A DNA stretch of 64,000 bases from Hyphomicrobiales bacterium (GTDB lineage Bacteria > Pseudomonadota > Alphaproteobacteria > Rhizobiales > Rhizobiaceae). Where the stretch lies: contig UEGR01000016.1 in assembly GCA_900465685.1 (NCBI GenBank), positions 1-64,000 on the forward strand. Direction: 5' to 3'. Shown piece after piece: positions 1-64,000 of this stretch. The position numbers and the translations under genes are program-made. Each line of letters starts with the position of its first letter. Position 1 is the stretch's first letter. The notes under the pieces are model-generated. The model made no database searches. It was given only the letters and a program-made list of their open reading frames with translations, and was not told where the DNA came from.

Positions 1-1197
1 CTTTACCAATGGACAGCCGCCCTTATCGAGCGGACGGAACGCTTCGTCGCCCGGAATGGTGCGCAGAACTTTGTAATAGTCCCATGGTCCTTTGGATTCT
101 TCAGGTGATTTGACCTGAACAAGATACATGTCGTGTACCATACGACCGTCTGCACGCAGCTTCGCATTGCGGGCGAAGAAGTCGTTGATATCCGTCGTGC
201 GCATCTTGTCGAGCACTACCTTGCCACTGGTGGACTTTGCCGCATCGGACGCTTTGAGATAATTCATAACAGCGGAATAAACGCCAGCATGAACCATCGT
301 TGGCATTTTGCCGTTCATCCGTTCGCCGAACCGCTTCGACCAGGCGCGGGTCTGGTCATCATAATCCCAGTAAAAGCCGGTAGTAAGTGTCAGGCCTTTT
401 GCCGTTTCAAGGCCGACACTATGGACATCGGAGAGAAACAGCAGCATGCCCGCGATCTTCTGCCCGCCCTGAGTGATGCCATATTCATTGGCTTGCTTGA
501 GCGCCGTCATCGTATCGCCCGACGAGTTGGCAAGAGCAATCACGTCAGCGCCCGATGCTTGCGCCTGAAGCAGGAAAGACGAGAAGTCAGTGGTTTCACG
601 TGGATGACGGACAGAACCCACAACTTCACCGCCGCTTGCCTTGACAGCTTCTGTCGTATCCCGTTCGAGGGCATGACCGAAGGTATAGTCGACAGTAATG
701 AAGTACCACTTCTTGCCACCTTCCTGCGTCATGGCGCGACCGGTGCCATTGGCAAGAGAATAAGTATCCCAGGTCCACTGCGCCGTGGTTGGCGAGCAGG
801 CTTTGCCCGTCAGGTCCGAGGAACCTGCGGTGGATGCCAGAAAAGCTACGTCCTTGTCGCGCGTGATTTCTTGAACTGCCATGGCGACCGACGATGTCGG
901 CACGTCGATAATGGCTTTGACATTCTTCTCATCGATCCAGCTGCGCGCCAGCGTGGAACCGATATCCGGCTTGTTCTGATGATCGCCGACGATGACTTCG
1001 ATGGGCTCCCCATTCAACTTGCCCCCGAAATCCTCCACAGCCATCTTGGCCGCAACGACTGAGCCTTCGCCAGCAAGATCGAAATTCATGCCGGACATGT
1101 CCGTCAGCACACCCAGCCGAACTGGCTCCGCCAAAGCCGGGCTCGCAAGCATCATTGCGGCAAATGCACCAGAGAGCATCATTGATTTCATTGTCAT
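1..1197 (-). CDS. ABC transporter substrate-binding protein, branched-chain amino acid (LivK) type, 3'-truncated by window edge
   Basis: Periplasmic solute receptor of the Leu/Ile/Val-binding family; 399 codons are visible and the C-terminus lies outside the window. The N-terminus is a Sec signal peptide (MTMKSMMLSGAFAAMMLASPALA, split here as MTMKSMM and LASPALA). The mature part starts EPVRLGVLTDMSG, typical of Peripla_BP_6, with later segments such as GGKKWYFITVDYTFG and GMLLFLSDVHSVG that are usual in LivK-like receptors of aromatic or acyl-carboxylate importers. A GGGAGGAGG ribosome site lies just upstream. It follows the enoyl-CoA hydratase gene by 29 bases and is probably co-transcribed with it; permease and ATPase genes would be expected beyond position 1. 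The ligand is unknown; the context suggests a carboxylic acid that enters the neighbouring acyl-CoA pathway. Confidence 0.88.
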   Translation of the reverse strand, partial: MTMKSMMLSGAFAAMMLASPALAEPVRLGVLTDMSGMNFDLAGEGSVVAAKMAVEDFGGKLNGEPIEVIVGDHQNKPDIGSTLARSWIDEKNVKAIIDVPTSSVAMAVQEITRDKDVAFLASTAGSSDLTGKACSPTTAQWTWDTYSLANGTGRAMTQEGGKKWYFITVDYTFGHALERDTTEAVKASGGEVVGSVRHPRETTDFSSFLLQAQASGADVIALANSSGDTMTALKQANEYGITQGGQKIAGMLLFLSDVHSVGLETAKGLTLTTGFYWDYDDQTRAWSKRFGERMNGKMPTMVHAGVYSAVMNYLKASDAAKSTSGKVVLDKMRTTDINDFFARNAKLRADGRMVHDMYLVQVKSPEESKGPWDYYKVLRTIPGDEAFRPLDKGGCPLVK

Positions 1198-1226
1198 GGT
1201 TTTCCTCCTCCCAAATAATAACGGTG

Positions 1227-1973
1227 TCAGCCCGACTGGCTGTTGCTTTCTGCAATCAGCCTCGCCAGATAAAACTGGTCTGCTTCATAGGGTGCGGCCC
1301 AATTGGCGCGGTGTTCTTGATCAATGGCCCTCTTGGTCATCCGCAGGGCTAACGGCGGGCATTCCGCAATTGTCTGCGCGAAGAGTTTTGCAGCTTCGAC
1401 CGCGCCACCCGCAGGCGCAATCTTGTCGCAAAGCCCCATATTGAGCGCGTCCTGCTCGCCGATCCGCTCATTGGCGAAAAGCGCGCGCTTGGCACGCGTC
1501 GGCCCGATAAGCGACGACAGGAGGGGCAACCCACCCCAACCCAGCGTCATGCCCAGACGGACTTCGGGAAACTGAAAGAATGCGCCCTCAGCCATAACGC
1601 GAAAATCAGCCGCCAACGCCAGAATGCCGCCGCCACCAACGGCTGGGCCTTCGACCGCTGCGATGGTGATCTGCGGCAACAACCGCCACCGATCACACAT
1701 GACGCCGCCGAGCGACATCGCCGTGTGACGAGAAACGGCGTCCGCATTGTTGCGCCACAGATTATCGTCCTTCAGATCGACACCACCCGAAAAGCGACTT
1801 TCGGTGCCAGTGATGATAACGACCTGAACCGTGTCATCCGCCGATAACTCATCCGCCGCTTCTATGAGCGCCTTGATTGCTTCTTCATTGAGAGCATTGG
1901 CCTTGCCGCCACGGTCATAGCGCGTCACCGCAATCGGTCCGTCGCGCTGGATATCGACTATGGCCATTTCCAT
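1227..1973 (-). CDS. enoyl-CoA hydratase/isomerase family protein (crotonase fold)
   Basis: Protein of 248 aa, usual length for single-domain crotonases. It probably hydrates a 2-enoyl-CoA or carries out another CoA-thioester reaction. Visible family signatures are RFSGGVDLKDD (oxyanion-hole region), AAVEGPAVGGGGILALAADFRVMA and FPEVRLGMTLGWGG. The position usually holding the first catalytic Glu lies in the segment following AVGGGG, and Glu is present in FPEVRLG; I cannot assign the substrate. It is the first gene of a minus-strand unit with the LivK-like receptor, divergent from the acyl-CoA ligase, and the TetR-type operator lies 23 bases upstream of its start. A hydratase role in beta-oxidation of an imported acid is the simplest reading. 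Confidence 0.88.
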   Translation of the reverse strand: MEMAIVDIQRDGPIAVTRYDRGGKANALNEEAIKALIEAADELSADDTVQVVIITGTESRFSGGVDLKDDNLWRNNADAVSRHTAMSLGGVMCDRWRLLPQITIAAVEGPAVGGGGILALAADFRVMAEGAFFQFPEVRLGMTLGWGGLPLLSSLIGPTRAKRALFANERIGEQDALNMGLCDKIAPAGGAVEAAKLFAQTIAECPPLALRMTKRAIDQEHRANWAAPYEADQFYLARLIAESNSQSG

Positions 1974-1995
1974 CCTCCCAGATGTTTTCGCTTTG

Positions 1996-2013
1996 ACATA
2001 CTACCGAGTATGT
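1996..2013. promoter_or_regulatory. Candidate TetR operator ACATACT-N4-AGTATGT
   Basis: Perfect inverted repeat with 7-base arms and a 4-base centre, in the 114-base divergent space between the enoyl-CoA hydratase (minus) and acyl-CoA ligase (plus) genes. A nearly identical repeat at 8042-8059 precedes the tetR gene and the divergent maoC operon. The shared motif next to a TetR gene makes that regulator the likely binder (inference). Confidence 0.7.
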
Positions 2014-2087
2014 TGCATATTCCAAATAGGTTTGCAACTGCCCTCTTTTGAGGTTTAGTTGCGGCCCGGGTAGGAGGAATTCAGAAT

Positions 2088-3680
2088 ATGACGCCAGACC
2101 AGCGTGCGCTCGACCGCAACCATTCCGTGTTGCGATATCTTCTCGATCAATATGCAGCGGAGCGCCCCACAGCACCATTCGTGCATTTTTGGCCATCGAC
2201 CGAATGGGATTACAAAACGACCCGGGACCGCGTTCGCCAGCGTGCAGCGACGCTGCAATTCCACGGCGTGAAACGCGGCGATCACGTCCTTTGTTTTATG
2301 GGTAACGGGCCGGACCTACTCACCACCTGGTTCGCCATCAATTACATCGGCGCGGTCTATGTGCCGATCAACACCGCAGCCCTCGGGCGCCCGCTGGAAC
2401 ATATTCTGGATGACGCCGATGCGCCACTTATGGTCGCGCACGCCGATCTGGTAGAACGATTGCAGGATGTCGCTCAGGGCAAACTGCGTAAAGTCTTGGT
2501 GGTCGAAGGTGTCGTAAACCACGCCATCTCTGGCGTGGAAATCTTACCCTTGACTGACGTAGAAACCGTCAGCGAGACCGAACTCGTTCTCGACACGCCG
2601 ATTGAGCCATGGGACACGCTTGCCATCATGTACACGTCGGGTACGACGGGCAATGCCAAGGGTGTCGTGACCTCTTATGTGCAGCTTTATACGATGGGGC
2701 CAGACGCCTTTGATTGCGTCGATGAAACGGACCGTTGCATGATCTGCGGTCCGATCTTTCATTGCGGTTCCACGCTCTATGTCTATGCAATGCTGGCGCG
2801 TGGACTATCGATTGGTATGATGCGCGAATTCAAAACGCAGCATTTCTGGCAAGCGGTGCGGGAAACGAACTCGACCTACTGCCTGTTGCTGGGTGTGATG
2901 GCCAGTTTTCTCTTAAAACAGCCGGTTTCATCGGATGATCGCAACCATCCGCTGCGTCGTGCCTTCATCACGCCATTTGGCGAAGACGGTCCATTATTCG
3001 CCGAGAGATTTGGCGTGGAGGCATGGACCATCTACAACATGACCGAAATCGCCAGTCCACTTGTTGCCGGTCCCGGCATTACGCAAAAGGGCATCGCGGG
3101 GAAGCCGCGCCCCTGGTATCAGTTGCGTGTCGTCGACGAAAACGACATCGAAGTGCCGGATGGCACGGCTGGTGAACTTGTCATTCGCTCCGACCGTCCA
3201 TGGGCTTTGATGAAAGGCTATTACAACAATCCGAAAGCCACCGTGGAAGCCATGCGCAATGGCTGGTTTCACAGCGGGGACAGCTTTCGCAAGGACGAAA
3301 ACGGCGTTTATTTCTTTGTTGACCGTCTGAAAGATGTGATCCGCCGACGCGGCGAAAATATCTCGTCTTTCGCGTTGGAAGCCGAAGTTCTTTTTCACGA
3401 CGCTGTCAAAGAATGCGCGGCTATCGCAGTGCCCAGCGAGTTGAGCGAAGATGAAGTCCTGATCGCCGTGACGCCGGTGGACGGACAAGAAATTGTCGCC
3501 GAAGAGTTGCTGGATTTTCTTGCAGGTCGCCTACCCCGCTTTATGGTGCCGCGCTATGTGCGGATTTTGGAATCTCTTCCGAAGACATCGAGCGGTAAAA
3601 TCCAGAAGCATATTTTGCGCAGCGAAGGGGTTACCGGAAACACGATCGATCGCGAGCTGAAGGTGAAGCGCACAAGTTGA
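2088..3680 (+). CDS. AMP-forming acyl-CoA ligase (acyl-CoA synthetase)
   Basis: Protein of 530 aa of the ANL superfamily that activates a carboxylic acid with ATP and CoA. The phosphate-binding motif YTSGTTGNAKGV lies at residues 182-193, the adenylate-binding segment YNMTEIASP near 306-315, the hinge region DRLKDVIRRRGENIS near 410-425, and the C-terminal catalytic lysine in SGK near residue 504. The start has a strong AGGAGG site about ten bases upstream. Overall appearance is closest to medium-chain or crotonobetaine/carnitine-type ligases; the substrate is not predictable. It begins a plus-strand unit followed 42 bases later by the iron alcohol dehydrogenase and is divergent from the hydratase gene, with the TetR-type repeat between. 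Confidence 0.9.
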   Translation: MTPDQRALDRNHSVLRYLLDQYAAERPTAPFVHFWPSTEWDYKTTRDRVRQRAATLQFHGVKRGDHVLCFMGNGPDLLTTWFAINYIGAVYVPINTAALGRPLEHILDDADAPLMVAHADLVERLQDVAQGKLRKVLVVEGVVNHAISGVEILPLTDVETVSETELVLDTPIEPWDTLAIMYTSGTTGNAKGVVTSYVQLYTMGPDAFDCVDETDRCMICGPIFHCGSTLYVYAMLARGLSIGMMREFKTQHFWQAVRETNSTYCLLLGVMASFLLKQPVSSDDRNHPLRRAFITPFGEDGPLFAERFGVEAWTIYNMTEIASPLVAGPGITQKGIAGKPRPWYQLRVVDENDIEVPDGTAGELVIRSDRPWALMKGYYNNPKATVEAMRNGWFHSGDSFRKDENGVYFFVDRLKDVIRRRGENISSFALEAEVLFHDAVKECAAIAVPSELSEDEVLIAVTPVDGQEIVAEELLDFLAGRLPRFMVPRYVRILESLPKTSSGKIQKHILRSEGVTGNTIDRELKVKRTS

Positions 3681-3722
3681 TTTGCAGAAGCGCGACACCG
3701 ATAAATCGAAAGAACTGAACAC

Positions 3723-4880
3723 ATGGAAAATTTCGTTTTCAACACAACGCCATCCATCGTGCTGCAGACCGGTGGTCTGGCGAAGATCGCCGATATTGCT
3801 GGGCACCTGTTGGGCAAGCGCGTTGTGATCGTGACTGACAAGGGATTGCGCAAGCTCGGACTTCTGGACCCTGCAATAAATGCGCTGGAACAGGCAGACA
3901 TTGCCGTTTCGATCTTTGACGACGTGCAGGCTGATCCGCCAGAAAGCAATGTTCTCGCGCTGAAAGATCACATCCTGGCGCATGAAGCGACAGGCGTCCT
4001 CGCCATTGGCGGCGGCTCCTCAATGGATGTTGCAAAGGTTGCAGCCCTGATCGCAAAGAGCGGTGAAACGCTCAACGACATTTACGGCGTCAACATAGCG
4101 CACGGTCCGCGTCTCCCGCTTGTTCTGGTGCCGACAACAGCGGGCACCGGGTCAGAAGTCACACCGATTTCGATCATCACTACGGGTACATCGGAAAAGA
4201 AGGGCGTCGTTTCTCCGCTCCTGCTGCCGGACATGGCAATCCTCGACGCGGATTTGACCGTGGGTCTGCCAGCAGCGGTAACTGCCGCCACTGGAATCGA
4301 TGCGATGGTGCACGCCATTGAGGCCTATGCGTCAGCGTCTGCCAACAACAATCCCCTGTCGCGCTCATTGGCACGCAACGCCCTGCAATTGCTTGGCTCC
4401 AATATCCGCACAGCGGTCTTTGATGGCCAAAACCGCGATGCACGGGCTGCCATGCTGCTTGGCTCGTTGCTTGCCGGTCAGGCCTTTGCCAATTCTCCGG
4501 TGGCTGCGGTTCATGCACTCGCCTATCCAATTGGCGGGCATTTCCATGTTCCGCACGGCCTGTCCAATGCGCTCGTGCTTGCGCATGTATTGCGTTTCAA
4601 CCTGCCGGAAGCGAGCCATATCTACGCGGAAATTGCAGCGGATGTTTTCCCGGAACTCGCCGGCATATCGGCGGAAAAACGCGCGGAAGCCTTTGTTGAA
4701 AAGCTCGCAAATCTCAGCCGTGAGCTTGGCGTACCGCAGACATTGCGCGAAGTGAATATCACCGAAGATGATCTGCCCATGCTTGCGCGCGACGTCATGA
4801 AACAGACCCGCCTTCTGGTCAACAATCCGCGCAAGGTAACCGAGGCGGATGCTCTGGCGATCTATAAGGCCGCATATTGA
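3723..4880 (+). CDS. iron-containing alcohol dehydrogenase (type III)
   Basis: Protein of 385 aa, usual length for Fe-ADH. The NAD(P)-binding motif GGGSSMDVAK is at residues 96-105. The four metal ligands are intact: Asp193 and His197 in GIDAMVHAIEAY, His264 in AVHALAYP and His278 in HVPHGL. It oxidises an alcohol or reduces an aldehyde; maleylacetate reductases share the fold but usually show a different signature around these residues. It is downstream of the acyl-CoA ligase in one apparent transcription unit. Together they could turn an alcohol or hydroxyacid into a CoA-activated acid, although an aldehyde dehydrogenase is not encoded here. A strong terminator follows. Confidence 0.92.
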   Translation: MENFVFNTTPSIVLQTGGLAKIADIAGHLLGKRVVIVTDKGLRKLGLLDPAINALEQADIAVSIFDDVQADPPESNVLALKDHILAHEATGVLAIGGGSSMDVAKVAALIAKSGETLNDIYGVNIAHGPRLPLVLVPTTAGTGSEVTPISIITTGTSEKKGVVSPLLLPDMAILDADLTVGLPAAVTAATGIDAMVHAIEAYASASANNNPLSRSLARNALQLLGSNIRTAVFDGQNRDARAAMLLGSLLAGQAFANSPVAAVHALAYPIGGHFHVPHGLSNALVLAHVLRFNLPEASHIYAEIAADVFPELAGISAEKRAEAFVEKLANLSRELGVPQTLREVNITEDDLPMLARDVMKQTRLLVNNPRKVTEADALAIYKAAY

Positions 4881-4901
4881 TAGAGCCTCAATTGAGATCA
4901 T

Positions 4902-4929
4902 AAAAAAGGCCGGTCAAACCGGCCTTTTT
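4902..4929. terminator. Bidirectional rho-independent terminator
   Basis: AAAAAAGGCCGGT, four-base loop region, then ACCGGCCTTTTT. The perfect GC-rich stem has an A-run on one side and a T-run on the other, so it can end both the plus-strand ligase/dehydrogenase unit and the convergent minus-strand thiolase operon, whose stop is 9 bases away. Confidence 0.9.
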
Positions 4930-4937
4930 CGTTTCAA

Positions 4938-6140
4938 TCAACAAATCTCAAACAGGCCTGCCGCGCCCATGCCGCCGCCAACGCACATAGCCACCACTAC
5001 ATAACGTCCATTGCGCCGCTTGCCTTCAATGAGGGCATGCCCGGTCATACGCGCACCTGACATTCCATAAGGATGGCCAATCGAAATAGCGCCGCCATTC
5101 ACGTTGAGCTTCTCATTGTCGATGCCAAGCTTGTCGCGGCAATAAAGCACCTGCGCTGCGAAAGCCTCGTTCAATTCCCACAGATCGATATCATCGACCG
5201 TCAGGCCATGCTGCTTCAGCAGTTTCGGCACGGCATAAACCGGACCAATACCCATCTCGTCGGGCTCACATCCAGCAACGGCCATCCCGCGATAGATGCC
5301 GAGCGGAGAAAGACCACGCTTTTCCGCTTCCTTCGCTTCCATCAGCACAGATGCGGAAGCACCATCCGACAGCTGCGAGGCGTTGCCTGCGGTAATATAG
5401 CTGCCCTGCGCGATGACCTGACCACCGGCAAAGACAGGCTTCAATCCATGCAAGCCTTCCAGTGTGGTTTCAGGGCGATTGCCTTCATCCATGCCCAGCT
5501 CGATGCTTTTCGTGGAAATTTCCCCCGTGACCTTATCCTTGATCAGCATGGTGGACTGAAGCGGTACAATCTCGGCGTTCAACCGGCCTGCTGCCTGTGC
5601 GGCTGCCGTGCGCTGCTGCGATTGAAGCGCATACTCGTCCTGCGCCTCGCGCGAGACGCCATAACGCGCAGAGACAATCTCGGCCGTCTCAATCATGCTC
5701 ATATAGGTGGCGGGCAGATGCTCCGTTAGCCAAGGATCGCGCCAGCGATAGACGTTCATATGATCGTTCTGCACCAGCGAGATCTGCTCCACGCCGCCGC
5801 CAATGGCAATCGTCATGCCATCACCCGTAATCTGCTTGGCGGCTGTCGCGATAGCCATGAGCCCAGAAGCACATTGACGATCCATCGACTGGCCAGGCAC
5901 CGAAACCGGAAGGCCAGCCCGTAACAAGGAAGTGCGGGCGATATTCATATGGGTCGTGCCTTGCTGAAGCGCCGCGCCGATAACGACATCCTCCACCTCG
6001 GCACCGTCAATGCCTGCACGTTCGACAGCAGCGGCAATTGCATGCCCTGCCAGCGCTGGGGCTGTCGTGTCGTTGAAAGCCCCGCGGTAGGCTTTGCCAA
6101 TCGGCGTACGCGCAGTTGATACGATTACAGCTTCTCTCAT
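4938..6140 (-). CDS. acetyl-CoA C-acyltransferase (thiolase)
   Basis: Protein of 400 aa, a complete thiolase that cleaves a 3-ketoacyl-CoA with CoA. The nucleophilic cysteine is Cys90 in [12 protein letters not shown]. The C-terminal active-site blocks [19 protein letters not shown] and [14 protein letters not shown] carry the catalytic His and second Cys. It is the last gene of the four-gene maoC-SDR-thioesterase-thiolase unit; its start codon overlaps the thioesterase stop by one base, which indicates translational coupling. In this setting it performs the final step of a beta-oxidation-like sequence; a biosynthetic acetoacetyl-CoA role is less likely given the neighbours. Confidence 0.95.
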
Positions 6141-6607
6141 CAGAGCTCCTCCACTGATGCCGGAACGTAAAGCCTTTCGGCTAATTCTTTAAGTTCCGGG
6201 GTTAGCGGAACAGGTCGTCGTGTGTCTCGGTTGACATAGACATGCACATATTCACTTACAGCAGCCGTCAGCTCTTCGCCATCCTTGAAGATGCCAAATC
6301 CCCACAGCAAACTTGTGTTACCGATATGCTCGACGCGCACCCCGACAACGACATTGTCAGGATAGGAAATCTCGGAGAAATAATTTGTTGAGTTGCGCGC
6401 CACGATGCCGATGGGCGTGGAACCATTCAGCTCCAGAGCGCCTCCCGCGATCAACGACCGGTTCAGTGCTGCATCGCAATATTGCATATAGACGACGTTA
6501 TTGACGTGGCCATAAATGTCCATATCGCTCCAACGCGTCTGCATCTCGTAGAACTCCCGATAGGCTGACCGGGGTTCAGCCTTCGGGCGCGGCTTTTGTA
6601 CCGTCAT
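6140..6607 (-). CDS. acyl-CoA thioesterase, 4-hydroxybenzoyl-CoA thioesterase (hotdog) family
   Basis: Protein of 155 aa with the family motif [20 protein letters not shown] near residues 28-47, where Asp and the GHVNN segment form the active site. It hydrolyses a CoA thioester, perhaps to recover CoA from dead-end intermediates. It overlaps the upstream SDR gene by four bases (ATGA-type) and the downstream thiolase by one base, so the whole unit is translationally coupled. The precise substrate is unknown. Confidence 0.88.
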
Positions 6608-7518
6608 TTGACGACCTCGTTCGCCCTCGACGTTGCAATGATGCGATCAACATGCGCCAAACCGGCGTCGGTTTCGATAAAGTTGGTCATATCATCGATC
6701 TTTGTGAAAGCAGCGGCGACTGCTTCCGGCGTCCGCTCGCCTTTCGGCAGATAAACGCCTTCGCTTTCAACAATCGCCATACGGGCCACGGTCCCTGCTC
6801 CTGCTAGAAGAACGGTGCGGCTCGGGGCCTGCTCACAGACGAGGAAGAGAGCAGCCGGAACGACGTTTTCCGGTGCGAGGCGCACTAGCATTTCTTCGTC
6901 CAGCACATCTCCGGTCATGCGTGTGGCAGCCGTTGGCGCAATTGCATTGACGTGGATGTCGTACTTGTCGCCCTCAAAATGCAACACATTCATCAGGCCA
7001 ACCAGTCCGGCCTTAGCTGCACCGTAGTTGGACTGACCAAAATTGCCATAGACCCCCGATGTAGACGTCGTCATCAGAATGCGGCCATAGTTCTGGCCTT
7101 TCATGACATCCCACACAGCGCGGCTCGCATTCGCCGAGCCAATGAGATGCACGTCAACCACAGCGCGAAAATCGGCCATTTCCATCTTTGCGAAGCTCTT
7201 ATCGCGCAAGATACCGGCATTGTTGATGAGGATATCAATGCGACCGAATTCTTCGACAGCGCGCTTTGCCAGTGCCTGCATATCTTCGAACTTCGTGACG
7301 TTGCCTGCATCAGCAATTGCAACGCCGCCCTTGGCGCGAATTTCCACGACGACCTTTTCCGCCGCCTCCGACGCGCCGCCAGTTCCATCCCGGCTGCCGC
7401 CGAAATCATTGACGATAACCTTTGCGCCGCGCGCTGCCAGTTCAAGGGCGTAGGCGCGCCCAAGCCCACCACCAGCGCCTGTTACGATTGCAACACGATT
7501 TTCGAAAGAAATAGTCAT
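6604..7518 (-). CDS. short-chain dehydrogenase, (3R)-hydroxyacyl-CoA dehydrogenase type
   Basis: Protein of 304 aa, longer than a simple FabG. The cofactor motif TGAGGGLG is at residues 13-20, NNAG at 99-102, and the catalytic Tyr165 and Lys169 in NYGAAK. Sequence and length recall the dehydrogenase domain of peroxisomal multifunctional enzyme type 2 (for example the DFGGSRDGTG segment near 38-47), which oxidises (3R)-hydroxyacyl-CoA. The preceding gene is a MaoC-type (R)-hydratase, the usual partner of this domain, so the two appear to be split counterparts of the fused enzyme. A four-base overlap joins it to the thioesterase gene. Confidence 0.9.
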   Translation of the reverse strand: MTISFENRVAIVTGAGGGLGRAYALELAARGAKVIVNDFGGSRDGTGGASEAAEKVVVEIRAKGGVAIADAGNVTKFEDMQALAKRAVEEFGRIDILINNAGILRDKSFAKMEMADFRAVVDVHLIGSANASRAVWDVMKGQNYGRILMTTSTSGVYGNFGQSNYGAAKAGLVGLMNVLHFEGDKYDIHVNAIAPTAATRMTGDVLDEEMLVRLAPENVVPAALFLVCEQAPSRTVLLAGAGTVARMAIVESEGVYLPKGERTPEAVAAAFTKIDDMTNFIETDAGLAHVDRIIATSRANEVVK

Positions 7519-7525
7519 ATGATCC

Positions 7526-7990
7526 TCAACCTACCGTCAGAATAAGCCAGTCAGCAGCGAGTGCTGGCTTCGCTTCGTCTTTGATTTCAACAGTCGCTCC
7601 AAGGGTCTGGAGCTGACCATTCCCCTTCGGCTGAACCGATTTGGAATTGAACGCGCCGCGAACGGAAGACCCCACCTTTACCGGAGCCAAAAAGCGAACC
7701 TTGTCGAAGCCATAATTAATTTCGACCGCGCCAGCTGCAACTTCCGGCAATACCTCGCGACTGAGTTTGGTCAGCAAGCCTAGAAGCAGAAAGCCATGTG
7801 CGATAGTACCGCCAAAGATACTTTCCTTTGCTGCGCGCTCCGGGTCCGTGTGAATGAACTGATGATCATCGATCACATCCGCGAACCGATCCACAAGCTG
7901 CTGATCGATCTTGATCCAGTCCGAATACAGAACCTGGCTTTCCGCGCCTGCTTGGCGCGCAGACGCAGCTGAATTAGGGTTTATTTCCAA
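7526..7990 (-). CDS. MaoC-like (R)-specific enoyl-CoA hydratase, TTG start
   Basis: Protein of 154 aa when started at the TTG at 7990, which follows a consensus GGAGGA ribosome site by seven bases; the in-frame ATG at 8032 has no such site and lies close to the operator. The hotdog hydratase motif is clear: DDHQFIHTDPERA near residues 38-50, with the catalytic Asp/His pair, then GGTIAHGFLLL near 58-68. It hydrates 2-enoyl-CoA to (3R)-hydroxyacyl-CoA, the substrate of the SDR encoded 7 bases downstream. It is the first gene of the thiolase operon, divergent from tetR. Confidence 0.9.
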   Translation of the reverse strand: MEINPNSAASARQAGAESQVLYSDWIKIDQQLVDRFADVIDDHQFIHTDPERAAKESIFGGTIAHGFLLLGLLTKLSREVLPEVAAGAVEINYGFDKVRFLAPVKVGSSVRGAFNSKSVQPKGNGQLQTLGATVEIKDEAKPALAADWLILTVG

Positions 7991-7997
7991 AATTATA

Positions 7998-8003
7998 TCC
8001 TCC
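7998..8003 (-). promoter_or_regulatory. Ribosome-binding site that sets the maoC start
   Basis: GGAGGA on the minus strand, seven bases from the TTG at 7990. It supports the TTG rather than the ATG at 8032 as initiation codon. Confidence 0.75.
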
Positions 8004-8041
8004 AAGCGCCGAAAAATGGACACTAGTCGCATTAATCAACA

Positions 8042-8059
8042 ACATACTGAGTAGTATGC
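8042..8059. promoter_or_regulatory. Candidate TetR operator ACATACT-N4-AGTATGC
   Basis: Inverted repeat whose 7-base arms match in six positions, in the space between maoC (minus) and tetR (plus). It is the second copy of the motif at 1996-2013. It would allow autoregulation and control of the maoC operon (inference). Confidence 0.7.
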
Positions 8060-8148
8060 ACTTGAACATGGCTTTGTCTAGTGGCATTTTGTCATCGAAA
8101 TTTGCTAGGGTTGGTTGCCGCTTACCTATGCATAAATCGGAGTAGCAG

Positions 8149-8778
8149 ATGGCTGACAGCCGCCGAAATAACCGAACGGACAGTACCGGGAATGTTGTAA
8201 TCCTGGAAACAGCCGCTCAGTGCTTCATGGAGCAAGGCTTCTCCACAACAAGCATTGATGATGTGGCGCGCAGGATGGGTTCGACGAAAGGGCGCATTTA
8301 TCACTACTACTCATCGAAGACGGATTTGTTCTTCGACGTCCATCGCGAAGGCATGGATCGACTGTTCAAGGCCGTTGAACCGGTCATGACATTGAACGGC
8401 TCAGGCCTGCACCGGCTTGAGGAGATGCTCATGGCGCATGCACTCGCCATGATGACCAACGTCGCTTTCGAAGCAGTGGTGGTGCAGGGCGTTCATATGC
8501 ACAAGCTTGCGGCGACGACACCCGACCAGCGCCGCACACTTAATGAGCTGATCTCAATCAGACGCCGGTTTGAAGATCTGTTCAAGCAGGTCATTCGTGA
8601 AGGCATGGAGGATGGCAGCATCCGTCATGTCGACGTATCGGTCGCGGCAAAGGCCGTACTTGGTGCCATCAACTGGCTTTCAATCTGGTATCAACCGCGA
8701 AGTGTGGAAACCGACGCTGACAGGATCGCGCTCGCCAAGGAAATCGTGGGCATACAGATCAAAGGCCTGCATTCGTGA
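8149..8778 (+). CDS. TetR/AcrR family transcriptional regulator
   Basis: Protein of 209 aa. The N-terminal helix-turn-helix runs over about residues 17-63 and contains AAQCFMEQGFSTTSIDDVARRMG and the family-typical KGRIYHYYSSKTDLFFDV, each read in parts. The remaining alpha-helical part is the ligand domain. It is divergent from maoC, with a motif-matching operator between them and a second copy 6 kb away, so it very likely represses the acyl-CoA catabolic genes at 1-8.0 kb and is released by a pathway acyl-CoA (inference from TetR regulators of beta-oxidation). A short hairpin with GAGAGGC/GCCTCTC arms at 8777-8798 follows the stop. Confidence 0.92.
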   Translation: MADSRRNNRTDSTGNVVILETAAQCFMEQGFSTTSIDDVARRMGSTKGRIYHYYSSKTDLFFDVHREGMDRLFKAVEPVMTLNGSGLHRLEEMLMAHALAMMTNVAFEAVVVQGVHMHKLAATTPDQRRTLNELISIRRRFEDLFKQVIREGMEDGSIRHVDVSVAAKAVLGAINWLSIWYQPRSVETDADRIALAKEIVGIQIKGLHS

Positions 8779-8828
8779 GAGGCGCCTTACAGCCTCTCAT
8801 GGATATTGCCTAGGCCCTTTGACGGGCT

Positions 8829-9749
8829 TCACTTCGCTGCAACGAACCGATCAAGTTTACCCAGCGTTTCCAGACCAAGCTCAATCGCCCCGAAGCCTTT
8901 GGCATTCTGGAACTCAGCGGCTGTGCTGAAGACCATTCCCAGGGTCACTTTCGTGAAGCCCTCTTGATCCTCAAACGACGCCCATGCATCCGCATGTTTT
9001 GGACCGTTCTCGCCCCATAGCAAGGTATAGCCAAGCCGTTCTTCTGTCTTGACCTCACCGTAGCGATGGTGGTTCGGGTATACTGTGCCGTCGGGTCCGA
9101 TCATATCGAAAACCCATTCGCCGCCCTGGCGCAAGTCGATCCTTTTTGTGCGGCACGAAAACCCCTCCGGTCCCCACCAGAGCGGCAAGGTTTTCGGGTT
9201 CAACCAGGCCTTCCAGACTACAGCGCGCGGCGCTCGAATGATTTTCTGCAATACCATGGTGCGCTCTGCAACTTGGGCCAGATTGTCCAGTCCCGCTCCG
9301 AAACCCGCTCGATAGCCCGCTTCCATATCGCCCGCCAGCGAAGACAATTGCACCGTTACGACAAGGCTACTCCTTTCGCCGAGGTCAGAGAAGGCCGCCG
9401 TGACCAATGCCGCTGATTGCTTCACGCCCTTGCAGGAGATCACCTCGTAGTTCACGCTAAGCTTTGCGGGCTGCAACTCCAGCCAGCCGCATTCGCAGTG
9501 AATGTCGGACCGACCTTTCGCCTTACATAGCGAAACTTCGCGACCGCCAACCCGGGTATCAGCTTCCAGAAACTCCACCTCAACGGCAGTCGTTGGCGCT
9601 GCCCAGACTGCCCGTGCGGCGGGAGCAGTCCACGCCTGCCAGAGAACCGACACCGGCGCGGCCACATTTCGCTCGAAGGTCAGCGTCGTGAAACGGCTTT
9701 CACCGATGGGTGCCGCTTCGATGCTACTTGGCTTTTGAATTTGTGTCAT
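8829..9749 (-). CDS. SRPBCC (AHSA1) domain protein with two tandem domains
   Basis: Protein of 306 aa that is about twice the usual AHSA1 length. The first half opens FTTLTFERNVAAPVSVLWQAWT, read in parts, and the second half RTMVLQKIIRAPRAVVWKAWLNPKTL; both are domain starts typical of the START-like/Aha1 fold, and the second carries the usual LPLWWGPEGFSC segment near residues 195-207. Such proteins bind hydrophobic ligands; no enzymatic function is established. The start overlaps the upstream ArsR gene by 26 bases, so the two are coupled. A second ArsR-SRPBCC pair exists at 19275-20026 but has only one SRPBCC domain. Confidence 0.85.
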   Translation of the reverse strand: MTQIQKPSSIEAAPIGESRFTTLTFERNVAAPVSVLWQAWTAPAARAVWAAPTTAVEVEFLEADTRVGGREVSLCKAKGRSDIHCECGWLELQPAKLSVNYEVISCKGVKQSAALVTAAFSDLGERSSLVVTVQLSSLAGDMEAGYRAGFGAGLDNLAQVAERTMVLQKIIRAPRAVVWKAWLNPKTLPLWWGPEGFSCRTKRIDLRQGGEWVFDMIGPDGTVYPNHHRYGEVKTEERLGYTLLWGENGPKHADAWASFEDQEGFTKVTLGMVFSTAAEFQNAKGFGAIELGLETLGKLDRFVAAK

Positions 9750-10086
9750 TTTCGCACTCCTCCATCACACTCATTACAAATGCATCAAGACGATCCAGAC
9801 GGGATTCCCAGATAGCGCGTTGTTCGTCCATCCAGCTACGCGCTGGCTCCAAAGCCTCTGGACGGATAGCGCACGTCCGTATCCGCCCATCCTTGGATGA
9901 CACAATCAAACCCGCTTCCTCCAGCACGGAGAGGTGTCTCATCACCGTTGGAAGGCGAAGGCCTGTCGGCCCGGCCAGATCCGTCACCGCCGTCGGCCCT
10001 CCAGCCAAACGGGTCAGGATCGACCGGCGTGTGGGATCTGCCAGCGCGTGGAACAGAAGTGAAAGGTCTGGATCATGCTTAGCCAT
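9724..10086 (-). CDS. ArsR family transcriptional regulator
   Basis: Protein of 120 aa with the standard winged-helix opening LSLLFHALADPTRRSILTRLA and the recognition region GLRLPTVMRHLSVLEEAGLIVSSKDGR, both given in parts. No CXC metal motif is present, so it is not an obvious metal sensor. It belongs to the ArsR group encoded with SRPBCC proteins and probably represses its own operon. The C-terminal end overlaps the SRPBCC start. Confidence 0.9.
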   Translation of the reverse strand: MAKHDPDLSLLFHALADPTRRSILTRLAGGPTAVTDLAGPTGLRLPTVMRHLSVLEEAGLIVSSKDGRIRTCAIRPEALEPARSWMDEQRAIWESRLDRLDAFVMSVMEECENDTNSKAK

Positions 10087-10189
10087 ATTGCTAACTATTC
10101 AGATAATAGAAAAATGCGCAAGAGAAAACTTAGCCATTTGGCGAAGTTTCCCTTGCGCTTGCAGCTCTATCAGCAGAACAGCGACATAC

Positions 10190-10495
10190 CTAGCCGCAAT
10201 AGGCGCGGATGATTTTGCCGGTGTCGGGGTCGGTTTCAATGGTTATACGTTCCTGCCGGAAGTCCATCGTAACCGGATCGCCCGGCTTGACCTGGCGGAC
10301 GATGGTTGCGCCGGTGAGCTGCATGGCAGCCTCGTCCGTCATTTTGTCCTTGCCAGCAAGAGTTTCTGCGACATCCTTCTTGCAAATTCCGGCCTGAGCT
10401 TCAGCAGCTGTCGGGGCCTGCTCTTTTTGACATGCGGCAACGGCAAGCAGCAGCATAACTCCAGACAACCCAAACGCGCGACGCATGAAATCCAT
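10190..10495 (-). CDS. I78 family peptidase inhibitor, probable lipoprotein
   Basis: Protein of 101 aa from the ATG at 10495, which has AAAGGA about ten bases upstream; a TTG at 10501 is possible. The N-terminus is a lipoprotein signal ending LLLAVAAC, so Cys would be lipid-modified. The C-terminal part GATIVRQVKPGDPVTMDFR, followed by RITIE and ending YCG, matches the inhibitor I78 pattern (elastase inhibitor AFLEI family). A cell-envelope inhibitor of serine proteases is the family-based expectation. It is a single gene convergent with no neighbour and not linked by operon to the ArsR pair. Confidence 0.82.
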   Translation of the reverse strand: MDFMRRAFGLSGVMLLLAVAACQKEQAPTAAEAQAGICKKDVAETLAGKDKMTDEAAMQLTGATIVRQVKPGDPVTMDFRQERITIETDPDTGKIIRAYCG

Positions 10496-10684
10496 GATCA
10501 AGATATCCTTTCAGCAACAAAATTGGCTACTGGCATCGCATTGTCACGAAACACCAGTGGTCTTGCGAAGGTGCATAATCGCTCTCAGATGACCAGAACA
10601 TGAATGCAATACGATTTTCGGTTGGCGCAACAAATCTGTGTCGGTATGTTTTGCCCGAACAAAGATCGGCATCGGGATGGAAAT

Positions 10685-12241
10685 ATGAACCTGCACAATG
10701 GAAGCACATGCGCGAGATTTCGCTCTGCCTTGCTCCCATTTATCATATGGCTTCTGCTCAATCTTCTGGTGATCGGCGGCCTCGCCATTTACCAGCGATC
10801 AGAATTGTTGTCCGAACTCCAGGCGGCCAGTTTCACGTTACATCGTGAAGCTTCCCAGCGAGCCGTTCAGCATGATGCCCATTTGACGGCGCTTTCAACG
10901 ATTGCACAATCCAAGGTGCGCACCGCCGAACTCTCGCAGGACGATGTGTTTCTGGAGGTCGCGACGACCATCACGCGCTTCTATCCGCGTATTGATGAAA
11001 TTCAACTTGTGCCCATCGATCCGGCATCGCCTGTCACCGGCACAAGAGAGCTGGAACCGGAGCTCACCGCAGCCATAAGAGCGGCGGCACTTTCGTCGAG
11101 CGGCGTCCCGAAACTGATCACACCGGCGGCGCGTCCCGGACATTACATGATTGTAAAGCGGAGCCCGAATAACGATGATCCGCACGATGGATTGGCGCTA
11201 TCGATCAACGCCGACGCGCTGATCAGCTCAGACGACATATTCTGGCGCCGCAATGGTGTCGCACGCCGTATTCTCATGCCCGATGGGATGGTTCTTTTCA
11301 GCAGCCCCGCTTCATTTGGCGCGGCGCTCTTTTCCAAGCAATTGGGAAGCGCCTCCCAGCCGCTTCTTTTTGAAACCGCAATGAATGTCGGATGGGCTGC
11401 CCTGCTGCCGCTGGACCAGTTGATCCCGCTCCTCATTCTCACAAACTTGCTGTTTTTCGGCGGATTGGTGATCCTTCGCCAGATAAAGCGCACGCGCCAG
11501 GCGGAACGCCGCGCTGAGCTGAGCAGCCTAGAAGCCCGGCTGGCGCATGCTTCGCGCGTCAATACGATGGGCGAAATGGCAAGCGGCATGGCCCATGAGC
11601 TGACGCAGCCACTGACAGCACTTCTGGCGGGCGCACAGGCCGGACGCCGACTGTTAAACCGCAACAACACAACAGCGCTCGCTGGCGCGCTTGACGATAT
11701 GGTGGATCAGGCGCGCCGCGCCTCCGCTATTCTGGATCGTCTGCGCAACTGGTCACGACCGCAACGCAGGGAAAACGTCCAAGCCGATCTCCGTCTTTCG
11801 ATGCAAAATGTTCAGACTTTGCTGGCTCCGGAAGCAAAGCGGCAAAATGTCGATATAGAACTTCTGATGCCCGACAGCCCCTTGATGGCTGCAGTAGACC
11901 CTGTGGAGATGGAACAGGTTATGTTCAATCTCCTGCGTAATTCCATCGAGTCTTTTCATAATACGGACACCAGCAGTCATCGGCAGGTCAAAGCTTCTCT
12001 GAAGGCTGATGGAAGCTCAGCCATTCTGGAAGTTCAGGACAATGGCCCCGGTGTGGCACCGGAACTGCTGCCTCGTCTGTTCACACCCTTCACGACAAAT
12101 CGACCTGAAGGAACCGGCCTCGGCCTTGCCTTGAGCCAGCGCCTTGTCGAACGCTTCGGTGGCGAGATTTCCTATATCCCGCAAGCGCAAGGCGCGCTAT
12201 TTCGCGTGGTACTCCCAATCGTTGCCGACAGAGAAAGTTGA
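10685..12241 (+). CDS. membrane sensor histidine kinase
   Basis: Protein of 518 aa from the ATG at 10685; an upstream in-frame ATG at 10604 gives an implausible N-terminus. Transmembrane segment one covers about residues 17-36 (LLPFIIWLLLNLLVIGGLAI). A periplasmic sensor region of about 200 residues follows, then a second transmembrane segment near 240-260. The HisKA box has His304 in SGMAHELTQPLTALLAG, and the ATPase part has LLRNSIES, VQDNGPGV and GTGLGLALSQ. The architecture is like DctB-type kinases. It is coupled to the response regulator gene six bases downstream. A secreted GlcG/HbpS-like protein is encoded right after, and could act as an accessory sensor (inference). Confidence 0.93.
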   Translation: MNLHNGSTCARFRSALLPFIIWLLLNLLVIGGLAIYQRSELLSELQAASFTLHREASQRAVQHDAHLTALSTIAQSKVRTAELSQDDVFLEVATTITRFYPRIDEIQLVPIDPASPVTGTRELEPELTAAIRAAALSSSGVPKLITPAARPGHYMIVKRSPNNDDPHDGLALSINADALISSDDIFWRRNGVARRILMPDGMVLFSSPASFGAALFSKQLGSASQPLLFETAMNVGWAALLPLDQLIPLLILTNLLFFGGLVILRQIKRTRQAERRAELSSLEARLAHASRVNTMGEMASGMAHELTQPLTALLAGAQAGRRLLNRNNTTALAGALDDMVDQARRASAILDRLRNWSRPQRRENVQADLRLSMQNVQTLLAPEAKRQNVDIELLMPDSPLMAAVDPVEMEQVMFNLLRNSIESFHNTDTSSHRQVKASLKADGSSAILEVQDNGPGVAPELLPRLFTPFTTNRPEGTGLGLALSQRLVERFGGEISYIPQAQGALFRVVLPIVADRES

Positions 12242-12246
12242 AGTTG

Positions 12247-12855
12247 ATGGCCCAGCCTGTCTATCTCGTGGATGACGATGCAGCGGTCAGAAAAGCGTTG
12301 AGCCTTCTGCTCTCTACCATCGACATTGAGGTCAGGAGTTTTGCCGATCCATCCGCGTTTCTTGCACAACTGCCGCGACTGACGCCGGGATGCCTGATTT
12401 TCGACATTCGTATGCCCGTGATGACGGGCCTCAAGCTGCAGGAACTCCTGGAAGCGCAGGCCATCGACTGGCCAGTGATCATTATTTCCGGCCATGGCGA
12501 TATCGAAGCCTGTCGCCGCGCTTTTCGCAACGGTGCCGTGGATTATCTCTCGAAACCGGTCGATGAGCAGGACTTGATCGATGCAATCCAAAAAGCCCAG
12601 CAATTGCTGGAAAAGAGGCTGGGCAGTAAGGCATTAAAGGCTGAAACTCTAGCCTTGCTCGATGCGTTGACCACGCGTGAGCGTGAGGTTCTGGAGCACA
12701 TAGCGCAAGGCTTCACCACCCGGCAAATTGCGGACGGTCTTGGCCTTTCGCCAAGAACCATCGACAGCCATCGCGCCGCCATCGGTGTAAAACTGGGCAC
12801 CACATCTCAGGCAGAAATGACCCGTTTGTGGCTGGAAGGGAACGCTAATCCGTAG
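12247..12855 (+). CDS. FixJ/NarL-type response regulator
   Basis: Protein of 202 aa. The receiver domain has phospho-acceptor Asp53 in IFDIRMPVMTG, acidic pair DDD at 9-11, and Lys in LSKPVDEQDL near residue 103. The C-terminal LuxR-type helix-turn-helix is LTTREREVLEHIAQG plus TRQIADGLGLSPRTIDSHR. A TTG at 12238 overlapping the kinase stop is an alternative start. It is the cognate partner of the upstream kinase. The gene's last codons overlap a perfect inverted repeat that stands in front of the GlcG/HbpS-like gene, a likely binding site for this protein. Confidence 0.94.
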   Translation: MAQPVYLVDDDAAVRKALSLLLSTIDIEVRSFADPSAFLAQLPRLTPGCLIFDIRMPVMTGLKLQELLEAQAIDWPVIIISGHGDIEACRRAFRNGAVDYLSKPVDEQDLIDAIQKAQQLLEKRLGSKALKAETLALLDALTTREREVLEHIAQGFTTRQIADGLGLSPRTIDSHRAAIGVKLGTTSQAEMTRLWLEGNANP

Positions 12856-12886
12856 AACTACGGATAAGATCGCAAGCGCTACGGAT
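12848..12886. promoter_or_regulatory. Triple CTACGGAT half-site array, candidate response-regulator operator
   Basis: ATCCGTAG-AA-CTACGGAT at 12848-12865 is a perfect 18-base inverted repeat, and a third copy CTACGGAT occurs at 12879-12886. It lies 55-93 bases upstream of the GlcG/HbpS-like gene and overlaps the 3' end of the response regulator. FixJ/NarL-type regulators bind such short inverted repeats; assignment to this regulator is inference. Confidence 0.65.
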
Positions 12887-12940
12887 TCAGTTTTCGGACA
12901 GGCGAAGTTAGGTAACGTTCATCGAAAACGAGGAACGACC

Positions 12941-13423
12941 ATGATCCGCAAACTTGCAATTATCGCTTTGTCGCTGGCTCCGGCTACCGCTTTCGCCCAA
13001 ACTCTTCCAACGACGCCCTATCTGCCGCTTGATCTGGCAACCAAGGCCGCTCAGGCAGCACTGGATGCTTGCGTTACCAAGGGCAACAATGTGAGCGTTG
13101 CGGTTGTAGCACGCGATGGATCGACAAAAATCCTGCTCAAAGCTGATCTTTCCGGCCCACACACCGGCAACAGCGCTGTAGGAAAAGCGTTTACCGCAGC
13201 AGCGCTTGGCCGCGACTCCGGCGAGCTTGCTGAGTTTATCGCTTCAAAGCCCGCCAATAGCGGCATGCGCGATATGGATTCGCGCTTTGTCATTCAGGCT
13301 GGCGGACTGCCGATCAAGATTGGCGATGCGCTGGTTGGCGGAATTGGCGTCGGCGGCGCACCATCGGGCGCAACCGATGCAGAATGTGCACTGGCCGGTA
13401 TTCAGGCAATCGTAGCGAAGTAA
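12941..13423 (+). CDS. secreted GlcG/HbpS-like (DUF336) protein
   Basis: Protein of 160 aa. A signal peptide (MIRKLAIIALSLAPATAFA) is followed by a domain with VSVAVVARDGSTKILLKADL, split into VSVAVVARDG and STKILLKADL, and the closing GGIGVGGAPSGATDAECA, the hallmarks of the GlcG/HbpS (heme-degrading) family. The start follows GAGGAACGACC. HbpS in Streptomyces is an extracytoplasmic heme-binding partner of the SenS/SenR two-component system. Here a kinase and response regulator stand directly upstream, with a repeated half-site array in the promoter, and a terminator follows. Function as accessory sensor or stress target is inference. Confidence 0.88.
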   Translation: MIRKLAIIALSLAPATAFAQTLPTTPYLPLDLATKAAQAALDACVTKGNNVSVAVVARDGSTKILLKADLSGPHTGNSAVGKAFTAAALGRDSGELAEFIASKPANSGMRDMDSRFVIQAGGLPIKIGDALVGGIGVGGAPSGATDAECALAGIQAIVAK

Positions 13424-13429
13424 GAAACG

Positions 13430-13463
13430 TCGGGGTCGGGTAATTTACCCGGCCCCGATTTTT
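13430..13463 (+). terminator. Rho-independent terminator after the GlcG/HbpS-like gene
   Basis: Arms TCGGGGTCGGGTAA and TTACCCGGCCCCGA (one G-T wobble) with a minimal loop, followed by five T. It ends the gene 7 bases downstream of its stop. Confidence 0.88.
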
Positions 13464-13558
13464 CAATGCTGACATATCACGATCTTGAAACAGCTTCCCT
13501 TTTCATGGATGAAGGCGGAATAATTCGCTCCATCGGCTTGTGAAACAGGGAAGTATTG

Positions 13559-13972
13559 ATGACCGTTACAATATACCACAATCCGAAATGTGGGACGTCT
13601 CGCAACACACTGGCGATGATCCGCGCCAGCGGAGAAGAACCTGTCATCATCGAATATGTACAAAATCCGCCGTCGCGCGAACGACTGGTCGAATTGCTGA
13701 AAGCAATGCAGAGGACACCACGCGAACTCCTTCGCGAGAAGGGCACGCCTTATGCAGAGCTGGAACTGCAAGATTCAAAGTGGACCGATGACGAGTTGAT
13801 CGACTTCATGATGGCGCATCCAATCCTGATCAATCGACCGATCGTGGAAACGCGGCTGGGCACCAAACTATGCCGTCCATCGGAACTGGTCCTCGACCTT
13901 CTCGAAAATCCGGTTACGACATTCACCAAGGAAGACGGTGAAACAATCACTTACGAAAAAGTGTCGCCTTGA
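13559..13972 (+). CDS. arsC: arsenate reductase, glutaredoxin-dependent type
   Basis: Protein of 137 aa beginning MTVTIYHNPKCGTSRN, with the catalytic cysteine at residue 11 in the position of Cys12 of plasmid R773 ArsC. Later the family segment HPILINRPIVETRLGTKLCRPSE, given in parts, carries the anion-binding arginines. It reduces arsenate to arsenite with glutathione/glutaredoxin. The ATG at 13559 is preferred over an overlapping TTG at 13556, with GGGAAG upstream. No arsenite exporter or arsenic-type ArsR is adjacent, so it stands alone; a role as general ArsC/Spx-like thiol enzyme remains possible. It is convergent with the downstream HTH gene, with only six bases between the stops. Confidence 0.9.
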   Translation: MTVTIYHNPKCGTSRNTLAMIRASGEEPVIIEYVQNPPSRERLVELLKAMQRTPRELLREKGTPYAELELQDSKWTDDELIDFMMAHPILINRPIVETRLGTKLCRPSELVLDLLENPVTTFTKEDGETITYEKVSP

Positions 13973-13978
13973 TAAGGG

Positions 13979-14809
13979 TCAAGCCTTGCCCTTGGTGAGG
14001 AAAGCTCGGACACGTTCGGCAACCTGAATTGTCGCAGGTGTATAGACCATCATGTTGAGATCCGGGCGACCGTCGATTGTGAATGTCGAAAACTCGAGTT
14101 CTATCGGCCCAAGCTCGGGATGATGGAGACGTTTGACGCCTTCCCCGGAGCCGACGACCTCGTTGTCGCGCCACAATGCAGCAAACTCCGGACTCATCTG
14201 CGTTAGTTCTTCGACAAGTTGCGCAATTTCGGCGCCAGCGCCAGCACGCGCCGCGTCTGCCCTGAATGCACCCACGACAAACCTCGCGACACGCAACCAG
14301 TCTTCCTGCGCGGCCTTCACCCGCGAGTCCGTGAACATCATGCGCAGAATGTTTCGCTCACGCCGGGAACGCTTTGCATAATCCGTCAGAATCATGCTGG
14401 CAGCCTTGTTCCAGGCAATCACGTCCCAGGTCGCTGTCCTGATGAGCGCAGGGCTGTCGGGAATAGCGTCTAGCACGCCTTGCAATCTTGGCGTGATGCC
14501 ATCCTGCTCTTGAAACCGCACTTCCGGAGGATGTCCGAACGCCAGAACATGGAGATGTATGCGCTCTGGTTCAGTCAGCATCAGTCCCTTGGCGATACGC
14601 TCAAGCACATCTGCCGACGGAGCGCCACCACGCCCCTGCTCCAGCCAGGTGTACCAGGTCGGGCTGATATTGGCGCGCTGCGCGACTTCCTCTCGCCGCA
14701 ATCCCGGCGTCCGCCGTCGCGCGATTGAAAAACCGAACGTCACCGGATCGAGACGCATACGGCGATCACGCAGAAACTGGCCGAGAGGATTATCGTTGAC
14801 GAATGGCAT
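13979..14809 (-). CDS. XRE-type transcriptional regulator with MmyB-like C-terminal domain
   Basis: Protein of 276 aa. The N-terminal helix-turn-helix covers about residues 8-75 and has the family sequence RTPGLRREEVAQRANISPTWYTWLEQGR, given in parts as RRTPGLRREEVA and ISPTWYTWLEQGRG. The C-terminal half (NKAASMILTDY, NILRMMFTD, LRVARFVVGAFRADAAR) is the MmyB-like ligand-binding domain. It is divergent from the NAD-dependent epimerase gene at 14907, which is the usual arrangement for this regulator class controlling an SDR target (inference). Confidence 0.9.
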   Translation of the reverse strand: MPFVNDNPLGQFLRDRRMRLDPVTFGFSIARRRTPGLRREEVAQRANISPTWYTWLEQGRGGAPSADVLERIAKGLMLTEPERIHLHVLAFGHPPEVRFQEQDGITPRLQGVLDAIPDSPALIRTATWDVIAWNKAASMILTDYAKRSRRERNILRMMFTDSRVKAAQEDWLRVARFVVGAFRADAARAGAGAEIAQLVEELTQMSPEFAALWRDNEVVGSGEGVKRLHHPELGPIELEFSTFTIDGRPDLNMMVYTPATIQVAERVRAFLTKGKA

Positions 14810-14906
14810 GCCTAGCCTGTTGATTATTATACCATGATAAGATCACTACTTTAACATGATTATTCGCCGGTGATAATCCATTCCTGACAGGAACGGAGAA
14901 CAAGAA

Positions 14907-15806
14907 ATGCGTATATTTCTCACAGGCGCTACCGGCTTCATCGGTTCGCGTATCGTCCCCGAATTGCTTGCCCGAGGCCATCAGGTGCTCGGCCTGACGC
15001 GGTCAGATGCTGGAGCAAACATGCTCGCTGCGGCAGGAGTAGAGGTGCAACGCGGCACGCTTGAGGACCTTGCCAGCATCCGCGCCGGTGCGGCTCAAGC
15101 CGATGCTGTGATCCATACGGCATTCGATCACGACTTTTCCAATTTCATCGCGAATTGCGAGAAAGATCGTCGCGTAATCGAGGCCCTGGGCTCTGTATTG
15201 AAGGGCTCGAACCGGTCGCTGTTGATAACCTCAGGCACCGGCATCGGCGCCCCCGGCAACGGTCAGCCTGCGACGGAAGATGTGTTCAACCCTCACCATC
15301 CCAATCCGCGTATCGCCTCTGAACTCGCCGCGCAGCGCTTGTTGGAAGATGGTGTCAACGTGTCAGTCGTGCGGCTTCCACAGGTACATGACACGATGAA
15401 GCAGGGTCTCATCACACCATACATTGAGATATCACGGGAGAAAGGAGCTGTTGCCTTTGTAGGAAAGGGCCAGAACCGCTGGCCCGCCGCACATGTTCTC
15501 GATGTCGCCAAACTCTATGCTCTGGCTTCCGACAGAGCAGAGCCTGGTGCGCGCTATCACGCCGTCGTAGAAGAGGGCATTGCTGTGCGGGACATCGCCG
15601 AAATGGTTGGAACGGGGCTTGGCCTGCCGGTCATCTCCCTTTCACCTGACGAGGCAATAAACCATTTCGGATGGCTCTCCATGTTCGTCAGCTTCGACAT
15701 GCCAACGGCAAGCACGCAAACGAGAGCAAAGCTGGGCTGGGAGCCCAAGGGACCAAGCTTGCTCTCTGACCTGAAAGAAATGGATTACAGAGCCATTCGA
15801 CCGTAG
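14907..15806 (+). CDS. NAD-dependent epimerase/dehydratase family (extended SDR) protein
   Basis: Protein of 299 aa. The N-terminal Rossmann motif is MRIFLTGATGFIGSRIV, with TGATGFIG at 6-13. The catalytic Tyr of the usual YxxxK is not evident; the corresponding region reads HHPNPRIASELAAQRLLEDG. This group of atypical extended SDRs is often found next to MmyB-type regulators. The preceding divergent regulator probably controls it. Substrate unknown. A GGAGAAC ribosome site lies upstream of the start. Confidence 0.85.
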   Translation: MRIFLTGATGFIGSRIVPELLARGHQVLGLTRSDAGANMLAAAGVEVQRGTLEDLASIRAGAAQADAVIHTAFDHDFSNFIANCEKDRRVIEALGSVLKGSNRSLLITSGTGIGAPGNGQPATEDVFNPHHPNPRIASELAAQRLLEDGVNVSVVRLPQVHDTMKQGLITPYIEISREKGAVAFVGKGQNRWPAAHVLDVAKLYALASDRAEPGARYHAVVEEGIAVRDIAEMVGTGLGLPVISLSPDEAINHFGWLSMFVSFDMPTASTQTRAKLGWEPKGPSLLSDLKEMDYRAIRP

Positions 15807-16189
15807 AAATTTGTCTAAATAACAGGGATTGCGCCTTTAATAAAAAAGTCAAGATAGAAGAATATTTGCAAGAAATAGGCCTCACCGTCACAAAAAACTC
15901 TGATAATTCTGTTTGATTAAGCAAGAAAATTTGATAGTAAGGGCGCTCAACAAACAGTCAGGATCACGCCAGAATTCCGGATATGATGAATATTTTTCAA
16001 AGCCCCCTGAATATATCGGCCGTTTTGAAGAATGTGTCATCATTTCCCCTGATGATGGATGCTAGATCAGACGATGCCATTGGGTTGCTGCACACATAAA
16101 ACTGCAGCGACCCCGACACTCCCATCACGACGAAACATGAAGTTCGATCTGGCACGGCCGGTCGTTCTTAAAAACGTTTGGGTTTTCAA
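15807..16189. other. Intergenic region, no gene recognised
   Basis: 383 bases, A+T-rich in the first half. Only short ORFs occur, for example a 38-codon ORF at about 15984 without a convincing ribosome site. No hairpin with a T-run, RNA gene or repeat was seen. It must hold the terminator of the SDR gene and the promoter of the downstream methyltransferase-fold gene. Confidence 0.5.
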
Positions 16190-16915
16190 ATGGCTATCTG
16201 GACTGAATTGGCAAGCGCTGGCAACGACGCTGGCGACCAAATATTGTTGCGACAAAGAGGCGACATCTATGAAATTCGCTACAACGGACTGGAATTGATG
16301 TCGAACATCAATTTCCAATCGGAGATTGTGCTCGCCGAACGTTCTCTGCGTTTCTTGCGTCAAACACCAAAGAGAATTCTGATCGGTGGACTGGGTATGG
16401 GGTTCACGCTCAGAGCGGCACTCGATTATGTTCCACCGGAAACACAGATCACGGTGTGTGAACTCATCCCCGACATCGTAGAATGGAACCGCTCCTTCAT
16501 CGGCCATCTCGCTGATCATCCGCTGCGTGATCGTCGTGTCGAGTTGCAGATCGGCGATGTCATGGAAACCTTGAAACAACGCCCTTCAACGTTCGATCTG
16601 GTCTTGATGGACACAGACAACGGCCCCGATTTCCTCGTGCGGGAACAAAACGACGCTATTTATTCGGGAAGCGGTCTGGCTGTGTTGGGTCGGGCCTTAA
16701 CACCGACAGGGACTGCAAGTTTCTGGTCAGCGACAGCATCATCCAGGTTTGAGGCAATGCTCGACGCGGAGCAATGGGACTGGGACCGTCACGATGTGTG
16801 CCTGATCAGCGGCAGAGCGGATGCATTCCACCATGTCTATTCTGTCAGTCGAAGCTTTAAGGCGCCTCTACAACCGCAAAACACGGGCAAAACCTATCAA
16901 CTGATCGGCGCCTAA
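16190..16915 (+). CDS. spermidine synthase-like methyltransferase-fold protein
   Basis: Protein of 241 aa from the ATG at 16190; a TTG at 16178 is a weaker choice, and neither has a clear ribosome site. The cofactor-binding loop ILIGGLGMGFTLRAAL lies near residues 64-79, followed by VCELIPDIVEWNR and LVLMDTDNGPDFLV, the spermidine-synthase-like core where the acidic residues bind the aminopropyl donor in true enzymes. The family includes many members of unknown reaction, so polyamine synthesis is not assured. It is a single gene followed by a terminator. Confidence 0.78.
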   Translation: MAIWTELASAGNDAGDQILLRQRGDIYEIRYNGLELMSNINFQSEIVLAERSLRFLRQTPKRILIGGLGMGFTLRAALDYVPPETQITVCELIPDIVEWNRSFIGHLADHPLRDRRVELQIGDVMETLKQRPSTFDLVLMDTDNGPDFLVREQNDAIYSGSGLAVLGRALTPTGTASFWSATASSRFEAMLDAEQWDWDRHDVCLISGRADAFHHVYSVSRSFKAPLQPQNTGKTYQLIGA

Positions 16916-16930
16916 CAGACCAAGATTGAG

Positions 16931-16955
16931 GAAAGCGGCTCTCCAGCCGCTTTTC
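16931..16955 (+). terminator. Rho-independent terminator
   Basis: GAAAGCGGCT-CTCC-AGCCGCTTTTC, a compact hairpin with TTTT, 15 bases after the preceding stop codon. Confidence 0.82.
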
Positions 16956-17094
16956 AGCATCGCATCAACGTAGCGTCGACACGCGGGCCGGGAGAAAATT
17001 CTACTCGCACTGTATAATATGCTAGGCGTGCGGCACGCTGGCTGATAAGTCCACGGTACCAAATCGTGAAAACTACATAGTCAGAGAAGCAGGC

Positions 17095-17640
17095 ATGATG
17101 AGTCACGAATCCCATGATCCAGGCGGCAAGGTTCGCCTGAAAATCAAACCGGAAATCAGAGGAGACGCAGTCTTCTCCGAATGCGGTCGATATCGTCGGC
17201 TTCTGACACGTGAATGGAATGGAGCGGATAAGGACGGTTATGTTCTCTGGATTGGTATGAATCCAAGCACAGCCGCCTATGATGTCGATGATCCCACCGT
17301 TTTCAAAGAGCAGAAGTTTACGCGCCGCTGGGGTTACAGCCGCTACGTAAAATGCAATGTCATGGACTATCGTGCGACACATCCGAAAATGTTGCTGGAA
17401 GAAGGCGTTATTCCCTGCACTGACGAGAATGTTCAGACAATTCTCAAGCAGGCCAAAAAAGCAGCAATTGTCGTCATGGCCTATGGGTCGCTTCACAAGA
17501 AGCTGGCGCATCACGGAGAAATCGTGACGAACATGCTGCGAAGCAACGGTATCGCGCTCCATGCGCTGAAGATCACCAATAACGGCTCGCCGGGGCACCC
17601 GCTATATTTGAAGGATACGAGCGAACTGATCATTTACTGA
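17095..17640 (+). CDS. DUF1643 domain-containing protein
   Basis: Protein of 181 aa. Its hallmark segments are FSECGRYRRLLTREW near residues 23-37, VLWIGMNPSTAAYDVDDPTV near 50-69, and VVMAYGSLHKKLAHHGE near 127-143; the last part is TNNGSPGHPLYLK. These match the DUF1643 family, whose function is not known; some members are found in phages and in DNA-modification neighbourhoods. Here it is a single gene between two metabolic genes. The first of two adjacent ATGs is used; the second (17098) is equally possible. Confidence 0.85.
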   Translation: MMSHESHDPGGKVRLKIKPEIRGDAVFSECGRYRRLLTREWNGADKDGYVLWIGMNPSTAAYDVDDPTVFKEQKFTRRWGYSRYVKCNVMDYRATHPKMLLEEGVIPCTDENVQTILKQAKKAAIVVMAYGSLHKKLAHHGEIVTNMLRSNGIALHALKITNNGSPGHPLYLKDTSELIIY

Positions 17641-17740
17641 TCTGTTGCTAACGGCAGGTTTCGAAACATTGATTACAGGCCGGGAACGCAACCGATAGGC
17701 AATCCGGGCACCGGCAGACTAACGACAGAAAGACAGAAAA

Positions 17741-18937
17741 TTGGCCAAGAACCCTCCTCGCAATCAGGCCGGCTTTGCAACGCGCGCAATTCATGTCGGT
17801 CAGGAACCAGATCCGTTGACCGGAGCCGTGATCCCGCCGATCTATCATGCGACGACCTATGTGCAGGATGGTATCGGGGCGAGCAAGGGATACGACTATA
17901 CGCGAAGCGGCAATCCGACCCGAAACAACCTTGAGCGCTGCCTGGCAGACCTTGAAGGCGCAGAAGCCGCATTCGTTTTCCCGAGTGGACTTGCAGCCGC
18001 TGCAACATTGCTGGAGGCGCTTCCAGCCGGCTCGTCCATATTGGCCCATAACGATCTCTATGGCGGCGTTTACCGATTGCTCGCCGATGTTCGGCCAATC
18101 ACCGCGGCGCAGAATGTGCGTTTCGTAGATTTTTCCGACGAGGCTGCGCTGCGCGACGCAGTCGCCGAACATAAGCCTGCCCTGCTCTGGTTCGAGACAC
18201 CGTCCAATCCGACACTACGCATTGTTGATCTGTCGCTGGTTGCGGAACTTGGCAACAAGGCCGGTGCGATTACTGTTTGCGACAGCACCTTCTCATCTCC
18301 TGCCGGCCAGCGCCCGATCGACCATGGAATCCATGTCGTCGTTCATTCGGCAACGAAGATGCTCAACGGCCATTCGGACCTGCTGGGCGGCGTGGTCGCC
18401 GTGTCCACAAATGCACCTACGGGGCTTGCAAAACGGGTGAGCTATTTGCAGAACGCCCTCGGCTCCGTCATGTCGCCGACAGATTGTGCTCTTTTGCACC
18501 GCTCTTTGAAAACGCTCGAAATCCGTAGCATCCGCCAGTCGCAAACGGCACTGAAGCTGGCGACCAGCCTTGAAAAAAGAGCGGATGAGCTGGGTTTGAC
18601 GAGAGTTGTCTATCCCGGTTTGGCAAGCCATCCGCAACATAAAATGGCCGCCGATCAGATGATCAATTTCGGCTGCGTGATCTCTATCGAAGTTGGTGGT
18701 GACCTCGCACGCGTCGAACGCATTTTGACTTCGACGCGCTATTTCCACTTTGCTGTCAGCCTTGGAAGCGTAGAGAGCCTCATTCAGCATCCGTCGTCGC
18801 TGACCCATGCAGTTGTTCCCGAAGATCAGAAAAGCCAGCTCGGAATTAGCGCTCAGCTTATCCGCATTTCTATCGGTCTCGAAGATCCGGAAGATCTGGA
18901 AGCCGATCTTGTGCAAGCATTGGTGAACAACCGCTAA
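17741..18937 (+). CDS. PLP-dependent trans-sulfuration enzyme (cystathionine gamma-lyase/synthase or beta-lyase type)
   Basis: Protein of 398 aa of the Cys/Met metabolism PLP family. The start is a TTG; no ATG occurs before the conserved GFATRAIHVGQEPDP segment at residues 11-25. The cofactor-binding lysine is Lys206 in HSATKMLNGHSD, and YDYTRSGNPTRNNLE near 49-63 is the usual phosphate-contact segment. The later segment FAVSLGSVESLIQHPSSLTH is typical of the family. It takes part in methionine/cysteine interconversion; sequence features do not separate lyase from synthase. The gene is alone and ends at a terminator. Confidence 0.88.
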   Translation: MAKNPPRNQAGFATRAIHVGQEPDPLTGAVIPPIYHATTYVQDGIGASKGYDYTRSGNPTRNNLERCLADLEGAEAAFVFPSGLAAAATLLEALPAGSSILAHNDLYGGVYRLLADVRPITAAQNVRFVDFSDEAALRDAVAEHKPALLWFETPSNPTLRIVDLSLVAELGNKAGAITVCDSTFSSPAGQRPIDHGIHVVVHSATKMLNGHSDLLGGVVAVSTNAPTGLAKRVSYLQNALGSVMSPTDCALLHRSLKTLEIRSIRQSQTALKLATSLEKRADELGLTRVVYPGLASHPQHKMAADQMINFGCVISIEVGGDLARVERILTSTRYFHFAVSLGSVESLIQHPSSLTHAVVPEDQKSQLGISAQLIRISIGLEDPEDLEADLVQALVNNR

Positions 18938-18951
18938 GCTCTACTTGAAGG

Positions 18952-18982
18952 CGAAATGGCTGAGCGCTTATCAGCCATTTCG
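18952..18982. terminator. Hairpin between convergent genes, probable terminator
   Basis: Arms CGAAATGGCTGA and TCAGCCATTTCG with a seven-base loop. The stem contains the last codons and the stop of the small minus-strand membrane-protein gene and follows the trans-sulfuration gene by 15 bases. Only a short T-stretch follows on the plus strand. Confidence 0.6.
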
Positions 18983-19174
18983 TTTCATCAAATATGGCAG
19001 GAAAAAGAGATATAGCCCCGTCGCCAGCAATATAAACAGTGGCAAAAGAGGTGAATAAACCACCCAGGCTGGCGGCTGGCCGAAAGCCATAGTGGCGAAA
19101 TTCGCGATCACTGTAAGCGTAAATATAATCGATAGCCAGCGGTGAACCTGCCGGATGGGTTTATTCAAGACCAT
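18971..19174 (-). CDS. small two-helix membrane protein
   Basis: Protein of 67 aa from the ATG at 19174, which has AGGGAGAG five bases upstream; a longer TTG reading is less likely. It begins MVLNKPIRQVHRWLSIIF and has two hydrophobic segments, about residues 12-30 and 40-60, separated by GQPPAWVVYSP, then ends PYLMKRNG. The QVHRWLSI start recalls the first helix of PepSY-type membrane proteins, but the protein is too short for that family. Function unknown. It lies downstream of the ArsR-SRPBCC pair on the same strand but a terminator separates them. Confidence 0.72.
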   Translation of the reverse strand: MVLNKPIRQVHRWLSIIFTLTVIANFATMAFGQPPAWVVYSPLLPLFILLATGLYLFFLPYLMKRNG

Positions 19175-19194
19175 TTTTTCTCTCCCTTTCAAAA

Positions 19195-19219
19195 GCCAGC
19201 CATAGGCGTCATGGCTGGC
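19195..19219 (-). terminator. Rho-independent terminator of the ArsR-SRPBCC unit
   Basis: Minus-strand arms GCCAGCCAT and ATGGCTGGC with a seven-base loop, followed by TTTTG. It stands between the SRPBCC stop and the small membrane-protein gene. Confidence 0.8.
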
Positions 19220-19274
19220 CCTTTTGTTATTCGTCCACTTTTATCCGCTTCGAATATTCCTCGAAGCGGCAGGT

Positions 19275-19706
19275 TCAATCCACATTGGCCGCCACGGCTT
19301 CGAGCTTTTCGAGGAAACCTTGCCATCCGTGTTGAGCACCATGAAACGCCTGCGTCTGATCCGGCCTGAAACCAGTCTGCTCCATCCGCAAATGTGTGCC
19401 GGCGACCGTTGGTGTCAGCGTCAAAGTCACGACACTTCTGAGATTATAAGCGCTATTCTCGTGGACGTGGTTCCAGGTGTAGGATAGCTGCTTGTTCGGT
19501 TCCACAACCAGAACTTCGCAATCCAGCACACCACCCCACTCACCGCGAAGCTTGAACTGATGCCCGACAGTCGGCGCGAAATCATTGTTCATCAGCCAAT
19601 CGGCGATCAGATGAGGCTCAGTCAATGCACGCCAGAGCTTCTCGGGCGGATAAGGCATCTCGCGTTCGACGACCACCGTGCGGGTCTCAGTTGATAGCTC
19701 GCTCAT
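19275..19706 (-). CDS. SRPBCC (AHSA1) domain protein
   Basis: Protein of 143 aa, usual single-domain length. It opens TRTVVVEREMPYPPEKLWRALTEP, given in parts as TRTVVVERE and YPPEKLWRAL, then LIADWLMNNDF and later LRMEQTGFRPDQTQAF and HGWQGFLEKLE, all typical of the Aha1/START-like fold. It probably binds a small hydrophobic ligand. It overlaps the upstream ArsR gene by four bases (ATGA) and forms one operon with it. A terminator lies downstream. Confidence 0.88.
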   Translation of the reverse strand: MSELSTETRTVVVEREMPYPPEKLWRALTEPHLIADWLMNNDFAPTVGHQFKLRGEWGGVLDCEVLVVEPNKQLSYTWNHVHENSAYNLRSVVTLTLTPTVAGTHLRMEQTGFRPDQTQAFHGAQHGWQGFLEKLEAVAANVD

Positions 19707-20026
19707 TGGTCCATCCTCCTCAATAAGTCTTCAAGGGCGTCAAACTTCTTCTCCCAGAAGCCAGTCATTTCCTGAGCCCAGTCCACGAGCGGAGCCAAAG
19801 CCGCATATTCGGCCCTGTAATGGCTCTGACGGCCTTCATGACGGTCGCTCACGAGTCCTGCCCGCTTCAACGCGGCAAGGTGCTTTGAGACGACGGGTTG
19901 AGAAACCCCCGCCCCCGCAGTCAAAACCGTGACCGTTTTTTCCCCCTCACGGCAAAGGCGTTCAAATATTGCCCGCCGCGTTGGATCGGCCAGTGCTTTG
20001 AAAACTTCATCCCGTGTCGCAGTCAC
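19703..20026 (-). CDS. ArsR family transcriptional regulator
   Basis: Protein of 107 aa. Winged-helix signatures are DEVFKALADPTRRAIFERL near residues 6-24 and VSQPVVSKHLAALKRAGLV near 40-58; no metal-binding CXC is present. It forms a coupled pair with the SRPBCC gene. The upstream region has repeated CATAGC/GCTATG half-sites that are probably its operator. Confidence 0.92.
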   Translation of the reverse strand: MTATRDEVFKALADPTRRAIFERLCREGEKTVTVLTAGAGVSQPVVSKHLAALKRAGLVSDRHEGRQSHYRAEYAALAPLVDWAQEMTGFWEKKFDALEDLLRRMDQ

Positions 20027-20043
20027 TTAATTCATACCTCAAT

Positions 20044-20076
20044 GGCTATGGATTAATTCATAGCTAAGCGGCTATG
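20044..20076. promoter_or_regulatory. CATAGC/GCTATG half-site array, candidate ArsR operator
   Basis: GCTATG at 20045-20050 and CATAGC at 20059-20064 flank a symmetric ATTAAT centre, so 20 of 22 positions at 20044-20065 are palindromic. A third half-site GCTATG at 20071-20076 forms a second inverted pair with the middle one. The array begins 18 bases upstream of the arsR start. Confidence 0.65.
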
Positions 20077-20123
20077 CGTTTGTCAAGCACGATATTGTTC
20101 GCTTCAAGAGCCGGTTGTGATTG

Positions 20124-20145
20124 TATGCACATGATTATGCGCATA
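20124..20145. promoter_or_regulatory. Candidate CcdA/CcdAB autoregulatory operator
   Basis: Inverted repeat TATGCACAT-GATT-ATGCGCATA, matching in eight of nine arm positions, 26 bases upstream of ccdA. Antitoxin-toxin complexes of this family repress their own promoter, so this is the likely site. An AAGGAG ribosome site follows. Confidence 0.6.
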
Positions 20146-20170
20146 TACTGGGCAGAAAGGAGACTGCGAT

Positions 20171-20416
20171 ATGTCGGAGCATGAAGCAGCGCGTATATTC
20201 AAGCGTGCGACCAATCTCTCAATCGATAGTGAGCTTCTTGCTGAGGCCCGTCGGCATAAGATCAATATTTCCAGAGCGGCCGAACTTGGAATTGCGCAGG
20301 CAGTTGCAGCCGCCAAGGCGACGCGCTGGAAGGAAGAGAACCGCGCTGCGATACAAAGCTCGAATGCTTATGTCGAAGCAAACGGCTTGCCTCTCGAACG
20401 CTATCGCCAATTCTGA
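20171..20416 (+). CDS. ccdA: type II antitoxin, CcdA family
   Basis: Protein of 81 aa. The N-terminal ribbon-helix-helix reads KRATNLSIDSELLAEARRHKI, seen as ATNLSIDSELLAEARRH near residues 12-28, then NISRAAELGIAQAV. The acidic C-terminal tail (RWKEENRAAI, then LPLERYRQF) is the part that wraps around the toxin in CcdA. It binds and neutralises CcdB and represses the operon. Its stop codon shares one base with the ccdB start (TGATG), as in classical ccd operons. Confidence 0.93.
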   Translation: MSEHEAARIFKRATNLSIDSELLAEARRHKINISRAAELGIAQAVAAAKATRWKEENRAAIQSSNAYVEANGLPLERYRQF

Positions 20417-20712
20417 TGGCTCGATATGACGTCTACCCTAATCCCGGTGGCGGCTATGTGTTGGACGTGCAGGCCGACCTGCTTGATGAGCTGAAAACGC
20501 GCATTGTCATTCCACTCATCGGCAAGACATCGGCCCCGCTTCCAGCAAAGCGCCTCAATCCCAGTTTTGAGATTGAGGGTGAAGATTATATTCTCGTCAC
20601 CCAATTCATGGCAGCGATTCCGGTTTCGGCTTTGAACACACCGGTAACAAATCTCAAGGCCGCGCACGATGAGATCGTCGCGGCCCTTGATATGGCATTT
20701 CACGGCTTTTGA
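20416..20712 (+). CDS. ccdB: type II toxin, CcdB family (gyrase poison)
   Basis: Protein of 98 aa. Typical openings MARYDVYPNPGG and VLDVQADLLDELKTRIVIPL, and the middle region LPAKRLNPSFEIEGEDYIL, match CcdB. In plasmid F CcdB the last residues Trp-Gly-Ile are needed for gyrase poisoning. Here the end is MAFHGF, so His stands at the Trp position while Gly is kept. Toxicity may therefore be weakened or depend on a different contact. It is translated coupled to ccdA. A chromosomal location agrees with the many chromosomal ccd homologues. Confidence 0.92.
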   Translation: MARYDVYPNPGGGYVLDVQADLLDELKTRIVIPLIGKTSAPLPAKRLNPSFEIEGEDYILVTQFMAAIPVSALNTPVTNLKAAHDEIVAALDMAFHGF

Positions 20713-20741
20713 AGCGAAAGGCAAACATCGCGAGCCGTCGG

Positions 20742-21506
20742 TTAGAGTATCTCTCCACCGTCGATAACAAGCGCCAGTCCGGTGACAAATGCCGCCTGTG
20801 GCGAGGCGAGATAGACGATGCCTGCCGCTATTTCCTCTGCGGATGCCCAGCGTCCCATCGGTATCGTTTTGGAGACATAGTCTTCGAGAGCCGCGCGGCC
20901 TCCCATCTGCTGTTCAAATCCGGCATTGAAGGGCGTATCGACAAAACCCGGACAAAGCGCATTAAAACGGATGTTTTCACGAGCATAGTCCGCCGCCATC
21001 TGACGCACCATTGCGACCGCTGCGTGTTTTGTGGTGGCGTAGGAGATCATCCCACGGTCATACTGGCACCCAGAATTGGACGCGGTGATAATCACTGATC
21101 CTCCACCTTGCGCTCGCATTGGCGCGAGTGCTGCCTGTGCGATGACGAAATGCGAACGCACATTGAGTGCCCATGCCAGATCCATTTGATCGGGTGTCAC
21201 TTCCTCAAGTTTTCCCGCGATCTGTATGCCGACGTGAGAATGCACGATATCAAGCCTGCCATAGCGTGCGGCGACACCTACAACGATGTCAGTGATAGCG
21301 GCGTCATCGCGCGCGTCGAGGGCTGCGCTCTCGGCTTGCCCTCCATTGGCTCGGATCGCTTTTGCCGTTGCTTCCGCAAGCTCCGCGCGCAGGTCCGTGA
21401 CCATAACAGTTGCGCCTTCTGCCGCCATGGCGATTGCGCCTGCGCGACCGATACCCGAGCCTGCACCAGTTACGAGAGCAACCCGGCCTTCAAGACAAGA
21501 TTTCAT
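20742..21506 (-). CDS. short-chain dehydrogenase/reductase (SDR)
   Basis: Protein of 254 aa, classical SDR length. Cofactor motif TGAGSGIG at residues 15-22, and the catalytic Tyr and Lys in YATTKHAAV near 153-161; the later GFVDTPF is the usual substrate-loop region. Substrate is unknown. The gene is convergent with ccdB and lies 67 bases downstream of the last permease gene of the polyamine-type ABC operon, on the same strand, so it could be its last gene and act on the imported compound. Confidence 0.9.
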   Translation of the reverse strand: MKSCLEGRVALVTGAGSGIGRAGAIAMAAEGATVMVTDLRAELAEATAKAIRANGGQAESAALDARDDAAITDIVVGVAARYGRLDIVHSHVGIQIAGKLEEVTPDQMDLAWALNVRSHFVIAQAALAPMRAQGGGSVIITASNSGCQYDRGMISYATTKHAAVAMVRQMAADYARENIRFNALCPGFVDTPFNAGFEQQMGGRAALEDYVSKTIPMGRWASAEEIAAGIVYLASPQAAFVTGLALVIDGGEIL

Positions 21507-21573
21507 GATTTTTTCCCTAGAATAAGCGCAGAATGCATGGGGTTAAGGCAGGCGTTTCAAACGCTTCTGATCC

Positions 21574-22380
21574 TTATTGCCCTGCCGGTTTTCCACGCCG
21601 AAGAATGACTTGCGCGAAGACAAGCAGCAGCAGAGAGAACACCATCACCATTGTGCCGATGGCATTGATCTCCGGTGTCACTCCGCGACGAATTGACGAA
21701 AAGATGTAGATCGGCAGAGTCGTCCGTGGTCCGGCGACAAAGAAAGCGATGATGAAGTCATCGAAGCTGAAGGTGAAGCTGAGCAAGAAGCCCGCCATCA
21801 TCGCTGGCGTCAACATGGGCAGGGTTACTTGACGGAAGGTTGCCAGCGGTCCTGCACCGAGGTCGGAGGAAGCTTCGATCAACGAGCGATCCATGCCATC
21901 TATGCGGGCACGCACCAGGATAATCACAAGCGACATAGTGAAGAGCACATGTGCCGCGATGAGCGAGCCATATCCCAAAGACAGCTTCAGCCCCGTCAGC
22001 GCTTGAAGCCAGGGATTGACCGTATTGAATACCGTCACCAGCGCGATCAGCGTTGCAATACCGATGACGATACCGGGGATCATTACCGCGATATAGATCA
22101 TGGCATCAAAGAGAACGCGCAGCTTGCCCTTCAGACCGGTGAGCGCAATAGCCGCCATCGTGCCCAGCAGGCACGAGATAAATGCCGAAGTCAGCGCGAC
22201 AGACGCCGAAGTCTTGAGAGCGTCAATGACGAATGGATTTTCAAGCGCCTTGGAATACCATTGCGTCGAGAACCCTTGCAGCTGGCTTGCCGAACGGCCC
22301 GCAGAAAAGCTGAAAAGCGCGATGATCCCGATAGGAAGATAGAGGAACAGGTAAATCGCAGTAGCATAAATGCGCATCAT
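21574..22380 (-). CDS. ABC transporter permease, PotC type
   Basis: Protein of 268 aa with six predicted membrane segments starting at IYLFLYLPIGIIALFSFS. The ATPase-contacting EAA-like loop is EASSDLGAGPLATFRQVTLPML near residues 176-197, seen here in parts. It is the second inner-membrane subunit of the polyamine-type importer encoded by the 20.7-25.6 kb operon; the first permease gene is 4 bases upstream. Confidence 0.9.
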   Translation of the reverse strand: MMRIYATAIYLFLYLPIGIIALFSFSAGRSASQLQGFSTQWYSKALENPFVIDALKTSASVALTSAFISCLLGTMAAIALTGLKGKLRVLFDAMIYIAVMIPGIVIGIATLIALVTVFNTVNPWLQALTGLKLSLGYGSLIAAHVLFTMSLVIILVRARIDGMDRSLIEASSDLGAGPLATFRQVTLPMLTPAMMAGFLLSFTFSFDDFIIAFFVAGPRTTLPIYIFSSIRRGVTPEINAIGTMVMVFSLLLLVFAQVILRRGKPAGQ

Positions 22381-22384
22381 TTCC

Positions 22385-23242
22385 TCACATCAAACTGACA
22401 TCTTCGCGCGCAGTTCCCATCAGGCGCAGGAAACGCATGTAAAGGGAGACGACAAGCAACATGATAGCCACCAATGTTATCGACACGGCCGACCCAAACG
22501 CCCAGTTGCGCGATTGCAGGAACAGATCGACAAGCGCATTGCCGACGAAGAAGACGTTACCCCCACCGAGCATCTGCGGGATGAGATATTCCCCCATGAG
22601 CAGGATGAAGACGAGCATTGAACCAGTTGCCACACCGGGCAGCGACAAGGGCAATGTGATCTGCAGGAAGCGCCGCCACGGAGGTGTGCCCAGATCATCG
22701 GCCGCTTCCAGCAGTCTGCGGTCGAGCTTCTCCAGGCTCACATAGATCGGAAAGAACATCAGCGGCAGATAGCCGTAGACGATACCCACCAGAACAGCGA
22801 AAGGCGTGTTGATCAGCCGAAAATCGCCGAGACCAAACGCAGACAGCAATTGAGGGATGCCACGCCCCCCAAGAAGGAATATCCAGGCATAGGATCGAAT
22901 CAGGATTGAAGTCCAGAATGGCACGATCACCAGCACCAGCAGCAATGTGCGCCACTGCCTGCCCACCCGCAACGCGAGATAATAGGCCAGCGGATAAGCG
23001 AACAGGAGCGCTGCAATCGTGCCAATTGGCGCGAGCGTCAATGTGTTGCGGAATGCGGCCCAGCGGCTTCCAAGATTAGCGTATTGCGCCAAGGTGAAAG
23101 CCGGCTCATAGCCGCCTGCCGCCCCGCGTTCCCCAAAGGAATAGACGAGCACGACGGCCAGCGGTAATACGAGAAGTGCCGCGTACCACAGGCCCGCTGG
23201 CCCCAGCAGGAGCCAGCGCATTTTTCGCTGAGACAATGCCAT
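22385..23242 (-). CDS. ABC transporter permease, PotB type
   Basis: Protein of 285 aa. Hydrophobic segments start at LLLGPAGLWYAALLVLPLAVVLV, given as LLLGPAGLWYAALL. The conserved cytoplasmic loop EAADDLGTPPWRRFLQITLPLS, given as EAADDLGTPPWRRF, is the ATPase contact. It pairs with the PotC-like permease. The binding-protein gene is 14 bases upstream, so the order is binding protein, PotB, PotC. Confidence 0.9.
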   Translation of the reverse strand: MALSQRKMRWLLLGPAGLWYAALLVLPLAVVLVYSFGERGAAGGYEPAFTLAQYANLGSRWAAFRNTLTLAPIGTIAALLFAYPLAYYLALRVGRQWRTLLLVLVIVPFWTSILIRSYAWIFLLGGRGIPQLLSAFGLGDFRLINTPFAVLVGIVYGYLPLMFFPIYVSLEKLDRRLLEAADDLGTPPWRRFLQITLPLSLPGVATGSMLVFILLMGEYLIPQMLGGGNVFFVGNALVDLFLQSRNWAFGSAVSITLVAIMLLVVSLYMRFLRLMGTAREDVSLM

Positions 23243-23256
23243 CGCTGTCCGTCCGG

Positions 23257-24411
23257 TTATGCCGATTTAAAGCGGGCGATCAGTTCCGCCCGGTTTGGAT
23301 CAGTCAGCGTGACTGCCGCTCCAAATTCCAGTGTGGACAGAAGTTCTGCCGCAGGATGAAGGATCGGATCATTGCGCATTTCTTCCGACACAAGAGCTTC
23401 TACGCGGGCATCAGGCACAGGATAACCATGGAAGGCTGCCTCGCGCGCATTGACCGACGGGTCCAGCAGGAAGTTCAACAAAGCGTAGGCACCTTCGCGA
23501 TTGGGTGCGCTTGTCGGGATGGTATAGAAGTCAGACCAGATTTCGCCACCTTCCTTGCCGAGCGTGTAATGGATTTCCGGCAGGTCGCGATTCATCTGCT
23601 TCGCATCACCGGTCCAGCACATCGTCAACCAGGCGTCGCCATTGCGCATGGAAGGTTGATAGTCAGAGGTAATAGCAAAAAGATGCGGCTTCACCTCAAT
23701 CAACAATTTCTCTGCATCGGCCAACTCTTTCGGATCGACAGAGTTAAACGAATAGCCATGATATTTCAGAGCATTGCCGATAGCAGTCAGCTGATAATCG
23801 TGGATGATCGTGCGACCGGAAAAGTCGGTCTTGGTCAGATCGAAGAAGTCTTTCCAGCTGGTGAAAGGCGCTTTTGCCTTGCTGCTGTCCCAGGCCATAC
23901 CCGTCGTACCCCAAAGTTTGGGGATACCATAGAGCTTTCCGTCCACAGTGCCGGGCGTTGCAAAACGCGCTTCAAAGGACTCAGCATTATAGTTGGGCAG
24001 CTTCGTCAGATCGAGCGGCTCGATCATCTTGCTGTCGGCATAGGTGCTGATGGCGTAGTTCGTCGCTACAACAATGTCCCAACCGGCACCGCCAGCTTGC
24101 AGTTTGGCGAACATTTCCTCGTTTGAACCGAAGACATTCACCTGAACCGCTGCGCCGGTTTCCTTCTGGAACGCCGCCAGGTTATCGGGATCTTGATAGT
24201 TCGGCCAAGTTGCAATCGAAACGCGGTCGCCAATATCGCCTGCCCACGCACGCGATGGTAAAAGCCCCGGCAATGCACTTGCCATAACAGCTGTCGCAGC
24301 GCCAAGTCCGGTCACGCCAAGAAAATGGCGGCGCGTGACGGAGCCCTTCTGGTACCGACGGAGTTCCTCCATGAATGCCTGCCGGGAAACCGGCGTATCT
24401 TTCTTCGTCAT
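23257..24411 (-). CDS. extracellular solute-binding protein, PotD/PotF type, Tat signal
   Basis: Protein of 384 aa. The N-terminus has a twin-arginine signal: TRRHFLGVTGLGAATAV near residues 26-42, ending SRAWA. The mature part starts VSIATWPNYQDPDN and contains WDIVVATNYA and GDAWLTMCWTGDAKQM, typical of spermidine/putrescine-type receptors. Export by Tat suggests folding in the cytoplasm. The ligand may be a polyamine, an opine or a related cation. Its ATPase gene lies upstream on the same strand across a 94-base gap. Confidence 0.9.
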   Translation of the reverse strand: MTKKDTPVSRQAFMEELRRYQKGSVTRRHFLGVTGLGAATAVMASALPGLLPSRAWAGDIGDRVSIATWPNYQDPDNLAAFQKETGAAVQVNVFGSNEEMFAKLQAGGAGWDIVVATNYAISTYADSKMIEPLDLTKLPNYNAESFEARFATPGTVDGKLYGIPKLWGTTGMAWDSSKAKAPFTSWKDFFDLTKTDFSGRTIIHDYQLTAIGNALKYHGYSFNSVDPKELADAEKLLIEVKPHLFAITSDYQPSMRNGDAWLTMCWTGDAKQMNRDLPEIHYTLGKEGGEIWSDFYTIPTSAPNREGAYALLNFLLDPSVNAREAAFHGYPVPDARVEALVSEEMRNDPILHPAAELLSTLEFGAAVTLTDPNRAELIARFKSA

Positions 24412-24505
24412 TTTATCCCTCTCTTTTATTATTTGTGGACAGCACTTGGCATTTTAAATCGCACCCAACCTGAGGCACGATCCCGATGTAGCTCCCGTAG
24501 AACCT

Positions 24506-25636
24506 CTATTCACTCCCAAGGATCAGGCCTGTTCCGTGATCCCAGACAAGGTGAGCCGTAGAACCCACATCAACACCCGGCAATGCGCGTTCGGCCTGCC
24601 TTGGCACCAGAACCCGCAACGATCCAAGAACCGGATGGGTGAGCAAGAATTCAATGTGCTCGCCAAGGAAGATCTTGTTTGCGACCTGCACTTCAATCGC
24701 CGTCTCCCCTTCCGCTGGTGAAACGGTCAGGCGCAGCGCTTCCGGTCGGATCATGATGTCGACAGCCGAGCCCGGCGCCACACCAAAGGTGGCCTCAACC
24801 ACCACCTTATGACCCGTATTCAGACTTGCTGTCACATGGCCATTGTCAACTTGCTCGACTTTCCCGGCGAGAATATTGGCGCGCCCCACGAAGTTGGCGA
24901 CATAACGATTAGCGGGGCGATCATAGAGTTCCCGTGGCGTCCCGATCTGCGCGATACGACCATTGCCCATGATGCAGATGCGGTCGGACATCGACAGTGC
25001 TTCTTGCTGGTCATGCGTGACGAGCACAAAAGTTATGCCCAGCTTGCGTTGCAAGGACAAAAGTTCAAGCTGCATCTCTGTCCGCAGTTTAGCGTCCAGT
25101 GCTGCCATCGGTTCGTCGAGCAACAAGATTTTGGGCTCGTTCACGATAGCGCGGGCCAGCGCCACACGCTGTTGCTGTCCACCCGACATTTCCCATATCC
25201 GCCGCCCACCGAAATCGGCAAGACGAACAGTTTCCAGCGCCTTCGCGACGCGAAGGTCGATATCGGACTTTGCCAGTCTCGGGCGGCGCTGTCTTAGTCC
25301 GTAACCCACATTCTGTGCCACTGTCATATGGGGAAAGAGGGCGTAGCTCTGGAACACCATGTTGACGGGACGCTTATAGGCTGGTGTCGTACCGACCTCT
25401 GATCCGTCGATCAATATTTCGCCTTCGCTTGGTTGTTCGAAACCGGCGAGCATTCTCAGCGCAGTTGTTTTTCCGCAGCCCGATGGCCCCAAAAAGGAAA
25501 GGAATTCCCCCCGCCGGATTTGCAGATTCAGCTGACTGGCCGCAAGCACAGCGCCATAACGCTTGGTGGTGCCGACAAATTCCGCAACTGTGTCGCCGCT
25601 TCGACCAACTGAAGCCTCGGTAGCGTATACCATCAA
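24506..25636 (-). CDS. ABC transporter ATP-binding protein, PotA type
   Basis: Protein of 376 aa. Walker A is GPSGCGKTTAL near residues 54-64, the signature MSGGQQQRVALARA near 154-167, Walker B ILLLDEPMAAL near 173-183, followed by a C-terminal TOBE regulatory domain. It energises the importer of the downstream genes. The gene is first in the operon and is divergent from the LuxR-type regulator at 25753. Confidence 0.93.
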   Translation of the reverse strand: MMVYATEASVGRSGDTVAEFVGTTKRYGAVLAASQLNLQIRRGEFLSFLGPSGCGKTTALRMLAGFEQPSEGEILIDGSEVGTTPAYKRPVNMVFQSYALFPHMTVAQNVGYGLRQRRPRLAKSDIDLRVAKALETVRLADFGGRRIWEMSGGQQQRVALARAIVNEPKILLLDEPMAALDAKLRTEMQLELLSLQRKLGITFVLVTHDQQEALSMSDRICIMGNGRIAQIGTPRELYDRPANRYVANFVGRANILAGKVEQVDNGHVTASLNTGHKVVVEATFGVAPGSAVDIMIRPEALRLTVSPAEGETAIEVQVANKIFLGEHIEFLLTHPVLGSLRVLVPRQAERALPGVDVGSTAHLVWDHGTGLILGSE

Positions 25637-25752
25637 AATATATTCCCCTAGAGAGCTTTGCCTGAAGCGGCATATCCCTTATTTTTGAAAAAACATATAA
25701 AAATACTCGATATGTGTATATATCACAAAAGGCATATAGACGGAGATTCCTG

Positions 25753-26559
25753 ATGAACTGGACGCTGGCCTCTGCACGGGTCATCGATGCGTTACACCAA
25801 CCGCAATTTGCGGCGGCGCTGATCGAAGCGATCCGCACGGTCGTGCCCTTCGAGCATACCGTCACCTTTGCATATTGCGGCAACCGGCGGCCAATCGCTT
25901 TGCATTCGGAATTCCCGGTATGGAAACACAAGGTCATGGTCGAGGATTATCAGGAGGGGCCCTATCTCCTGGATCCATTTTACCTGCAATCTTCTCTGCC
26001 CGGCGATCCGAGCCTCATACGGCTGCGAGATTTGGCACCTGACCGGTTCTATCAGGGAGAGTATTTCCGCAATTATTATGTGCAGACGGAGCTGGCCGAG
26101 GAGATTGGTTTCAAATTCAGTGTAGAGCCAAACGTTTGCGTCATCATTTCTGCGATGCGAACGTCAAAGCCGTTCTCGGCGCGCGAGCTGCGTGATCTGA
26201 ACGAGTTGGTGCCTTTTGTGGCCGCGGTCGGGCGGCACAACTGGGCGGATTTGGCGGAACGATTTGAGCAGAATGCAACAAAACCGAGAGGAGAAAACCT
26301 CTCGGGACTTATCGAACGTGCTTTCCGCAATTTGGATAGAAACTCGTTGACCCCGCGCGAGATTGAGATCGTGGGCTATGTCCTGCGCGGATATTCGGCT
26401 GACGCGACAGGGCACGCACTGGGAATATCGTCCGGGACCGTGCGCATTCACCGACGCAATATCTATGGCAAGCTCCGTATCGCCTCCCAGGGAGAACTAT
26501 TTTCAATGTTCATCAGTGCTCTCAACCCAACGGAGTTTACGCCTCAAATGGATAAGTAA
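25753..26559 (+). CDS. LuxR family transcriptional regulator
   Basis: Protein of 268 aa when started at the ATG at 25753, which follows CGGAG; an upstream ATG at 25714 is less likely. The C-terminal LuxR-type helix-turn-helix is LTPREIEIVGYVLRGYS and ISSGTVRIHRRNIYGKL near residues 205-250. The N-terminal domain is not recognised as an autoinducer-binding domain; it contains VPFEHTVTFAYCGNRRP and DPFYLQSSL. It is divergent from the ABC ATPase gene and probably controls that importer. The 116-base spacer has A+T-rich partial repeats (around 25709-25724). Confidence 0.85.
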   Translation: MNWTLASARVIDALHQPQFAAALIEAIRTVVPFEHTVTFAYCGNRRPIALHSEFPVWKHKVMVEDYQEGPYLLDPFYLQSSLPGDPSLIRLRDLAPDRFYQGEYFRNYYVQTELAEEIGFKFSVEPNVCVIISAMRTSKPFSARELRDLNELVPFVAAVGRHNWADLAERFEQNATKPRGENLSGLIERAFRNLDRNSLTPREIEIVGYVLRGYSADATGHALGISSGTVRIHRRNIYGKLRIASQGELFSMFISALNPTEFTPQMDK

Positions 26560-26587
26560 GCTCGTTGTGGTTTGGCGCGATGTGTAA

Positions 26588-26851
26588 ATGGCGATAGCGT
26601 TGGTCATTGAGGCTTACGGTCAGCAACATCTCACTGATTTGTGCTAGCAACGTGTTGGTCAAAATGGCATCGACCCTGCGCCCGCCAGAATCCAATTCAG
26701 TGCAGAAGGTGCAGTGGAAATCAATCCGCCGTCATTCACCATCCTCCATCCAGCCCTTATCAAATACCTGAACGAAGACCTCATGTGCATCTGGATGCCC
26801 GATGCAAACGTTCGGAATGAAGCAGACGCCATTAATGACGTAAAGATATAA
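26588..26851 (+). pseudogene. Decayed ORF interrupted by an in-frame TAG
   Basis: Frame starting ATG at 26588 reads 19 codons (MAIALVIEAYGQQHLTDLC), then TAG at 26645, then 67 further codons up to TAA at 26849-26851. The second part includes RIQFSAEGAVEINPPSFTIL, given as RIQFSAEGA and INPPSFTIL, and KYLNEDLMCIWMPDANVRN, which looks like genuine protein. No start codon with a ribosome site supports the second part on its own, although GTG at 26711 is in frame. I do not recognise the family. It could also be a short real gene read from the later GTG. Confidence 0.45.
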
Positions 26852-26903
26852 ACATCTCTTTATATGATATTGACACCCTGTTTCAATTCAGACAGACTAG
26901 ATG

Positions 26904-27085
26904 CGTCGTGGTTCCTCATCCGATCATTCGGTTGAGGCTAAGAGGGAAGCCGGTGCGTCGCAAGACAAGGCCGGTGCTGCCCCCGCAACTGTAAGCGGCG
27001 AGCCGAAGTTCATTCATGTCACTGGATGCGAATCCGGGAAGGCGAATGGAGGCTTTGACCCGTGAGCCAGGAGACCTGCCCCGGC
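26904..27085 (+). promoter_or_regulatory. Cobalamin (B12) riboswitch
   Basis: The conserved elements appear in the right order: GGGAAGCCGGTG at 26944-26955, CCGGTGCTGCCCCCGCAACT and TGTAAGCGG around 26971-26999, TCACTGGA near 27019, CGGGAAGGCGAAT near 27035, and the B12 box GAGCCAGGAGACCTGCC at 27064-27080. The left boundary is approximate. Adenosylcobalamin or methylcobalamin binding would switch off metE, which starts 120 bases downstream, so B12-independent methionine synthesis runs only when cobalamin is scarce. Confidence 0.95.
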
Positions 27086-27176
27086 TATATATCGTCCATG
27101 GGCGGGGTGTCCCTGATGTCGCGGTTCTGACCAGCTTTTCGAAGCCGGTTTTGTCACGCACATTCAAATGACCTCG

Positions 27177-27194
27177 CCCCAACTTGTATCGGGG
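27177..27194 (+). promoter_or_regulatory. Possible ribosome-site-sequestering hairpin of the riboswitch
   Basis: CCCC at 27177-27180 can pair with GGGG at 27191-27194, the purine stretch nearest the metE ATG (27205). An alternative partner region with GGCGGGG occurs at about 27110, so the switch may act on translation initiation. This is inferred from complementarity only. Confidence 0.4.
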
Positions 27195-27204
27195 TTAAGT
27201 AGTC

Positions 27205-29529
27205 ATGTCTAAAGCCACCATCGCAACGGCCACCTTGGGAGTGCCACGCATAGGTCGACGCCGCGAACTGAAATTCGCGCTTGAATCGTACTGGTCCGGG
27301 AAATCAACCAAGACGGAACTGCTAACTTTGGCGAGCGCTCTGCGTGCCGCCAATTGGGAACAGCAGTGGGATATGGGAATCACGAAGATCCCTTCGAACG
27401 ACTTCTCCCTTTACGATCACGTACTGGATACGACCGTGATGGTTGGCGCCATTCCGGCCCGCTATGGCTGGCAAGGCGGCGAAGTTTCACTTGATACATA
27501 TTTTGCGATGGCGCGCGGCAGCCAGGGCGAAGCAGCGTCTTGCGGACATGCTCATCACGGTCATGGCGTGACAGCCATGGAGATGACCAAATGGTTCGAT
27601 ACCAATTATCACTATATGGTCCCCGAACTTGCCGACGATCAGGCCTTCAAGCTTTCCAGCAGCAAGGTCATTGATCATTTCCTTGAAGCCAAAGCGCTCG
27701 GCGTCCATACACGCCCGGTCATTCTCGGCCCCGTTACATTCCTTAAGCTCGCAAAGTCCACATCGGATGGCTTCAATCCCGTAGCGCTTTTGCCAAAACT
27801 TCTGCCAGTTTATGAAGAGCTGTTGCAGAAGCTCACCACAGCTGGCGCAGACTGGGTGCAAATTGACGAGCCTGCGCTTGTTCTCGATCTCATCCCCAAC
27901 GAGCTGGCGGCATTTGAACTGGCCTATAAGCGTCTGGCAGCTATCGCCGGACCGAGAATAATGCTAGCGACTTACTTTGGCGATCTAGGCGGCAATCTCG
28001 ACACCGCCGTATCTCTGCCGGTCGCAGGATTGCATATCGATCTTGTACGGGCACCGGACCAGCTTTCCGAAGTTGTATCCAAGCTCGCACCCGAAAAGAC
28101 ATTGTCTCTGGGCGTGATCGACGGTCGCAATATCTGGCGTGCAGATCTGGTTTCGATCATTGATCTGATACAGCCAGTGATCGAACAGCGCGGCCCACAG
28201 CTTGTTGAAATCGCACCATCTTGTTCTCTTCTCCATGTACCTATCGACCTCGAACTCGAAACCGATCTCGACGTTGATCTGAAAAGCTGGCTCGCCTTCG
28301 CGACCCAGAAGTTTAAGGAACTTGCCACGCTTGGTCGTGCACTTGCGTCCGGTAAAAGCACGGTCCTGCCGGAACTCAAAGCCGCCAGCGAAGCCATTGC
28401 GGCACGAAAGGCATCGGCCAAAGTTCACAACAAGGCCGTCGAGAAGCGTGTTGCCGCCCTAGAAGACAGCATGAAAAAGCGCGCAAGCGCCTTTGGCGAA
28501 CGCCAGAAATTGCAGAGTGACAGACTGGGATTGCCCCGCTTTCCGACCACAACAATAGGGTCGTTTCCGCAGACGCCAGAGGTGCGGAAAGCGCGCGCTT
28601 TGCACAATAAGGGCGAAATCAGCAACAGCGACTACGATGCATTTATCCGCAAGGAAACCGAAGCTGCCATTCGCTGGCAAGAGGAAATCGATCTCGATGT
28701 TCTCGTCCATGGCGAATTCGAACGAAACGACATGGTGCAGTATTTCGGTGAACAGCTTTCGGGCTTTGCCTTCACGAAACATGCCTGGGTTCAAAGCTAC
28801 GGCTCGCGCTATGTTCGCCCTCCGATCATCTTTGGCGATGTTTCACGTTCCAAGCCGATGACCGTCGCCTGGTGGAAATATGCCCAGTCGCTGACATCGC
28901 GCCCGGTCAAAGGCATGCTGACCGGACCTGTGACCATTCTGAACTGGTCGTTCGTGCGCAACGATATTCCGCGTGTGGAAACCTGCCGGCAGATTGCATT
29001 TGCTATCCGCGACGAGGTGGTCGATCTTGAAAAGGCTGGAGCGACGATGATCCAGATCGACGAGGCCGCACTGCGCGAAGGTCTCCCCCTGCGCCATTCG
29101 GACTGGAAAACCTATCTGAACTGGGCTGTCGAATGCTTCCGCATCTGTTCAAGTGGGGTTTTGGATAACACCCAAATCCACACGCATATGTGCTATTCGG
29201 AGTTTAACGACATTATCGACGCGATTGCCGATATGGATGCCGATGTGATTTCGATCGAGACCTCTCGCTCGCACATGGAACTTCTCGATGCTTTCAAGTC
29301 ATTCAAATATCCAAACGAGATTGGACCGGGTGTCTATGACATCCACTCACCGCGAGTGCCTGACGTGTCTGAAATGACCGATCTGCTCTCCCTTGCCCGA
29401 CAGAGACTTTCTGATGGTCAACTCTGGGTGAACCCCGATTGCGGCCTGAAGACCCGCAAGTGGGAGGAGGTGCGCCCTGCCCTCATCAATATGGTGGCCG
29501 CAGCCAAGGCGCTCCGCGCGCAACTCTAA
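27205..29529 (+). CDS. metE: cobalamin-independent methionine synthase
   Basis: Protein of 774 aa, full length for MetE (5-methyltetrahydropteroyltriglutamate-homocysteine methyltransferase). The zinc ligands are in place: His661 and Cys663 in HTHMCYSEF and Cys746 in NPDCGLKTR, each 20 residues later than in E. coli. The N-terminal half contains LGVPRIGRRRELKFALE and EMTKWFDTNYHY, and TTIGSFPQTPEVR begins the C-terminal catalytic half. It makes methionine from homocysteine and methyl-tetrahydrofolate. Expression is controlled by the upstream cobalamin riboswitch. A strong stem-loop follows the stop. Confidence 0.98.
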   Translation: MSKATIATATLGVPRIGRRRELKFALESYWSGKSTKTELLTLASALRAANWEQQWDMGITKIPSNDFSLYDHVLDTTVMVGAIPARYGWQGGEVSLDTYFAMARGSQGEAASCGHAHHGHGVTAMEMTKWFDTNYHYMVPELADDQAFKLSSSKVIDHFLEAKALGVHTRPVILGPVTFLKLAKSTSDGFNPVALLPKLLPVYEELLQKLTTAGADWVQIDEPALVLDLIPNELAAFELAYKRLAAIAGPRIMLATYFGDLGGNLDTAVSLPVAGLHIDLVRAPDQLSEVVSKLAPEKTLSLGVIDGRNIWRADLVSIIDLIQPVIEQRGPQLVEIAPSCSLLHVPIDLELETDLDVDLKSWLAFATQKFKELATLGRALASGKSTVLPELKAASEAIAARKASAKVHNKAVEKRVAALEDSMKKRASAFGERQKLQSDRLGLPRFPTTTIGSFPQTPEVRKARALHNKGEISNSDYDAFIRKETEAAIRWQEEIDLDVLVHGEFERNDMVQYFGEQLSGFAFTKHAWVQSYGSRYVRPPIIFGDVSRSKPMTVAWWKYAQSLTSRPVKGMLTGPVTILNWSFVRNDIPRVETCRQIAFAIRDEVVDLEKAGATMIQIDEAALREGLPLRHSDWKTYLNWAVECFRICSSGVLDNTQIHTHMCYSEFNDIIDAIADMDADVISIETSRSHMELLDAFKSFKYPNEIGPGVYDIHSPRVPDVSEMTDLLSLARQRLSDGQLWVNPDCGLKTRKWEEVRPALINMVAAAKALRAQL

Positions 29530-29539
29530 TCTCCAAAAT

Positions 29540-29567
29540 ACCTCGTGCCAGTTCGCTGGCACGAGGT
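29540..29567 (+). terminator. Stem-loop with UUCG tetraloop after metE
   Basis: Arms ACCTCGTGCCAG and CTGGCACGAGGT are perfectly complementary around TTCG. It begins 10 bases after the metE stop. There is no T-run, so it may be a weak terminator or an mRNA 3'-end stabiliser. Confidence 0.55.
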
Positions 29568-29651
29568 GTCTCGAAACAATTCAGACCCTAGTCAACCATC
29601 GGAAACCTCTGCGACAGTGCATCCCGCACCTACAGGCAAGGCTCAGTTCGC

Positions 29652-30059
29652 TTATGCCGCGCCCTCCTGTCTGGTGGCAAAGACTTCCTTGACCGCAAAA
29701 AGCCCGTTGAGCGCTGCCGGGAAACCGGCGTAGACCGCCATTTGGATGATGACTTCGACGATCTCAGCCTTTGTCAGACCCACATTCAACCCCGCTTCGA
29801 TATGAACTTTTAGTTGCGGGGTGGCCGTTCCCATCGCGGTCAGCGCTGCAATGGTTGCGATCTCGCGGGCACGCAAATCAAGACCCGGACGGCTGTAAAT
29901 GTCACCAAACGGAAACTCAAACAGGTAGTTTGCAAAATCAGGGGCAATATCAGCCAATGCGGCAATGACATTGTGACCAGCTTGGCCATCGATTTCAGCG
30001 AGCGCGCGCTTGCCGCGTTCCAGACGGCTTTCGTCGGGGTTCGGGAATTGATGCGTCAT
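29652..30059 (-). CDS. carboxymuconolactone decarboxylase family protein
   Basis: Protein of 135 aa. It opens SRLERGKRALAEIDG and contains DLRAREIATIAALTAMG near residues 76-92 and IEAGLNVGLTKAEIVEVIIQ near 103-122, the family core. Many members act as thiol peroxidases when a CxxC motif is present; none is visible here, so a hydrolase/decarboxylase-like or unknown role is possible. The start lies 65 bases inside the upstream merR gene in another frame, so the two are coupled and are under the merR promoter. Confidence 0.85.
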   Translation of the reverse strand: MTHQFPNPDESRLERGKRALAEIDGQAGHNVIAALADIAPDFANYLFEFPFGDIYSRPGLDLRAREIATIAALTAMGTATPQLKVHIEAGLNVGLTKAEIVEVIIQMAVYAGFPAALNGLFAVKEVFATRQEGAA

Positions 30060-30423
30060 ATTCTTTCATCCTCTGTTCGTTGCCGACATATCCGGCAATC
30101 TTGGTATCGAGGACGACAAGGCAGGCTTGCAGTTTGGCCACATGTGCACGGACACGTTCGCGATGCTGTTCAAGCAACGCACCACGTTCAGCCTCCGTAC
30201 CGACGCCGCGCTCCCGCAACGCTGCATAGTGCAGCATTTCCCGAATAGGCATTCCCGTCATCTTGAGACGGTCCAGAAATTCTATCCAGGTCAGGATCGA
30301 TGCGTCGTAATCACGCTGGCCTGATTGATCTCTGTCAGCAAAAGGAAGCAGGCCAATCCGTTCATAATAACGGATGGTATAGGCCGACAGTCCTGATCGC
30401 TTTGCCAACTCGCCAATCTTCAT
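29995..30423 (-). CDS. MerR family transcriptional regulator
   Basis: Protein of 142 aa. The DNA-binding domain is MKIGELAKRSGLSAYTIRYYERIGLL, seen as MKIGELAKRSGLSAYTIRYY, followed by the long dimerisation helix (HRERVRAHVAKLQACLVVLDTK in part). No N-terminal or metal-loop cysteine cluster stands out apart from Cys near residue 106. It is of the group that controls detoxification or aromatic-degradation genes, such as AdhR/NmlR-like. Its C-terminal codons overlap the downstream carboxymuconolactone decarboxylase gene by 65 bases. It sits behind a typical 19-base-spacer promoter with a palindrome. Confidence 0.9.
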   Translation of the reverse strand: MKIGELAKRSGLSAYTIRYYERIGLLPFADRDQSGQRDYDASILTWIEFLDRLKMTGMPIREMLHYAALRERGVGTEAERGALLEQHRERVRAHVAKLQACLVVLDTKIAGYVGNEQRMKEYDASIPEPRRKPSGTRQARAR

Positions 30424-30453
30424 CGGAGCCCTTCTTTCGTCACGACGCAGAAG

Positions 30454-30484
30454 AAGCTAATTGTTAGAGTGCACTCTAAGTCAA
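30454..30484 (-). promoter_or_regulatory. MerR-type promoter with 16-base palindrome and 19-base spacer
   Basis: On the minus strand, TTGACT (30484-30479) and TAGCTT (30459-30454) stand 19 bases apart. Overlapping the spacer is the perfect palindrome TTAGAGTGCACTCTAA at 30464-30479. This over-long spacer with a central palindrome is the signature of promoters activated by MerR proteins, and the motif resembles AdhR/NmlR operators as I remember them. It drives the merR-CMD operon. Confidence 0.78.
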
Positions 30485-30602
30485 GAGCCTATCGGCAAAA
30501 TCACAAAAATTGGAAGTTCCAGGCATTTTTAGCGCCAAATGCAACTCCGAGAGGCAGCCGCTCAATCCCGATCTGCACTACTGGTAACAGAGCAGCGCCT
30601 AA

Positions 30603-31304
30603 CTAGCTGTTGCATACTCGCATGAGGAACTTTGGCCATACATCCCGGCGTCGGATGCTGATCCGAGGCAGTTCAAACAAGTTGTTCGCCGAGCCTGCTC
30701 GTCCTCGAACGGTGGTTGTGGCCGTTTTGAACCCGGCTTCTTCGGCCATTTCGCGATGAATTGGATTGTTTTCACCATAGGGGAAACAGAAACTGGAGAC
30801 TTCTTCACCGAGCATATTCTCCAGAACCGTCTTTGATAGGGAAATCTGCCTTCTCGCCTCGTTGTCCGGCGTTTCAGTCAGATGGACATGATCAAGCGTA
30901 TGCGCGCCCACCTCATGTCCAAGAGCTGCCCATTCCCGCAATTGCGCGGCGGACATCAAAGGTGTCTTCGGGACTCCAAGCGGCTGATCCCAGACATTGC
31001 TTCCACCAACCTGATTGGCGACGAGATAGTTGGTCGCTGTGAAACCATATTCGGCTAGTATCGGTGCGGCATTTGCCAGCACATTGAGAAAGCCATCGTC
31101 GAAAGTAATCGCCGCCACTTTGCCTGCTTTTTCACCTTTGATGTAAGGTAAGGCGTCACGAAGGGAAAGCCCGCGATAACCCGCTCTTTTCAACCATTTC
31201 ATCTGACTGCGAAATCGAACCGGATGTACCAACAAGCCATGAAACGGCATGTCCTTTTGTGGTAGCGGTGCGATCTGGTGATATAGAAGAATAGGCACCG
31301 ACAT
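30603..31304 (-). CDS. polysaccharide deacetylase family protein (NodB homology domain)
   Basis: Protein of 233 aa. The metal/catalytic motif VAAITFDDGFLN lies near residues 63-74 and the histidine motif EVGAHTLDHVHLTE near 131-144; FCFPYGENN is the third conserved block. These motifs define carbohydrate esterase family 4 enzymes that remove acetyl groups from cell-surface or secreted glycans. No signal peptide is visible at MSVPILLYHQIAPL. It is the last gene of a three-gene unit with two glycosyltransferase-like genes; the upstream stop is immediately adjacent. Confidence 0.88.
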   Translation of the reverse strand: MSVPILLYHQIAPLPQKDMPFHGLLVHPVRFRSQMKWLKRAGYRGLSLRDALPYIKGEKAGKVAAITFDDGFLNVLANAAPILAEYGFTATNYLVANQVGGSNVWDQPLGVPKTPLMSAAQLREWAALGHEVGAHTLDHVHLTETPDNEARRQISLSKTVLENMLGEEVSSFCFPYGENNPIHREMAEEAGFKTATTTVRGRAGSANNLFELPRISIRRRDVWPKFLMRVCNS

Positions 31305-32114
31305 TCAGTGATCCCTCATCGACGGGTCAATACGACGATCTGCATCGGTCCGGCTCAATAAAATGCGCTCGATCTCCGCGATCCGGTCCCGTCGGCGTTG
31401 CAGCCGCTTTCCAGTGCGACCTAGGAAACGTCGACGTTTCTTCGCCTCGCGACTGGCCTGAAGATGTTCAATATAGATGTGGTCAACCGGCTCGTTATCG
31501 AGATTATCGAATATCCAGCAAAAGGACACGGGAAGCCGGGTTATCGAATAATGCGGCGACGCTTCAGCGGAATCCTGCGTGACGATGTGCTCCAGCACCA
31601 GCTGATCCCAGAGATCCGGTTCGTCCGTACATCCCTTTTGCCACGCTTCCAGAAGAGCCAGGGCGGATGGGGTGTCATTAATGAGCACGGTTCCGCTCAG
31701 AAGATGACCGCTTTTTTCATAGTACGCGGCTATGTCGCTCTGGATGGACAACAATGCCGGCCAAGGATCGCGATGCAACACCGCATCCACATCGACATAG
31801 AGCAATGGACCTCTCACCATCTTGCGCTGTTGCACCAGCACACTGGGCTTCAGCCCCGCATTGCGCACCCAGCTTCCCGTATTTTCAACGGCAACGGAGA
31901 TGAGCTTGAGCCCAAGACATCGAGCGCTTGCGAGAAGGCGGTCCTTCTCGTGTTCGTAAAAACTATTGGTCGTGTAAAATGCAACAATCGTTCCCGTCGG
32001 ACCATTACTGGTCCGCTTGCTTGCCGCGAGTTCCGCCAATGTTGGGAACGCTATCGCCATCGAACGATGTGCGCGGCTCCATGCCCGGAACTTGTCAAAA
32101 AGCCTAAAGAACAT
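31305..32114 (-). CDS. glycosyltransferase-like protein with DxD motif
   Basis: Protein of 269 aa from the ATG at 32114. A much longer reading from 32345 would overlap the preceding gene and is not convincing. The segment GPLLYVDVDAVLHRDPWPAL contains the sugar-nucleotide/metal DxD motif typical of GT-A glycosyltransferases (nucleotide-diphospho-sugar transferase type). It begins with IVAFYTTNSFYEHEKDRLLAS and ends with a basic tail KKRRRFLGRTGKRLQRRR. The sugar donor and acceptor are unknown. Its stop is next to the deacetylase start. Confidence 0.7.
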   Translation of the reverse strand: MFFRLFDKFRAWSRAHRSMAIAFPTLAELAASKRTSNGPTGTIVAFYTTNSFYEHEKDRLLASARCLGLKLISVAVENTGSWVRNAGLKPSVLVQQRKMVRGPLLYVDVDAVLHRDPWPALLSIQSDIAAYYEKSGHLLSGTVLINDTPSALALLEAWQKGCTDEPDLWDQLVLEHIVTQDSAEASPHYSITRLPVSFCWIFDNLDNEPVDHIYIEHLQASREAKKRRRFLGRTGKRLQRRRDRIAEIERILLSRTDADRRIDPSMRDH

Positions 32115-32187
32115 ATCGAACTCACTGATAATGAACAATTTCCAACACGGAGAAAGGGCATATGCACTGCCCCACGCAAAATCAGCT

Positions 32188-32802
32188 TCACAATAAAAGC
32201 CGGATCTGTCCCAAATTGATCCTGTCTTCAATCCAGTGCCGTTCGGCGGACCAGCTGTGGTGTTTCCAGCCCTCCCAACTGAAACCGCAGATCCGAATAT
32301 CCCAATCACTTGATGGAAAAGTTCGCAGCATGTGCCAAACACCAAAAAAGCCCGTGCTCGGAAATTGCTGCTTCATCTGCGCCTCCGTGATCCCCAGTTC
32401 AGCACAGACGTCAAAATAGGCTTGAGGCGGAAGTATTCGTATGGGTTTGCCCGTCGCACTCAAGATTTCGAAAGCCGGAAGCGTCCAGTCCGCCCGTCGT
32501 CCTTTGAGGCGCGATAGGAAGTTTGGTTGATGATGAAAACGCCTGATGATGCTCGGATGAACGGCAAAGAGAATTTCAGACGTATTGCGCATGAAAATGG
32601 AATTCAGGAACGTCGGATCGTGCAACCAATCTTGCATTTGCTTGGCAGATGTCGCCAACATAAGAAGATCAGTTCTGGAGCCAGTCATACCGTCCAAGGA
32701 ATGGGGCACATTGAATCGCAGCACATAATCGGAACTGTCGATATCATTCGATAGATTGCGGGACAGTGGGCCATTGCCCACAACAGTAAGCTGCTTTTTC
32801 AT
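32188..32802 (-). CDS. GT29 (sialyltransferase)-like protein
   Basis: Protein of 204 aa from the ATG at 32802; the in-frame upstream ATG at 32829 is possible. The N-terminal VVGNGPLSRNLSNDIDSSDYV and RFNVPHSLDGMTGSRTDLLM, read in parts, and the later QQFPSTGFFGVWHML resemble the sialylmotif-like blocks of family GT29 proteins, which occur in Rhizobiales also under the name urease operon accessory protein. Whether it transfers sialic acid, Kdo or another sugar is unknown. It heads the small glycan unit. Confidence 0.65.
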   Translation of the reverse strand: MKKQLTVVGNGPLSRNLSNDIDSSDYVLRFNVPHSLDGMTGSRTDLLMLATSAKQMQDWLHDPTFLNSIFMRNTSEILFAVHPSIIRRFHHQPNFLSRLKGRRADWTLPAFEILSATGKPIRILPPQAYFDVCAELGITEAQMKQQFPSTGFFGVWHMLRTFPSSDWDIRICGFSWEGWKHHSWSAERHWIEDRINLGQIRLLL

Positions 32803-33214
32803 TGACCGTCTTCGATCTGAAAAATGCAAACAGAGTGTCCCTACTAACCGTTTGCATCGTTATTATTTTCAGATGTTCTCGCTTAAATCATGGTTTTTCT
32901 TTGGCCATAAATACAAAATCAGCATGGTCTTCGCGCTTTGAGCCAACTCGCGAGTTTGCCGTTCACCTGCCCGACATAACGTGGAAACCCGCATCCAAAG
33001 AATTGCTCGCATATAGCAAGGGCATCACGGTAGAAATTCTCAATCTTCACAGAGCATTGGGTTCCAACGAAAGCCTAACAGCCGGCGATCGCGACAACGG
33101 CGTACTTAAAATAAGACTATTTAACTCTTGTTTTAAAAACAACATTCAGCTTATAGAGAAGCCGGTTTCACACAGCTAACGACAAACCGCGACCCGCAAT
33201 TCAGGATATCATCA
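32803..33214. other. Intergenic region with possible coding remnant
   Basis: 412 bases between the divergent GT29-like and siderophore-receptor genes. A plus-strand reading frame over about 32930-33150 has a protein-like stretch (EFAVHLPDITWKPASKELLA; later LTAGDRDNGVLKIRLF) but no credible start. I take it as a possible remnant. No Fur or Irr site could be assigned with confidence; the A+T-rich stretch at 33107-33145 is the probable promoter area. Confidence 0.35.
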
Positions 33215-34237
33215 GTGACCGCAATGAAAACACTTCTGGCCGCTACGAGCCTTGTCGCCCTGTTCGCTTTCCAGAACAACCCGGCGGAAGCTGCCACGCA
33301 ATATCCACTGACACTCGACAACTGCGGAACGAAAGTTACATTTGCAAAAGCGCCAGAACGCGCTATCGGCCTTGGGCAAAACAGTGCCGAAATAATGCTG
33401 CTTCTGGGCCTTGAGGACAAAATGGCGGGAACGGCATTCTGGCCGAGCAAGGTTCTGCCGCAACTTGAGCCTGCCAATTCCAAAGTGAAGCTTCTAACCG
33501 TTGAGTTCCCGACTTTTGAATCGATCCTCGCCGAAAATCCGGATTTCGTAGCCGCAGCTCTTCCAAGCCTTATCGGGCCAAATAGCAAGGTCGCAAAGCG
33601 CGACGATTTCGATAAGGTTGGCGTTCCAACCTATCTTTCGCCGAGCACATGCCTGAGCACAGAGCAAGTCAAGGATGAATATGGCAGCCGCGACAAGCTG
33701 TGGAACATGGATCTTCTGTATAAGGAGATCGACGAGCTTTCGCAGATTTTCGATGTTTCAGATCGCGGCCAGGCACTAATCGCCGATTTCAAGGCGCGCG
33801 AGACGGCTTTGCGCGCAAGCGTTCCTGCAAGCGGCAAGAAACTTTCTTACCTATTCTGGTTCTCCAGCCCATCGCCATCCGCAGACGCCTATTTGGGCGG
33901 CGGAAATGGCGCCTCGAGCTTCATCGCTGATGTTCTGGGCGGCGAGAATGCCATCAAGGCAGAAGCTGAATGGCCAACCCTTGGTTGGGAAAGCATTATC
34001 GCCGCGAACCCTGATGTGATTGTTGTTGCAAATCTCGACCGTAATCGTTGGGAGCTCGACAAGCCTGAAGCCAAGATCCAGTTTCTTAATACAGACCCTG
34101 CGGTCAGCCAGATGCCAGCGGTCAAGAACAAGGCCATTGCCGTCATGGATGGTCAAGCCATGAACCCGACCATCCGTACGATTTACGGTGCAGAGCAGGT
34201 CGCGGAACAGTTGAAAGCACTCGGTATTCTCAAGTGA
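33215..34237 (+). CDS. ferric-siderophore ABC transporter substrate-binding protein (FepB/FecB type)
   Basis: Protein of 340 aa from the GTG at 33215, with AGGA eight bases upstream; an ATG at 33224 is the alternative. The signal peptide ends NNPAEAATQYPL. Typical class III receptor features follow: LTLDNCGTKVTFAKAPERAI, then VGVPTYLSPSTC and WESIIAANPDVIVVANL. It binds an iron chelate in the periplasm and hands it to the permease encoded next. It overlaps the permease start by four bases. Confidence 0.9.
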   Translation: MTAMKTLLAATSLVALFAFQNNPAEAATQYPLTLDNCGTKVTFAKAPERAIGLGQNSAEIMLLLGLEDKMAGTAFWPSKVLPQLEPANSKVKLLTVEFPTFESILAENPDFVAAALPSLIGPNSKVAKRDDFDKVGVPTYLSPSTCLSTEQVKDEYGSRDKLWNMDLLYKEIDELSQIFDVSDRGQALIADFKARETALRASVPASGKKLSYLFWFSSPSPSADAYLGGGNGASSFIADVLGGENAIKAEAEWPTLGWESIIAANPDVIVVANLDRNRWELDKPEAKIQFLNTDPAVSQMPAVKNKAIAVMDGQAMNPTIRTIYGAEQVAEQLKALGILK

Positions 34238-35274
34238 GTGTTTCCGGCCAGTCTTTAAGGCATTGGGGCGCTTTCAGCATAATGCTGCTGGCGTCGCTTG
34301 TCGCAATCGGATTCGTGGTGGGTATCAGCGTCGGTATTGGCGACTTGCCGATCCCTTTATCGACAACCTTTGCAGCGATAACCAATCGCCTGGGATGGAG
34401 TTCTGTTGAACTTAATCGCATTCATGAGACGGTGATCTGGGATTATCGTCTGAGCCGCGCATTGGTGGCAGCATTTTGCGGTGCAGGCCTCGCTCTTTCC
34501 GGCGCGATCATGCAGTCGCTTTTGCGCAATCCGCTGGCAGAACCTTATGTTCTGGGCATTTCCGCGGGGGCATCGACCGGCGCTGTCACTGTTGTCATTC
34601 TCGGCATCGGCGCTGGCGCTGTTTCATTGTCGGCAGGCGCATTCGTTGGCGCGTTCGCGGCGTTTTTCTTCGTTGCCCTCCTCTCAAATGGAACACGGGG
34701 CGGCGCCGACCGCACCATTCTGGCGGGCGTCGCTGCATCGCAGCTTTTCAACGCAGCAACCTCCTACATCGTCACCACATCCGGCAATGCACAGCAGGCT
34801 CGCGACGTGATGTTCTGGCTGCTTGGGAGCTTCGGTGGCGTTCGCTGGCCAGAATTTACGCTGGTATCCGTCGTCATCACCCTCGGTCTTATCGCCTGCC
34901 TTCTCTATGCCCATGTTCTGGATGCATTTGCTTTCGGGGATGAGGCCGCCTCCTCGCTTGGCGTGAATGTCGCCCGTGCGCGCATTATTCTCTTTGCGCT
35001 GACGGCAATGATGACGGCCACCATTGTCAGCATGGTCGGATCGATAGGCTTCGTCGGGCTCGTCGTCCCTCATGCTGCGCGCTTCATCGTCGGGCCTCTG
35101 CACATAAGATTGTTGCCTGCATGTGCCATTGTCGGTGCGATCTTCATGGTGCTGGCCGATATCGCTTCGCGCGCACTGATACCCCAACAGGTCCTGCCCA
35201 TCGGTGTGGTGACTGCACTTGTCGGCGTGCCGTTCTTCTCGATCATTCTTTACCGGTTTCAGCGCCCATCATGA
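34234..35274 (+). CDS. FecCD family iron-chelate ABC permease
   Basis: Protein of 346 aa starting at a GTG that overlaps the receptor stop. It has about ten membrane segments, with the family signatures RLSRALVAAFCGAGLALSGA and QSLLRNPLAEPYVLGISAGA in the first third and LGVNVARARIILFALTA and GSIGFVGLVVPHAARFIVGP later. It forms the channel of the importer, probably as a homodimer because only one permease gene is present. It overlaps the ATPase start by four bases. Confidence 0.93.
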   Translation: MSVSGQSLRHWGAFSIMLLASLVAIGFVVGISVGIGDLPIPLSTTFAAITNRLGWSSVELNRIHETVIWDYRLSRALVAAFCGAGLALSGAIMQSLLRNPLAEPYVLGISAGASTGAVTVVILGIGAGAVSLSAGAFVGAFAAFFFVALLSNGTRGGADRTILAGVAASQLFNAATSYIVTTSGNAQQARDVMFWLLGSFGGVRWPEFTLVSVVITLGLIACLLYAHVLDAFAFGDEAASSLGVNVARARIILFALTAMMTATIVSMVGSIGFVGLVVPHAARFIVGPLHIRLLPACAIVGAIFMVLADIASRALIPQQVLPIGVVTALVGVPFFSIILYRFQRPS

Positions 35275-36032
35275 CAATCAAAACCGAGAATCTTATCTGG
35301 AAAATTGGCAAAAAAGCCGTCATCGACGATGTGTCTTTCGAAGCGAAGCCCGGAAAGATGCTGGGACTTTTGGGACCAAACGGTTCTGGAAAAACATCAT
35401 TGCTGCGCCTGATCGCCGGATTGAAACGCCCCTATTCCGGACGTGTCCTGCTTGATGAAAAGGATATCAATTCGGTTGCCCGGCGCAGTCTTGCGCAGCG
35501 TGTTGCCTTTGTTGAGCAACACGCGACGACCAACGCCAATCTCAAGGTGATGGATGTTGTAAGACTTGGGCGTTTTCCGCACCGATCGATGTTCTCCGGC
35601 TGGACAGGAGCGGACGAGAGAGCTGTACAGGACGCCATTGAACGCACTGGCATGACGGCCAAGAAAAATGACCCGTGGCAGAGCCTGTCAGGTGGTGAGA
35701 AGCAACGTGCACATATAGCAAGAGCCTTAGCGCAAACGCCAAAGGAGCTCATCCTTGATGAGCCGACCAATCATTTGGATGTTCAGCACCAGATGAGCTT
35801 GTTGAAGCTGGTTTCCGGACTACCGATAACGAGCATCATTGCTTTGCACGACCTTAATCATGCAGCCATGTTCTGCGATGAATTGATTATCATGCTTTCT
35901 GGAAAGATTGCCGCTTCGGGAACACCGGAAGAAGTAATCAACGAGAATATTCTCAAGCAAGTTTTCTCGATTGACGCGCGTGTGGAACCTTCTCCCTATA
36001 GCGGTCGGCCTCATATTCACTATTTGAAGTGA
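35271..36032 (+). CDS. iron-chelate ABC transporter ATP-binding protein (FepC/FhuC type)
   Basis: Protein of 253 aa from the ATG at 35271, which overlaps the permease stop; a longer upstream reading within the permease gene is rejected. Walker A is GPNGSGKTSLL near residues 34-44, the signature LSGGEKQRAHIARAL near 137-151 and Walker B LILDEPTNHLD near 158-168. It completes a three-gene, fully coupled siderophore importer. The diguanylate cyclase gene is convergent 60 bases further on. Confidence 0.94.
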   Translation: MTIKTENLIWKIGKKAVIDDVSFEAKPGKMLGLLGPNGSGKTSLLRLIAGLKRPYSGRVLLDEKDINSVARRSLAQRVAFVEQHATTNANLKVMDVVRLGRFPHRSMFSGWTGADERAVQDAIERTGMTAKKNDPWQSLSGGEKQRAHIARALAQTPKELILDEPTNHLDVQHQMSLLKLVSGLPITSIIALHDLNHAAMFCDELIIMLSGKIAASGTPEEVINENILKQVFSIDARVEPSPYSGRPHIHYLK

Positions 36033-36092
36033 GTGAAGCGAAAAACCCAGTTGCCGTTCAAGAACTGGAAGCGGTCCGCCACAAGTTTTCGT

Positions 36093-37814
36093 TTACGCGA
36101 TTGCGGCTTGTTCGCGCGGCACAGCCTTTAGCTCTGGCATCGTCTTCATTGTGCTTCTTGTTCGATTTCGTCCAGCGCTCTTTGCTTCGTAAAGTAATTT
36201 GTCTGCACGTTCATAGAGGGCTGCAAAGCCCTCATTGCCGATGAGATCAGTCAGCCCCATACTGGCTGTCACTGGTCGTTCTAGACCTGTAACTGTACGA
36301 GCGACAATCGCTGGAATTGCCTGACGCCGTAATTCCGCTTGGATGTCGGCGTCCGCACCACGTAAAAGAAGCACGAATTCTTCGCCGCCAAGGCGGTACG
36401 CGCGAACGGTCGGCCCTGCTTGAAGCGCGCTAGCCACAGCCTTAAGCACCTCGTCTCCGACACCATGACCATTTACATCGTTGACTGCCTTGAAATGATC
36501 AATGTCGATAACGGCCAGTGCGGTAAAGCCTTCCGCGCGAAGTTGTACGAACTGCCGTTCTATCGCCCGTCGATTGAGCAGGCCCGTCAACGGGTCCGTT
36601 TCAGACAGCCGTTCGAGTAGTTCAGCTTCGTCGCGCGCACGGTCCCGCTCGCGTTTCATTGTCACAAAACGCTCCGCCACGCCAAGCGTCGTGAAAAGGA
36701 CTTCACACACGCAGCCGATATAGAACAGGAGCATGGCGTCGGTGCTTTGAAACCCCGGAATTACGCCGCTCACCAACCGGATTAACCCGACCAACACTAT
36801 CGGTGTGTAACCAATGGCCTGGAATCGCGCCGCGCGACTTCCACGACGCAGTGCATCGATCATTGACAGTATGAAGATTGCAAGAACCGGTGCAAACGCG
36901 GCCGTGTATACGCTCGACTGTATAGGACGCGCTACAAATGGAAACGCCGCGTGAAACGTACTCAGGAATATTGCCCACACAGCGCAATAGGGAAGCAAGC
37001 GTCGCAGAAGTGGATGCATTAAGCCGGGTTCGACAAAACTATGGGTAAACATCGCACCTGAGGCGACTGTCATCCCGAAGATCGCTGTCGTCATCCAGCT
37101 CAATGTCATTGCAGGAGGATCAAAGAGTGCAACCGACAAGCCGGATGATACAAAGATAGTCATCAGCAATGAAAATGTGAGAGCCGAGTGCCAGAGAACA
37201 AAGGGTTCACGTAGCGCCCGGTAAAACGCCGCATTAAAGATCAGAGGCATGATGAGCATGCCGGCAAGCGCCGCCAGAACAAGTAGAAATCGCATGCCAT
37301 CGATCCCACCGGCTTCGTCCGTCGGCGCAAGATAAGCCCTCTCGAGGGTCATTCGGTGGCTCGGCATATCGATCGCGACGACGACCTGTCGAGTTTCGCG
37401 GGTCACGTCCGGCAAAGAAGCCTTGAAATAGCCCCCGTCCATTGAACTGGCCAATGCAGCGGCGGGAACAGAAATTTGTCGAAACGCCCCATCCCGGTCG
37501 ATTGCAAGCAAATGCACAGCCTCAAGTGCACTCCGCCTTGAGAGTAGATATCGCGGAAGAATGTCGGAGGAGGAGATGTCGAAGCGAAGCAGGACACGCT
37601 CAGCCTCGATAGAGAATTTCCGATTATCGCAGGACCATCGCTCTTCCTGACGTACTATCGCGACAACGTCCTCAGACAGGGAGCCAGAAGCCCAGCAAGA
37701 ACTGCGGATGTCTGAAGAATCCACTGTGCCGGCCGATGCGGCACTAAATTGTGCCAGCATCAACAGGAGCAGGAGGGCAGCCACAAGTCTTTTTTGAAAT
37801 CTACTCCAAGTCAT
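36093..37814 (-). CDS. membrane diguanylate cyclase with 7TMR-DISM-like sensor and GGDEF domain
   Basis: Protein of 573 aa. A signal-like N-terminus (RLVAALLLLLMLAQFSAASA) is followed by a periplasmic domain and about seven transmembrane segments between residues 180 and 385. The C-terminal GGDEF domain begins TDPLTGLLNRRAIERQF near 410 and has the active-site GGEEF at residues 476-480, so synthesis of cyclic di-GMP is expected. The sequence before it reads QAGPTVRAYRLGGEEF, so the RxxD product-inhibition site is missing. It is a single gene convergent with the iron operon. Confidence 0.9.
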   Translation of the reverse strand: MTWSRFQKRLVAALLLLLMLAQFSAASAGTVDSSDIRSSCWASGSLSEDVVAIVRQEERWSCDNRKFSIEAERVLLRFDISSSDILPRYLLSRRSALEAVHLLAIDRDGAFRQISVPAAALASSMDGGYFKASLPDVTRETRQVVVAIDMPSHRMTLERAYLAPTDEAGGIDGMRFLLVLAALAGMLIMPLIFNAAFYRALREPFVLWHSALTFSLLMTIFVSSGLSVALFDPPAMTLSWMTTAIFGMTVASGAMFTHSFVEPGLMHPLLRRLLPYCAVWAIFLSTFHAAFPFVARPIQSSVYTAAFAPVLAIFILSMIDALRRGSRAARFQAIGYTPIVLVGLIRLVSGVIPGFQSTDAMLLFYIGCVCEVLFTTLGVAERFVTMKRERDRARDEAELLERLSETDPLTGLLNRRAIERQFVQLRAEGFTALAVIDIDHFKAVNDVNGHGVGDEVLKAVASALQAGPTVRAYRLGGEEFVLLLRGADADIQAELRRQAIPAIVARTVTGLERPVTASMGLTDLIGNEGFAALYERADKLLYEAKSAGRNRTRSTMKTMPELKAVPREQAAIA

Positions 37815-37913
37815 TAAGCTTCGTTACGGCAAAATGCTTTTGATGTCGTTAATCATCACACAGTGCGCGACAACATGCTCTCTCAATAGAAAAGCATTTG
37901 TAGCGCAATGATA

Positions 37914-38900
37914 TCAGACTGAAGAATTCATGAATTCCTCCGCAACTGAACGAATGCCTGCTCCGTCCAATTTATAATGCGCATAGAGATGCGTCGGTGG
38001 TGCAATGAGACTGTATTCGTCGTAGATTCCGTGACGTTTGAGTTTTACACCAGCGCCTTCGTCAGCCAAAACCTCGGCCACAGCCGCACCAAGCCCACCC
38101 AGAACGTTGTGTTCCTCCACGGTCATCATTCTCTTTGTGCGCAAGGCAGCAGAAAGTATAGCTTCCCGGTCGAGGGGTTTGATCGAAGCCATGTCGATCA
38201 CCCCGACAGAGCGGCCATTGGCATTCATTGCGCGGGCAGCTTCGAGCGCACCGTGAACCGCCATACCACAAGCAATGATCGTCAACTCTTCCCCTTGAAT
38301 GTGCTCATGAGCCTTACCGAAAACGAAGGGCGTATCCTTGTCGTAAACAACCGGATCTCGACCCCGGCCAATACGGAAATAGATCGGGCGATCATGATTG
38401 GCCGAGGCACGAATGGCTGCTTCCAACTGAGCACCGTCGGCTGGCGAGACGACGGAAAGATCGGCAATCGAGCGTGTCGTTGCTATATCTTCGGTCGCGT
38501 GGTGTGACGTCCCGTAAAAGCCAAGTGAAATGCCGGTGTGATGGCCAATCATTCGCACCGGTTGCGCAGAGTAAGCAACGTCCATGCGGATCTGCTCGCA
38601 GGCAAGCAACGCGATGAAAGACGCAAAAGTCGCAATGAAAGGTGTGACACCGCAGGTCGCAATGCCAGCTGCAACACTCACCATATTCTGTTCGGATATG
38701 CCGAAGGAAATGTATCGGTCAGGGTAAACCGAGGCGAACCGATTGAGGCCGTTCGAATATTGCAGATCGGCAGAACCCGCCACAACGTTATGTCCAGCCT
38801 TCACAAGATCAATCAGACCGTTCGAGAGATGATCAAGGCCGGGATTTGCTGCGTTCAAGCCACGATATTGCCAGGAATTAGGGGAAAGGGTGTGGCTCAT
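37914..38900 (-). CDS. transketolase-like enzyme, C-terminal subunit
   Basis: Protein of 328 aa that corresponds to the pyrimidine-binding and C-terminal domains of transketolase. ISFGISEQNMVSVAAGIATCG near residues 51-71 holds the Glu that activates thiamine diphosphate, and later MIGHHTGISLGFYGTSHHATED is the substrate-side loop, both read in parts. The N-terminal half is encoded just upstream with two bases between the genes. Split transketolases of this type belong to catabolic pathways (for example apulose-4-phosphate transketolase); the acceptor and donor are unknown here. It is the last gene of the 48.6-37.9 kb operon. Confidence 0.92.
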   Translation of the reverse strand: MSHTLSPNSWQYRGLNAANPGLDHLSNGLIDLVKAGHNVVAGSADLQYSNGLNRFASVYPDRYISFGISEQNMVSVAAGIATCGVTPFIATFASFIALLACEQIRMDVAYSAQPVRMIGHHTGISLGFYGTSHHATEDIATTRSIADLSVVSPADGAQLEAAIRASANHDRPIYFRIGRGRDPVVYDKDTPFVFGKAHEHIQGEELTIIACGMAVHGALEAARAMNANGRSVGVIDMASIKPLDREAILSAALRTKRMMTVEEHNVLGGLGAAVAEVLADEGAGVKLKRHGIYDEYSLIAPPTHLYAHYKLDGAGIRSVAEEFMNSSV

Positions 38901-38902
38901 GG

Positions 38903-39790
38903 TCAGATCTCCCGCGATTTGATTTCAGCAATGGCGGCTTCGGCATCCGAAGGATCGAGATAACCCAGATGCCAGCCCGGCTCGGTTTCCATATAGGAGA
39001 CGCCCTTGCCCTTCATGGTCTTGGCTATGATGCAGCAAGGAACCTGACGCAGGTCGTCGGCGCGCACGCGCCGTAGTAGCTCGGTCGTTACCGCCACGTC
39101 ATGTCCATCCACGACATGCACCTCCCAACCGAAAGCGCGCCATTTCTCGTCCAGCGGTTCGATACTCATGACGTCATCGACCTTGCCGTCGAGCTGATAT
39201 CCGTTCCGGTCGATGATGGCGATCAGATTACGAGCCTTGTGCTGGGCTGCGCTCATAGCAGCCTCCCATACCTGACCTTCCTGCATTTCCCCATCACCCA
39301 TCATGCAGAAGACCTTGTAGTCTTCCCCAGTCCAGCGTTGCGCCAAGACCATACCAAGCCCATTGGAAAGCGCATGACCGATTGAGCCGGACGAAAAATC
39401 CACGCCTGGAACCTTGCGCATATCGGGATGATCACCGAGCGGACTACCAAGACGGGTATAGTTGTCGAGCCAGTCCGTGGGGAAAAAGTCGAGATCCGCA
39501 TAGATCGGAAACAGTCCAACTGCTGCGTGACCCTTGCCAATTGTGAACCGGTCACGCGACGTCCAGTTCGGTTCGCCACGTCGAATACGCATCACATCGT
39601 AATAGAGTGCGGCGAATATCTCCGCCGCGGAGAATACCGACGTATAATGGCCCGTTTTCGCGATCTCGATGAGACGAACAGTTTCGAGACGAATAAACTG
39701 TGCACGCTCCTTGAGCATTGCAACGGTTTCATCTGACGGTTCGAAACTGTTCGGTTTGGGCACTCCGACCGTGCCAGTCGTCGAAACCAT
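38903..39790 (-). CDS. transketolase-like enzyme, N-terminal subunit
   Basis: Protein of 295 aa from the ATG at 39790, which has CAGGAG six bases upstream; a longer reading from 39979 is rejected. It carries the thiamine-diphosphate and metal motif GDGEMQEGQVWEAAMSAAQH near residues 147-166, then IDRNGYQLDG. GKGHAAVGLFPIYADL near 85-100 is also family-typical. It forms the active enzyme with the C-terminal subunit encoded immediately downstream. Its presence in an ABC importer operon points to sugar- or hydroxyketone-type carbon handling (inference). Confidence 0.92.
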   Translation of the reverse strand: MVSTTGTVGVPKPNSFEPSDETVAMLKERAQFIRLETVRLIEIAKTGHYTSVFSAAEIFAALYYDVMRIRRGEPNWTSRDRFTIGKGHAAVGLFPIYADLDFFPTDWLDNYTRLGSPLGDHPDMRKVPGVDFSSGSIGHALSNGLGMVLAQRWTGEDYKVFCMMGDGEMQEGQVWEAAMSAAQHKARNLIAIIDRNGYQLDGKVDDVMSIEPLDEKWRAFGWEVHVVDGHDVAVTTELLRRVRADDLRQVPCCIIAKTMKGKGVSYMETEPGWHLGYLDPSDAEAAIAEIKSREI

Positions 39791-39830
39791 TTTAAACTCC
39801 TGATTTGAATGATGGAAGTTAAGCAGACGC

Positions 39831-40919
39831 CTATGCGAAAGCGCGTGCGTCGCTATCGTTCCAACCGATAAGAATTGCGTCACCCGCCACCGGTCTGGTG
39901 GTGAAATCCAGAAGTGGCTTGCGAAGCACCATTGTCTGCCCGCCGCCAATGTCAACCAGCGCGCGCAAATGGTCGCCAAGGTAAGTCGTGTCCAAGATTG
40001 TTCCCTTGCACTGATTGGAGCGGCTCTGCGCCGCTGTGCCGATCACAAGATGCTCGGGCCTGACAGCTATTTTCACAGGCTTGCCAGCATCGGCAAAAGT
40101 GGAGGACAGGTCCGCCCGCACTGTTTGGCCACAGTCGAGGAGAATGGTTCCATAGCCTCGTTCATCGACACCTTCCGAATGTCCGGAGATGATATTGTTC
40201 TCACCAATAAAGCCCGCCACGAAAACATTCGCAGGCTGCTCATATAGCTCCTGCGGGCTAGCGATCTGAGTGACCGAACCGCGCTCGAAAATGGCAATGC
40301 GGTCGGACATGGCCAGTGCTTCAGTCTGATCGTGGGTGACATAGACCATCGTGACACCCAAATCCCGATGGATTTGCTTGATCTCATATTGCATATGTTC
40401 GCGCAGAGTCTTGTCGAGTGCGCCCAGCGGTTCATCCATCAGAACCAGGCTCGGCTCAAAGACGAGCGCGCGAGCAAGCGCAACACGCTGCTGCTGTCCG
40501 CCGGAAAGCTCACTCGGCCGACGGTTTTGCATTCCCTCCAGGCGAACCATCTCGACGGCCTTGTCCACCTTGACCTGTATTTCCCGTTTGCTCATCTTTC
40601 GCATGCGCAATGGATAAGCCAGATTCTGCGCTACGGTCATGTTGGGAAACAAAGCATAATTCTGAAAAACAACGCCAATGCCCCGGCGGTGGGGCGGCAA
40701 GTGTTCAATCGGCTTTCCCTTGACGAGAATATGACCACGGGTAGGCGTTTCGAAACCGGCAAGCATCATCAGCGTTGTGGTTTTACCAGAACCTGAACCG
40801 CCGAGAAGGGTTAGAAACTCGCCCTGCCTTACCGACAGGTTCAGGTTTTCGATGACTACGGTGCGTCCATCATAGGTTTTCTGCACGCCGACGAATTCAA
40901 CGATGTGTCCGGTTTCCAT
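39831..40919 (-). CDS. ABC transporter ATP-binding protein, spermidine/putrescine or Fe(III) type
   Basis: Protein of 362 aa. Walker A GGSGSGKTTTL near residues 36-46, signature LSGGQQQRVALARAL near 139-153, Walker B LVLMDEPLGALD near 158-169, and a C-terminal TOBE domain. It serves the importer of the receptor and permeases encoded upstream in the same operon. It is separated from them by the class IV aminotransferase gene, which suggests that the aminotransferase acts on the imported compound. Confidence 0.93.
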   Translation of the reverse strand: METGHIVEFVGVQKTYDGRTVVIENLNLSVRQGEFLTLLGGSGSGKTTTLMMLAGFETPTRGHILVKGKPIEHLPPHRRGIGVVFQNYALFPNMTVAQNLAYPLRMRKMSKREIQVKVDKAVEMVRLEGMQNRRPSELSGGQQQRVALARALVFEPSLVLMDEPLGALDKTLREHMQYEIKQIHRDLGVTMVYVTHDQTEALAMSDRIAIFERGSVTQIASPQELYEQPANVFVAGFIGENNIISGHSEGVDERGYGTILLDCGQTVRADLSSTFADAGKPVKIAVRPEHLVIGTAAQSRSNQCKGTILDTTYLGDHLRALVDIGGGQTMVLRKPLLDFTTRPVAGDAILIGWNDSDARAFA

Positions 40920-40990
40920 GAATGACCTTTCGTGCAGCTAGCGCGCATTTCCCGATTTCCCGTGTAGCCGGGAAACACTTTCTGCCGGGA

Positions 40991-41914
40991 TCAATCCCTG
41001 TACGGCACTTCGGTCGCGAGCCAACCGTCTTCCTGTTTCTGCCAGTATACGTCGTGCAATCGACGTGTTAACGGGCCGGGCGTGCCATCGCCGACTGTCT
41101 TGCCGTCGATTGTAGTCACAGGCATGATGCCACCAGCCGTACTGGTCATAAAGATTTCGTCGGCACCGAGAAGCTCTCCGATGGCAACTGGACGGACCTC
41201 GCAACGCAGTTGCAATTGCTCGCAGAGTTCCAGAACCGTGCGTCGGGTCATACCTTCGAAAACGCCACTCTCTGGTGTGCAGAGAACATTATCTTTGACA
41301 GCAAATACGTTAAAGCCTGCACCTTCGGTAACATTGCCATCCCCATCGCGCAGAACGGCCACGAAAGCATCTCTGTCGTACGCCTCGAAGATGCCCATGG
41401 TGAGGTCGAGCCAATGGAAGTTCTTGATGCGTGGGTCCACCGCCTGTGGTGCAATACGATGAACCGAGCTGACAACCATGGGAACGCCCTGCCGGCGCTG
41501 ATCGTCATTCGCAATCCAGACAAAAGGCGTTGCGAAAGCATAAAAGCGCTGGGTGCAAAGACGCGGATCACGGCTGCCAGCCGGTGGCATTCCACGTGTG
41601 CATGTCATCTGCACATAGGAGTCGCGCAAACCGCTCAAGCTGACGCATTCGATGAGGATTTCGGCGATTTGCTCATGCGTATAAGGCAGCGACATGCGAA
41701 GCCCACGCATGGACGCAAAAAACCGTTCGATATGGTCGTCAAGACGAAAGAAGCGTCCCTTCCACACATGAGCAACATCATAGGTCGCGTCGGAACGCAC
41801 GAAGCCCCGATCAAGAATTGGAATGCTGGCCTCGGCGACTGGCATATAGCGCCCGTCGATGAATGCAACGCCTGCCTGCGGGTTAGGAATGTGGACATCG
41901 GATTCTTTGGTCAT
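40991..41914 (-). CDS. fold-type IV aminotransferase, resembles (R)-selective amine transaminases
   Basis: Protein of 307 aa from the ATG at 41914, which has GGAAAGG upstream. The PLP-binding lysine is Lys164 in DPRIKNFHWLDL, and Glu197 in VTEGAGFNVF is the cofactor-contact Glu. The segment SDATYDVAHVWKGRFFRLDD at residues 41-60 is the hallmark of (R)-amine transaminases such as ATA-117, not of D-alanine or branched-chain aminotransferases; later TSTAGGIMPVTTIDGK agrees. It probably removes an amino group from a primary amine or amino compound taken up by the transporter and gives a ketone or aldehyde. The start lies two bases from the upstream permease stop. Confidence 0.88.
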   Translation of the reverse strand: MTKESDVHIPNPQAGVAFIDGRYMPVAEASIPILDRGFVRSDATYDVAHVWKGRFFRLDDHIERFFASMRGLRMSLPYTHEQIAEILIECVSLSGLRDSYVQMTCTRGMPPAGSRDPRLCTQRFYAFATPFVWIANDDQRRQGVPMVVSSVHRIAPQAVDPRIKNFHWLDLTMGIFEAYDRDAFVAVLRDGDGNVTEGAGFNVFAVKDNVLCTPESGVFEGMTRRTVLELCEQLQLRCEVRPVAIGELLGADEIFMTSTAGGIMPVTTIDGKTVGDGTPGPLTRRLHDVYWQKQEDGWLATEVPYRD

Positions 41915-41915
41915 G

Positions 41916-42728
41916 TTATGCCTTTCCGAGATTTCGTGCATTGCGGTTCACGAGGAACAGCGCGGTGATGAGGCTGAGGGTAGCGACGACCATGAGGAAC
42001 GTTGCCATGGCAAGGATGGACGGTTCGATATTATCGCGAAGCCCCTCGAACATTTTCAAGGGAAGTGTCCGTTGACCGGGACCGGCAAGGAAAAGGGTTA
42101 CGACGACTTCATCGAACGAAGTCATGAAAGCGAAGAGCGCTCCAGAGATGATACCCGGCGCAATGACCGGAACAAGTACAGTCATGAACCCTTTGAAAGG
42201 AGACGCGCCAAGACTTGCCGCAGCGCGGAGCAGCCCCATGTCGAAGCCTTGGAGCGTGGCCGTAACGGTGATCAGCACGAAAGGCGCGGACAGGACTGTA
42301 TGGGCGATGATAACGCCAGGCATGCTGGCGGTCAGACCAAACTTCGCCATCAGAAAGTACATTCCCAGCCCGCTGATGACAGGCGGAACAATCATCGGCG
42401 CGATGAGGAAACCGAGGATCGCGGTTGGCATAGGCAAGTCGCGACGGGCAAACGCATAAGCTGCAAGTGTGCCGAGAATGGTTGCGGCAACCGTCGACAC
42501 AGAACCGATGATCAGACTGTTCTTGAGTGATGAAAGCCATGGACCATTCGCAAACACACGCTCATACCACTGCAAGGAAAAGCCCGGTAGCGGATAGGAA
42601 AGAAAGCTGCCCGAACTGAAGGACAGGGGGACGATAGCAATGAGTGGAACGACCAGAAAGAGTATCATAGCCACACCAAAGCCGTAGTAGAGCGTCCGTA
42701 TGATCATTGCTTGACGATGATATGGCAT
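41916..42728 (-). CDS. ABC transporter permease, PotC type
   Basis: Protein of 270 aa from the ATG at 42728, with GAGG upstream; a longer reading inside the preceding gene is rejected. Six membrane helices begin at FGVAMILFLVVPLIAIVPLS. The cytoplasmic contact loop is AAASLGASPFKGFMTVLVPVI, seen in parts. Partner of the longer PotB-like permease encoded just upstream. Confidence 0.9.
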   Translation of the reverse strand: MPYHRQAMIIRTLYYGFGVAMILFLVVPLIAIVPLSFSSGSFLSYPLPGFSLQWYERVFANGPWLSSLKNSLIIGSVSTVAATILGTLAAYAFARRDLPMPTAILGFLIAPMIVPPVISGLGMYFLMAKFGLTASMPGVIIAHTVLSAPFVLITVTATLQGFDMGLLRAAASLGASPFKGFMTVLVPVIAPGIISGALFAFMTSFDEVVVTLFLAGPGQRTLPLKMFEGLRDNIEPSILAMATFLMVVATLSLITALFLVNRNARNLGKA

Positions 42729-42736
42729 TGGCGACC

Positions 42737-44002
42737 TCACTTTAGCCCCGCAAGCTGACGCACACCCACTGTGCGTGCGGCGAGCGCATAGACTGCAACG
42801 GTGCAAAGCAGCAGCACGATCCCAAGCGCAGAGGCCATGCCCCAATTGATGGTGGTATTGGCGAAGAAGGCTATGAAATAGCCGAGCATCTGGTCGCGCG
42901 CGCTGGCGACCAGTGATGGCGTAATATAATAGCCAGCCGTCACGATGAAGGTCAGCAACACACCCGCTCCGACACCCGGCAGCGTCATCGGCAAGTAGAC
43001 ATTGAGGAAGCCGCGAACCGGATGAGCGCCAAGAGAGGCTGACGCCCGCATGAAATGTGGGGGAATACCCTTCATCGTGGAGTAGAGAGGCAGGACCATG
43101 AAGGGCAGCATCATGTGGATCATGACGATATAAAGCCCGGTGGTGTTGAAGATCAGCTCCAGCGGCTGCCGGATCAGACCAAGCCAGCCAAACAGCGAAT
43201 TAACAAGCCCCTCGCGTTGAAGAAGAACTATCCAGGCAGAGGTACGCGCCAATAGCGATGTCCAGAACGGCAGCATCACAGCGATGATAAGCGCGATCGA
43301 CAGAAATCGCGGCGCGCTCACCATCAGATTGGCAAGCGGGTAGCCAAGCAGAGCGCAAACAAGCGTGACGATAGCAGCGGTCTTGAGCGTACGAAAGAGG
43401 ATATCGACATAAGTTCGTTGCTCTTCAGGTGCCTGTACCACCTTACCACCGTCATCAATGGCAAGATCGACTGCGGCAAGCATGTAGTAAGGCGTGACAG
43501 CAGGCGACGCACGTTTCATCGCGTGCCAGTAGGCTGGCTCTTCCCACCTCTTGTCGATTCCGGCCAGAAAACGGCGTGCCGCACCATCCGCAGTGATATC
43601 GTCTGGTAGTGTACGCAACTTGCGAACGGTGCTGGTGAGAAGCGTGCGATAGCCACTCTCCTCATAGTTCAAGCGCCGGGCAGCCTCAGCAACGAGATTG
43701 CGCGGAGCGCTGGCAATTTCCTGTACGAAAGTCGTGAAAACAACATCCGGCGGCAACTCCGCTGAATCCTTCGTCGTCCAGCGGGACAATTCAGCCACCG
43801 TTTCTGGTAGAGCCTGCGTCAGTTCGGCATTATCAATTGCCTTGTAGAGCATCATGCCGATCGGCAGCATGAATGTCACCAGCACATAGAATAGAAGCGG
43901 TGCCACAAGCATTAAGGACACAACACGCCGACGTCTGCCAGCTCGCCCCCATTCCCGGCGCGTTGCCTTGGTCGTAGCTGCGTCTTCATCGATCAAGGTC
44001 AT
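42737..44002 (-). CDS. ABC transporter permease, PotB type, with long periplasmic insertion
   Basis: Protein of 421 aa, longer than the usual 280-300. After the first membrane helix (RVVSLMLVAPLLFYVLVTFM) there is a hydrophilic insertion of about 150 residues before the rest of the permease core, a feature of some opine/polyamine-type permeases. The contact loop reads RASASLGAHPVRGFLNVYLP. The ATG at 44002 is preferred because AAGGAGG is only one base from an earlier ATG at 44011. It pairs with the PotC-like permease. Confidence 0.88.
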   Translation of the reverse strand: MTLIDEDAATTKATRREWGRAGRRRRVVSLMLVAPLLFYVLVTFMLPIGMMLYKAIDNAELTQALPETVAELSRWTTKDSAELPPDVVFTTFVQEIASAPRNLVAEAARRLNYEESGYRTLLTSTVRKLRTLPDDITADGAARRFLAGIDKRWEEPAYWHAMKRASPAVTPYYMLAAVDLAIDDGGKVVQAPEEQRTYVDILFRTLKTAAIVTLVCALLGYPLANLMVSAPRFLSIALIIAVMLPFWTSLLARTSAWIVLLQREGLVNSLFGWLGLIRQPLELIFNTTGLYIVMIHMMLPFMVLPLYSTMKGIPPHFMRASASLGAHPVRGFLNVYLPMTLPGVGAGVLLTFIVTAGYYITPSLVASARDQMLGYFIAFFANTTINWGMASALGIVLLLCTVAVYALAARTVGVRQLAGLK

Positions 44003-44073
44003 CGGAACCATGCCTCCTTAAACCATGCCGACCGGAAATCGGCCGGCATGGCCTTTAACACTATCCAGTCGGT

Positions 44074-45114
44074 TTACTGGGCAACCCAGCTGGCAAAGCG
44101 TTCCGCCAGTTCCTCACCGTGATCAATCCAGAATTCCGAGTTGAAACGCACCGCGTTTTTAAGATTGTCCGGAGCAGATGGGAGTTTTGCCAACCGGTCC
44201 GCAGGAAGGGCTTCCATGGCTTTGACGTTGCTGACACCGTAAGCGATATTGTTGGCAAAGGTTGTCTGCGGCTCTTTTGACATCATGAATTCGACGAGGG
44301 ACGTTGATTCATCCAGGTTTGGAGTTCCCTTCATGATAGCCCAGAATTCGGTTGAGTTGATCTGACCGTCCCAGACGATAGCAAAATCTTTCCCTTCCTT
44401 CTGGGCATTGTCGACGCGGCCGTTATAGGCTGTTGTCATGACGACATCGCCTGAAGAGAGCCATTCCTGCGGCTGGGCTCCACTCTCCCACCACTGGATA
44501 TGTGGCTTCAGTTGATCGAGCTTGGCGAAGGCTCTGTCCTGACCTTCCTTCGTTGCAATCACGCTATAGACTTCCGATGGCGGCACGCCGTCTGCCATCA
44601 AGGCTACTTCCATGGTCAGTTTCGCAGTCTTACGCAAACCGCGCTTGCCCGGCCACTTTTCCACGTTCCAGAAATCGGCCCAGTTTTTCGGTCCATCCGT
44701 CAGCTTGGCCTTGTCATAGGTCAAAATGTTGGCCCAGCTCAGAGCGCCAACAGCGCATTCCTTGAACTGGCTGGGATCAATCTCATCGGCATGTGGTTTT
44801 TTCGACCAGTCGATATTTTCGAGAAGCCCCTGCTCGCACGCCATGGTGACTTCATCGTCCTCCATCTGCATAACGTCCCAGGTGACATTTCCCGCGTCAA
44901 CCATTGCCTTCTGCTTGGCTAGACCGCCATTGGTCGTGTCTTCGAGCACCTTGATGCCCTTTTCCTTGGCATAAGGCGTGAAATAGGCTTCACGAAACGC
45001 GTCTTGAATTGCGCCGCCGAAGCCAACAACAGTCAGATCGCGAGCATAGGCGCCAGAAAGGCATGCCGCAGTCACGATACCGGTTGCCAGAAGCATCTTC
45101 CCATATTTATGCAT
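44074..45114 (-). CDS. extracellular solute-binding protein, PotD type
   Basis: Protein of 346 aa with Sec signal peptide MHKYGKMLLATGIVTAACLSGAYA (ending SGAYA). The mature part reads DLTVVGFGGAIQDAFREAYF and contains TWDVMQMEDDEVTMACEQG and SSGDVVMTTAYNGRVDNAQ, a pattern of receptors for spermidine/putrescine and related ligands. It captures the compound for the importer and is the first transporter gene of the operon, 69 bases after the E2 gene. The ligand is not known. Confidence 0.9.
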   Translation of the reverse strand: MHKYGKMLLATGIVTAACLSGAYARDLTVVGFGGAIQDAFREAYFTPYAKEKGIKVLEDTTNGGLAKQKAMVDAGNVTWDVMQMEDDEVTMACEQGLLENIDWSKKPHADEIDPSQFKECAVGALSWANILTYDKAKLTDGPKNWADFWNVEKWPGKRGLRKTAKLTMEVALMADGVPPSEVYSVIATKEGQDRAFAKLDQLKPHIQWWESGAQPQEWLSSGDVVMTTAYNGRVDNAQKEGKDFAIVWDGQINSTEFWAIMKGTPNLDESTSLVEFMMSKEPQTTFANNIAYGVSNVKAMEALPADRLAKLPSAPDNLKNAVRFNSEFWIDHGEELAERFASWVAQ

Positions 45115-45183
45115 GTTCCTGTTCCTCTCTCTTTTATGATCATTGCTCGCCCTCTGTTTTTTCTTGTGGCGAGGTATTTCGCT

Positions 45184-46458
45184 TCAGACGAGAATTTGCA
45201 TCGGGTTCTGAAGCAGCTCCTTGAAACTGGACAACCATTGCGCGCCCAAAACGCCGTCTATTGCCCGATGATCGAGCGAAAGCGTCACGCGCATGACGCG
45301 GGCGTCAACGGCTATGCGCTCCCGAGACACAATCCGTTCTTCAATCGCGCCGACCGCGAGAATTGCGGCTTGCGGTGGATTGATAATGGCGGTGAAGTCA
45401 CTCACGCCGTACATGCCGAGATTGCTGATGGTGAACGAACCGCCACGATACTCATCCGGCTTCAGACCGCCATTGCGGGCTCTGAGTGCCAGATCGGAAA
45501 TCTCATCCGAAATTACGGACAGCGATTTCTTGCCTGCATCCTTGACCACCGGCGTGATCAATCCGCCATCCGTCGCCACCGCAACGCAAATATCCGTTCG
45601 TTGCAGGCTGAGGAGAGCGTCCTCCGTCCAGATAACATTGCAGGCAGGAACGCGGACGAATGCAGCAGCAGCTGCCTTGACCAGAAAATCCGTAACCGAA
45701 AGTCGCGCTTCTGCCGGACGCGCAGCATTGATCTGCTTTCGAAGTTCAAGCAGCGCATCGACAACGATTTCGGCATTCAGATAAAAATGTGGGATCGTTT
45801 GTTTGGACGCGCTCAAACGCTTTGCAATCGTCCGCCGCATGGCGGAATGCGGGATGGCAACATACGGGATCTCCACATCGTGTGATCGGAGAACAGATAC
45901 ATCGTCATTAACCACCGCCGTCTGCTGGGCAACGGGATTGGGAGTAGAAGAGGCCGAGCGTATCGTTGTACCGAAAGCCTCAACATCGCCGCGAAGAATA
46001 CGCCCGCGCGGTCCTGTCCCATTGATGTCAGAGAGTGAGATGCCCTTTTCGCCTGCAAGCCTGCGTGCAAGCGGGCTGGCGAATATGCGCCGGTTCAAAT
46101 CCCTGCCCGGCATTTCAGCCGTCGATACTGCTATTGCATCAGAGCCTACTGCTTCCCGTTGAACAAGTACCGTAGGAATGGAGGCTGAAAGCAGCTGTGC
46201 CACATCGGCTTCAGTCTCCCCTTCATCCGCGAGAATGCCGATCGGTGTCTCAACTGCTACTGTCGCTCCATCTCCATGCAATATGCGCGCAACACGTCCT
46301 GACTTGGGGCTTGGAATTTCGATGACAGCCTTGTCCGTCTCGATCTCGGCAAAGGCCTCGCCTGAGACAACAGCATCGCCCTCGACCTTCAACCACCGGG
46401 CAATGGTGCCGTCGCGCGCATTGGCCACAACGGATGGCATGACCAAAAACTCAGGCAT
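45184..46458 (-). CDS. dihydrolipoamide acyltransferase (E2) component
   Basis: Protein of 424 aa from the ATG at 46458; a longer reading inside the E1 gene is rejected. The lipoyl domain has its attachment lysine near residue 43 in EIETDKAVIEIPSPKSG, the E3-binding domain is RIFASPLARRLAGEKGISLS with GTGPRGRILRGDV, and the catalytic domain ends with the DHRAIDG motif. It transfers the acyl group from the E1 active site to CoA. The gene overlaps E1 by eight bases. No E3 (dihydrolipoamide dehydrogenase) is encoded in the window, so an external E3 must be shared. Confidence 0.94.
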   Translation of the reverse strand: MPEFLVMPSVVANARDGTIARWLKVEGDAVVSGEAFAEIETDKAVIEIPSPKSGRVARILHGDGATVAVETPIGILADEGETEADVAQLLSASIPTVLVQREAVGSDAIAVSTAEMPGRDLNRRIFASPLARRLAGEKGISLSDINGTGPRGRILRGDVEAFGTTIRSASSTPNPVAQQTAVVNDDVSVLRSHDVEIPYVAIPHSAMRRTIAKRLSASKQTIPHFYLNAEIVVDALLELRKQINAARPAEARLSVTDFLVKAAAAAFVRVPACNVIWTEDALLSLQRTDICVAVATDGGLITPVVKDAGKKSLSVISDEISDLALRARNGGLKPDEYRGGSFTISNLGMYGVSDFTAIINPPQAAILAVGAIEERIVSRERIAVDARVMRVTLSLDHRAIDGVLGAQWLSSFKELLQNPMQILV

Positions 46459-48625
46459 GGTGTCGCTCCGGCAGGGTTGCCAATGCAGCCGCAATCTCTT
46501 CTCGCCCTGCATAGGCAGCGCGTTCGAGAACTTTGGAGATCGACGGAGAAGCTTCGCGTCCGCTGACCCGCTCGACGGGGTGATCAAGCCAGTCGAACAA
46601 CCGACGCTGGATTTCATCGGAAAGCCATGCGCCATAAGAGGAACCGCGCGGCCCCTGCTCGACGATCATGACCATGTTGGTTTTCTTTACGCTTTCAGTG
46701 ATGGTTTCCCAATCGATGCTGGCACGATCGAGGCATCGCAGATCGATAACCTCGGCATCCAGACCTGCCTCCACCACCGCATCAAGCGTTGCCTGCACCA
46801 TAGCGGAGTAGGTCAGTATCGTAGCCGCGGACCCACTTCGGCGCACCGACGCTTTGCCAAATGGAATGAAGTAATCAAGATCTCCGACTGGAGCTGGCCC
46901 CATCGTCTGATAAAGATCAACATGCTCTATCACCAGAACTGGATCATTCGACGCCAGCGCTGTGTTCATCAGCCCGACATAGTCGAATGGCGTGGATGGC
47001 GCGATAATTCTCCAGCCTGGTGAGGTAGCGAAAATGCCGGCAGGGTCCATGGAATGCTGGGAACCATAACCTGTGCCAATCGCGATCTTCGTGCGCAGGA
47101 CAAGAGGGACGGCCATGTCACCACCAAACATGTGACGCGCCTTGCCGACCTGATTGAACACCTGATCGGCCGCGACCCACATGAAGTCCGGATACATGAA
47201 CTCGACAATCGGACGATACCGCCCATCCATCGCAAGTCCACCGCCCAAGCCCATGAACGCATTCTCACTGATCGGCGTTCCAAGAATGCGATCAGGATAC
47301 TTCGCCTTGAGACCACGCGTGGCGCCGTTGGTTCCACCTTTCAAGCGATGAATATCCTCGCCAAGGATGACGATGCCGTCGTCCTTCTCCATGCGCCGGT
47401 CCAGCACATCAGCAATGACGTCGACAAATTTGCGTTGTTCGATCCCGCCCGTGAAGTTCGATTTCTCGACATATTGCAGGTCCGACAATTCGGATCCATC
47501 ACTACGAATACCGACATCGCAGAAGTCCGGCTTCGGCCACAGCCCCGCCTTGATAACGCGGCGATTGTCCGCGCGATCCGTCAACTCTTCCGCCACGTCT
47601 TGCATGATCTGTTTGCAACGTGCTCTCAGCGCATCGATACCAGTCTGATCGACGAGGCCACGTGCCAGCATTTCTCGTGCTACCCGATCCAGCGGATCCT
47701 TAGCCCGCCAGCTTTCCTCTTCCTCTTTCGTGCGATAGCCAAAGGCAGAGCCCGGGAACGAACCGTTCTGGTGGAAGTAGCGGTAAACCTCGGCCTCAAT
47801 GATGGCTGGACCGTTTCCGGCGCGCATATGTGCAAGCGCCTCTTTCATTGCGAGATTGACCGCAAGCGGATCCATCCCGTCAACGTGCCAGGATGGAATG
47901 GCGAAGGCCTGTCCGCGCGCAGCCAAACGTGTTTCTGCCGTTGATTCTTCCAGACTGGTTGCGACCGCATAGCGGTTGTTCTCAATGAAGAAGCATAGAG
48001 GCAGACGCCAGGCCGCAGCGAGGTTCATCGTCTCCAATACCGAGCCGATATTCACCGCGCCGTCGCCAAAGTAACTTACCGCAACGGCATCCGAACCCGA
48101 CTGCTTGTGTGCGAAAGCAGCACCTGCCGCCAGCGGCACGCCACCGCCGACAATGGCATTGGTGCCCAGCGCGCCTGCGGCCTGCCATCGCAGGTGCATA
48201 GACCCACCGCGACCGCCACAGAACCCTTCGGCAAGCCCCATGATTTCGGCTAGAGAGCGGCGAAGAAGAGAACGGATTGAACCGTCAAATGCCATACCGA
48301 ACGGCAGACCATCGGGCGCGACAAAGTTCAAAGCCTTCGCGAGAAATTGATGATGTCCACGGTGAGAGCCGTTAATCTGATCATCTGCCCGGAGCGGCAA
48401 GATCGAGCCAACCGCGCCGCCCTCCTGACCAATAGATGAATGTGCCGGGCCGTGAACCAGCCCCTCATTTGCAAGTTCGAGGACGGCTTCTTCGAATGCG
48501 CGGATGAGATGAAGCGATGAGAGCATCGTTTCCAACCCGGCAGCGCCTTCCGCATCCCAATCCTTCTTGGTCGTGCCAAACTCTAGCCAGCGGGTGGAAC
48601 TCGATACGGTCTTCGTTTGCGGCAT
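46451..48625 (-). CDS. fused thiamine-dependent E1 (alpha-beta) of 2-oxo-acid or acetoin dehydrogenase type
   Basis: Protein of 724 aa from the ATG at 48625, which has GAGGAA upstream; an ATG at 48751 is possible. The alpha half carries HGPAHSSIGQEGGAVG and the thiamine-diphosphate motif GDGAVN at residues 187-192 with the downstream NN near 216. The beta half starts near residue 395 (FVDVIADVLDRRMEKDDGIVI in part) and contains GTPISENAFMGLGGGLAM and VLVIEHVDLYQ. Alpha and beta are usually separate proteins. It decarboxylates a 2-oxo acid or splits acetoin and loads the acyl group on E2. First gene of the operon that ends with the transketolase. Confidence 0.93.
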   Translation of the reverse strand: MPQTKTVSSSTRWLEFGTTKKDWDAEGAAGLETMLSSLHLIRAFEEAVLELANEGLVHGPAHSSIGQEGGAVGSILPLRADDQINGSHRGHHQFLAKALNFVAPDGLPFGMAFDGSIRSLLRRSLAEIMGLAEGFCGGRGGSMHLRWQAAGALGTNAIVGGGVPLAAGAAFAHKQSGSDAVAVSYFGDGAVNIGSVLETMNLAAAWRLPLCFFIENNRYAVATSLEESTAETRLAARGQAFAIPSWHVDGMDPLAVNLAMKEALAHMRAGNGPAIIEAEVYRYFHQNGSFPGSAFGYRTKEEEESWRAKDPLDRVAREMLARGLVDQTGIDALRARCKQIMQDVAEELTDRADNRRVIKAGLWPKPDFCDVGIRSDGSELSDLQYVEKSNFTGGIEQRKFVDVIADVLDRRMEKDDGIVILGEDIHRLKGGTNGATRGLKAKYPDRILGTPISENAFMGLGGGLAMDGRYRPIVEFMYPDFMWVAADQVFNQVGKARHMFGGDMAVPLVLRTKIAIGTGYGSQHSMDPAGIFATSPGWRIIAPSTPFDYVGLMNTALASNDPVLVIEHVDLYQTMGPAPVGDLDYFIPFGKASVRRSGSAATILTYSAMVQATLDAVVEAGLDAEVIDLRCLDRASIDWETITESVKKTNMVMIVEQGPRGSSYGAWLSDEIQRRLFDWLDHPVERVSGREASPSISKVLERAAYAGREEIAAALATLPERHHA

Positions 48626-48807
48626 TTCTTCCTCTACAGACAAAGCTCGGCCATCACCTGCGAGAGACTCGCAAGCGGCAGACAGTGGTCGGACATTACG
48701 CGCGATACCGGCGGTTTTGATGCTCTGAACAAGCCAGAGCGGTTCCCACATTTATTCTCGTTTTGTTAGTGCTAGGCTTTCACTTTCTTTGCGCGGTGTC
48801 AATCAAT

Positions 48808-48815
48808 TGTATCCA
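48808..48815. promoter_or_regulatory. Candidate GntR operator, TGTATCCA (first of a pair)
   Basis: Core TGTATCCA within AATTGTATCCATTGA, in the 292-base divergent space between E1 (minus) and the VOC gene (plus). Same core in reverse orientation is found at 48891 and at the TorT operon promoter (62059, 62121). Confidence 0.6.
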
Positions 48816-48890
48816 TTGAATCTTGAAATAAAGGATTTTCCGCAAATTTTGCCTCGACAAAGGCATTTTCACAATGAACTATGGTTTGAT

Positions 48891-48898
48891 TGGATACA
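48891..48898. promoter_or_regulatory. Candidate GntR operator, TGGATACA (second of a pair)
   Basis: Core TGGATACA within GATTGGATACATTGATG, 20 bases upstream of the VOC gene start. It shares ATTGGATACATT exactly with sites at 62059 and, in reverse complement, 62121. Confidence 0.65.
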
Positions 48899-48917
48899 TT
48901 GATGTGAGGGTGAGCGG

Positions 48918-49493
48918 ATGTCGAAGAGTAACTACAGCCATCAGGACAAAGCGTCTGCGCATGACATTGGCTTACCCGGCCTGCGAGGCACCGAGCATAT
49001 CGGTTTCACCGTCCCCAATCTGGCAGAGGCCGTGGATTTCTTCGTAAACGTCATTGGCTGCGAGCCATTTTATGAGCTTGGCCCTTTCTCGTCTGACGGA
49101 GAATGGATGCAGACAGCTCTCAACGTGCATCCGCGCGCCGTCATGAAGAAGCTACAGTTCTTGCGCTGCGGCAATGGCTCCAACTTCGAGATATTTGAGT
49201 ATTCATCACCGGACCAAAACTCGGTCCAGCCACGCAATAGCGACGTCGGGGGACACCACCTTGCCTTCTATGTCGACGATATTGATTCGGCTGTGCAGTA
49301 TTTGCGCATGCATGATGTCCGCATTCTCGGTGAGCCTGTCGTGCGGAAAGATGGTCCGAGTGCAGGGCAAACCTGGGTTTATTTCCTGACACCCTGGGGA
49401 ATGCAGCTCGAGCTCGTATCCTTCCCGAATGGCAAGGCCTATGAAAAAGGCCTGACGCGTCGCCTTTGGAGTCCGCTTGGCACGACGTCGTGA
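48918..49493 (+). CDS. VOC family (glyoxalase/dioxygenase fold) protein
   Basis: Protein of 191 aa. It contains the vicinal-oxygen-chelate core GTEHIGFTVPNLAEAVDFFVN near residues 23-43 and GGHHLAFYVDDIDSAVQYL near 110-128, with metal-ligand His residues at the beta-strand starts, and PSAGQTWVYFLTPWGMQLELV as the closing element, in parts. It could be a lyase, isomerase or dioxygenase; substrate unknown. It is divergent from the E1-E2 operon and shares the operator pair with it, so it probably handles an intermediate of the same pathway. Confidence 0.85.
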   Translation: MSKSNYSHQDKASAHDIGLPGLRGTEHIGFTVPNLAEAVDFFVNVIGCEPFYELGPFSSDGEWMQTALNVHPRAVMKKLQFLRCGNGSNFEIFEYSSPDQNSVQPRNSDVGGHHLAFYVDDIDSAVQYLRMHDVRILGEPVVRKDGPSAGQTWVYFLTPWGMQLELVSFPNGKAYEKGLTRRLWSPLGTTS

Positions 49494-49595
49494 TCGCCTC
49501 TTCGTCCGACGGTAAAAGTAGTAGACGAGCGCCGAACATTGTCTGCTATATCTGGCGTCTCTGATGCACTGTCAGAGCATAGAAGGGGCCATTTT

Positions 49596-50252
49596 ATGAA
49601 TGAAACCACGTTGGGTCTTCGAGTAACGGGTGAAATTCGCCAGAAGATTCTGAGCGGCGAGTTCGCGCCCGGACTGCGCATGCGGCAAGAGGAACTTGCC
49701 GCACAATTCGGCACCAGCCGCGTCCCCGTTCGGGAAGCTCTCAAGCAGCTCGAAAGCGAAGGCCTCGTCGTCATCGTTCCCAATAGTGGTGTCTGGATTG
49801 CGCGTGTTGACATCAATGAGTGTGTGGAGATGTGGAAAATCCGCGAGCGGATCGAACCGCTTGCGCTTGGCGAAAGCCTCCCGCACTTGACCGATGAGGA
49901 TATTCTCGGCCTTGAAGAGATCTGTCGCGCCATAGACGCCACGACGGATGTGGAAGAATTCCTGCGGCTTGATCGTCAGTTTCACCTCGCGAGCTATCGT
50001 GCGACGGCCATGCCTACGCTCATTCCAATGATCGAGCGCATCTGGAATACGACGCAGCACTATCGGCGCGCTTACACAATGCTGCTGGGCCGTGAACGGT
50101 TCTGGATCATACAATGCGAGCACGGGCTTCTGATGGAAGCCATCAAACGGAGAGATGTCGAGGACTCAGAAAGAGCCCTTTACAGCCACATTCGCCGCAC
50201 CCGCATGGAACTGGAACGCAACCGCACGGCCTTTACTGACATTGCTTTCTAG
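49596..50252 (+). CDS. GntR family regulator, FCD (FadR) subfamily
   Basis: Protein of 218 aa from the ATG at 49596, which has AAGGGG upstream; a longer reading from 49539 is less likely. The winged-helix domain contains GLRVTGEIRQKILSGEFAPG and AAQFGTSRVPVREALKQLESEG, seen in parts, in residues 7-65. The FCD ligand domain follows, with metal-binding-type residues in RLDRQFHLASY and WNTTQHYRRAY. It is the nearest regulator to the TGGATACA sites, which makes it their likely binder (inference). It is on the same strand as the VOC gene. Confidence 0.9.
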   Translation: MNETTLGLRVTGEIRQKILSGEFAPGLRMRQEELAAQFGTSRVPVREALKQLESEGLVVIVPNSGVWIARVDINECVEMWKIRERIEPLALGESLPHLTDEDILGLEEICRAIDATTDVEEFLRLDRQFHLASYRATAMPTLIPMIERIWNTTQHYRRAYTMLLGRERFWIIQCEHGLLMEAIKRRDVEDSERALYSHIRRTRMELERNRTAFTDIAF

Positions 50253-50363
50253 ATATCCCTGCCACGAACCGGCTTCACAGAGCCATCTCGTTGGTAGCCG
50301 AGACATAACGAGCGTCCTCTCAGTAAACCAATTGACGCCAATGACGCTTCGTGCAATTAATTC

Positions 50364-50375
50364 ATGATGCATCAT
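50364..50375. promoter_or_regulatory. Palindrome ATGATGCATCAT, candidate operator of lhgO
   Basis: Perfect 12-base palindrome 22 bases upstream of the lhgO start. The core TGATGCATCA also occurs in a perfect palindrome at 63726-63739, next to the second GntR gene, which suggests that regulator as binder. Confidence 0.6.
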
Positions 50376-50397
50376 ACAACAAACATCGGTTCTTCTC

Positions 50398-51588
50398 ATG
50401 TATGATTATTGTCTGGTTGGCGGCGGCATAGTCGGCCTTGCCACGGCCCTCACCATTGTCCGGCAGGAGCCTTCAGCCCGCATTCTTGTGCTGGAGAAGG
50501 AAGAAGCTGTCGCGATGCATCAGACCGGCCATAATAGCGGTGTGATTCATGCTGGCATTTATTACCAGCCCGGAAGCTTCAAGGCAGAGCTTTGCCGCGC
50601 CGGCGAGCGCATGACGAAGCAATTCTGCGACGAGAACAACATTCCTTATCGTGTTCCCGGCAAGCTTGTCGTTGCGACCAACGATGTCGAAGTGCAACGC
50701 CTCGCCGCGCTTGAAACAAATGCGGCGGCGAACGGCATTACCTGCCGCCGCCTCAGCGGCGGTGAACTACACGAATTCGAACCCGCCGTGACGGGACTTG
50801 GCGCATTACTGGTCGAACAGAGCGGTATTGTTGATTATCGTGCGATCTGCCGCGCCATGGCCGATCTCATTCGCGCTGCTGGTGGCGATATCGAGTTCAA
50901 TGTCAGTGTCGACCGCATTGAAGAACGCAGTGATAGCGTGCGGGTTCATGCGGTCGGCAAAGTCTGGGAAAGCAGGCAGGTCATCGCCTGCGCCGGTCTG
51001 CAGGCTGACCGCCTTGCCCGGCGCTCCGGTGTTGATGTGGACTTCCAGATAGTGCCATTTCGTGGCGAATATTACGCCTTGCGACCTGAACTGAACAAAC
51101 TCGTCGAACGCATGATTTATCCGGTGCCAGACCCTTCAATGCCTTTTCTCGGCATTCACCTGACCCCAATGATCGACGGCAGCCTGACTGTTGGACCCAA
51201 TGCCGTTCTGGGCCTTTCGCGCGAGGGCTATCCAAAATTCTCGGCCAACTTGCGCGATATTGCGACCTATGCGGCCTTTCCGGGTTTCTGGAAGGTAATC
51301 ACCGCCCATCTCTCGTCCGGCCTGGAAGAGATGAAGGATAGCCTGTTCAAGAAGAGCTATCTGGAAAAGTGCCGGAAATATTGCCCATCCCTGCAGGAAA
51401 GCGACCTTCGGCCCTACCGGGCGGGCATAAGGGCACAAGCCGTTTCGAGAGACGGCAAGCTTATTCACGACTTCAAGTTCCACCAGACAAAACGTGTGCT
51501 GCATGTGTGCAATGCGCCGTCCCCAGCAGCCACGTCTGCCATACCTATCGGAAATCTGATCTTTCAACGCTTGCAAACAGGCAATTGA
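50398..51588 (+). CDS. lhgO: L-2-hydroxyglutarate oxidase/dehydrogenase family FAD protein
   Basis: Protein of 396 aa. The N-terminal FAD-binding motif is CLVGGGIVGLATAL near residues 5-18, followed by MHQTGHNSGVIHAGIYYQPG near 41-60, a segment diagnostic of the LhgO/L2HGDH family, and closing blocks YRAGIRAQAVSRDGKLIHDF and HVCNAPSPAATSAIPIG. It oxidises L-2-hydroxyglutarate, or a related 2-hydroxyacid, to the 2-oxo acid and passes electrons to the membrane or oxygen. Coupled with the aldehyde dehydrogenase gene 7 bases later. No CsiD (glutarate hydroxylase) gene is adjacent, so the usual glutarate pathway origin is not shown here. Confidence 0.9.
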   Translation: MYDYCLVGGGIVGLATALTIVRQEPSARILVLEKEEAVAMHQTGHNSGVIHAGIYYQPGSFKAELCRAGERMTKQFCDENNIPYRVPGKLVVATNDVEVQRLAALETNAAANGITCRRLSGGELHEFEPAVTGLGALLVEQSGIVDYRAICRAMADLIRAAGGDIEFNVSVDRIEERSDSVRVHAVGKVWESRQVIACAGLQADRLARRSGVDVDFQIVPFRGEYYALRPELNKLVERMIYPVPDPSMPFLGIHLTPMIDGSLTVGPNAVLGLSREGYPKFSANLRDIATYAAFPGFWKVITAHLSSGLEEMKDSLFKKSYLEKCRKYCPSLQESDLRPYRAGIRAQAVSRDGKLIHDFKFHQTKRVLHVCNAPSPAATSAIPIGNLIFQRLQTGN

Positions 51589-51595
51589 GTACGTC

Positions 51596-53044
51596 ATGAC
51601 CAATCCTCACTACCGCGACACCAAACTGTTCATCGATGGCAAATGGGTAGAAGGCGAAGGCGGCACGCCCATCGCCGTGCTCAATCCGGTCAATAATGAA
51701 ACCATCGGAACGGTTGGCGTCGCCTCGAAAGCCCAGCTTGAAGCGGCAGCGCTTGCCGCCGAACGCGGCTTCCACATCTGGCGCGATATGAGCGTCTTCG
51801 AGCGCTCAAATATTCTGCGCAAGGCCGCCACACTGCTGCGCGAGCGCGCCGAGGACGCTGCGCGTCTACTGACGCTCGAACAGGGCAAGCCACTTGCCGA
51901 AGCACTCGCGGAAATCAACGTCTCCGCCGATATTTTCGACTGGTTCGCCGAGGAAGCCCGGCGCGCTTACGGTCGCATCATCCCTGCGCGCGACCGTTTC
52001 GTTCGCCAGACAGTGTTCAAGACGCCGATCGGCCCAGTGGCTGCCTTCACACCGTGGAACTTCCCGGTTTCACAGACGGCCCGCAAACTGGGTGCGGCAC
52101 TTGCCGCCGGTTGCTCGCTTGTCGTCAAGCCTTCGGAAGACACTCCCGCTTCGCCCACTGTTCTGGCCGAAGTGCTGCATGAGGCTGGTCTTCCGGCGGG
52201 CGTCGTCAACTTCGTCTATGGCGTACCGGCCGACATATCGAGCTATTTGATCGCGCATCCGGCCATCCGCAAAGTCTCGTTTACCGGATCGGTGCCGGTC
52301 GGCAAGCACCTTGCCTCGCTGGCAGGTGCGCATATGAAACCCGCCACGATGGAACTAGGCGGCCATGCACCGGTTCTGGTCTTTGGTGACGCCGACATCG
52401 CGGCAGCAGCAACCACGATGGGTCGCTCGAAATTCCGCAATGCCGGTCAGGTCTGCGTCTCTCCGACCCGCTTCCTGATTGAGGACAAGGCTGTCGATCA
52501 GTTTGTCGACGTGTTTCTTGAGGAAGTCGGTCGCGTCAAGGTTGGCTCCGGTCTCGAAGCCGACAGCACCATGGGGCCGCTCGTTTCGCAACGTCGCGTG
52601 GAAGCAATTGAAGCGCTCGTGGCCGATGCCCGAGACAAGGGCGCCAATGTTGCTGCCGGTGGCAAACGCATCGGCAATTCCGGCAATTTCTATGAACCGA
52701 CGGTTCTGACGAATATCACGCGCGATATGAACATCATGAATGATGAGCCGTTTGGCCCAGTGGCACTGATCATTCCGTTCTCCGATGCGGAAGAAGCCTT
52801 TAGCGAAGCCAATCGCCTGCCATTCGGCCTTGCTTCTTATGCGTTCACGCAATCGGCAGCACGGATTGCCGAACTCGAACGCCGCGTCGAGGTTGGCATG
52901 CTGACCATCAACCACCTTGGTCTGGCTCTGCCGGAAGTGCCGTTCGGTGGCGTCAAGGACAGTGGCTATGGTTCCGAAGGCGGTAGCGAAGCTATCGAAC
53001 CTTATCTCACGACCAAATTCGTCACGGAACGACACGCGGTGTAA
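51596..53044 (+). CDS. NAD(P)-dependent aldehyde dehydrogenase, succinate-semialdehyde dehydrogenase-like
   Basis: Protein of 482 aa. Catalytic residues are all present: Asn155 in PWNFPVSQ, Glu253 in MELGGHAP and Cys287 in NAGQVCVSPTR; the nucleotide-binding FTGSVPVG lies near 229-236. The sequence type is that of the succinate-semialdehyde/2-oxoglutarate-semialdehyde dehydrogenase group (GabD-like). It oxidises a semialdehyde to the acid and is co-transcribed with lhgO. Together they could feed C4-C5 acids to the TCA cycle. A strong terminator follows. Confidence 0.93.
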   Translation: MTNPHYRDTKLFIDGKWVEGEGGTPIAVLNPVNNETIGTVGVASKAQLEAAALAAERGFHIWRDMSVFERSNILRKAATLLRERAEDAARLLTLEQGKPLAEALAEINVSADIFDWFAEEARRAYGRIIPARDRFVRQTVFKTPIGPVAAFTPWNFPVSQTARKLGAALAAGCSLVVKPSEDTPASPTVLAEVLHEAGLPAGVVNFVYGVPADISSYLIAHPAIRKVSFTGSVPVGKHLASLAGAHMKPATMELGGHAPVLVFGDADIAAAATTMGRSKFRNAGQVCVSPTRFLIEDKAVDQFVDVFLEEVGRVKVGSGLEADSTMGPLVSQRRVEAIEALVADARDKGANVAAGGKRIGNSGNFYEPTVLTNITRDMNIMNDEPFGPVALIIPFSDAEEAFSEANRLPFGLASYAFTQSAARIAELERRVEVGMLTINHLGLALPEVPFGGVKDSGYGSEGGSEAIEPYLTTKFVTERHAV

Positions 53045-53070
53045 TCTGTACTGACCAAACAGACATTATA

Positions 53071-53104
53071 AAACGGCACTCCGTTGGAGTGCCGTTTCTT
53101 TTTT
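53071..53104 (+). terminator. Rho-independent terminator of the lhgO-aldehyde dehydrogenase operon
   Basis: AAACGGCACTCC, three-base loop, GGAGTGCCGTTT, then CTTTTTT. The stem of 12 pairs is perfect and begins 26 bases after the stop codon. Confidence 0.92.
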
Positions 53105-53114
53105 GCGCCGTCAT

Positions 53115-53263
53115 TAGAGCAGTTCCGGTTAAAACGGAATCGCGGAACCGCTCTATCTATTTGTTTTTAAGCATTATCCCACGCATCGAAGCAGGATCAG
53201 AAATCAGTCCAGTGGACTGATTTCCCTGTGTAGACGCTAAGCACTTTTGCTGGAAATGCTCTA
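53115..53263. repeat. Palindromic extragenic element (Brucella/Ochrobactrum-like)
   Basis: About 149 bases bounded by TAGAGCA (53115-53121) and TGCTCTA (53257-53263). Inside are an inverted repeat AGAGCAGTTCCG / CGGAACCGCTCT (53116-53154) and a nearly perfect palindrome of 12-base arms GAAATCAGTCCA / TGGACTGATTTC (53200-53224). The plan recalls the extragenic palindromic repeats scattered in Brucellaceae genomes. This is from memory and no other copy was found in the window. Confidence 0.6.
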
Positions 53264-53277
53264 GCTCAAACAATAGC

Positions 53278-53304
53278 CCCCGCATCACAGTCAGCAATGC
53301 GGGG
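53278..53304 (-). terminator. Hairpin downstream of hyuB
   Basis: Arms CCCCGCAT and ATGCGGGG around an 11-base loop, 31 bases beyond the hyuB stop. There is no long T-run, so termination strength is uncertain. Confidence 0.45.
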
Positions 53305-53334
53305 GGCCTATCTTCGCTATGGTCTGCTGATGCT

Positions 53335-55134
53335 CTAAGCGCGGAGGCTCGCCGTTCTTTCGAGATCGATCTTGAAGGTGCCCGGTTCCTCATCATTGGA
53401 AACCAAAGCAACGCGATAGACCTTTTCGGCAGCCTCCGGGGACAACCAGCCACGGTTTGCGGTTGCAAGCACGCGCTTTGGATCGCGATTCAGCGGGTCG
53501 CCGTAACCGCCGCCGCCCGAAGCTGTAAAAGCAATCTTCGCTCCGTCTTCAATGACGACTTCCGCAAAGGCGGGCAGAGTTTCTTCCTTGCCTTCGCCCA
53601 CAATCTTGACCGTTTCGGAAGCCTTGCCCGTACCGCCGCCCAAGACGCCGCGTGGCGGGAAGGTTGTTCCATCAGCGGCGTAGACAATCGTCATATCATG
53701 GTCGAGCGGGTAGAAAACGCCGCCGACTGTCGGCGCCCCTTCAAACTCACCATAACCCTGCGAGTCCTGGACAACACCACGCCGCTCGATGATGATGGGA
53801 TACATCGATTCATCAACTTCGACAGAGTCCAGCTGGATCAAACCAGCATTTGCCGGGCCGCAATAAGTTAGCCAGCCATCATGGCCGTGCAAAGCGCCTC
53901 CACCGGCATATCCGACAAAGACCTGGTTCACATAACCTTTGCCGTCCTTGTACGGGTCTTGGCCTGAAATGACCCCAACACCTGCCGGCAGATGCGAGCC
54001 GCTTTCAGCTTGGCCATATGGCGCGCCCATCTGGGAGAACACCGCATTGCCAGCAATCATCAACCGGTCATTGACGTTGGTAGTGGCAACGGAAGTTCCA
54101 ACCGGATATTTGGGCTTGCCGATTGCGGAGCCATCTCGCAACAATACCTTGATCTGGGATTTCGCGCCCTCATTATGCGGGACACTTTCATCGAGATTGT
54201 TGAACACACCAATGCGGCATGATCCGGTCGCTGTGTTCTCTGACAGATTAAGGCCGCCCGGAACGCAATCGATATTGTCTCGCGCATCAACGACAATCTC
54301 GCCTTTTTCAGGATCGACATTGATGGTCAATTTGACGGGAATGCCTTCGTCGGCAACGCCGGGCACCGGGTCGTGACGAATTTCGTAGCTGTACTGACCA
54401 GCAGGAAGCTTCGCAATGGCGGCCTTTGCGCATCGCGCACCATAATCGAACCAGTCTTCCACGAAGTCCATCACCGTTTCCGGTGAATAGCGTTCCAGCA
54501 ATTCGTGAATTCGACGCTCACCAGTGCGGCAGGCTCCAATCTGTGCACGCACATCGCCAAGCCACATCTCCGGCACGCGATTGCGCATAGAGCCAATGCG
54601 CAGAATATCAGCCTTTTCCTTGTAGTTTTCTGCAATGCGCACGCAGGGCCAGTGCATCCCTTCTTCAAAGATGTTCTTGGCGAATGGGAGATAGGTTGAT
54701 GGCGTCGGCGCACCGGTATCAGCATGGTGCGACAGTGCCATCATCCAGAATAGCGGTTTGCCCTGATAGAAGACCGGCATCGCCACGATCAAGTCGGCAT
54801 GGTGCGTACCGCCCGTAAAAGGACAATTGTTGAAGAAGATGTCACCCGGCTTGATATCGTCGAAGAGTTTAGTGATCGGGCGAGTCGCCAGATCCATCGA
54901 CATGACGTGGATAGGCAAAGCGTCTTCAACCGATACCAGACGGTGATCATAGGTCAGGATAGCGCAGGAAAAGTCGCGCGCATTCTTGATAACAGCCGAC
55001 CGGCTGGCACGCATGACGACAAGCGTCATCTCGCGCACCACAGCCTCGAAACGGCTCTTGAGAACGGACATAAGAAACGGATCTACGCGACGGGCCGCAC
55101 CCGTATCAGATATTTTTGTGCTCATATTCATCAC
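53335..55134 (-). CDS. hyuB: hydantoinase B/oxoprolinase family protein
   Basis: Protein of 599 aa, the usual length for the B subunit of ATP-dependent hydantoinases and 5-oxoprolinase-like enzymes. Family blocks are FNNCPFTGGTHHADLIVAMP near residues 101-120, FSCAILTYDHRLVSVEDALP and the C-terminal GVLGGGTGKASETV; the metal-binding His and Asp of the B domain lie in the first. It cleaves a cyclic amide together with HyuA. The gene is 13 bases downstream of hyuA. The substrate (hydantoin, oxoproline, lactam) cannot be read from the sequence. Confidence 0.92.
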   Translation of the reverse strand: MMNMSTKISDTGAARRVDPFLMSVLKSRFEAVVREMTLVVMRASRSAVIKNARDFSCAILTYDHRLVSVEDALPIHVMSMDLATRPITKLFDDIKPGDIFFNNCPFTGGTHHADLIVAMPVFYQGKPLFWMMALSHHADTGAPTPSTYLPFAKNIFEEGMHWPCVRIAENYKEKADILRIGSMRNRVPEMWLGDVRAQIGACRTGERRIHELLERYSPETVMDFVEDWFDYGARCAKAAIAKLPAGQYSYEIRHDPVPGVADEGIPVKLTINVDPEKGEIVVDARDNIDCVPGGLNLSENTATGSCRIGVFNNLDESVPHNEGAKSQIKVLLRDGSAIGKPKYPVGTSVATTNVNDRLMIAGNAVFSQMGAPYGQAESGSHLPAGVGVISGQDPYKDGKGYVNQVFVGYAGGGALHGHDGWLTYCGPANAGLIQLDSVEVDESMYPIIIERRGVVQDSQGYGEFEGAPTVGGVFYPLDHDMTIVYAADGTTFPPRGVLGGGTGKASETVKIVGEGKEETLPAFAEVVIEDGAKIAFTASGGGGYGDPLNRDPKRVLATANRGWLSPEAAEKVYRVALVSNDEEPGTFKIDLERTASLRA

Positions 55135-55147
55135 TGAACCTTTCTGA

Positions 55148-57208
55148 TCAGGCTACCTGGACAACAAGGTTGCCATATGTATCCACGGTGGCGTCGTGCC
55201 CCTTCTTCAGGTAGGCGGTAAAGGTTTCGGCATCGACGATGCACGGCCCTGCAAGTTGCGCGCCAGCGCCAAGTCCCGCCAGTTCGTAGACCGGCAATTC
55301 CTCTCTCGCCTTGATTTCGTGGCTGTACACATTGCGGAAACCCTTGGGCTGGACCGCACCGTCCTGACTATGCAATGTATGGCTGAGCCAAACGTCCTGT
55401 CCGGTACGTTTGCCAATCGCACGCAATTTCCAGGCTGTGAACTCGACCACATCACCATCCGCGCGAATGGAATAAATGCGTTCATGCATCTTATGGAATG
55501 CTTCAACGAATTCTGCCAATTGGGCTTGCGTGACTTGGCCATTTTCAGGCGTGAACGGAACTTCAATCTCGAAGGATTGATACTCGTACCGCCCCATGAA
55601 ACTGAATTCGAAGCGCCGGTTCTCGCGCGTAACACCAGCCTCATCAAGGAACCCGTCGCCGGACTCCATCAGCCTCGACAGGATTGCGTTGACACCTTCC
55701 GGATCAAAGCGTTCGCTTGAAGTCAAAAGCACGCCGGTATCCTCGCGACGGATATCCGAGATCAGACCGCCAAAAGCCGAAAGACCGGCCATGAAGCGGG
55801 GGATCATATAACGTTTCAGACCGAGAATATCGGCCATCTCCGCGATATGGATAGCGGTTGCGCCGCCACCGCAAACGAAGAAGCTGTCACGCGGGTTAAT
55901 TCCCTCGCGCACGGTGATTTCTTCAATTGCGGCCACCATGTTGTGGTTTGAGGTCGTGTAGATGGCATAGGCAGCTTCCTCATTGGAAACCCCAAGCTCG
56001 CCTGCAACCTTCGACAATGCCTGTTCGGCCAAATCCTTCCGCAACTCCATTTTGCCGCCCAGAAAATAGTCTGGATCAACAATCCCCAGAACGACATTGG
56101 CGTCAGTGACTGTCGGCAACTCACCACCCTTGTTGTAGCAGGCAGGCCCCGGACGCGCGCCTGCGCTATGCGGCCCAACATGCAAGAGACCGCCGGCATC
56201 TACCGACGCGATTGACCCCCCACCGGCACCCACCGAGCGCACGTCTACCTTGGGAATGCCAAGACTGTCATGATGGATCATGCTGTCAGGCGTCACAATG
56301 ATCTGATGGTTGCGCAAAGCGGAAACATCGAATGTCGTTCCACCCATGTCACCAACAATAATGTCTGGCTCGTCGGAAAGGGCAAGCGCGGCCATTGGAG
56401 CAAGGGTTGGACCCGACATGACCGAGTAAATCGGCTTCCGGATCATTTCTGCAACCGGCATCATGCCGCCAACACAATTGGCCAGCAGCAACTCACCGCC
56501 GAAGTTGGTCTCGTCCAGTGCAAGGCGCAGCTTTTCGATATAGCGCTTGACGATGGGGTTGATCGAAGCATCGATTGCAGCGGCGATGATGCGCTTGTAT
56601 TCGCGCGGCATCGGATTGATTTCATGGCTGAGCGTGATGGCGACGCCCGGCAGCTTCTCTTCCAATATCTGGCGTATTTCCAACTCATGTTCCGGATTAA
56701 CCACGGACCACAGCAGGCCTACGGCAATCGCTTCGACTCCGAGCTTCTTGAAGTCTTCCGCTGCTTTCACAACGTCATCGCGATTGAGCGCCGTGACTAC
56801 GCGTCCACGCGCATCAATGCGTTCACTGACGGTGCGTGTCAGGTGACGCGGCACATAGGCTTCGGGATAATCCAGCCGCCACTGAAACGCGCCCTTGCGT
56901 GGGCCTTCACGCAGAACAAGCACATCCTGGTGGCCTTCGGTAACGATCAATCCAACCTTGACGGTTTTACGCTCAACCAATGCGTTGGTCGAAACGGTGG
57001 AACCATGCACAATAAGGTCGACCTGCTGGAAGAAGGCATCAGGGGTTAGATCATAACCTTCGGCAGCAACATGGAGGACGTTGATAAATCCCTTCTCGAA
57101 TTCGCCCGGTGTCGTCGGCGATTTAAAGATCGAGATTTCACCTTTTTCATTCGAAACAAGGCAGTCCGTGAAGGTACCACCAATATCGATGCAAACCTGA
57201 TATGTCAT
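55148..57208 (-). CDS. hyuA: hydantoinase/oxoprolinase family protein, A subunit
   Basis: Protein of 686 aa with an actin-like ATPase fold. The phosphate-binding motif is DIGGTFTDC at residues 8-16, the second VGDMGGTTFDVSALRN near 285-300, and SVGAGGGSIASVDAGG near 326-341. With HyuB it hydrolyses a five-membered cyclic imide or amide at the cost of ATP, or acts as an acetophenone carboxylase-like ligase in other members. The gene lies in one operon with the TorT-like receptor and the ribose-type importer, so the imported solute is its likely substrate (inference). Confidence 0.92.
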   Translation of the reverse strand: MTYQVCIDIGGTFTDCLVSNEKGEISIFKSPTTPGEFEKGFINVLHVAAEGYDLTPDAFFQQVDLIVHGSTVSTNALVERKTVKVGLIVTEGHQDVLVLREGPRKGAFQWRLDYPEAYVPRHLTRTVSERIDARGRVVTALNRDDVVKAAEDFKKLGVEAIAVGLLWSVVNPEHELEIRQILEEKLPGVAITLSHEINPMPREYKRIIAAAIDASINPIVKRYIEKLRLALDETNFGGELLLANCVGGMMPVAEMIRKPIYSVMSGPTLAPMAALALSDEPDIIVGDMGGTTFDVSALRNHQIIVTPDSMIHHDSLGIPKVDVRSVGAGGGSIASVDAGGLLHVGPHSAGARPGPACYNKGGELPTVTDANVVLGIVDPDYFLGGKMELRKDLAEQALSKVAGELGVSNEEAAYAIYTTSNHNMVAAIEEITVREGINPRDSFFVCGGGATAIHIAEMADILGLKRYMIPRFMAGLSAFGGLISDIRREDTGVLLTSSERFDPEGVNAILSRLMESGDGFLDEAGVTRENRRFEFSFMGRYEYQSFEIEVPFTPENGQVTQAQLAEFVEAFHKMHERIYSIRADGDVVEFTAWKLRAIGKRTGQDVWLSHTLHSQDGAVQPKGFRNVYSHEIKAREELPVYELAGLGAGAQLAGPCIVDAETFTAYLKKGHDATVDTYGNLVVQVA

Positions 57209-57286
57209 TTGATCCTCAAGATATCTCTTTTGGGGTCGATAAATGAACGGCGAAGCCGCCCGTAATGCGAATACGAAAACCCTGGA

Positions 57287-58276
57287 CTAACGCTGTGTCT
57301 GCAGCTGTACGACGACCAGAGAAACGATGATGATGAGGCCAAGGAATATCTGCTGGAGATAGCCATCAACCTGAATGAGGTTCATACCGTTGGAAAGAAC
57401 CGTGATGAAAAGTGCTCCAATCAGGGCTGCGGTCACGCCGCCCTCACCACCGGTAAGGCGCACACCACCAACAACTGCCGCTGCGATGGATTCCAGTGTG
57501 AGATTTCCACCAAGATTGGGTTCGCCAGAGCCTGTACGTGCCGTCAGCATAATCGCTCCAATGGCCGTCAGCAGCCCACAAACGGTGTAGGCCAAGATGA
57601 CAGCAGGCGCTGCCCGAATACCGGCCGCCCGTGCAGCCTTGGGGTTCGCACCGATGATATAGAGACTACGACCGAATTTGGTGGCGGTCAGGATAAAACC
57701 GAGCACAATGAAGACCAACGCAAGCACCCATATGGGCGCGGACAGACCAAGGAATTTTCCTTGCGAGAGCACAGCGTTGAAGACTGGAGGCAAGCCGGTA
57801 ATCGGGAAGCCACCGCTGACAGTCGAAGCCAGAGCAAGGATGATATTGGCCATACCCAGCGTCACCACCAAAGCGTTGAGCTGGAACCCGGCGATGAGCA
57901 CGCCATTCGTCAGGCCGATTGCCGCTCCGACAAGAAGCGCTGCGCCCATTCCAAGCAATACGGACGTCCCGTCACCGCCATTGACCATCACCATGGCCGA
58001 AACCACGCTGATCAATGAAATATTGAAGCCAAGCGAAAGGTCGAAACCGCGTGTCAGAATGACGAAGGTTTGCGCCATCGCAAAGATTGCAAGAAAACTC
58101 GCCTGCACGACGATGTTCTGGATATTGCCGAGCGACCAGACGCGCGGTTCCACCAAGCCGAACAACAGGAGAGTGGCAAGGATTGCAAGCGGCAAAACCA
58201 GGCTGGTGAGGCGATGTGAAATCGACATGGATCTCTTGATGACAGGCCGGGAAGTTGTGGTGTCGGACATGGTCAT
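57287..58276 (-). CDS. sugar-type ABC permease (RbsC family)
   Basis: Protein of 329 aa with about ten membrane helices. Typical RbsC blocks are AQTFVILTRGFDLSLG near residues 68-83, NALVVTLGMANIILAL, YIIGANPKAARAAGIRA and SIAAAVVGGVRLTGGEG. It forms the inner-membrane channel with the second permease encoded upstream; the genes overlap by four bases. The importer delivers the substrate of the HyuAB enzymes (inference). Confidence 0.94.
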   Translation of the reverse strand: MTMSDTTTSRPVIKRSMSISHRLTSLVLPLAILATLLLFGLVEPRVWSLGNIQNIVVQASFLAIFAMAQTFVILTRGFDLSLGFNISLISVVSAMVMVNGGDGTSVLLGMGAALLVGAAIGLTNGVLIAGFQLNALVVTLGMANIILALASTVSGGFPITGLPPVFNAVLSQGKFLGLSAPIWVLALVFIVLGFILTATKFGRSLYIIGANPKAARAAGIRAAPAVILAYTVCGLLTAIGAIMLTARTGSGEPNLGGNLTLESIAAAVVGGVRLTGGEGGVTAALIGALFITVLSNGMNLIQVDGYLQQIFLGLIIIVSLVVVQLQTQR

Positions 58277-59283
58277 TTCCTCACCTGAAGCAAACGTTCG
58301 ATCCCCAAAGCGCCGATCAATACCGCGCCAAGCATCAACGTCTGAAATTTACTGTCTATCTGAAGCAGGTTCATCGCGTTGCCGATCACCGTCAGGAACA
58401 GTGCTGCTAGAACAACAAGTTCCGCTCGCCCTACCCCGCCACGTAGTGACACGCCCCCAATTACAGCAGCGGCGATTGTTTCCATGGCCAGCGTGCTGCC
58501 GATGGTAGCCTGCCCGGACCCAAGCCGAGCCGTCATCAGAAAGCCGGTCAGAGCCGCCAGAACACTGGCAAGCACATAAGTGGATACGATCACACGCTTG
58601 ACCTTGATGCCGGAAAGAAGTGCTGAACGGGGATCGCTGCCAACCGCATAAACATGACGTCCGAAAGCAGTATGACGCTGCATCACGACACACAGTACCG
58701 CGACGGCGAGAACGATGATCATGATCACTGGTATGTTCATGATCTGATTTCGACCGACGCCTTTGATAAAGCCGTCAAACACACCGTAAACGGGAATACC
58801 TTGCGTGAAATAAAGTGCGACGCCCATGATGATGGAAGTCACCGCCAGCGTCACCATGAAGGGCGAAATGTTAAAGGTCGCAACTAACGCACCATTAATA
58901 AGCCCCACCAGTCCACCTAGTGCGAGGACGGCCAATAATGCGAGCAATGTTACATAGAGTTCCATTCCCGGAAACATGGGTCCCACGACAAGCATGATCG
59001 TTGCTGTAACCAATGTTCCTCCGGCAACGACAGCACCAACCGAGAGATCGAAGCCGCCGATTGTCATAACCAGCATCTGCGCGAGAGCAGGCAGCGCCAG
59101 AAATGAGAAATTTCTCATCACATTGATCAGATTGAGCCGGTTCAAAAAGCTCGGCGCTATCAGCGAGGTGATGATCAGGGACAATGCCAGGAACGTAAAC
59201 ACAATACCGCCACTGGCGATAAACCGCTGGAGAAAATGCGGCCCGCTATGAGGGGCAGCTTGTCGGGCGACGGTGTCCGTCAT
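58273..59283 (-). CDS. sugar-type ABC permease (RbsC family), second subunit
   Basis: Protein of 336 aa. Its core has LVMTIGGFDLSVGAVVAGG near residues 71-89, FMVTLAVTSIIMGV, YAVGSDPRSALLSGIKV and TIAAAVIGGVSLRGGVG, all RbsC-like. Two different permease genes in series suggest a heterodimeric channel. It is joined by four-base overlaps to both the ATPase and the other permease gene. Confidence 0.94.
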   Translation of the reverse strand: MTDTVARQAAPHSGPHFLQRFIASGGIVFTFLALSLIITSLIAPSFLNRLNLINVMRNFSFLALPALAQMLVMTIGGFDLSVGAVVAGGTLVTATIMLVVGPMFPGMELYVTLLALLAVLALGGLVGLINGALVATFNISPFMVTLAVTSIIMGVALYFTQGIPVYGVFDGFIKGVGRNQIMNIPVIMIIVLAVAVLCVVMQRHTAFGRHVYAVGSDPRSALLSGIKVKRVIVSTYVLASVLAALTGFLMTARLGSGQATIGSTLAMETIAAAVIGGVSLRGGVGRAELVVLAALFLTVIGNAMNLLQIDSKFQTLMLGAVLIGALGIERLLQVRK

Positions 59284-60791
59284 GCTATCAGTTCCTTCCC
59301 GGCACTTTCCCCAAAATAGTGAGACAATACGCTCGCTTCGGATTTTTCATTTTCCTGGATTTCCGCCATGATCCGACCTTCATGCATGACGTAAATGCGT
59401 GTCGACAGATTGATCAGCTCGGGCAATTCCGAAGTGGAGACAATGACACAGGCTCCGCCCTCTACGAGACGCTTGATGTATCGGTAGACATCGGCCTTGG
59501 CGCCCACATCGATCCCCACCGTGGGCTCATCAAAAATATAGACGTCGAAATCCTTCATCAGACCGCGCGCCAGCATGATTTTCTGCTGGTTTCCACCCGA
59601 AAATGCTCGCGCACGCCTTTCGGGATCGAAGGGGCTAAGCGCCAGTTCCTTCAGCGGACTAGCGACCACTGACGCTTCTTTTCTGTGCTTGAAGAATGGG
59701 CCAATGGAAAGACTTGGCAGGTTTAAGCCAGCCATGGTTACATTCTCGCGGGCGGGGCGGATCAAGGCCAATCCTTCCTCGCCACGGTCTGCAGGAAAAT
59801 AGCAAAGATGATTGTCCAGCATAACTGGAGGCGTCGGACGCTCTACCACTTTGCCATGGAGTTCAACCCGTCCGGACGATATCGTTTCGAGACCAAAGAT
59901 GGCGCGACACAATTCCGAGCGCCCACAACCAACCAAACCGGCAAGACCAACAACCTCACCCGCTCGCGCATAAATGCTGGCATCGACGACAGTGCCGTTT
60001 TCAACCGAAAGCCTGTCGATCTTCAGAGCAACTTCGGTCGGACTGGTTGTGATCTTTGGAAACAGTTCCGAGACAGGGCGTCCGATCATCATCTCGATCA
60101 GACCTTCGTCACTGATCTCACCGGTGTTCACAGTGCCTATATATTTACCGCCACGCAGAACTGTCACGCGATCAGAGAGATTGCGTAGTTCCGCCATGCG
60201 ATGGGATACGTAAATGATGCCGACGCCCTTTTCCTTCAATCGCCGGATAGTGCGGAACAGCTTTTCCGCCTCGCCATCAGTCAACGATGCCGTCGGCTCA
60301 TCAAGGATGAGAATTTTTGGGTCAAGCCGAAGCGCTTTGGCAATCTCGATCATTTGCCGCTGAGCACGCGACAGATGCCCAACCATCGCATCCAGTGGGA
60401 CATGAAACTCCAGCTCATCCAGCAACTGCTGGGCTTCGGCGCGCATAGCCGCTTTCTTGAGGAAAAGCCTGCCACTCTTTTCGCGCGCCAAAAACAGATT
60501 TTCCAGTACCGTTAAATCCGGAACAAGACTGAACTCCTGAAACACCGACGCGATGCCAAGCTCACGTGCAAGTGCCGGGTTCATTTTGTTATAGGTCTTT
60601 CCATTCACCGTCAGCTCTCCCGCCGACGGCTCGAAAGTTCCAACGATCAAATTGATGAGCGTCGACTTCCCCGCACCATTCTCACCGAGAAGCGCATGGA
60701 CCTCGCCAGGCTTCAGGTGTAGCTCAACGTTGCTCAACGCGGCAATGTTGCGGAAATTCTTTGTCAGCCCTTTGATGTGAAGCATGTTCAT
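59280..60791 (-). CDS. sugar-type ABC ATP-binding protein with two ATPase domains (RbsA type)
   Basis: Protein of 503 aa. The first nucleotide-binding domain has Walker A GENGAGKSTLIN near residues 36-47 and Walker B ILILDEPTASLTDGE near 157-171. The second has the degenerate P-loop GLVGCGRSELC near 284-294 and signature FSGGNQQKIMLARGL near 394-408, as is standard for RbsA/MglA. It energises the TorT-linked importer. The gene starts an ATGA-overlapped set with the permeases. Confidence 0.94.
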   Translation of the reverse strand: MNMLHIKGLTKNFRNIAALSNVELHLKPGEVHALLGENGAGKSTLINLIVGTFEPSAGELTVNGKTYNKMNPALARELGIASVFQEFSLVPDLTVLENLFLAREKSGRLFLKKAAMRAEAQQLLDELEFHVPLDAMVGHLSRAQRQMIEIAKALRLDPKILILDEPTASLTDGEAEKLFRTIRRLKEKGVGIIYVSHRMAELRNLSDRVTVLRGGKYIGTVNTGEISDEGLIEMMIGRPVSELFPKITTSPTEVALKIDRLSVENGTVVDASIYARAGEVVGLAGLVGCGRSELCRAIFGLETISSGRVELHGKVVERPTPPVMLDNHLCYFPADRGEEGLALIRPARENVTMAGLNLPSLSIGPFFKHRKEASVVASPLKELALSPFDPERRARAFSGGNQQKIMLARGLMKDFDVYIFDEPTVGIDVGAKADVYRYIKRLVEGGACVIVSTSELPELINLSTRIYVMHEGRIMAEIQENEKSEASVLSHYFGESAGKELIA

Positions 60792-60813
60792 TCCCGATCA
60801 ATGATCCCCGCCC

Positions 60814-60829
60814 GGCCTCTTTCGAGGCC
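60814..60829 (-). promoter_or_regulatory. Intercistronic stem-loop
   Basis: GGCCTC-TTTC-GAGGCC (minus GGCCTC-GAAA-GAGGCC, a GNRA-type loop) between the receptor stop and the ATPase start. Such loops often protect the receptor part of ABC mRNAs so that more receptor is made; that role here is inference. Confidence 0.45.
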
Positions 60830-60875
60830 AGACGACGTTGCATTGTTGAAAGGCGAAACTGCCTGAAAACGCAGC

Positions 60876-61970
60876 CTACTTGGCGTTGACCGAAAATACC
60901 GGACGCGTATTGGCTGGGGCGAAGATCTGCGTCGTATCAAAACTGTCGATATTGTCCTTCGTGACAATACCAGGAGAAACGAGCAGCACCTTCTCGTGCG
61001 GTTTCTTTTCAAGGGCACGAACAGCAAGATCAACGCCAATACGACCCATCATGACCGGATATTCAGTTGCAAAAGCAACAACTTTTCCGCTTTTGACCGC
61101 ATCCAGCATCGTCTGGTTTTCATAGGACGAAACGATCATCACATCGTCACGCCCGGCATCTTCCACCGCGCCAATCGCAGCTTCGGCAGTTGGGGCCCCA
61201 CCCCAGATCACATTCATATCGGGATAGGTCTGCAGTGCATCTTCTACCAGACGCAACTGTGCTGGAACGCTGGCTTCACCAAATTGCTCGGCCAACAATT
61301 TGATATTGCCTTCTTTGACGGAGTCGCGGAAGCCACTCATATAGGTTTCCGCCCATCCGGAACCCTGAGGTCCGGGGAAACCAACTGCTTTCCCTTCCTT
61401 GTCGCCAAGAAGTTTCTTGGCATACTCGCCGGTCTGATAGCCCTTCTGATAGAAGTCCGGTGTGACGCGGGCAGTGATCGGCGTTTCGAGAATGGGGTTC
61501 GCCACAGCGATATTGACGATGCCCTTGTTCATGCCTTCAGTGATCTTCGCAGCGACACCCGCTTCCGAGATTGGCGAAATCAGTATGGCATCCGCGCCGG
61601 CCGCGACGCAATCGTCATATTGCGAGATCTGCTTGGGAAGTGATGTGTAGCCGCCAGCCTGATAGATCGTCAGATTGACACCCAGACGCTTGGCTTCCTC
61701 TACCATGCCGTAGTTGACCGACACCCAGTAGCCATCCTGAATATGAGGATAGAGAACGCAGAGGTTCCAGGGCTTTTCTGCCTTCTCCAGCGGCGTGTAT
61801 TCAATTTCAGAGACCGACTTCAGATCACCGTCCTTCGCGGACTGGATCTTGAAGGGCCACCATTTTCCGGATCCATCTGCAGCAAGTGCGGTTGCCGAAA
61901 ACGAGACAGCCAGCGCCAGTATGGACGAGCCAATAGCATATTTCAGATTCATATCGAGACGAGCTCCCAT
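60876..61970 (-). CDS. periplasmic binding protein, TorT-like
   Basis: Protein of 364 aa. After a signal peptide ending in ATALA, the mature part begins with KWWPFKIQSAKDG and ends SVNAK; WKPF-type openings of this kind and NLCVLYPHIQDGYWVSVNYG, in parts, are characteristic of the TorT branch of periplasmic-binding-protein-like I receptors. Classical TorT is the TMAO sensor partner of TorS. Here it is the receptor gene of a full RbsA-type importer, so it most likely transports a solute. The start at 61970 has AGAGGG four bases upstream; an ATG at 61952 is the alternative. First gene of the hyu operon. Confidence 0.85.
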   Translation of the reverse strand: MGARLDMNLKYAIGSSILALAVSFSATALAADGSGKWWPFKIQSAKDGDLKSVSEIEYTPLEKAEKPWNLCVLYPHIQDGYWVSVNYGMVEEAKRLGVNLTIYQAGGYTSLPKQISQYDDCVAAGADAILISPISEAGVAAKITEGMNKGIVNIAVANPILETPITARVTPDFYQKGYQTGEYAKKLLGDKEGKAVGFPGPQGSGWAETYMSGFRDSVKEGNIKLLAEQFGEASVPAQLRLVEDALQTYPDMNVIWGGAPTAEAAIGAVEDAGRDDVMIVSSYENQTMLDAVKSGKVVAFATEYPVMMGRIGVDLAVRALEKKPHEKVLLVSPGIVTKDNIDSFDTTQIFAPANTRPVFSVNAK

Positions 61971-62058
61971 TTTGCCCTCTGCGGTTGATTTTGTGAGGCG
62001 ATTTTGCCTTCTTTTATTCGTTAACGCTTATATAGAATGACCACCCTGTCAATGAAAT

Positions 62059-62066
62059 TGGATACA
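62059..62066. promoter_or_regulatory. Candidate GntR operator TGGATACA at the TorT operon
   Basis: Within GAAATTGGATACATTATG, 88 bases upstream of the receptor start. Together with the reverse-oriented site at 62121 it forms a pair spaced like the pair at 48808/48891. Confidence 0.65.
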
Positions 62067-62120
62067 TTATGTTTTATTTTTTCTCATTTGACGCTGCATA
62101 ATCTACTTATAAGCCTCAAA

Positions 62121-62128
62121 TGTATCCA
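62121..62128. promoter_or_regulatory. Candidate GntR operator TGTATCCA at the TorT operon
   Basis: Within CAAATGTATCCAATCACA. Its reverse complement shares GATTGGATACATT with the 48891 site. A half-palindrome TTGATGCATG follows at about 62138, resembling the second motif. Confidence 0.65.
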
Positions 62129-62150
62129 ATCACATTTTGATGCATGTTGC

Positions 62151-62173
62151 CACCGGGCTATTAAAGCCCGGTG
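62151..62173 (-). terminator. Hairpin downstream of the omega-transaminase gene
   Basis: Arms CACCGGGCT and AGCCCGGTG with a five-base loop, 21 bases beyond the stop codon at 62195. No T-run follows on the minus strand, so it is a probable but unproven transcript end. Confidence 0.5.
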
Positions 62174-62194
62174 CACTCGTTTAGATTTTTGCCT

Positions 62195-63568
62195 TTAAGC
62201 CCGACCGATTGCGGCCAGCGTTTCATCCAGCGACTTCTTCGTTGCCGCGACAACATCATCGACCTGCGAAGGCGTGATGATCATGGGCGGGCAAAACGCA
62301 ATCGCATCGGCCATGTTGCGCGTGATGACGCCATTGCCGAACATCGCCGCATTGGCGAGACCACCCAGTGTGCCGACTTTCTCGTGTGGCGCCTTGGTTG
62401 CCTTGTCACCAACCAGTTCAAGCGCGGCAATCAGGCCAACGCCGCGCACTTCACCAACCAGCGGATGGTCGGCCAGTTCACGCAGGCGCTTTTGCATATA
62501 GGCGCCGGTTTCACGCGCATTGGTCACCAGATCGCGCTCTTCGATGATCTTGAGGTTTTCGACCGCAACCGCAGCCGCAACCGGATGACCCGAGCCCGTA
62601 TAGCCGTGACCGAATACACCAAGGCGTGCACTTTCATCCGCCACCGGCTGATAGACGCGGTCATTGAACATGAAAGCCGAGATCGGCAGATAGGACGACG
62701 AAATCTGCTTCGACAGCGTCATGATATCGGGCTTCATATTGAAGGTCTGCGAGCCGAACATATTGCCGGTACGACCAAAGCCGCAGATCACTTCGTCGGC
62801 GATCAGCAGAATATCGTATTTATGCAGCACGGCCTGGATCTTTTCCCAGTAACCTTCCGGCGGAACAACGACGCCGCCTGCCCCCATCACCGGTTCGCCA
62901 ATGAAGGCTGCAACCGTTTCCGGACCCTCGGCGAGGATCATGTCCTCCAGATCCTTGGCAAGACGTGTGGTGAATTCATCGACCGTTTCGCCCGGCAGTG
63001 CATCACGGTAGTAATGCGGGCAGGTCGTATGCAGGAAGCCCGGCAGCGGCAGATTAAACGAGTTGTGATTGACCGGCAGGCCGGTGGCGCTTGCCGATGC
63101 AATCGTCACGCCATGATAGCCGCGCTTGCGACCGATGATCTTGGTGCGCTGCGGCTGACCCATGGCATTGGCGCGGAACCACAACATCTTGATGATGGTG
63201 TCATTGGCTTCCGAGCCGGAATTGGTGAAATAGACCTTGCTCATCGGAACCGGCGCGATGCTGATCAGCTTTTCGGCCAATTCGATGACAGGGGGATGCG
63301 ACCGGTGCGTGAAAGTGTGCGAATAAGGCAGCTTCAACATCTGCTTGTGCGCAGCATCGGCAAGACGCTTTTCAGAAAAGCCGACGCCGACGCTCCAAAG
63401 GCCCGCCATCGCTTCAATATAACGCTTGCCGTTATTGTCTTCGACGTAGATACCATCACCCTTTTCGATCACCACCGGGCCGATTTCCTCGTGACGGCGC
63501 GCATTGGTGTTGGAATGGAAATGATAGGCGATGTCGCGAGCTTCAACGGAATTGGGCTGTCTCGTCAT
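62195..63568 (-). CDS. class III aminotransferase, omega-amino acid/amine:pyruvate type
   Basis: Protein of 457 aa, full length for the family. The cofactor lysine is Lys287 in MTLSKQISSSYLP, with Asp258 in IADEVICGFGRTGN contacting the pyridine nitrogen. The segments FTNSGSEANDT and KRGYHGVTIASASATGLP are usual. It strongly recalls the omega-transaminase described from Ochrobactrum anthropi, including many N-terminal residues, and probably moves the amino group of an omega-amino acid or amine to pyruvate. It is divergent from the GntR gene at 63789, with a TGATGCATCA palindrome between. Confidence 0.93.
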   Translation of the reverse strand: MTRQPNSVEARDIAYHFHSNTNARRHEEIGPVVIEKGDGIYVEDNNGKRYIEAMAGLWSVGVGFSEKRLADAAHKQMLKLPYSHTFTHRSHPPVIELAEKLISIAPVPMSKVYFTNSGSEANDTIIKMLWFRANAMGQPQRTKIIGRKRGYHGVTIASASATGLPVNHNSFNLPLPGFLHTTCPHYYRDALPGETVDEFTTRLAKDLEDMILAEGPETVAAFIGEPVMGAGGVVVPPEGYWEKIQAVLHKYDILLIADEVICGFGRTGNMFGSQTFNMKPDIMTLSKQISSSYLPISAFMFNDRVYQPVADESARLGVFGHGYTGSGHPVAAAVAVENLKIIEERDLVTNARETGAYMQKRLRELADHPLVGEVRGVGLIAALELVGDKATKAPHEKVGTLGGLANAAMFGNGVITRNMADAIAFCPPMIITPSQVDDVVAATKKSLDETLAAIGRA

Positions 63569-63725
63569 GTAATTCCCCTTTCAAAGCCGGTGGACCGGCT
63601 ATTACGGCCTCTTATTTCCAGATGCAGCCCGAGACAGCAAAGCTTATGCTGTCGACACACGAAATCGTGGAGGCTGATCGTTCTTTTAAAAGAAGCTATA
63701 GATAACTTTACCTTCGTGCAACATA

Positions 63726-63739
63726 TTTGATGCATCAAA
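63726..63739. promoter_or_regulatory. Palindrome TTTGATGCATCAAA, candidate GntR operator
   Basis: Perfect 14-base palindrome 158 bases upstream of the transaminase start and 50 bases upstream of the GntR gene. The core is shared with 50364-50375 in front of lhgO. Confidence 0.68.
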
Positions 63740-63788
63740 CTACAAATATGATAAAAGGCCTTATTGGATGTTAGTGGAGAGCGCACGC

Positions 63789-64000
63789 ATGCACAAAATT
63801 GCTGAATTGCAGACTCTGGTGCACGAGAACCTAGGCGATGTCGTTTATCGCAAACTCTCGGAAGCCTTGATGCGTGGCAAGTTTGCCCCCGGCACGCGGT
63901 TGACCATTCGCAAGCTGGCGGCTTCGCTGGGCACATCGGTCACGCCGGTTCGCGATGCACTGCTTCGGCTCATTCAGGACAACGCCCTCATCCAGAAAAC
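63789..64000 (+). CDS. GntR family regulator, 3'-truncated by window edge
   Basis: Only 70 complete codons are visible. The sequence begins MHKIAELQTLVHENLGDVVY and continues RKLSEALMRGKFAPGTRLTI and KLAASLGTSVTPVRDALLRL, the winged-helix of FCD-type GntR regulators. The ATG at 63789 has GGAGAG eight bases upstream; an in-frame ATG at 63768 is possible. It is divergent from the class III aminotransferase and adjacent to the TGATGCATCA palindrome, its probable operator. The effector domain lies beyond the window. Confidence 0.88.
   Translation, partial: MHKIAELQTLVHENLGDVVYRKLSEALMRGKFAPGTRLTIRKLAASLGTSVTPVRDALLRLIQDNALIQK

What the first reader, a model, noticed from the sequence alone, without database searches (positions are those of the whole stretch)
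37914..48625. Operon combining fused E1, E2, polyamine-type ABC importer, (R)-amine-transaminase-like enzyme and split transketolase
Nine same-strand genes encode uptake, a fold-type IV amine transaminase, a two-subunit transketolase and a fused E1-E2 pair without E3. Two separate thiamine-diphosphate systems plus a transaminase in one importer operon does not match a catabolic pathway I can name. Seen: gene order, spacing, motifs. Inference: the imported solute is an amine, is transaminated to a ketone, aldehyde or 2-oxo acid, and its carbon is split by transketolase and/or oxidised to an acyl-CoA by E1-E2.
Basis: partly seen in the sequence, partly recalled or inferred. Interest (0 to 1): 0.78.

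Follow-up and report, generated by a model that had tools for sequence, protein, structure and literature searches.

The report
Amine-to-acyl-CoA catabolic island, substrate unknown
A soil bacterium carries a probably jointly controlled set of genes that appears to import an amine or lactam, strip its nitrogen and cut its carbon chain with vitamin-B1 enzymes, which may hint at what a class of industrially used transaminases does in nature.

Summary
The nine-gene operon is real and correctly read, but it is the left part of a larger island (37.9 to about 63.6 kb): a divergent operon (VOC, GntR, L-2-hydroxyglutarate-oxidase-like, aldehyde dehydrogenase) and a second import operon with a caprolactamase-like ATP-dependent lactamase, next to a class III omega-transaminase. 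From the TorT-like receptor to the PotA-type ATPase the order is collinear in O. quorumnocens; no transketolase lies beside it there or in Shinella lacus. One operator-like palindrome occurs four times in the window, all in the two key promoters, and marks corresponding promoters in several relatives. Best reading: lactam/amide opening, transamination to a ketone, then acetoin-dehydrogenase-like cleavage by fused E1 plus E2 to an acyl-CoA and an aldehyde. The split transketolase looks like an accessory; its subfamily has GFYGTSHH where canonical enzymes have GEDG, suggesting an unusual substrate. The substrate is not identified, no reaction is tested, and an aldehyde dehydrogenase was found beside only 12 of 36 E1 loci, so an ordinary 2-oxo acid dehydrogenase remains a live rival. 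New variant of a known kind; interesting because it gives (R)- and (S)-type amine transaminases a natural context.

The parts
37914..38900 (-). TKc, transketolase C-terminal subunit with GFYGTSHH signature
   Evidence: PF02779+PF02780; GFYGTSHH in 16 of 16 aligned transketolase-family rows; GEDG in human and Carboxydothermus enzymes
38903..39790 (-). TKn, transketolase N-terminal subunit
   Evidence: PF00456; closest solved 6yak split transketolase
39831..40919 (-). ABC importer ATPase, PotA type
   Evidence: TIGR01187 374.4 bits, cut-off 355.6
40991..41914 (-). Class IV (fold type IV) aminotransferase, amine-transaminase-like (AT4)
   Evidence: PF01063; best solved relatives are amine/omega-transaminases, E down to 6.7e-88
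41916..42728 (-). ABC permease, PotC-like (start chosen here)
42737..44011 (-). ABC permease, PotB/PotH-like
   Evidence: Pfam match 21.4 bits is below its cut-off 26.4
44074..45114 (-). Periplasmic solute receptor of the agropine/mannopine/GABA/polyamine receptor group
   Evidence: closest solved 4i1d, 6hly (agropine permease), 8jv1, 6dgv (GABA sensor), 5l9g (MotA), 4eq7
45184..46461 (-). E2 acyltransferase (lipoyl, E3-binding, catalytic domains)
   Evidence: ETDKA and HRAIDG motifs
46451..48625 (-). E1, alpha and beta domains in one chain
   Evidence: PF00676+PF02779+PF02780; clade of its own in the tree
48806..48900 (.). Two operator-like palindromes (48806-48817, 48889-48900) in the E1/VOC divergent promoter
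48918..49493 (+). VOC/glyoxalase-superfamily protein; H27, E91, H113, H114, E165 invariant
   Evidence: PF13669/PF00903
49539..50252 (+). GntR-family regulator (likely true start near 49596)
   Evidence: NCBIfam GntR-family hits below cut-offs
50398..51588 (+). L-2-hydroxyglutarate-oxidase-like FAD enzyme
   Evidence: NF008726 578.6 bits, cut-off 299
51596..53044 (+). Aldehyde dehydrogenase, succinate-semialdehyde type
   Evidence: PF00171; TIGR01780 473.3 bits, below cut-off 646.35
53335..55134 (-). HyuB, beta subunit of ATP-dependent lactamase family
   Evidence: best model caprolactamase beta NF050157, 275.1 bits, cut-off 1000
55148..57208 (-). HyuA, alpha subunit of ATP-dependent lactamase family
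   Evidence: best model caprolactamase alpha NF050156, 553.4 bits, cut-off 1000
57287..60791 (-). Second importer: two ribose-type permeases and ATPase
   Evidence: ORFs; RbsA-type hits for the ATPase, below cut-off; collinear in O. quorumnocens
60876..61970 (-). Periplasmic receptor of the TorT/RbsB group
   Evidence: NF008185 273.9 bits, cut-off 200
62057..62130 (.). Two operator-like palindromes (62057-62068, 62119-62130) upstream of the TorT-like gene
62195..63568 (-). Class III omega-transaminase (AT3), closest solved 5ghf
   Evidence: E 8.3e-219; NF004767 783.2 bits, cut-off 517
63768..64000 (+). Start of a second GntR-like regulator, divergent from AT3, running past the window end
   Evidence: L174 768-1463; name from its translation and from cluster c21, no family search

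Best explanation
A probably jointly controlled catabolic island for an amine that can also arrive as an amide or lactam. Steps, all inferred from gene content: (1) uptake by two ABC importers, one opine/polyamine-type and one TorT/ribose-type; (2) a caprolactamase-like HyuAB opens the cyclic form (some relatives have an amidase or an HDAC-type deacetylase near AT4 instead); (3) class IV and class III aminotransferases turn the amine into a ketone, or a terminal amine into an aldehyde; (4) the VOC protein, with a glyoxalase/epimerase-like set of conserved His and Glu, isomerises or epimerises the resulting alpha-hydroxyketone; (5) fused E1 plus E2, working like acetoin dehydrogenase with an E3 encoded elsewhere, cleaves it to an acyl-CoA plus an aldehyde; (6) the aldehyde dehydrogenase and the L-2-hydroxyacid oxidase lead the remainder into central metabolism. 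The split transketolase is an accessory that makes an equivalent cut on a hydroxymethyl ketone. A GntR regulator controls both operons through ATTGKATMCAAT-like operators. Shown: gene content, co-occurrence, shared operator-like sequences. Inferred: every reaction and the binding of GntR.
For: Seventeen genes from TorT to the PotA-type ATPase collinear in O. quorumnocens at 88-99% protein identity. The same parts together in Phaeobacter inhibens, which adds E3, and in L056, L057 and L069; TorT importer, HyuAB, AT4, transketolase but no E1 in M. huakuii. Four operator-like sites in the window, all in two promoters, against a mean of 0.43 and a maximum of 2 in 40 dinucleotide shuffles (pattern defined after seeing the sites); corresponding intergenic sites in L039, L040, L041, L043, L056, L057, L097, L099 (= L138) and the actinobacterium L116. 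Of 36 E1 loci examined, 14 have a class III or IV aminotransferase, 28 an aminotransferase or an SDR, 14 a VOC, 12 an aldehyde dehydrogenase. A second E1 clade sits with acetoin-type E2 in L137, L151 and L170, in two of these with both class III and class IV aminotransferases. VOC residues invariant in 15 of 15 aligned sequences.
Against: The fused E1 form their own clade, not one with acetoin E1, and the window E2 scores best with a PDH E2 model. An aldehyde dehydrogenase relative was found beside only 12 of 36 E1 loci and a VOC beside 14 of 36, although all 11 AT4-anchored E1 loci have VOC. 39 of 50 AT4 loci have no E1 in the stretch held. The first motif scan (TTGTATCCA, one mismatch) was not above chance (13 against 8.9; 11 of 100 shuffles reached 13), the repeat finder reported no inverted repeat in 48600-48940, and 17 of 28 related loci have no operator site. 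The same palindrome type marks another cluster with its own GntR in this genome, and a second GntR-like gene flanks the island. The VOC model is fair only (pLDDT 72.6, under 50 at 103-113, where one conserved His lies).
Confidence: 0.45

Rival explanations
1. E1-E2 is an ordinary 2-oxo acid dehydrogenase: the aminotransferases make a 2-oxo acid from an amino-acid-like solute and E1-E2 converts it to an acyl-CoA; the aldehyde dehydrogenase belongs to the lactam branch (omega-amino acid to dicarboxylate).
For: E1 and E2 match PDH-type models best; the class IV family includes branched-chain and D-amino acid enzymes; 24 of 36 E1 loci show no aldehyde dehydrogenase relative; lactamase-like pair, class III transaminase and semialdehyde-type dehydrogenase together resemble caprolactam-type degradation (pathway recalled).
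Against: In 8 E1 loci an aldehyde dehydrogenase stands beside E1 without an aminotransferase, where an aldehyde product makes more sense than CO2; the closest solved relatives of AT4 are amine transaminases.
Confidence: 0.32
2. Two unrelated pathways (a lactam island and an amine island) are neighbours and share an operator type by chance or common descent of their regulators.
For: Each half occurs without the other: L042 has AT4, AT3, TorT importer and HyuA without E1; L044 and L045 have AT4 and AT3 only; L048 and L085 have importer and AT4 only. A second GntR-like gene flanks the lactam half.
Against: Collinearity in O. quorumnocens (a close relative), joint occurrence in L056, L057, L069 and L109, and the same palindrome at both promoters, also between AT3 and TorT in L056 and L057.
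Confidence: 0.18
3. The transketolase is a standard sugar-phosphate enzyme recruited to recycle C2 units and has no special substrate.
For: ThDP motif, SEQN and GDHP are kept.
Against: GFYG instead of GEDG in 16 of 16 family rows; the genes sit in plasmid clusters with dehydrogenases, aldehyde dehydrogenases or aminotransferases and importers.
Confidence: 0.15

Closest known systems
Acetoin dehydrogenase complex (AcoABC)
   Same: ThDP E1 with alpha and beta parts plus lipoyl E2 (recalled: cleaves acetoin to acetyl-CoA and acetaldehyde); in this genome the best-scoring non-fused E1-alpha is the one beside an acetoin-type E2 (228 bits, against 180 and 77 for chains I take to be PDH and BCKDH)
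   Different: Alpha and beta fused; separate clade; E1-beta scores do not discriminate; accompanied by VOC, importer and aminotransferases
(R)-selective amine transaminases (fold type IV)
   Same: Best solved relatives
   Different: GFMHSD versus GFVRSD and AFVELIVTRG versus SYVQMTCTRG in the alignment with 4ce5, near what I recall as the substrate pocket; activity and enantiopreference untested
Class III omega-transaminase 5ghf (recalled as the Ochrobactrum anthropi enzyme)
   Same: Near-full-length match to 62195-63568, E 8.3e-219
   Different: Here next to a lactamase-like operon and ThDP enzymes
Caprolactam degradation (caprolactamase CapAB, transaminase, semialdehyde dehydrogenase; pathway recalled)
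   Same: Same enzyme kinds in and beside the right-hand operon
   Different: Far below the caprolactamase cut-offs; coupled to an E1-E2 operon
Two-subunit transketolase Rif15 (PMC6002545, abstract and passages seen) and the split transketolase of Carboxydothermus (6yaj/6yak)
   Same: Transketolase in two chains; Rif15 acts outside sugar-phosphate metabolism
   Different: GFYGTSHH signature (Carboxydothermus has GEDG; Rif15 sequence not compared), catabolic context

Membership tests
(R)-amine transaminase (fold type IV) | Class IV aminotransferase with closest relatives among amine transaminases | tested here: met
   PF01063; best hits 8zm7, 8xiy, 8x1f, 4ce5
(R)-amine transaminase (fold type IV) | Activity and (R)-preference on amines | not testable with these tools
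   Residues near the recalled substrate pocket differ from 4ce5
Acetoin dehydrogenase | E1 groups with acetoin E1 | tested here: not met
   Fused E1 form a separate clade on a long branch
Acetoin dehydrogenase | Paired with acetoin-type E2 | tested here: inconclusive
   Window E2 is PDH-type; relatives L137, L151, L170 sit with acetoin-type E2
Pyruvate dehydrogenase E1 | Passes a curated E1 model | tested here: not met
   252.7 against 393.85, 226.8 against 321, 220.5 against 454, 196.9 against 411.35
Transketolase | ThDP-binding N subunit, pyrimidine and C domains, Glu of SEQN | tested here: met
Transketolase | Canonical GEDG of the acceptor site | tested here: not met
   GFYG in 16 of 16 family rows; GEDG in 6yaj and human
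Polyamine importer PotABCD | Receptor passes the PotD or PotF model | tested here: not met
   41.2 against 582 and 25.6 against 636 bits
Caprolactamase CapAB | Passes the curated models | tested here: not met
   553.4 and 275.1 bits against 1000 each
Glyoxalase I/epimerase-type VOC | Two-His two-Glu metal site | tested here: inconclusive
   H27, E91, H113/H114 and E165 invariant in 15 of 15; that these are metal ligands is recalled family knowledge, and no metal or fold comparison was possible

The most novel reading that the evidence does not exclude
The island is an undescribed pathway for an N-acylated or lactam-forming 2-amino-1,3-diol (or similar vicinal amino alcohol). Transamination gives a 1,3-dihydroxy-2-ketone, and the same C-C bond is cut either by a new E1-E2 complex (to glycolyl-CoA plus an aldehyde) or by a new transketolase subfamily whose GEDG-to-GFYG change removes recognition of the next hydroxyl. 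This would be a natural role of these (R)- and (S)-type amine transaminases.
Probability: 0.16. Interest if true: 0.78.

Novelty: new variant of a known kind. Interest (0 to 1): 0.55.

Why it matters
Amine transaminases are widely used for chiral amine synthesis; the review I looked into (PMC7228992, passages only) describes their discovery by enrichment, homology and motif searches, and the passages I saw name no natural substrate. This island puts a class IV and a class III amine-transaminase-like enzyme with importers, a lactamase-like pair and C-C-cleaving ThDP enzymes under what looks like one operator, so a natural substrate becomes testable by ligand screening and induction. It also points to a fused-E1 clade and a transketolase subfamily with an altered acceptor site, both found in Proteobacteria and Actinobacteria, which could serve acyloin chemistry if the reading is right.

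Tried and rejected
The exact operon as the unit of conservation: rejected.

E1 and transketolase as strictly alternative modules: considered and dropped. Among the 50 AT4 loci, 7 have E1 only, 3 transketolase only and 4 both, but Paracoccus albus, Cupriavidus oxalaticus and the Phaeobacter inhibens plasmid (positions) carry both within 15 kb. They are separable and recurrently together.

Filing E1 under acetoin or pyruvate dehydrogenase by phylogeny: not possible (the split rows have long branches).

Chloramphenicol degradation as a match for amide plus 2-amino-1,3-diol plus aldehyde: search 74 and the one passage of PMC13400229 shown mention 4-nitrobenzaldehyde formation; transketolase, thiamine and aminotransferase do not occur in that text. 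Kept only as an analogy.

Literature on the cluster: searches returned no paper; 42 and 77 none that looked relevant from the listing; 60 and 74 only loosely related ones. The library is open-licence PMC only and the terms were few, so this is weak evidence.

A lost phosphate-binding Arg in TKc (recalled yeast R359) was dropped: the alignment there is ambiguous. L008, first taken for a canonical transketolase, looks like a DXS. A viral-contig scan with the VOC alignment found no relative.

How the counts were made. AT4 loci: one search gave 68; L103-L106 (25-44% identity) were left out, leaving 64, of which 50 exceed 15 kb; several are close relatives. E1 loci: 36 = 11 of 12 non-window places, the 11 further places, and 14 of the 29 plasmid records, chosen by me; L109, L110 and L175 were first fetched through AT4 and L176 through TKn; L138 and L139 come from contigs of the same length as those of L099 and L069 and are taken to be the same records. 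E1 companions were found by tblastn with named references (E up to 1e-12, 40% of length), so distant families are missed. Operator scan: 28 related loci chosen by me, 11 with a site; the two sites of L110 lie at other promoters (one just upstream of its GntR) and L175 has one site inside a permease gene.

Full report
Setting. The window is contig 15, bases 1-64000, of a 5.14-Mb assembly. Its class IV aminotransferase (AT4) is 99% identical to that of Brucella haematophila CCUG 38531, of the Brucella/Ochrobactrum group.

The observation. E1 carries alpha and beta domains in one chain; E2 is a separate gene; no E3 is encoded in the window.

The unit is larger. Divergently from E1 run a VOC protein, a GntR regulator, an L-2-hydroxyglutarate-oxidase-like protein (578.6 bits, cut-off 299) and a succinate-semialdehyde-type aldehyde dehydrogenase. 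Beyond them, on the minus strand, lie HyuB and HyuA (best model caprolactamase, below its cut-off), a ribose-type importer with a TorT-like receptor and a class III transaminase (AT3) whose closest solved relative is 5ghf (E 8.3e-219). In O. quorumnocens seventeen genes, from TorT through the importer, HyuA, HyuB, ALDH, LhgO, GntR, VOC, E1, E2, receptor, two permeases and AT4 to the ATPase, are collinear at 88-99% protein identity; the stretch fetched starts at TorT, so AT3 was not seen, and no transketolase follows within 18.8 kb. In M. huakuii transketolase, an aminotransferase, aldehyde dehydrogenase, AT4, SDR, TorT-type importer and HyuAB lie together without E1; in Phaeobacter inhibens lhgO, the TorT-type importer, HyuAB, AT4, VOC, E3, aldehyde dehydrogenase, E2 and fused E1 do.

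Shared control. Aligning the E1/VOC region with relatives showed a TGTATCCA-like element. A first scan for TTGTATCCA with one mismatch was not above chance in the window (13 matches, 8.9 expected) but had pairs at both promoters. Written afterwards as the palindrome ATTGKATMCAAT, it occurs four times in the window with at most one mismatch (mean 0.43, maximum 2 in 40 dinucleotide shuffles): 48806 and 48889 between E1 and VOC, 62057 and 62119 between AT3 and the TorT-like gene. Because the pattern was set after seeing these places, the relatives are the fairer test. There the sites fall between VOC and E1 (L039, L040, L041, L097, L099 = L138), between VOC and receptor and upstream of E1 (L043), between VOC and AT4, upstream of E1, and between AT3 and TorT (L056, L057), and between GntR and E1 in the actinobacterium L116 without mismatch. 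Of 28 loci scanned, 17 had none. The genome holds 19 such sites; the control pattern gave 10. Six lie in another cluster that has its own GntR. A second GntR-like gene flanks the island beyond AT3, so which regulator binds is open. The repeat finder reported no inverted repeat in 48600-48940 and the sigma-70 scan was at chance level.

Co-occurrence. AT4 relatives (E up to 1e-40) occur in 66 of 397 genomes of the order, fused-E1 relatives (E up to 1e-150) in 12 of 397, TKn relatives (E up to 1e-100) in 6 of 397, each count including the own genome. Among 50 AT4 loci with more than 15 kb, 11 have the fused E1, all 11 of these also VOC and 9 E2; 7 have both transketolase subunits (4 with E1, 3 without); 9 have AT3 at 42% identity or more; 12 have the receptor at 40% or more. 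Of 36 E1 loci, 14 have a class III or IV aminotransferase, 21 an SDR, 28 one or the other, 18 an E2, 14 a VOC, 12 an aldehyde dehydrogenase, 5 an E3 and 2 a transketolase within the stretch held. SDR genes are common, so that number is weak. A second E1 clade (about half identical to the window E1), one copy of which is in this genome (C11), sits with acetoin-type E2 (L137, L151, L170), acyl-CoA dehydrogenase and enoyl-CoA hydratase genes, or class III aminotransferases. In Cupriavidus oxalaticus an E1 module (SDR, E1, VOC, E2, E3, SDR, aldehyde dehydrogenase, AroE-like) and a transketolase module (AroE-like, glycerol-dehydrogenase-like, aldehyde dehydrogenase, TKn, TKc) lie side by side, each with its own dehydrogenases and aldehyde dehydrogenase.

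Mechanism. An enzyme that oxidises an alcohol or amine to a ketone upstream and an aldehyde dehydrogenase downstream are what acyloin cleavage needs: acetoin dehydrogenase gives acyl-CoA plus aldehyde, 2-oxo acid dehydrogenases acyl-CoA plus CO2 (established knowledge). The window has both kinds of enzyme, and in 8 E1 loci an aldehyde dehydrogenase stands beside E1 without an aminotransferase. This tips me towards an alpha-hydroxyketone, but two thirds of the E1 loci show no aldehyde dehydrogenase relative. Phylogeny is neutral: the fused E1 form a clade of their own; the best-scoring non-fused E1-alpha of this genome is the one beside an acetoin-type E2 (40%, 228 bits), E1-beta scores do not discriminate. 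The VOC protein keeps H27, E91, H113, H114 and E165 in all 15 aligned sequences, which fits the two-His two-Glu site that I recall for glyoxalase I and related isomerases rather than the two-His one-Glu site of extradiol dioxygenases; isomerising or epimerising an alpha-hydroxyketone is the inferred role. Its model has mean pLDDT 72.6, poor around H113.

The transketolase. All 16 aligned TKc rows carry GFYGTSHH where the human and Carboxydothermus enzymes have GEDG; the three other rows in that alignment are not transketolases and lack it. From memory, the Asp of that motif (yeast 477, E. coli 469) contacts the hydroxyl next to the scissile bond; a Tyr there suggests substrates without that hydroxyl. 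GDHP of TKn, recalled as the C1-hydroxyl side of the site, is kept in 16 of 16. A hydroxymethyl ketone lacking the next hydroxyl is what transamination of a 2-amino-1,3-diol would give. That is the bold reading, not a result. Rif15 (PMC6002545, abstract and passages) is a precedent for two-subunit transketolases outside sugar-phosphate metabolism.

The aminotransferases. AT4's best solved relatives are amine transaminases, with differences near the recalled substrate pocket. Several AT4 loci hold an amide-opening enzyme: an HDAC-type deacetylase cluster in 16 loci (family checked on one member), an amidase in L099, HyuA in L042, L069 and L083. Many AT4 loci show none of these. A 2020 review (PMC7228992, passages only) describes how such transaminases were found; the passages I saw give no natural substrate.

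Verdict. A real island whose parts recur together and which is probably co-regulated. Its logic can be stated with moderate confidence, its substrate cannot. The parts are of known kinds; the combination, the fused E1 with VOC and the GFYG transketolase are the unusual features.

Noticed in passing
window 20742-25636: Another polyamine-type importer with an SDR gene, next to a LuxR-type regulator at 25714-26559 (names from the translations).
   Followed up: no
L137 (own genome C11:211001-231000): Second fused E1 (47% identical) with acetoin-type E2, genes that look like acyl-CoA dehydrogenase, enoyl-CoA hydratase and 3-hydroxyacyl-CoA dehydrogenase, an AroE-like gene and a polyamine-type importer.
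   Followed up: partly
L132, L133, L135: Fused-E1 relatives beside CT_A_B carboxyltransferase-like genes, with a beta-keto acid cleavage enzyme and a HyuA-like gene in L132 and L133.
   Followed up: partly
L111, L112: AT4 paralogues (55% and 54% identical) next to Lrp-type regulators and glycine C-acetyltransferase in Ancylobacter and Rhizobium.
   Followed up: no
cluster c1: L053, L054, L068, L072-L077, L079, L080, L088, L093, L094, L099, L100: HDAC-family deacetylase in 16 AT4 loci, mostly Acetobacteraceae; only L093, L099 (E1), L094 (VOC) and L073 (transketolase) of these also hold the ThDP-pathway genes.
   Followed up: partly
L041 12139-13347: Shinella lacus has a class III aminotransferase-like gene where the window has the transketolase genes.
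   Followed up: partly
L172 (own genome C26:14001-34000): Another cluster with a GntR (35% identical) carrying six sites of the same palindrome type.
   Followed up: partly
L097: In Brucella cytisi LMG 22713 several island genes are split over frames (decay or assembly error).
   Followed up: no
L119, L148, L149, L168: Conserved plasmid cluster of split transketolase, two aminotransferases, SDR, amidase, GntR and polyamine-type importer (with aldehyde dehydrogenase in L119 and L148) in Agrobacterium, Phaeobacter, Pararhizobium and Shinella; no class IV aminotransferase annotated in the stretch.
   Followed up: partly
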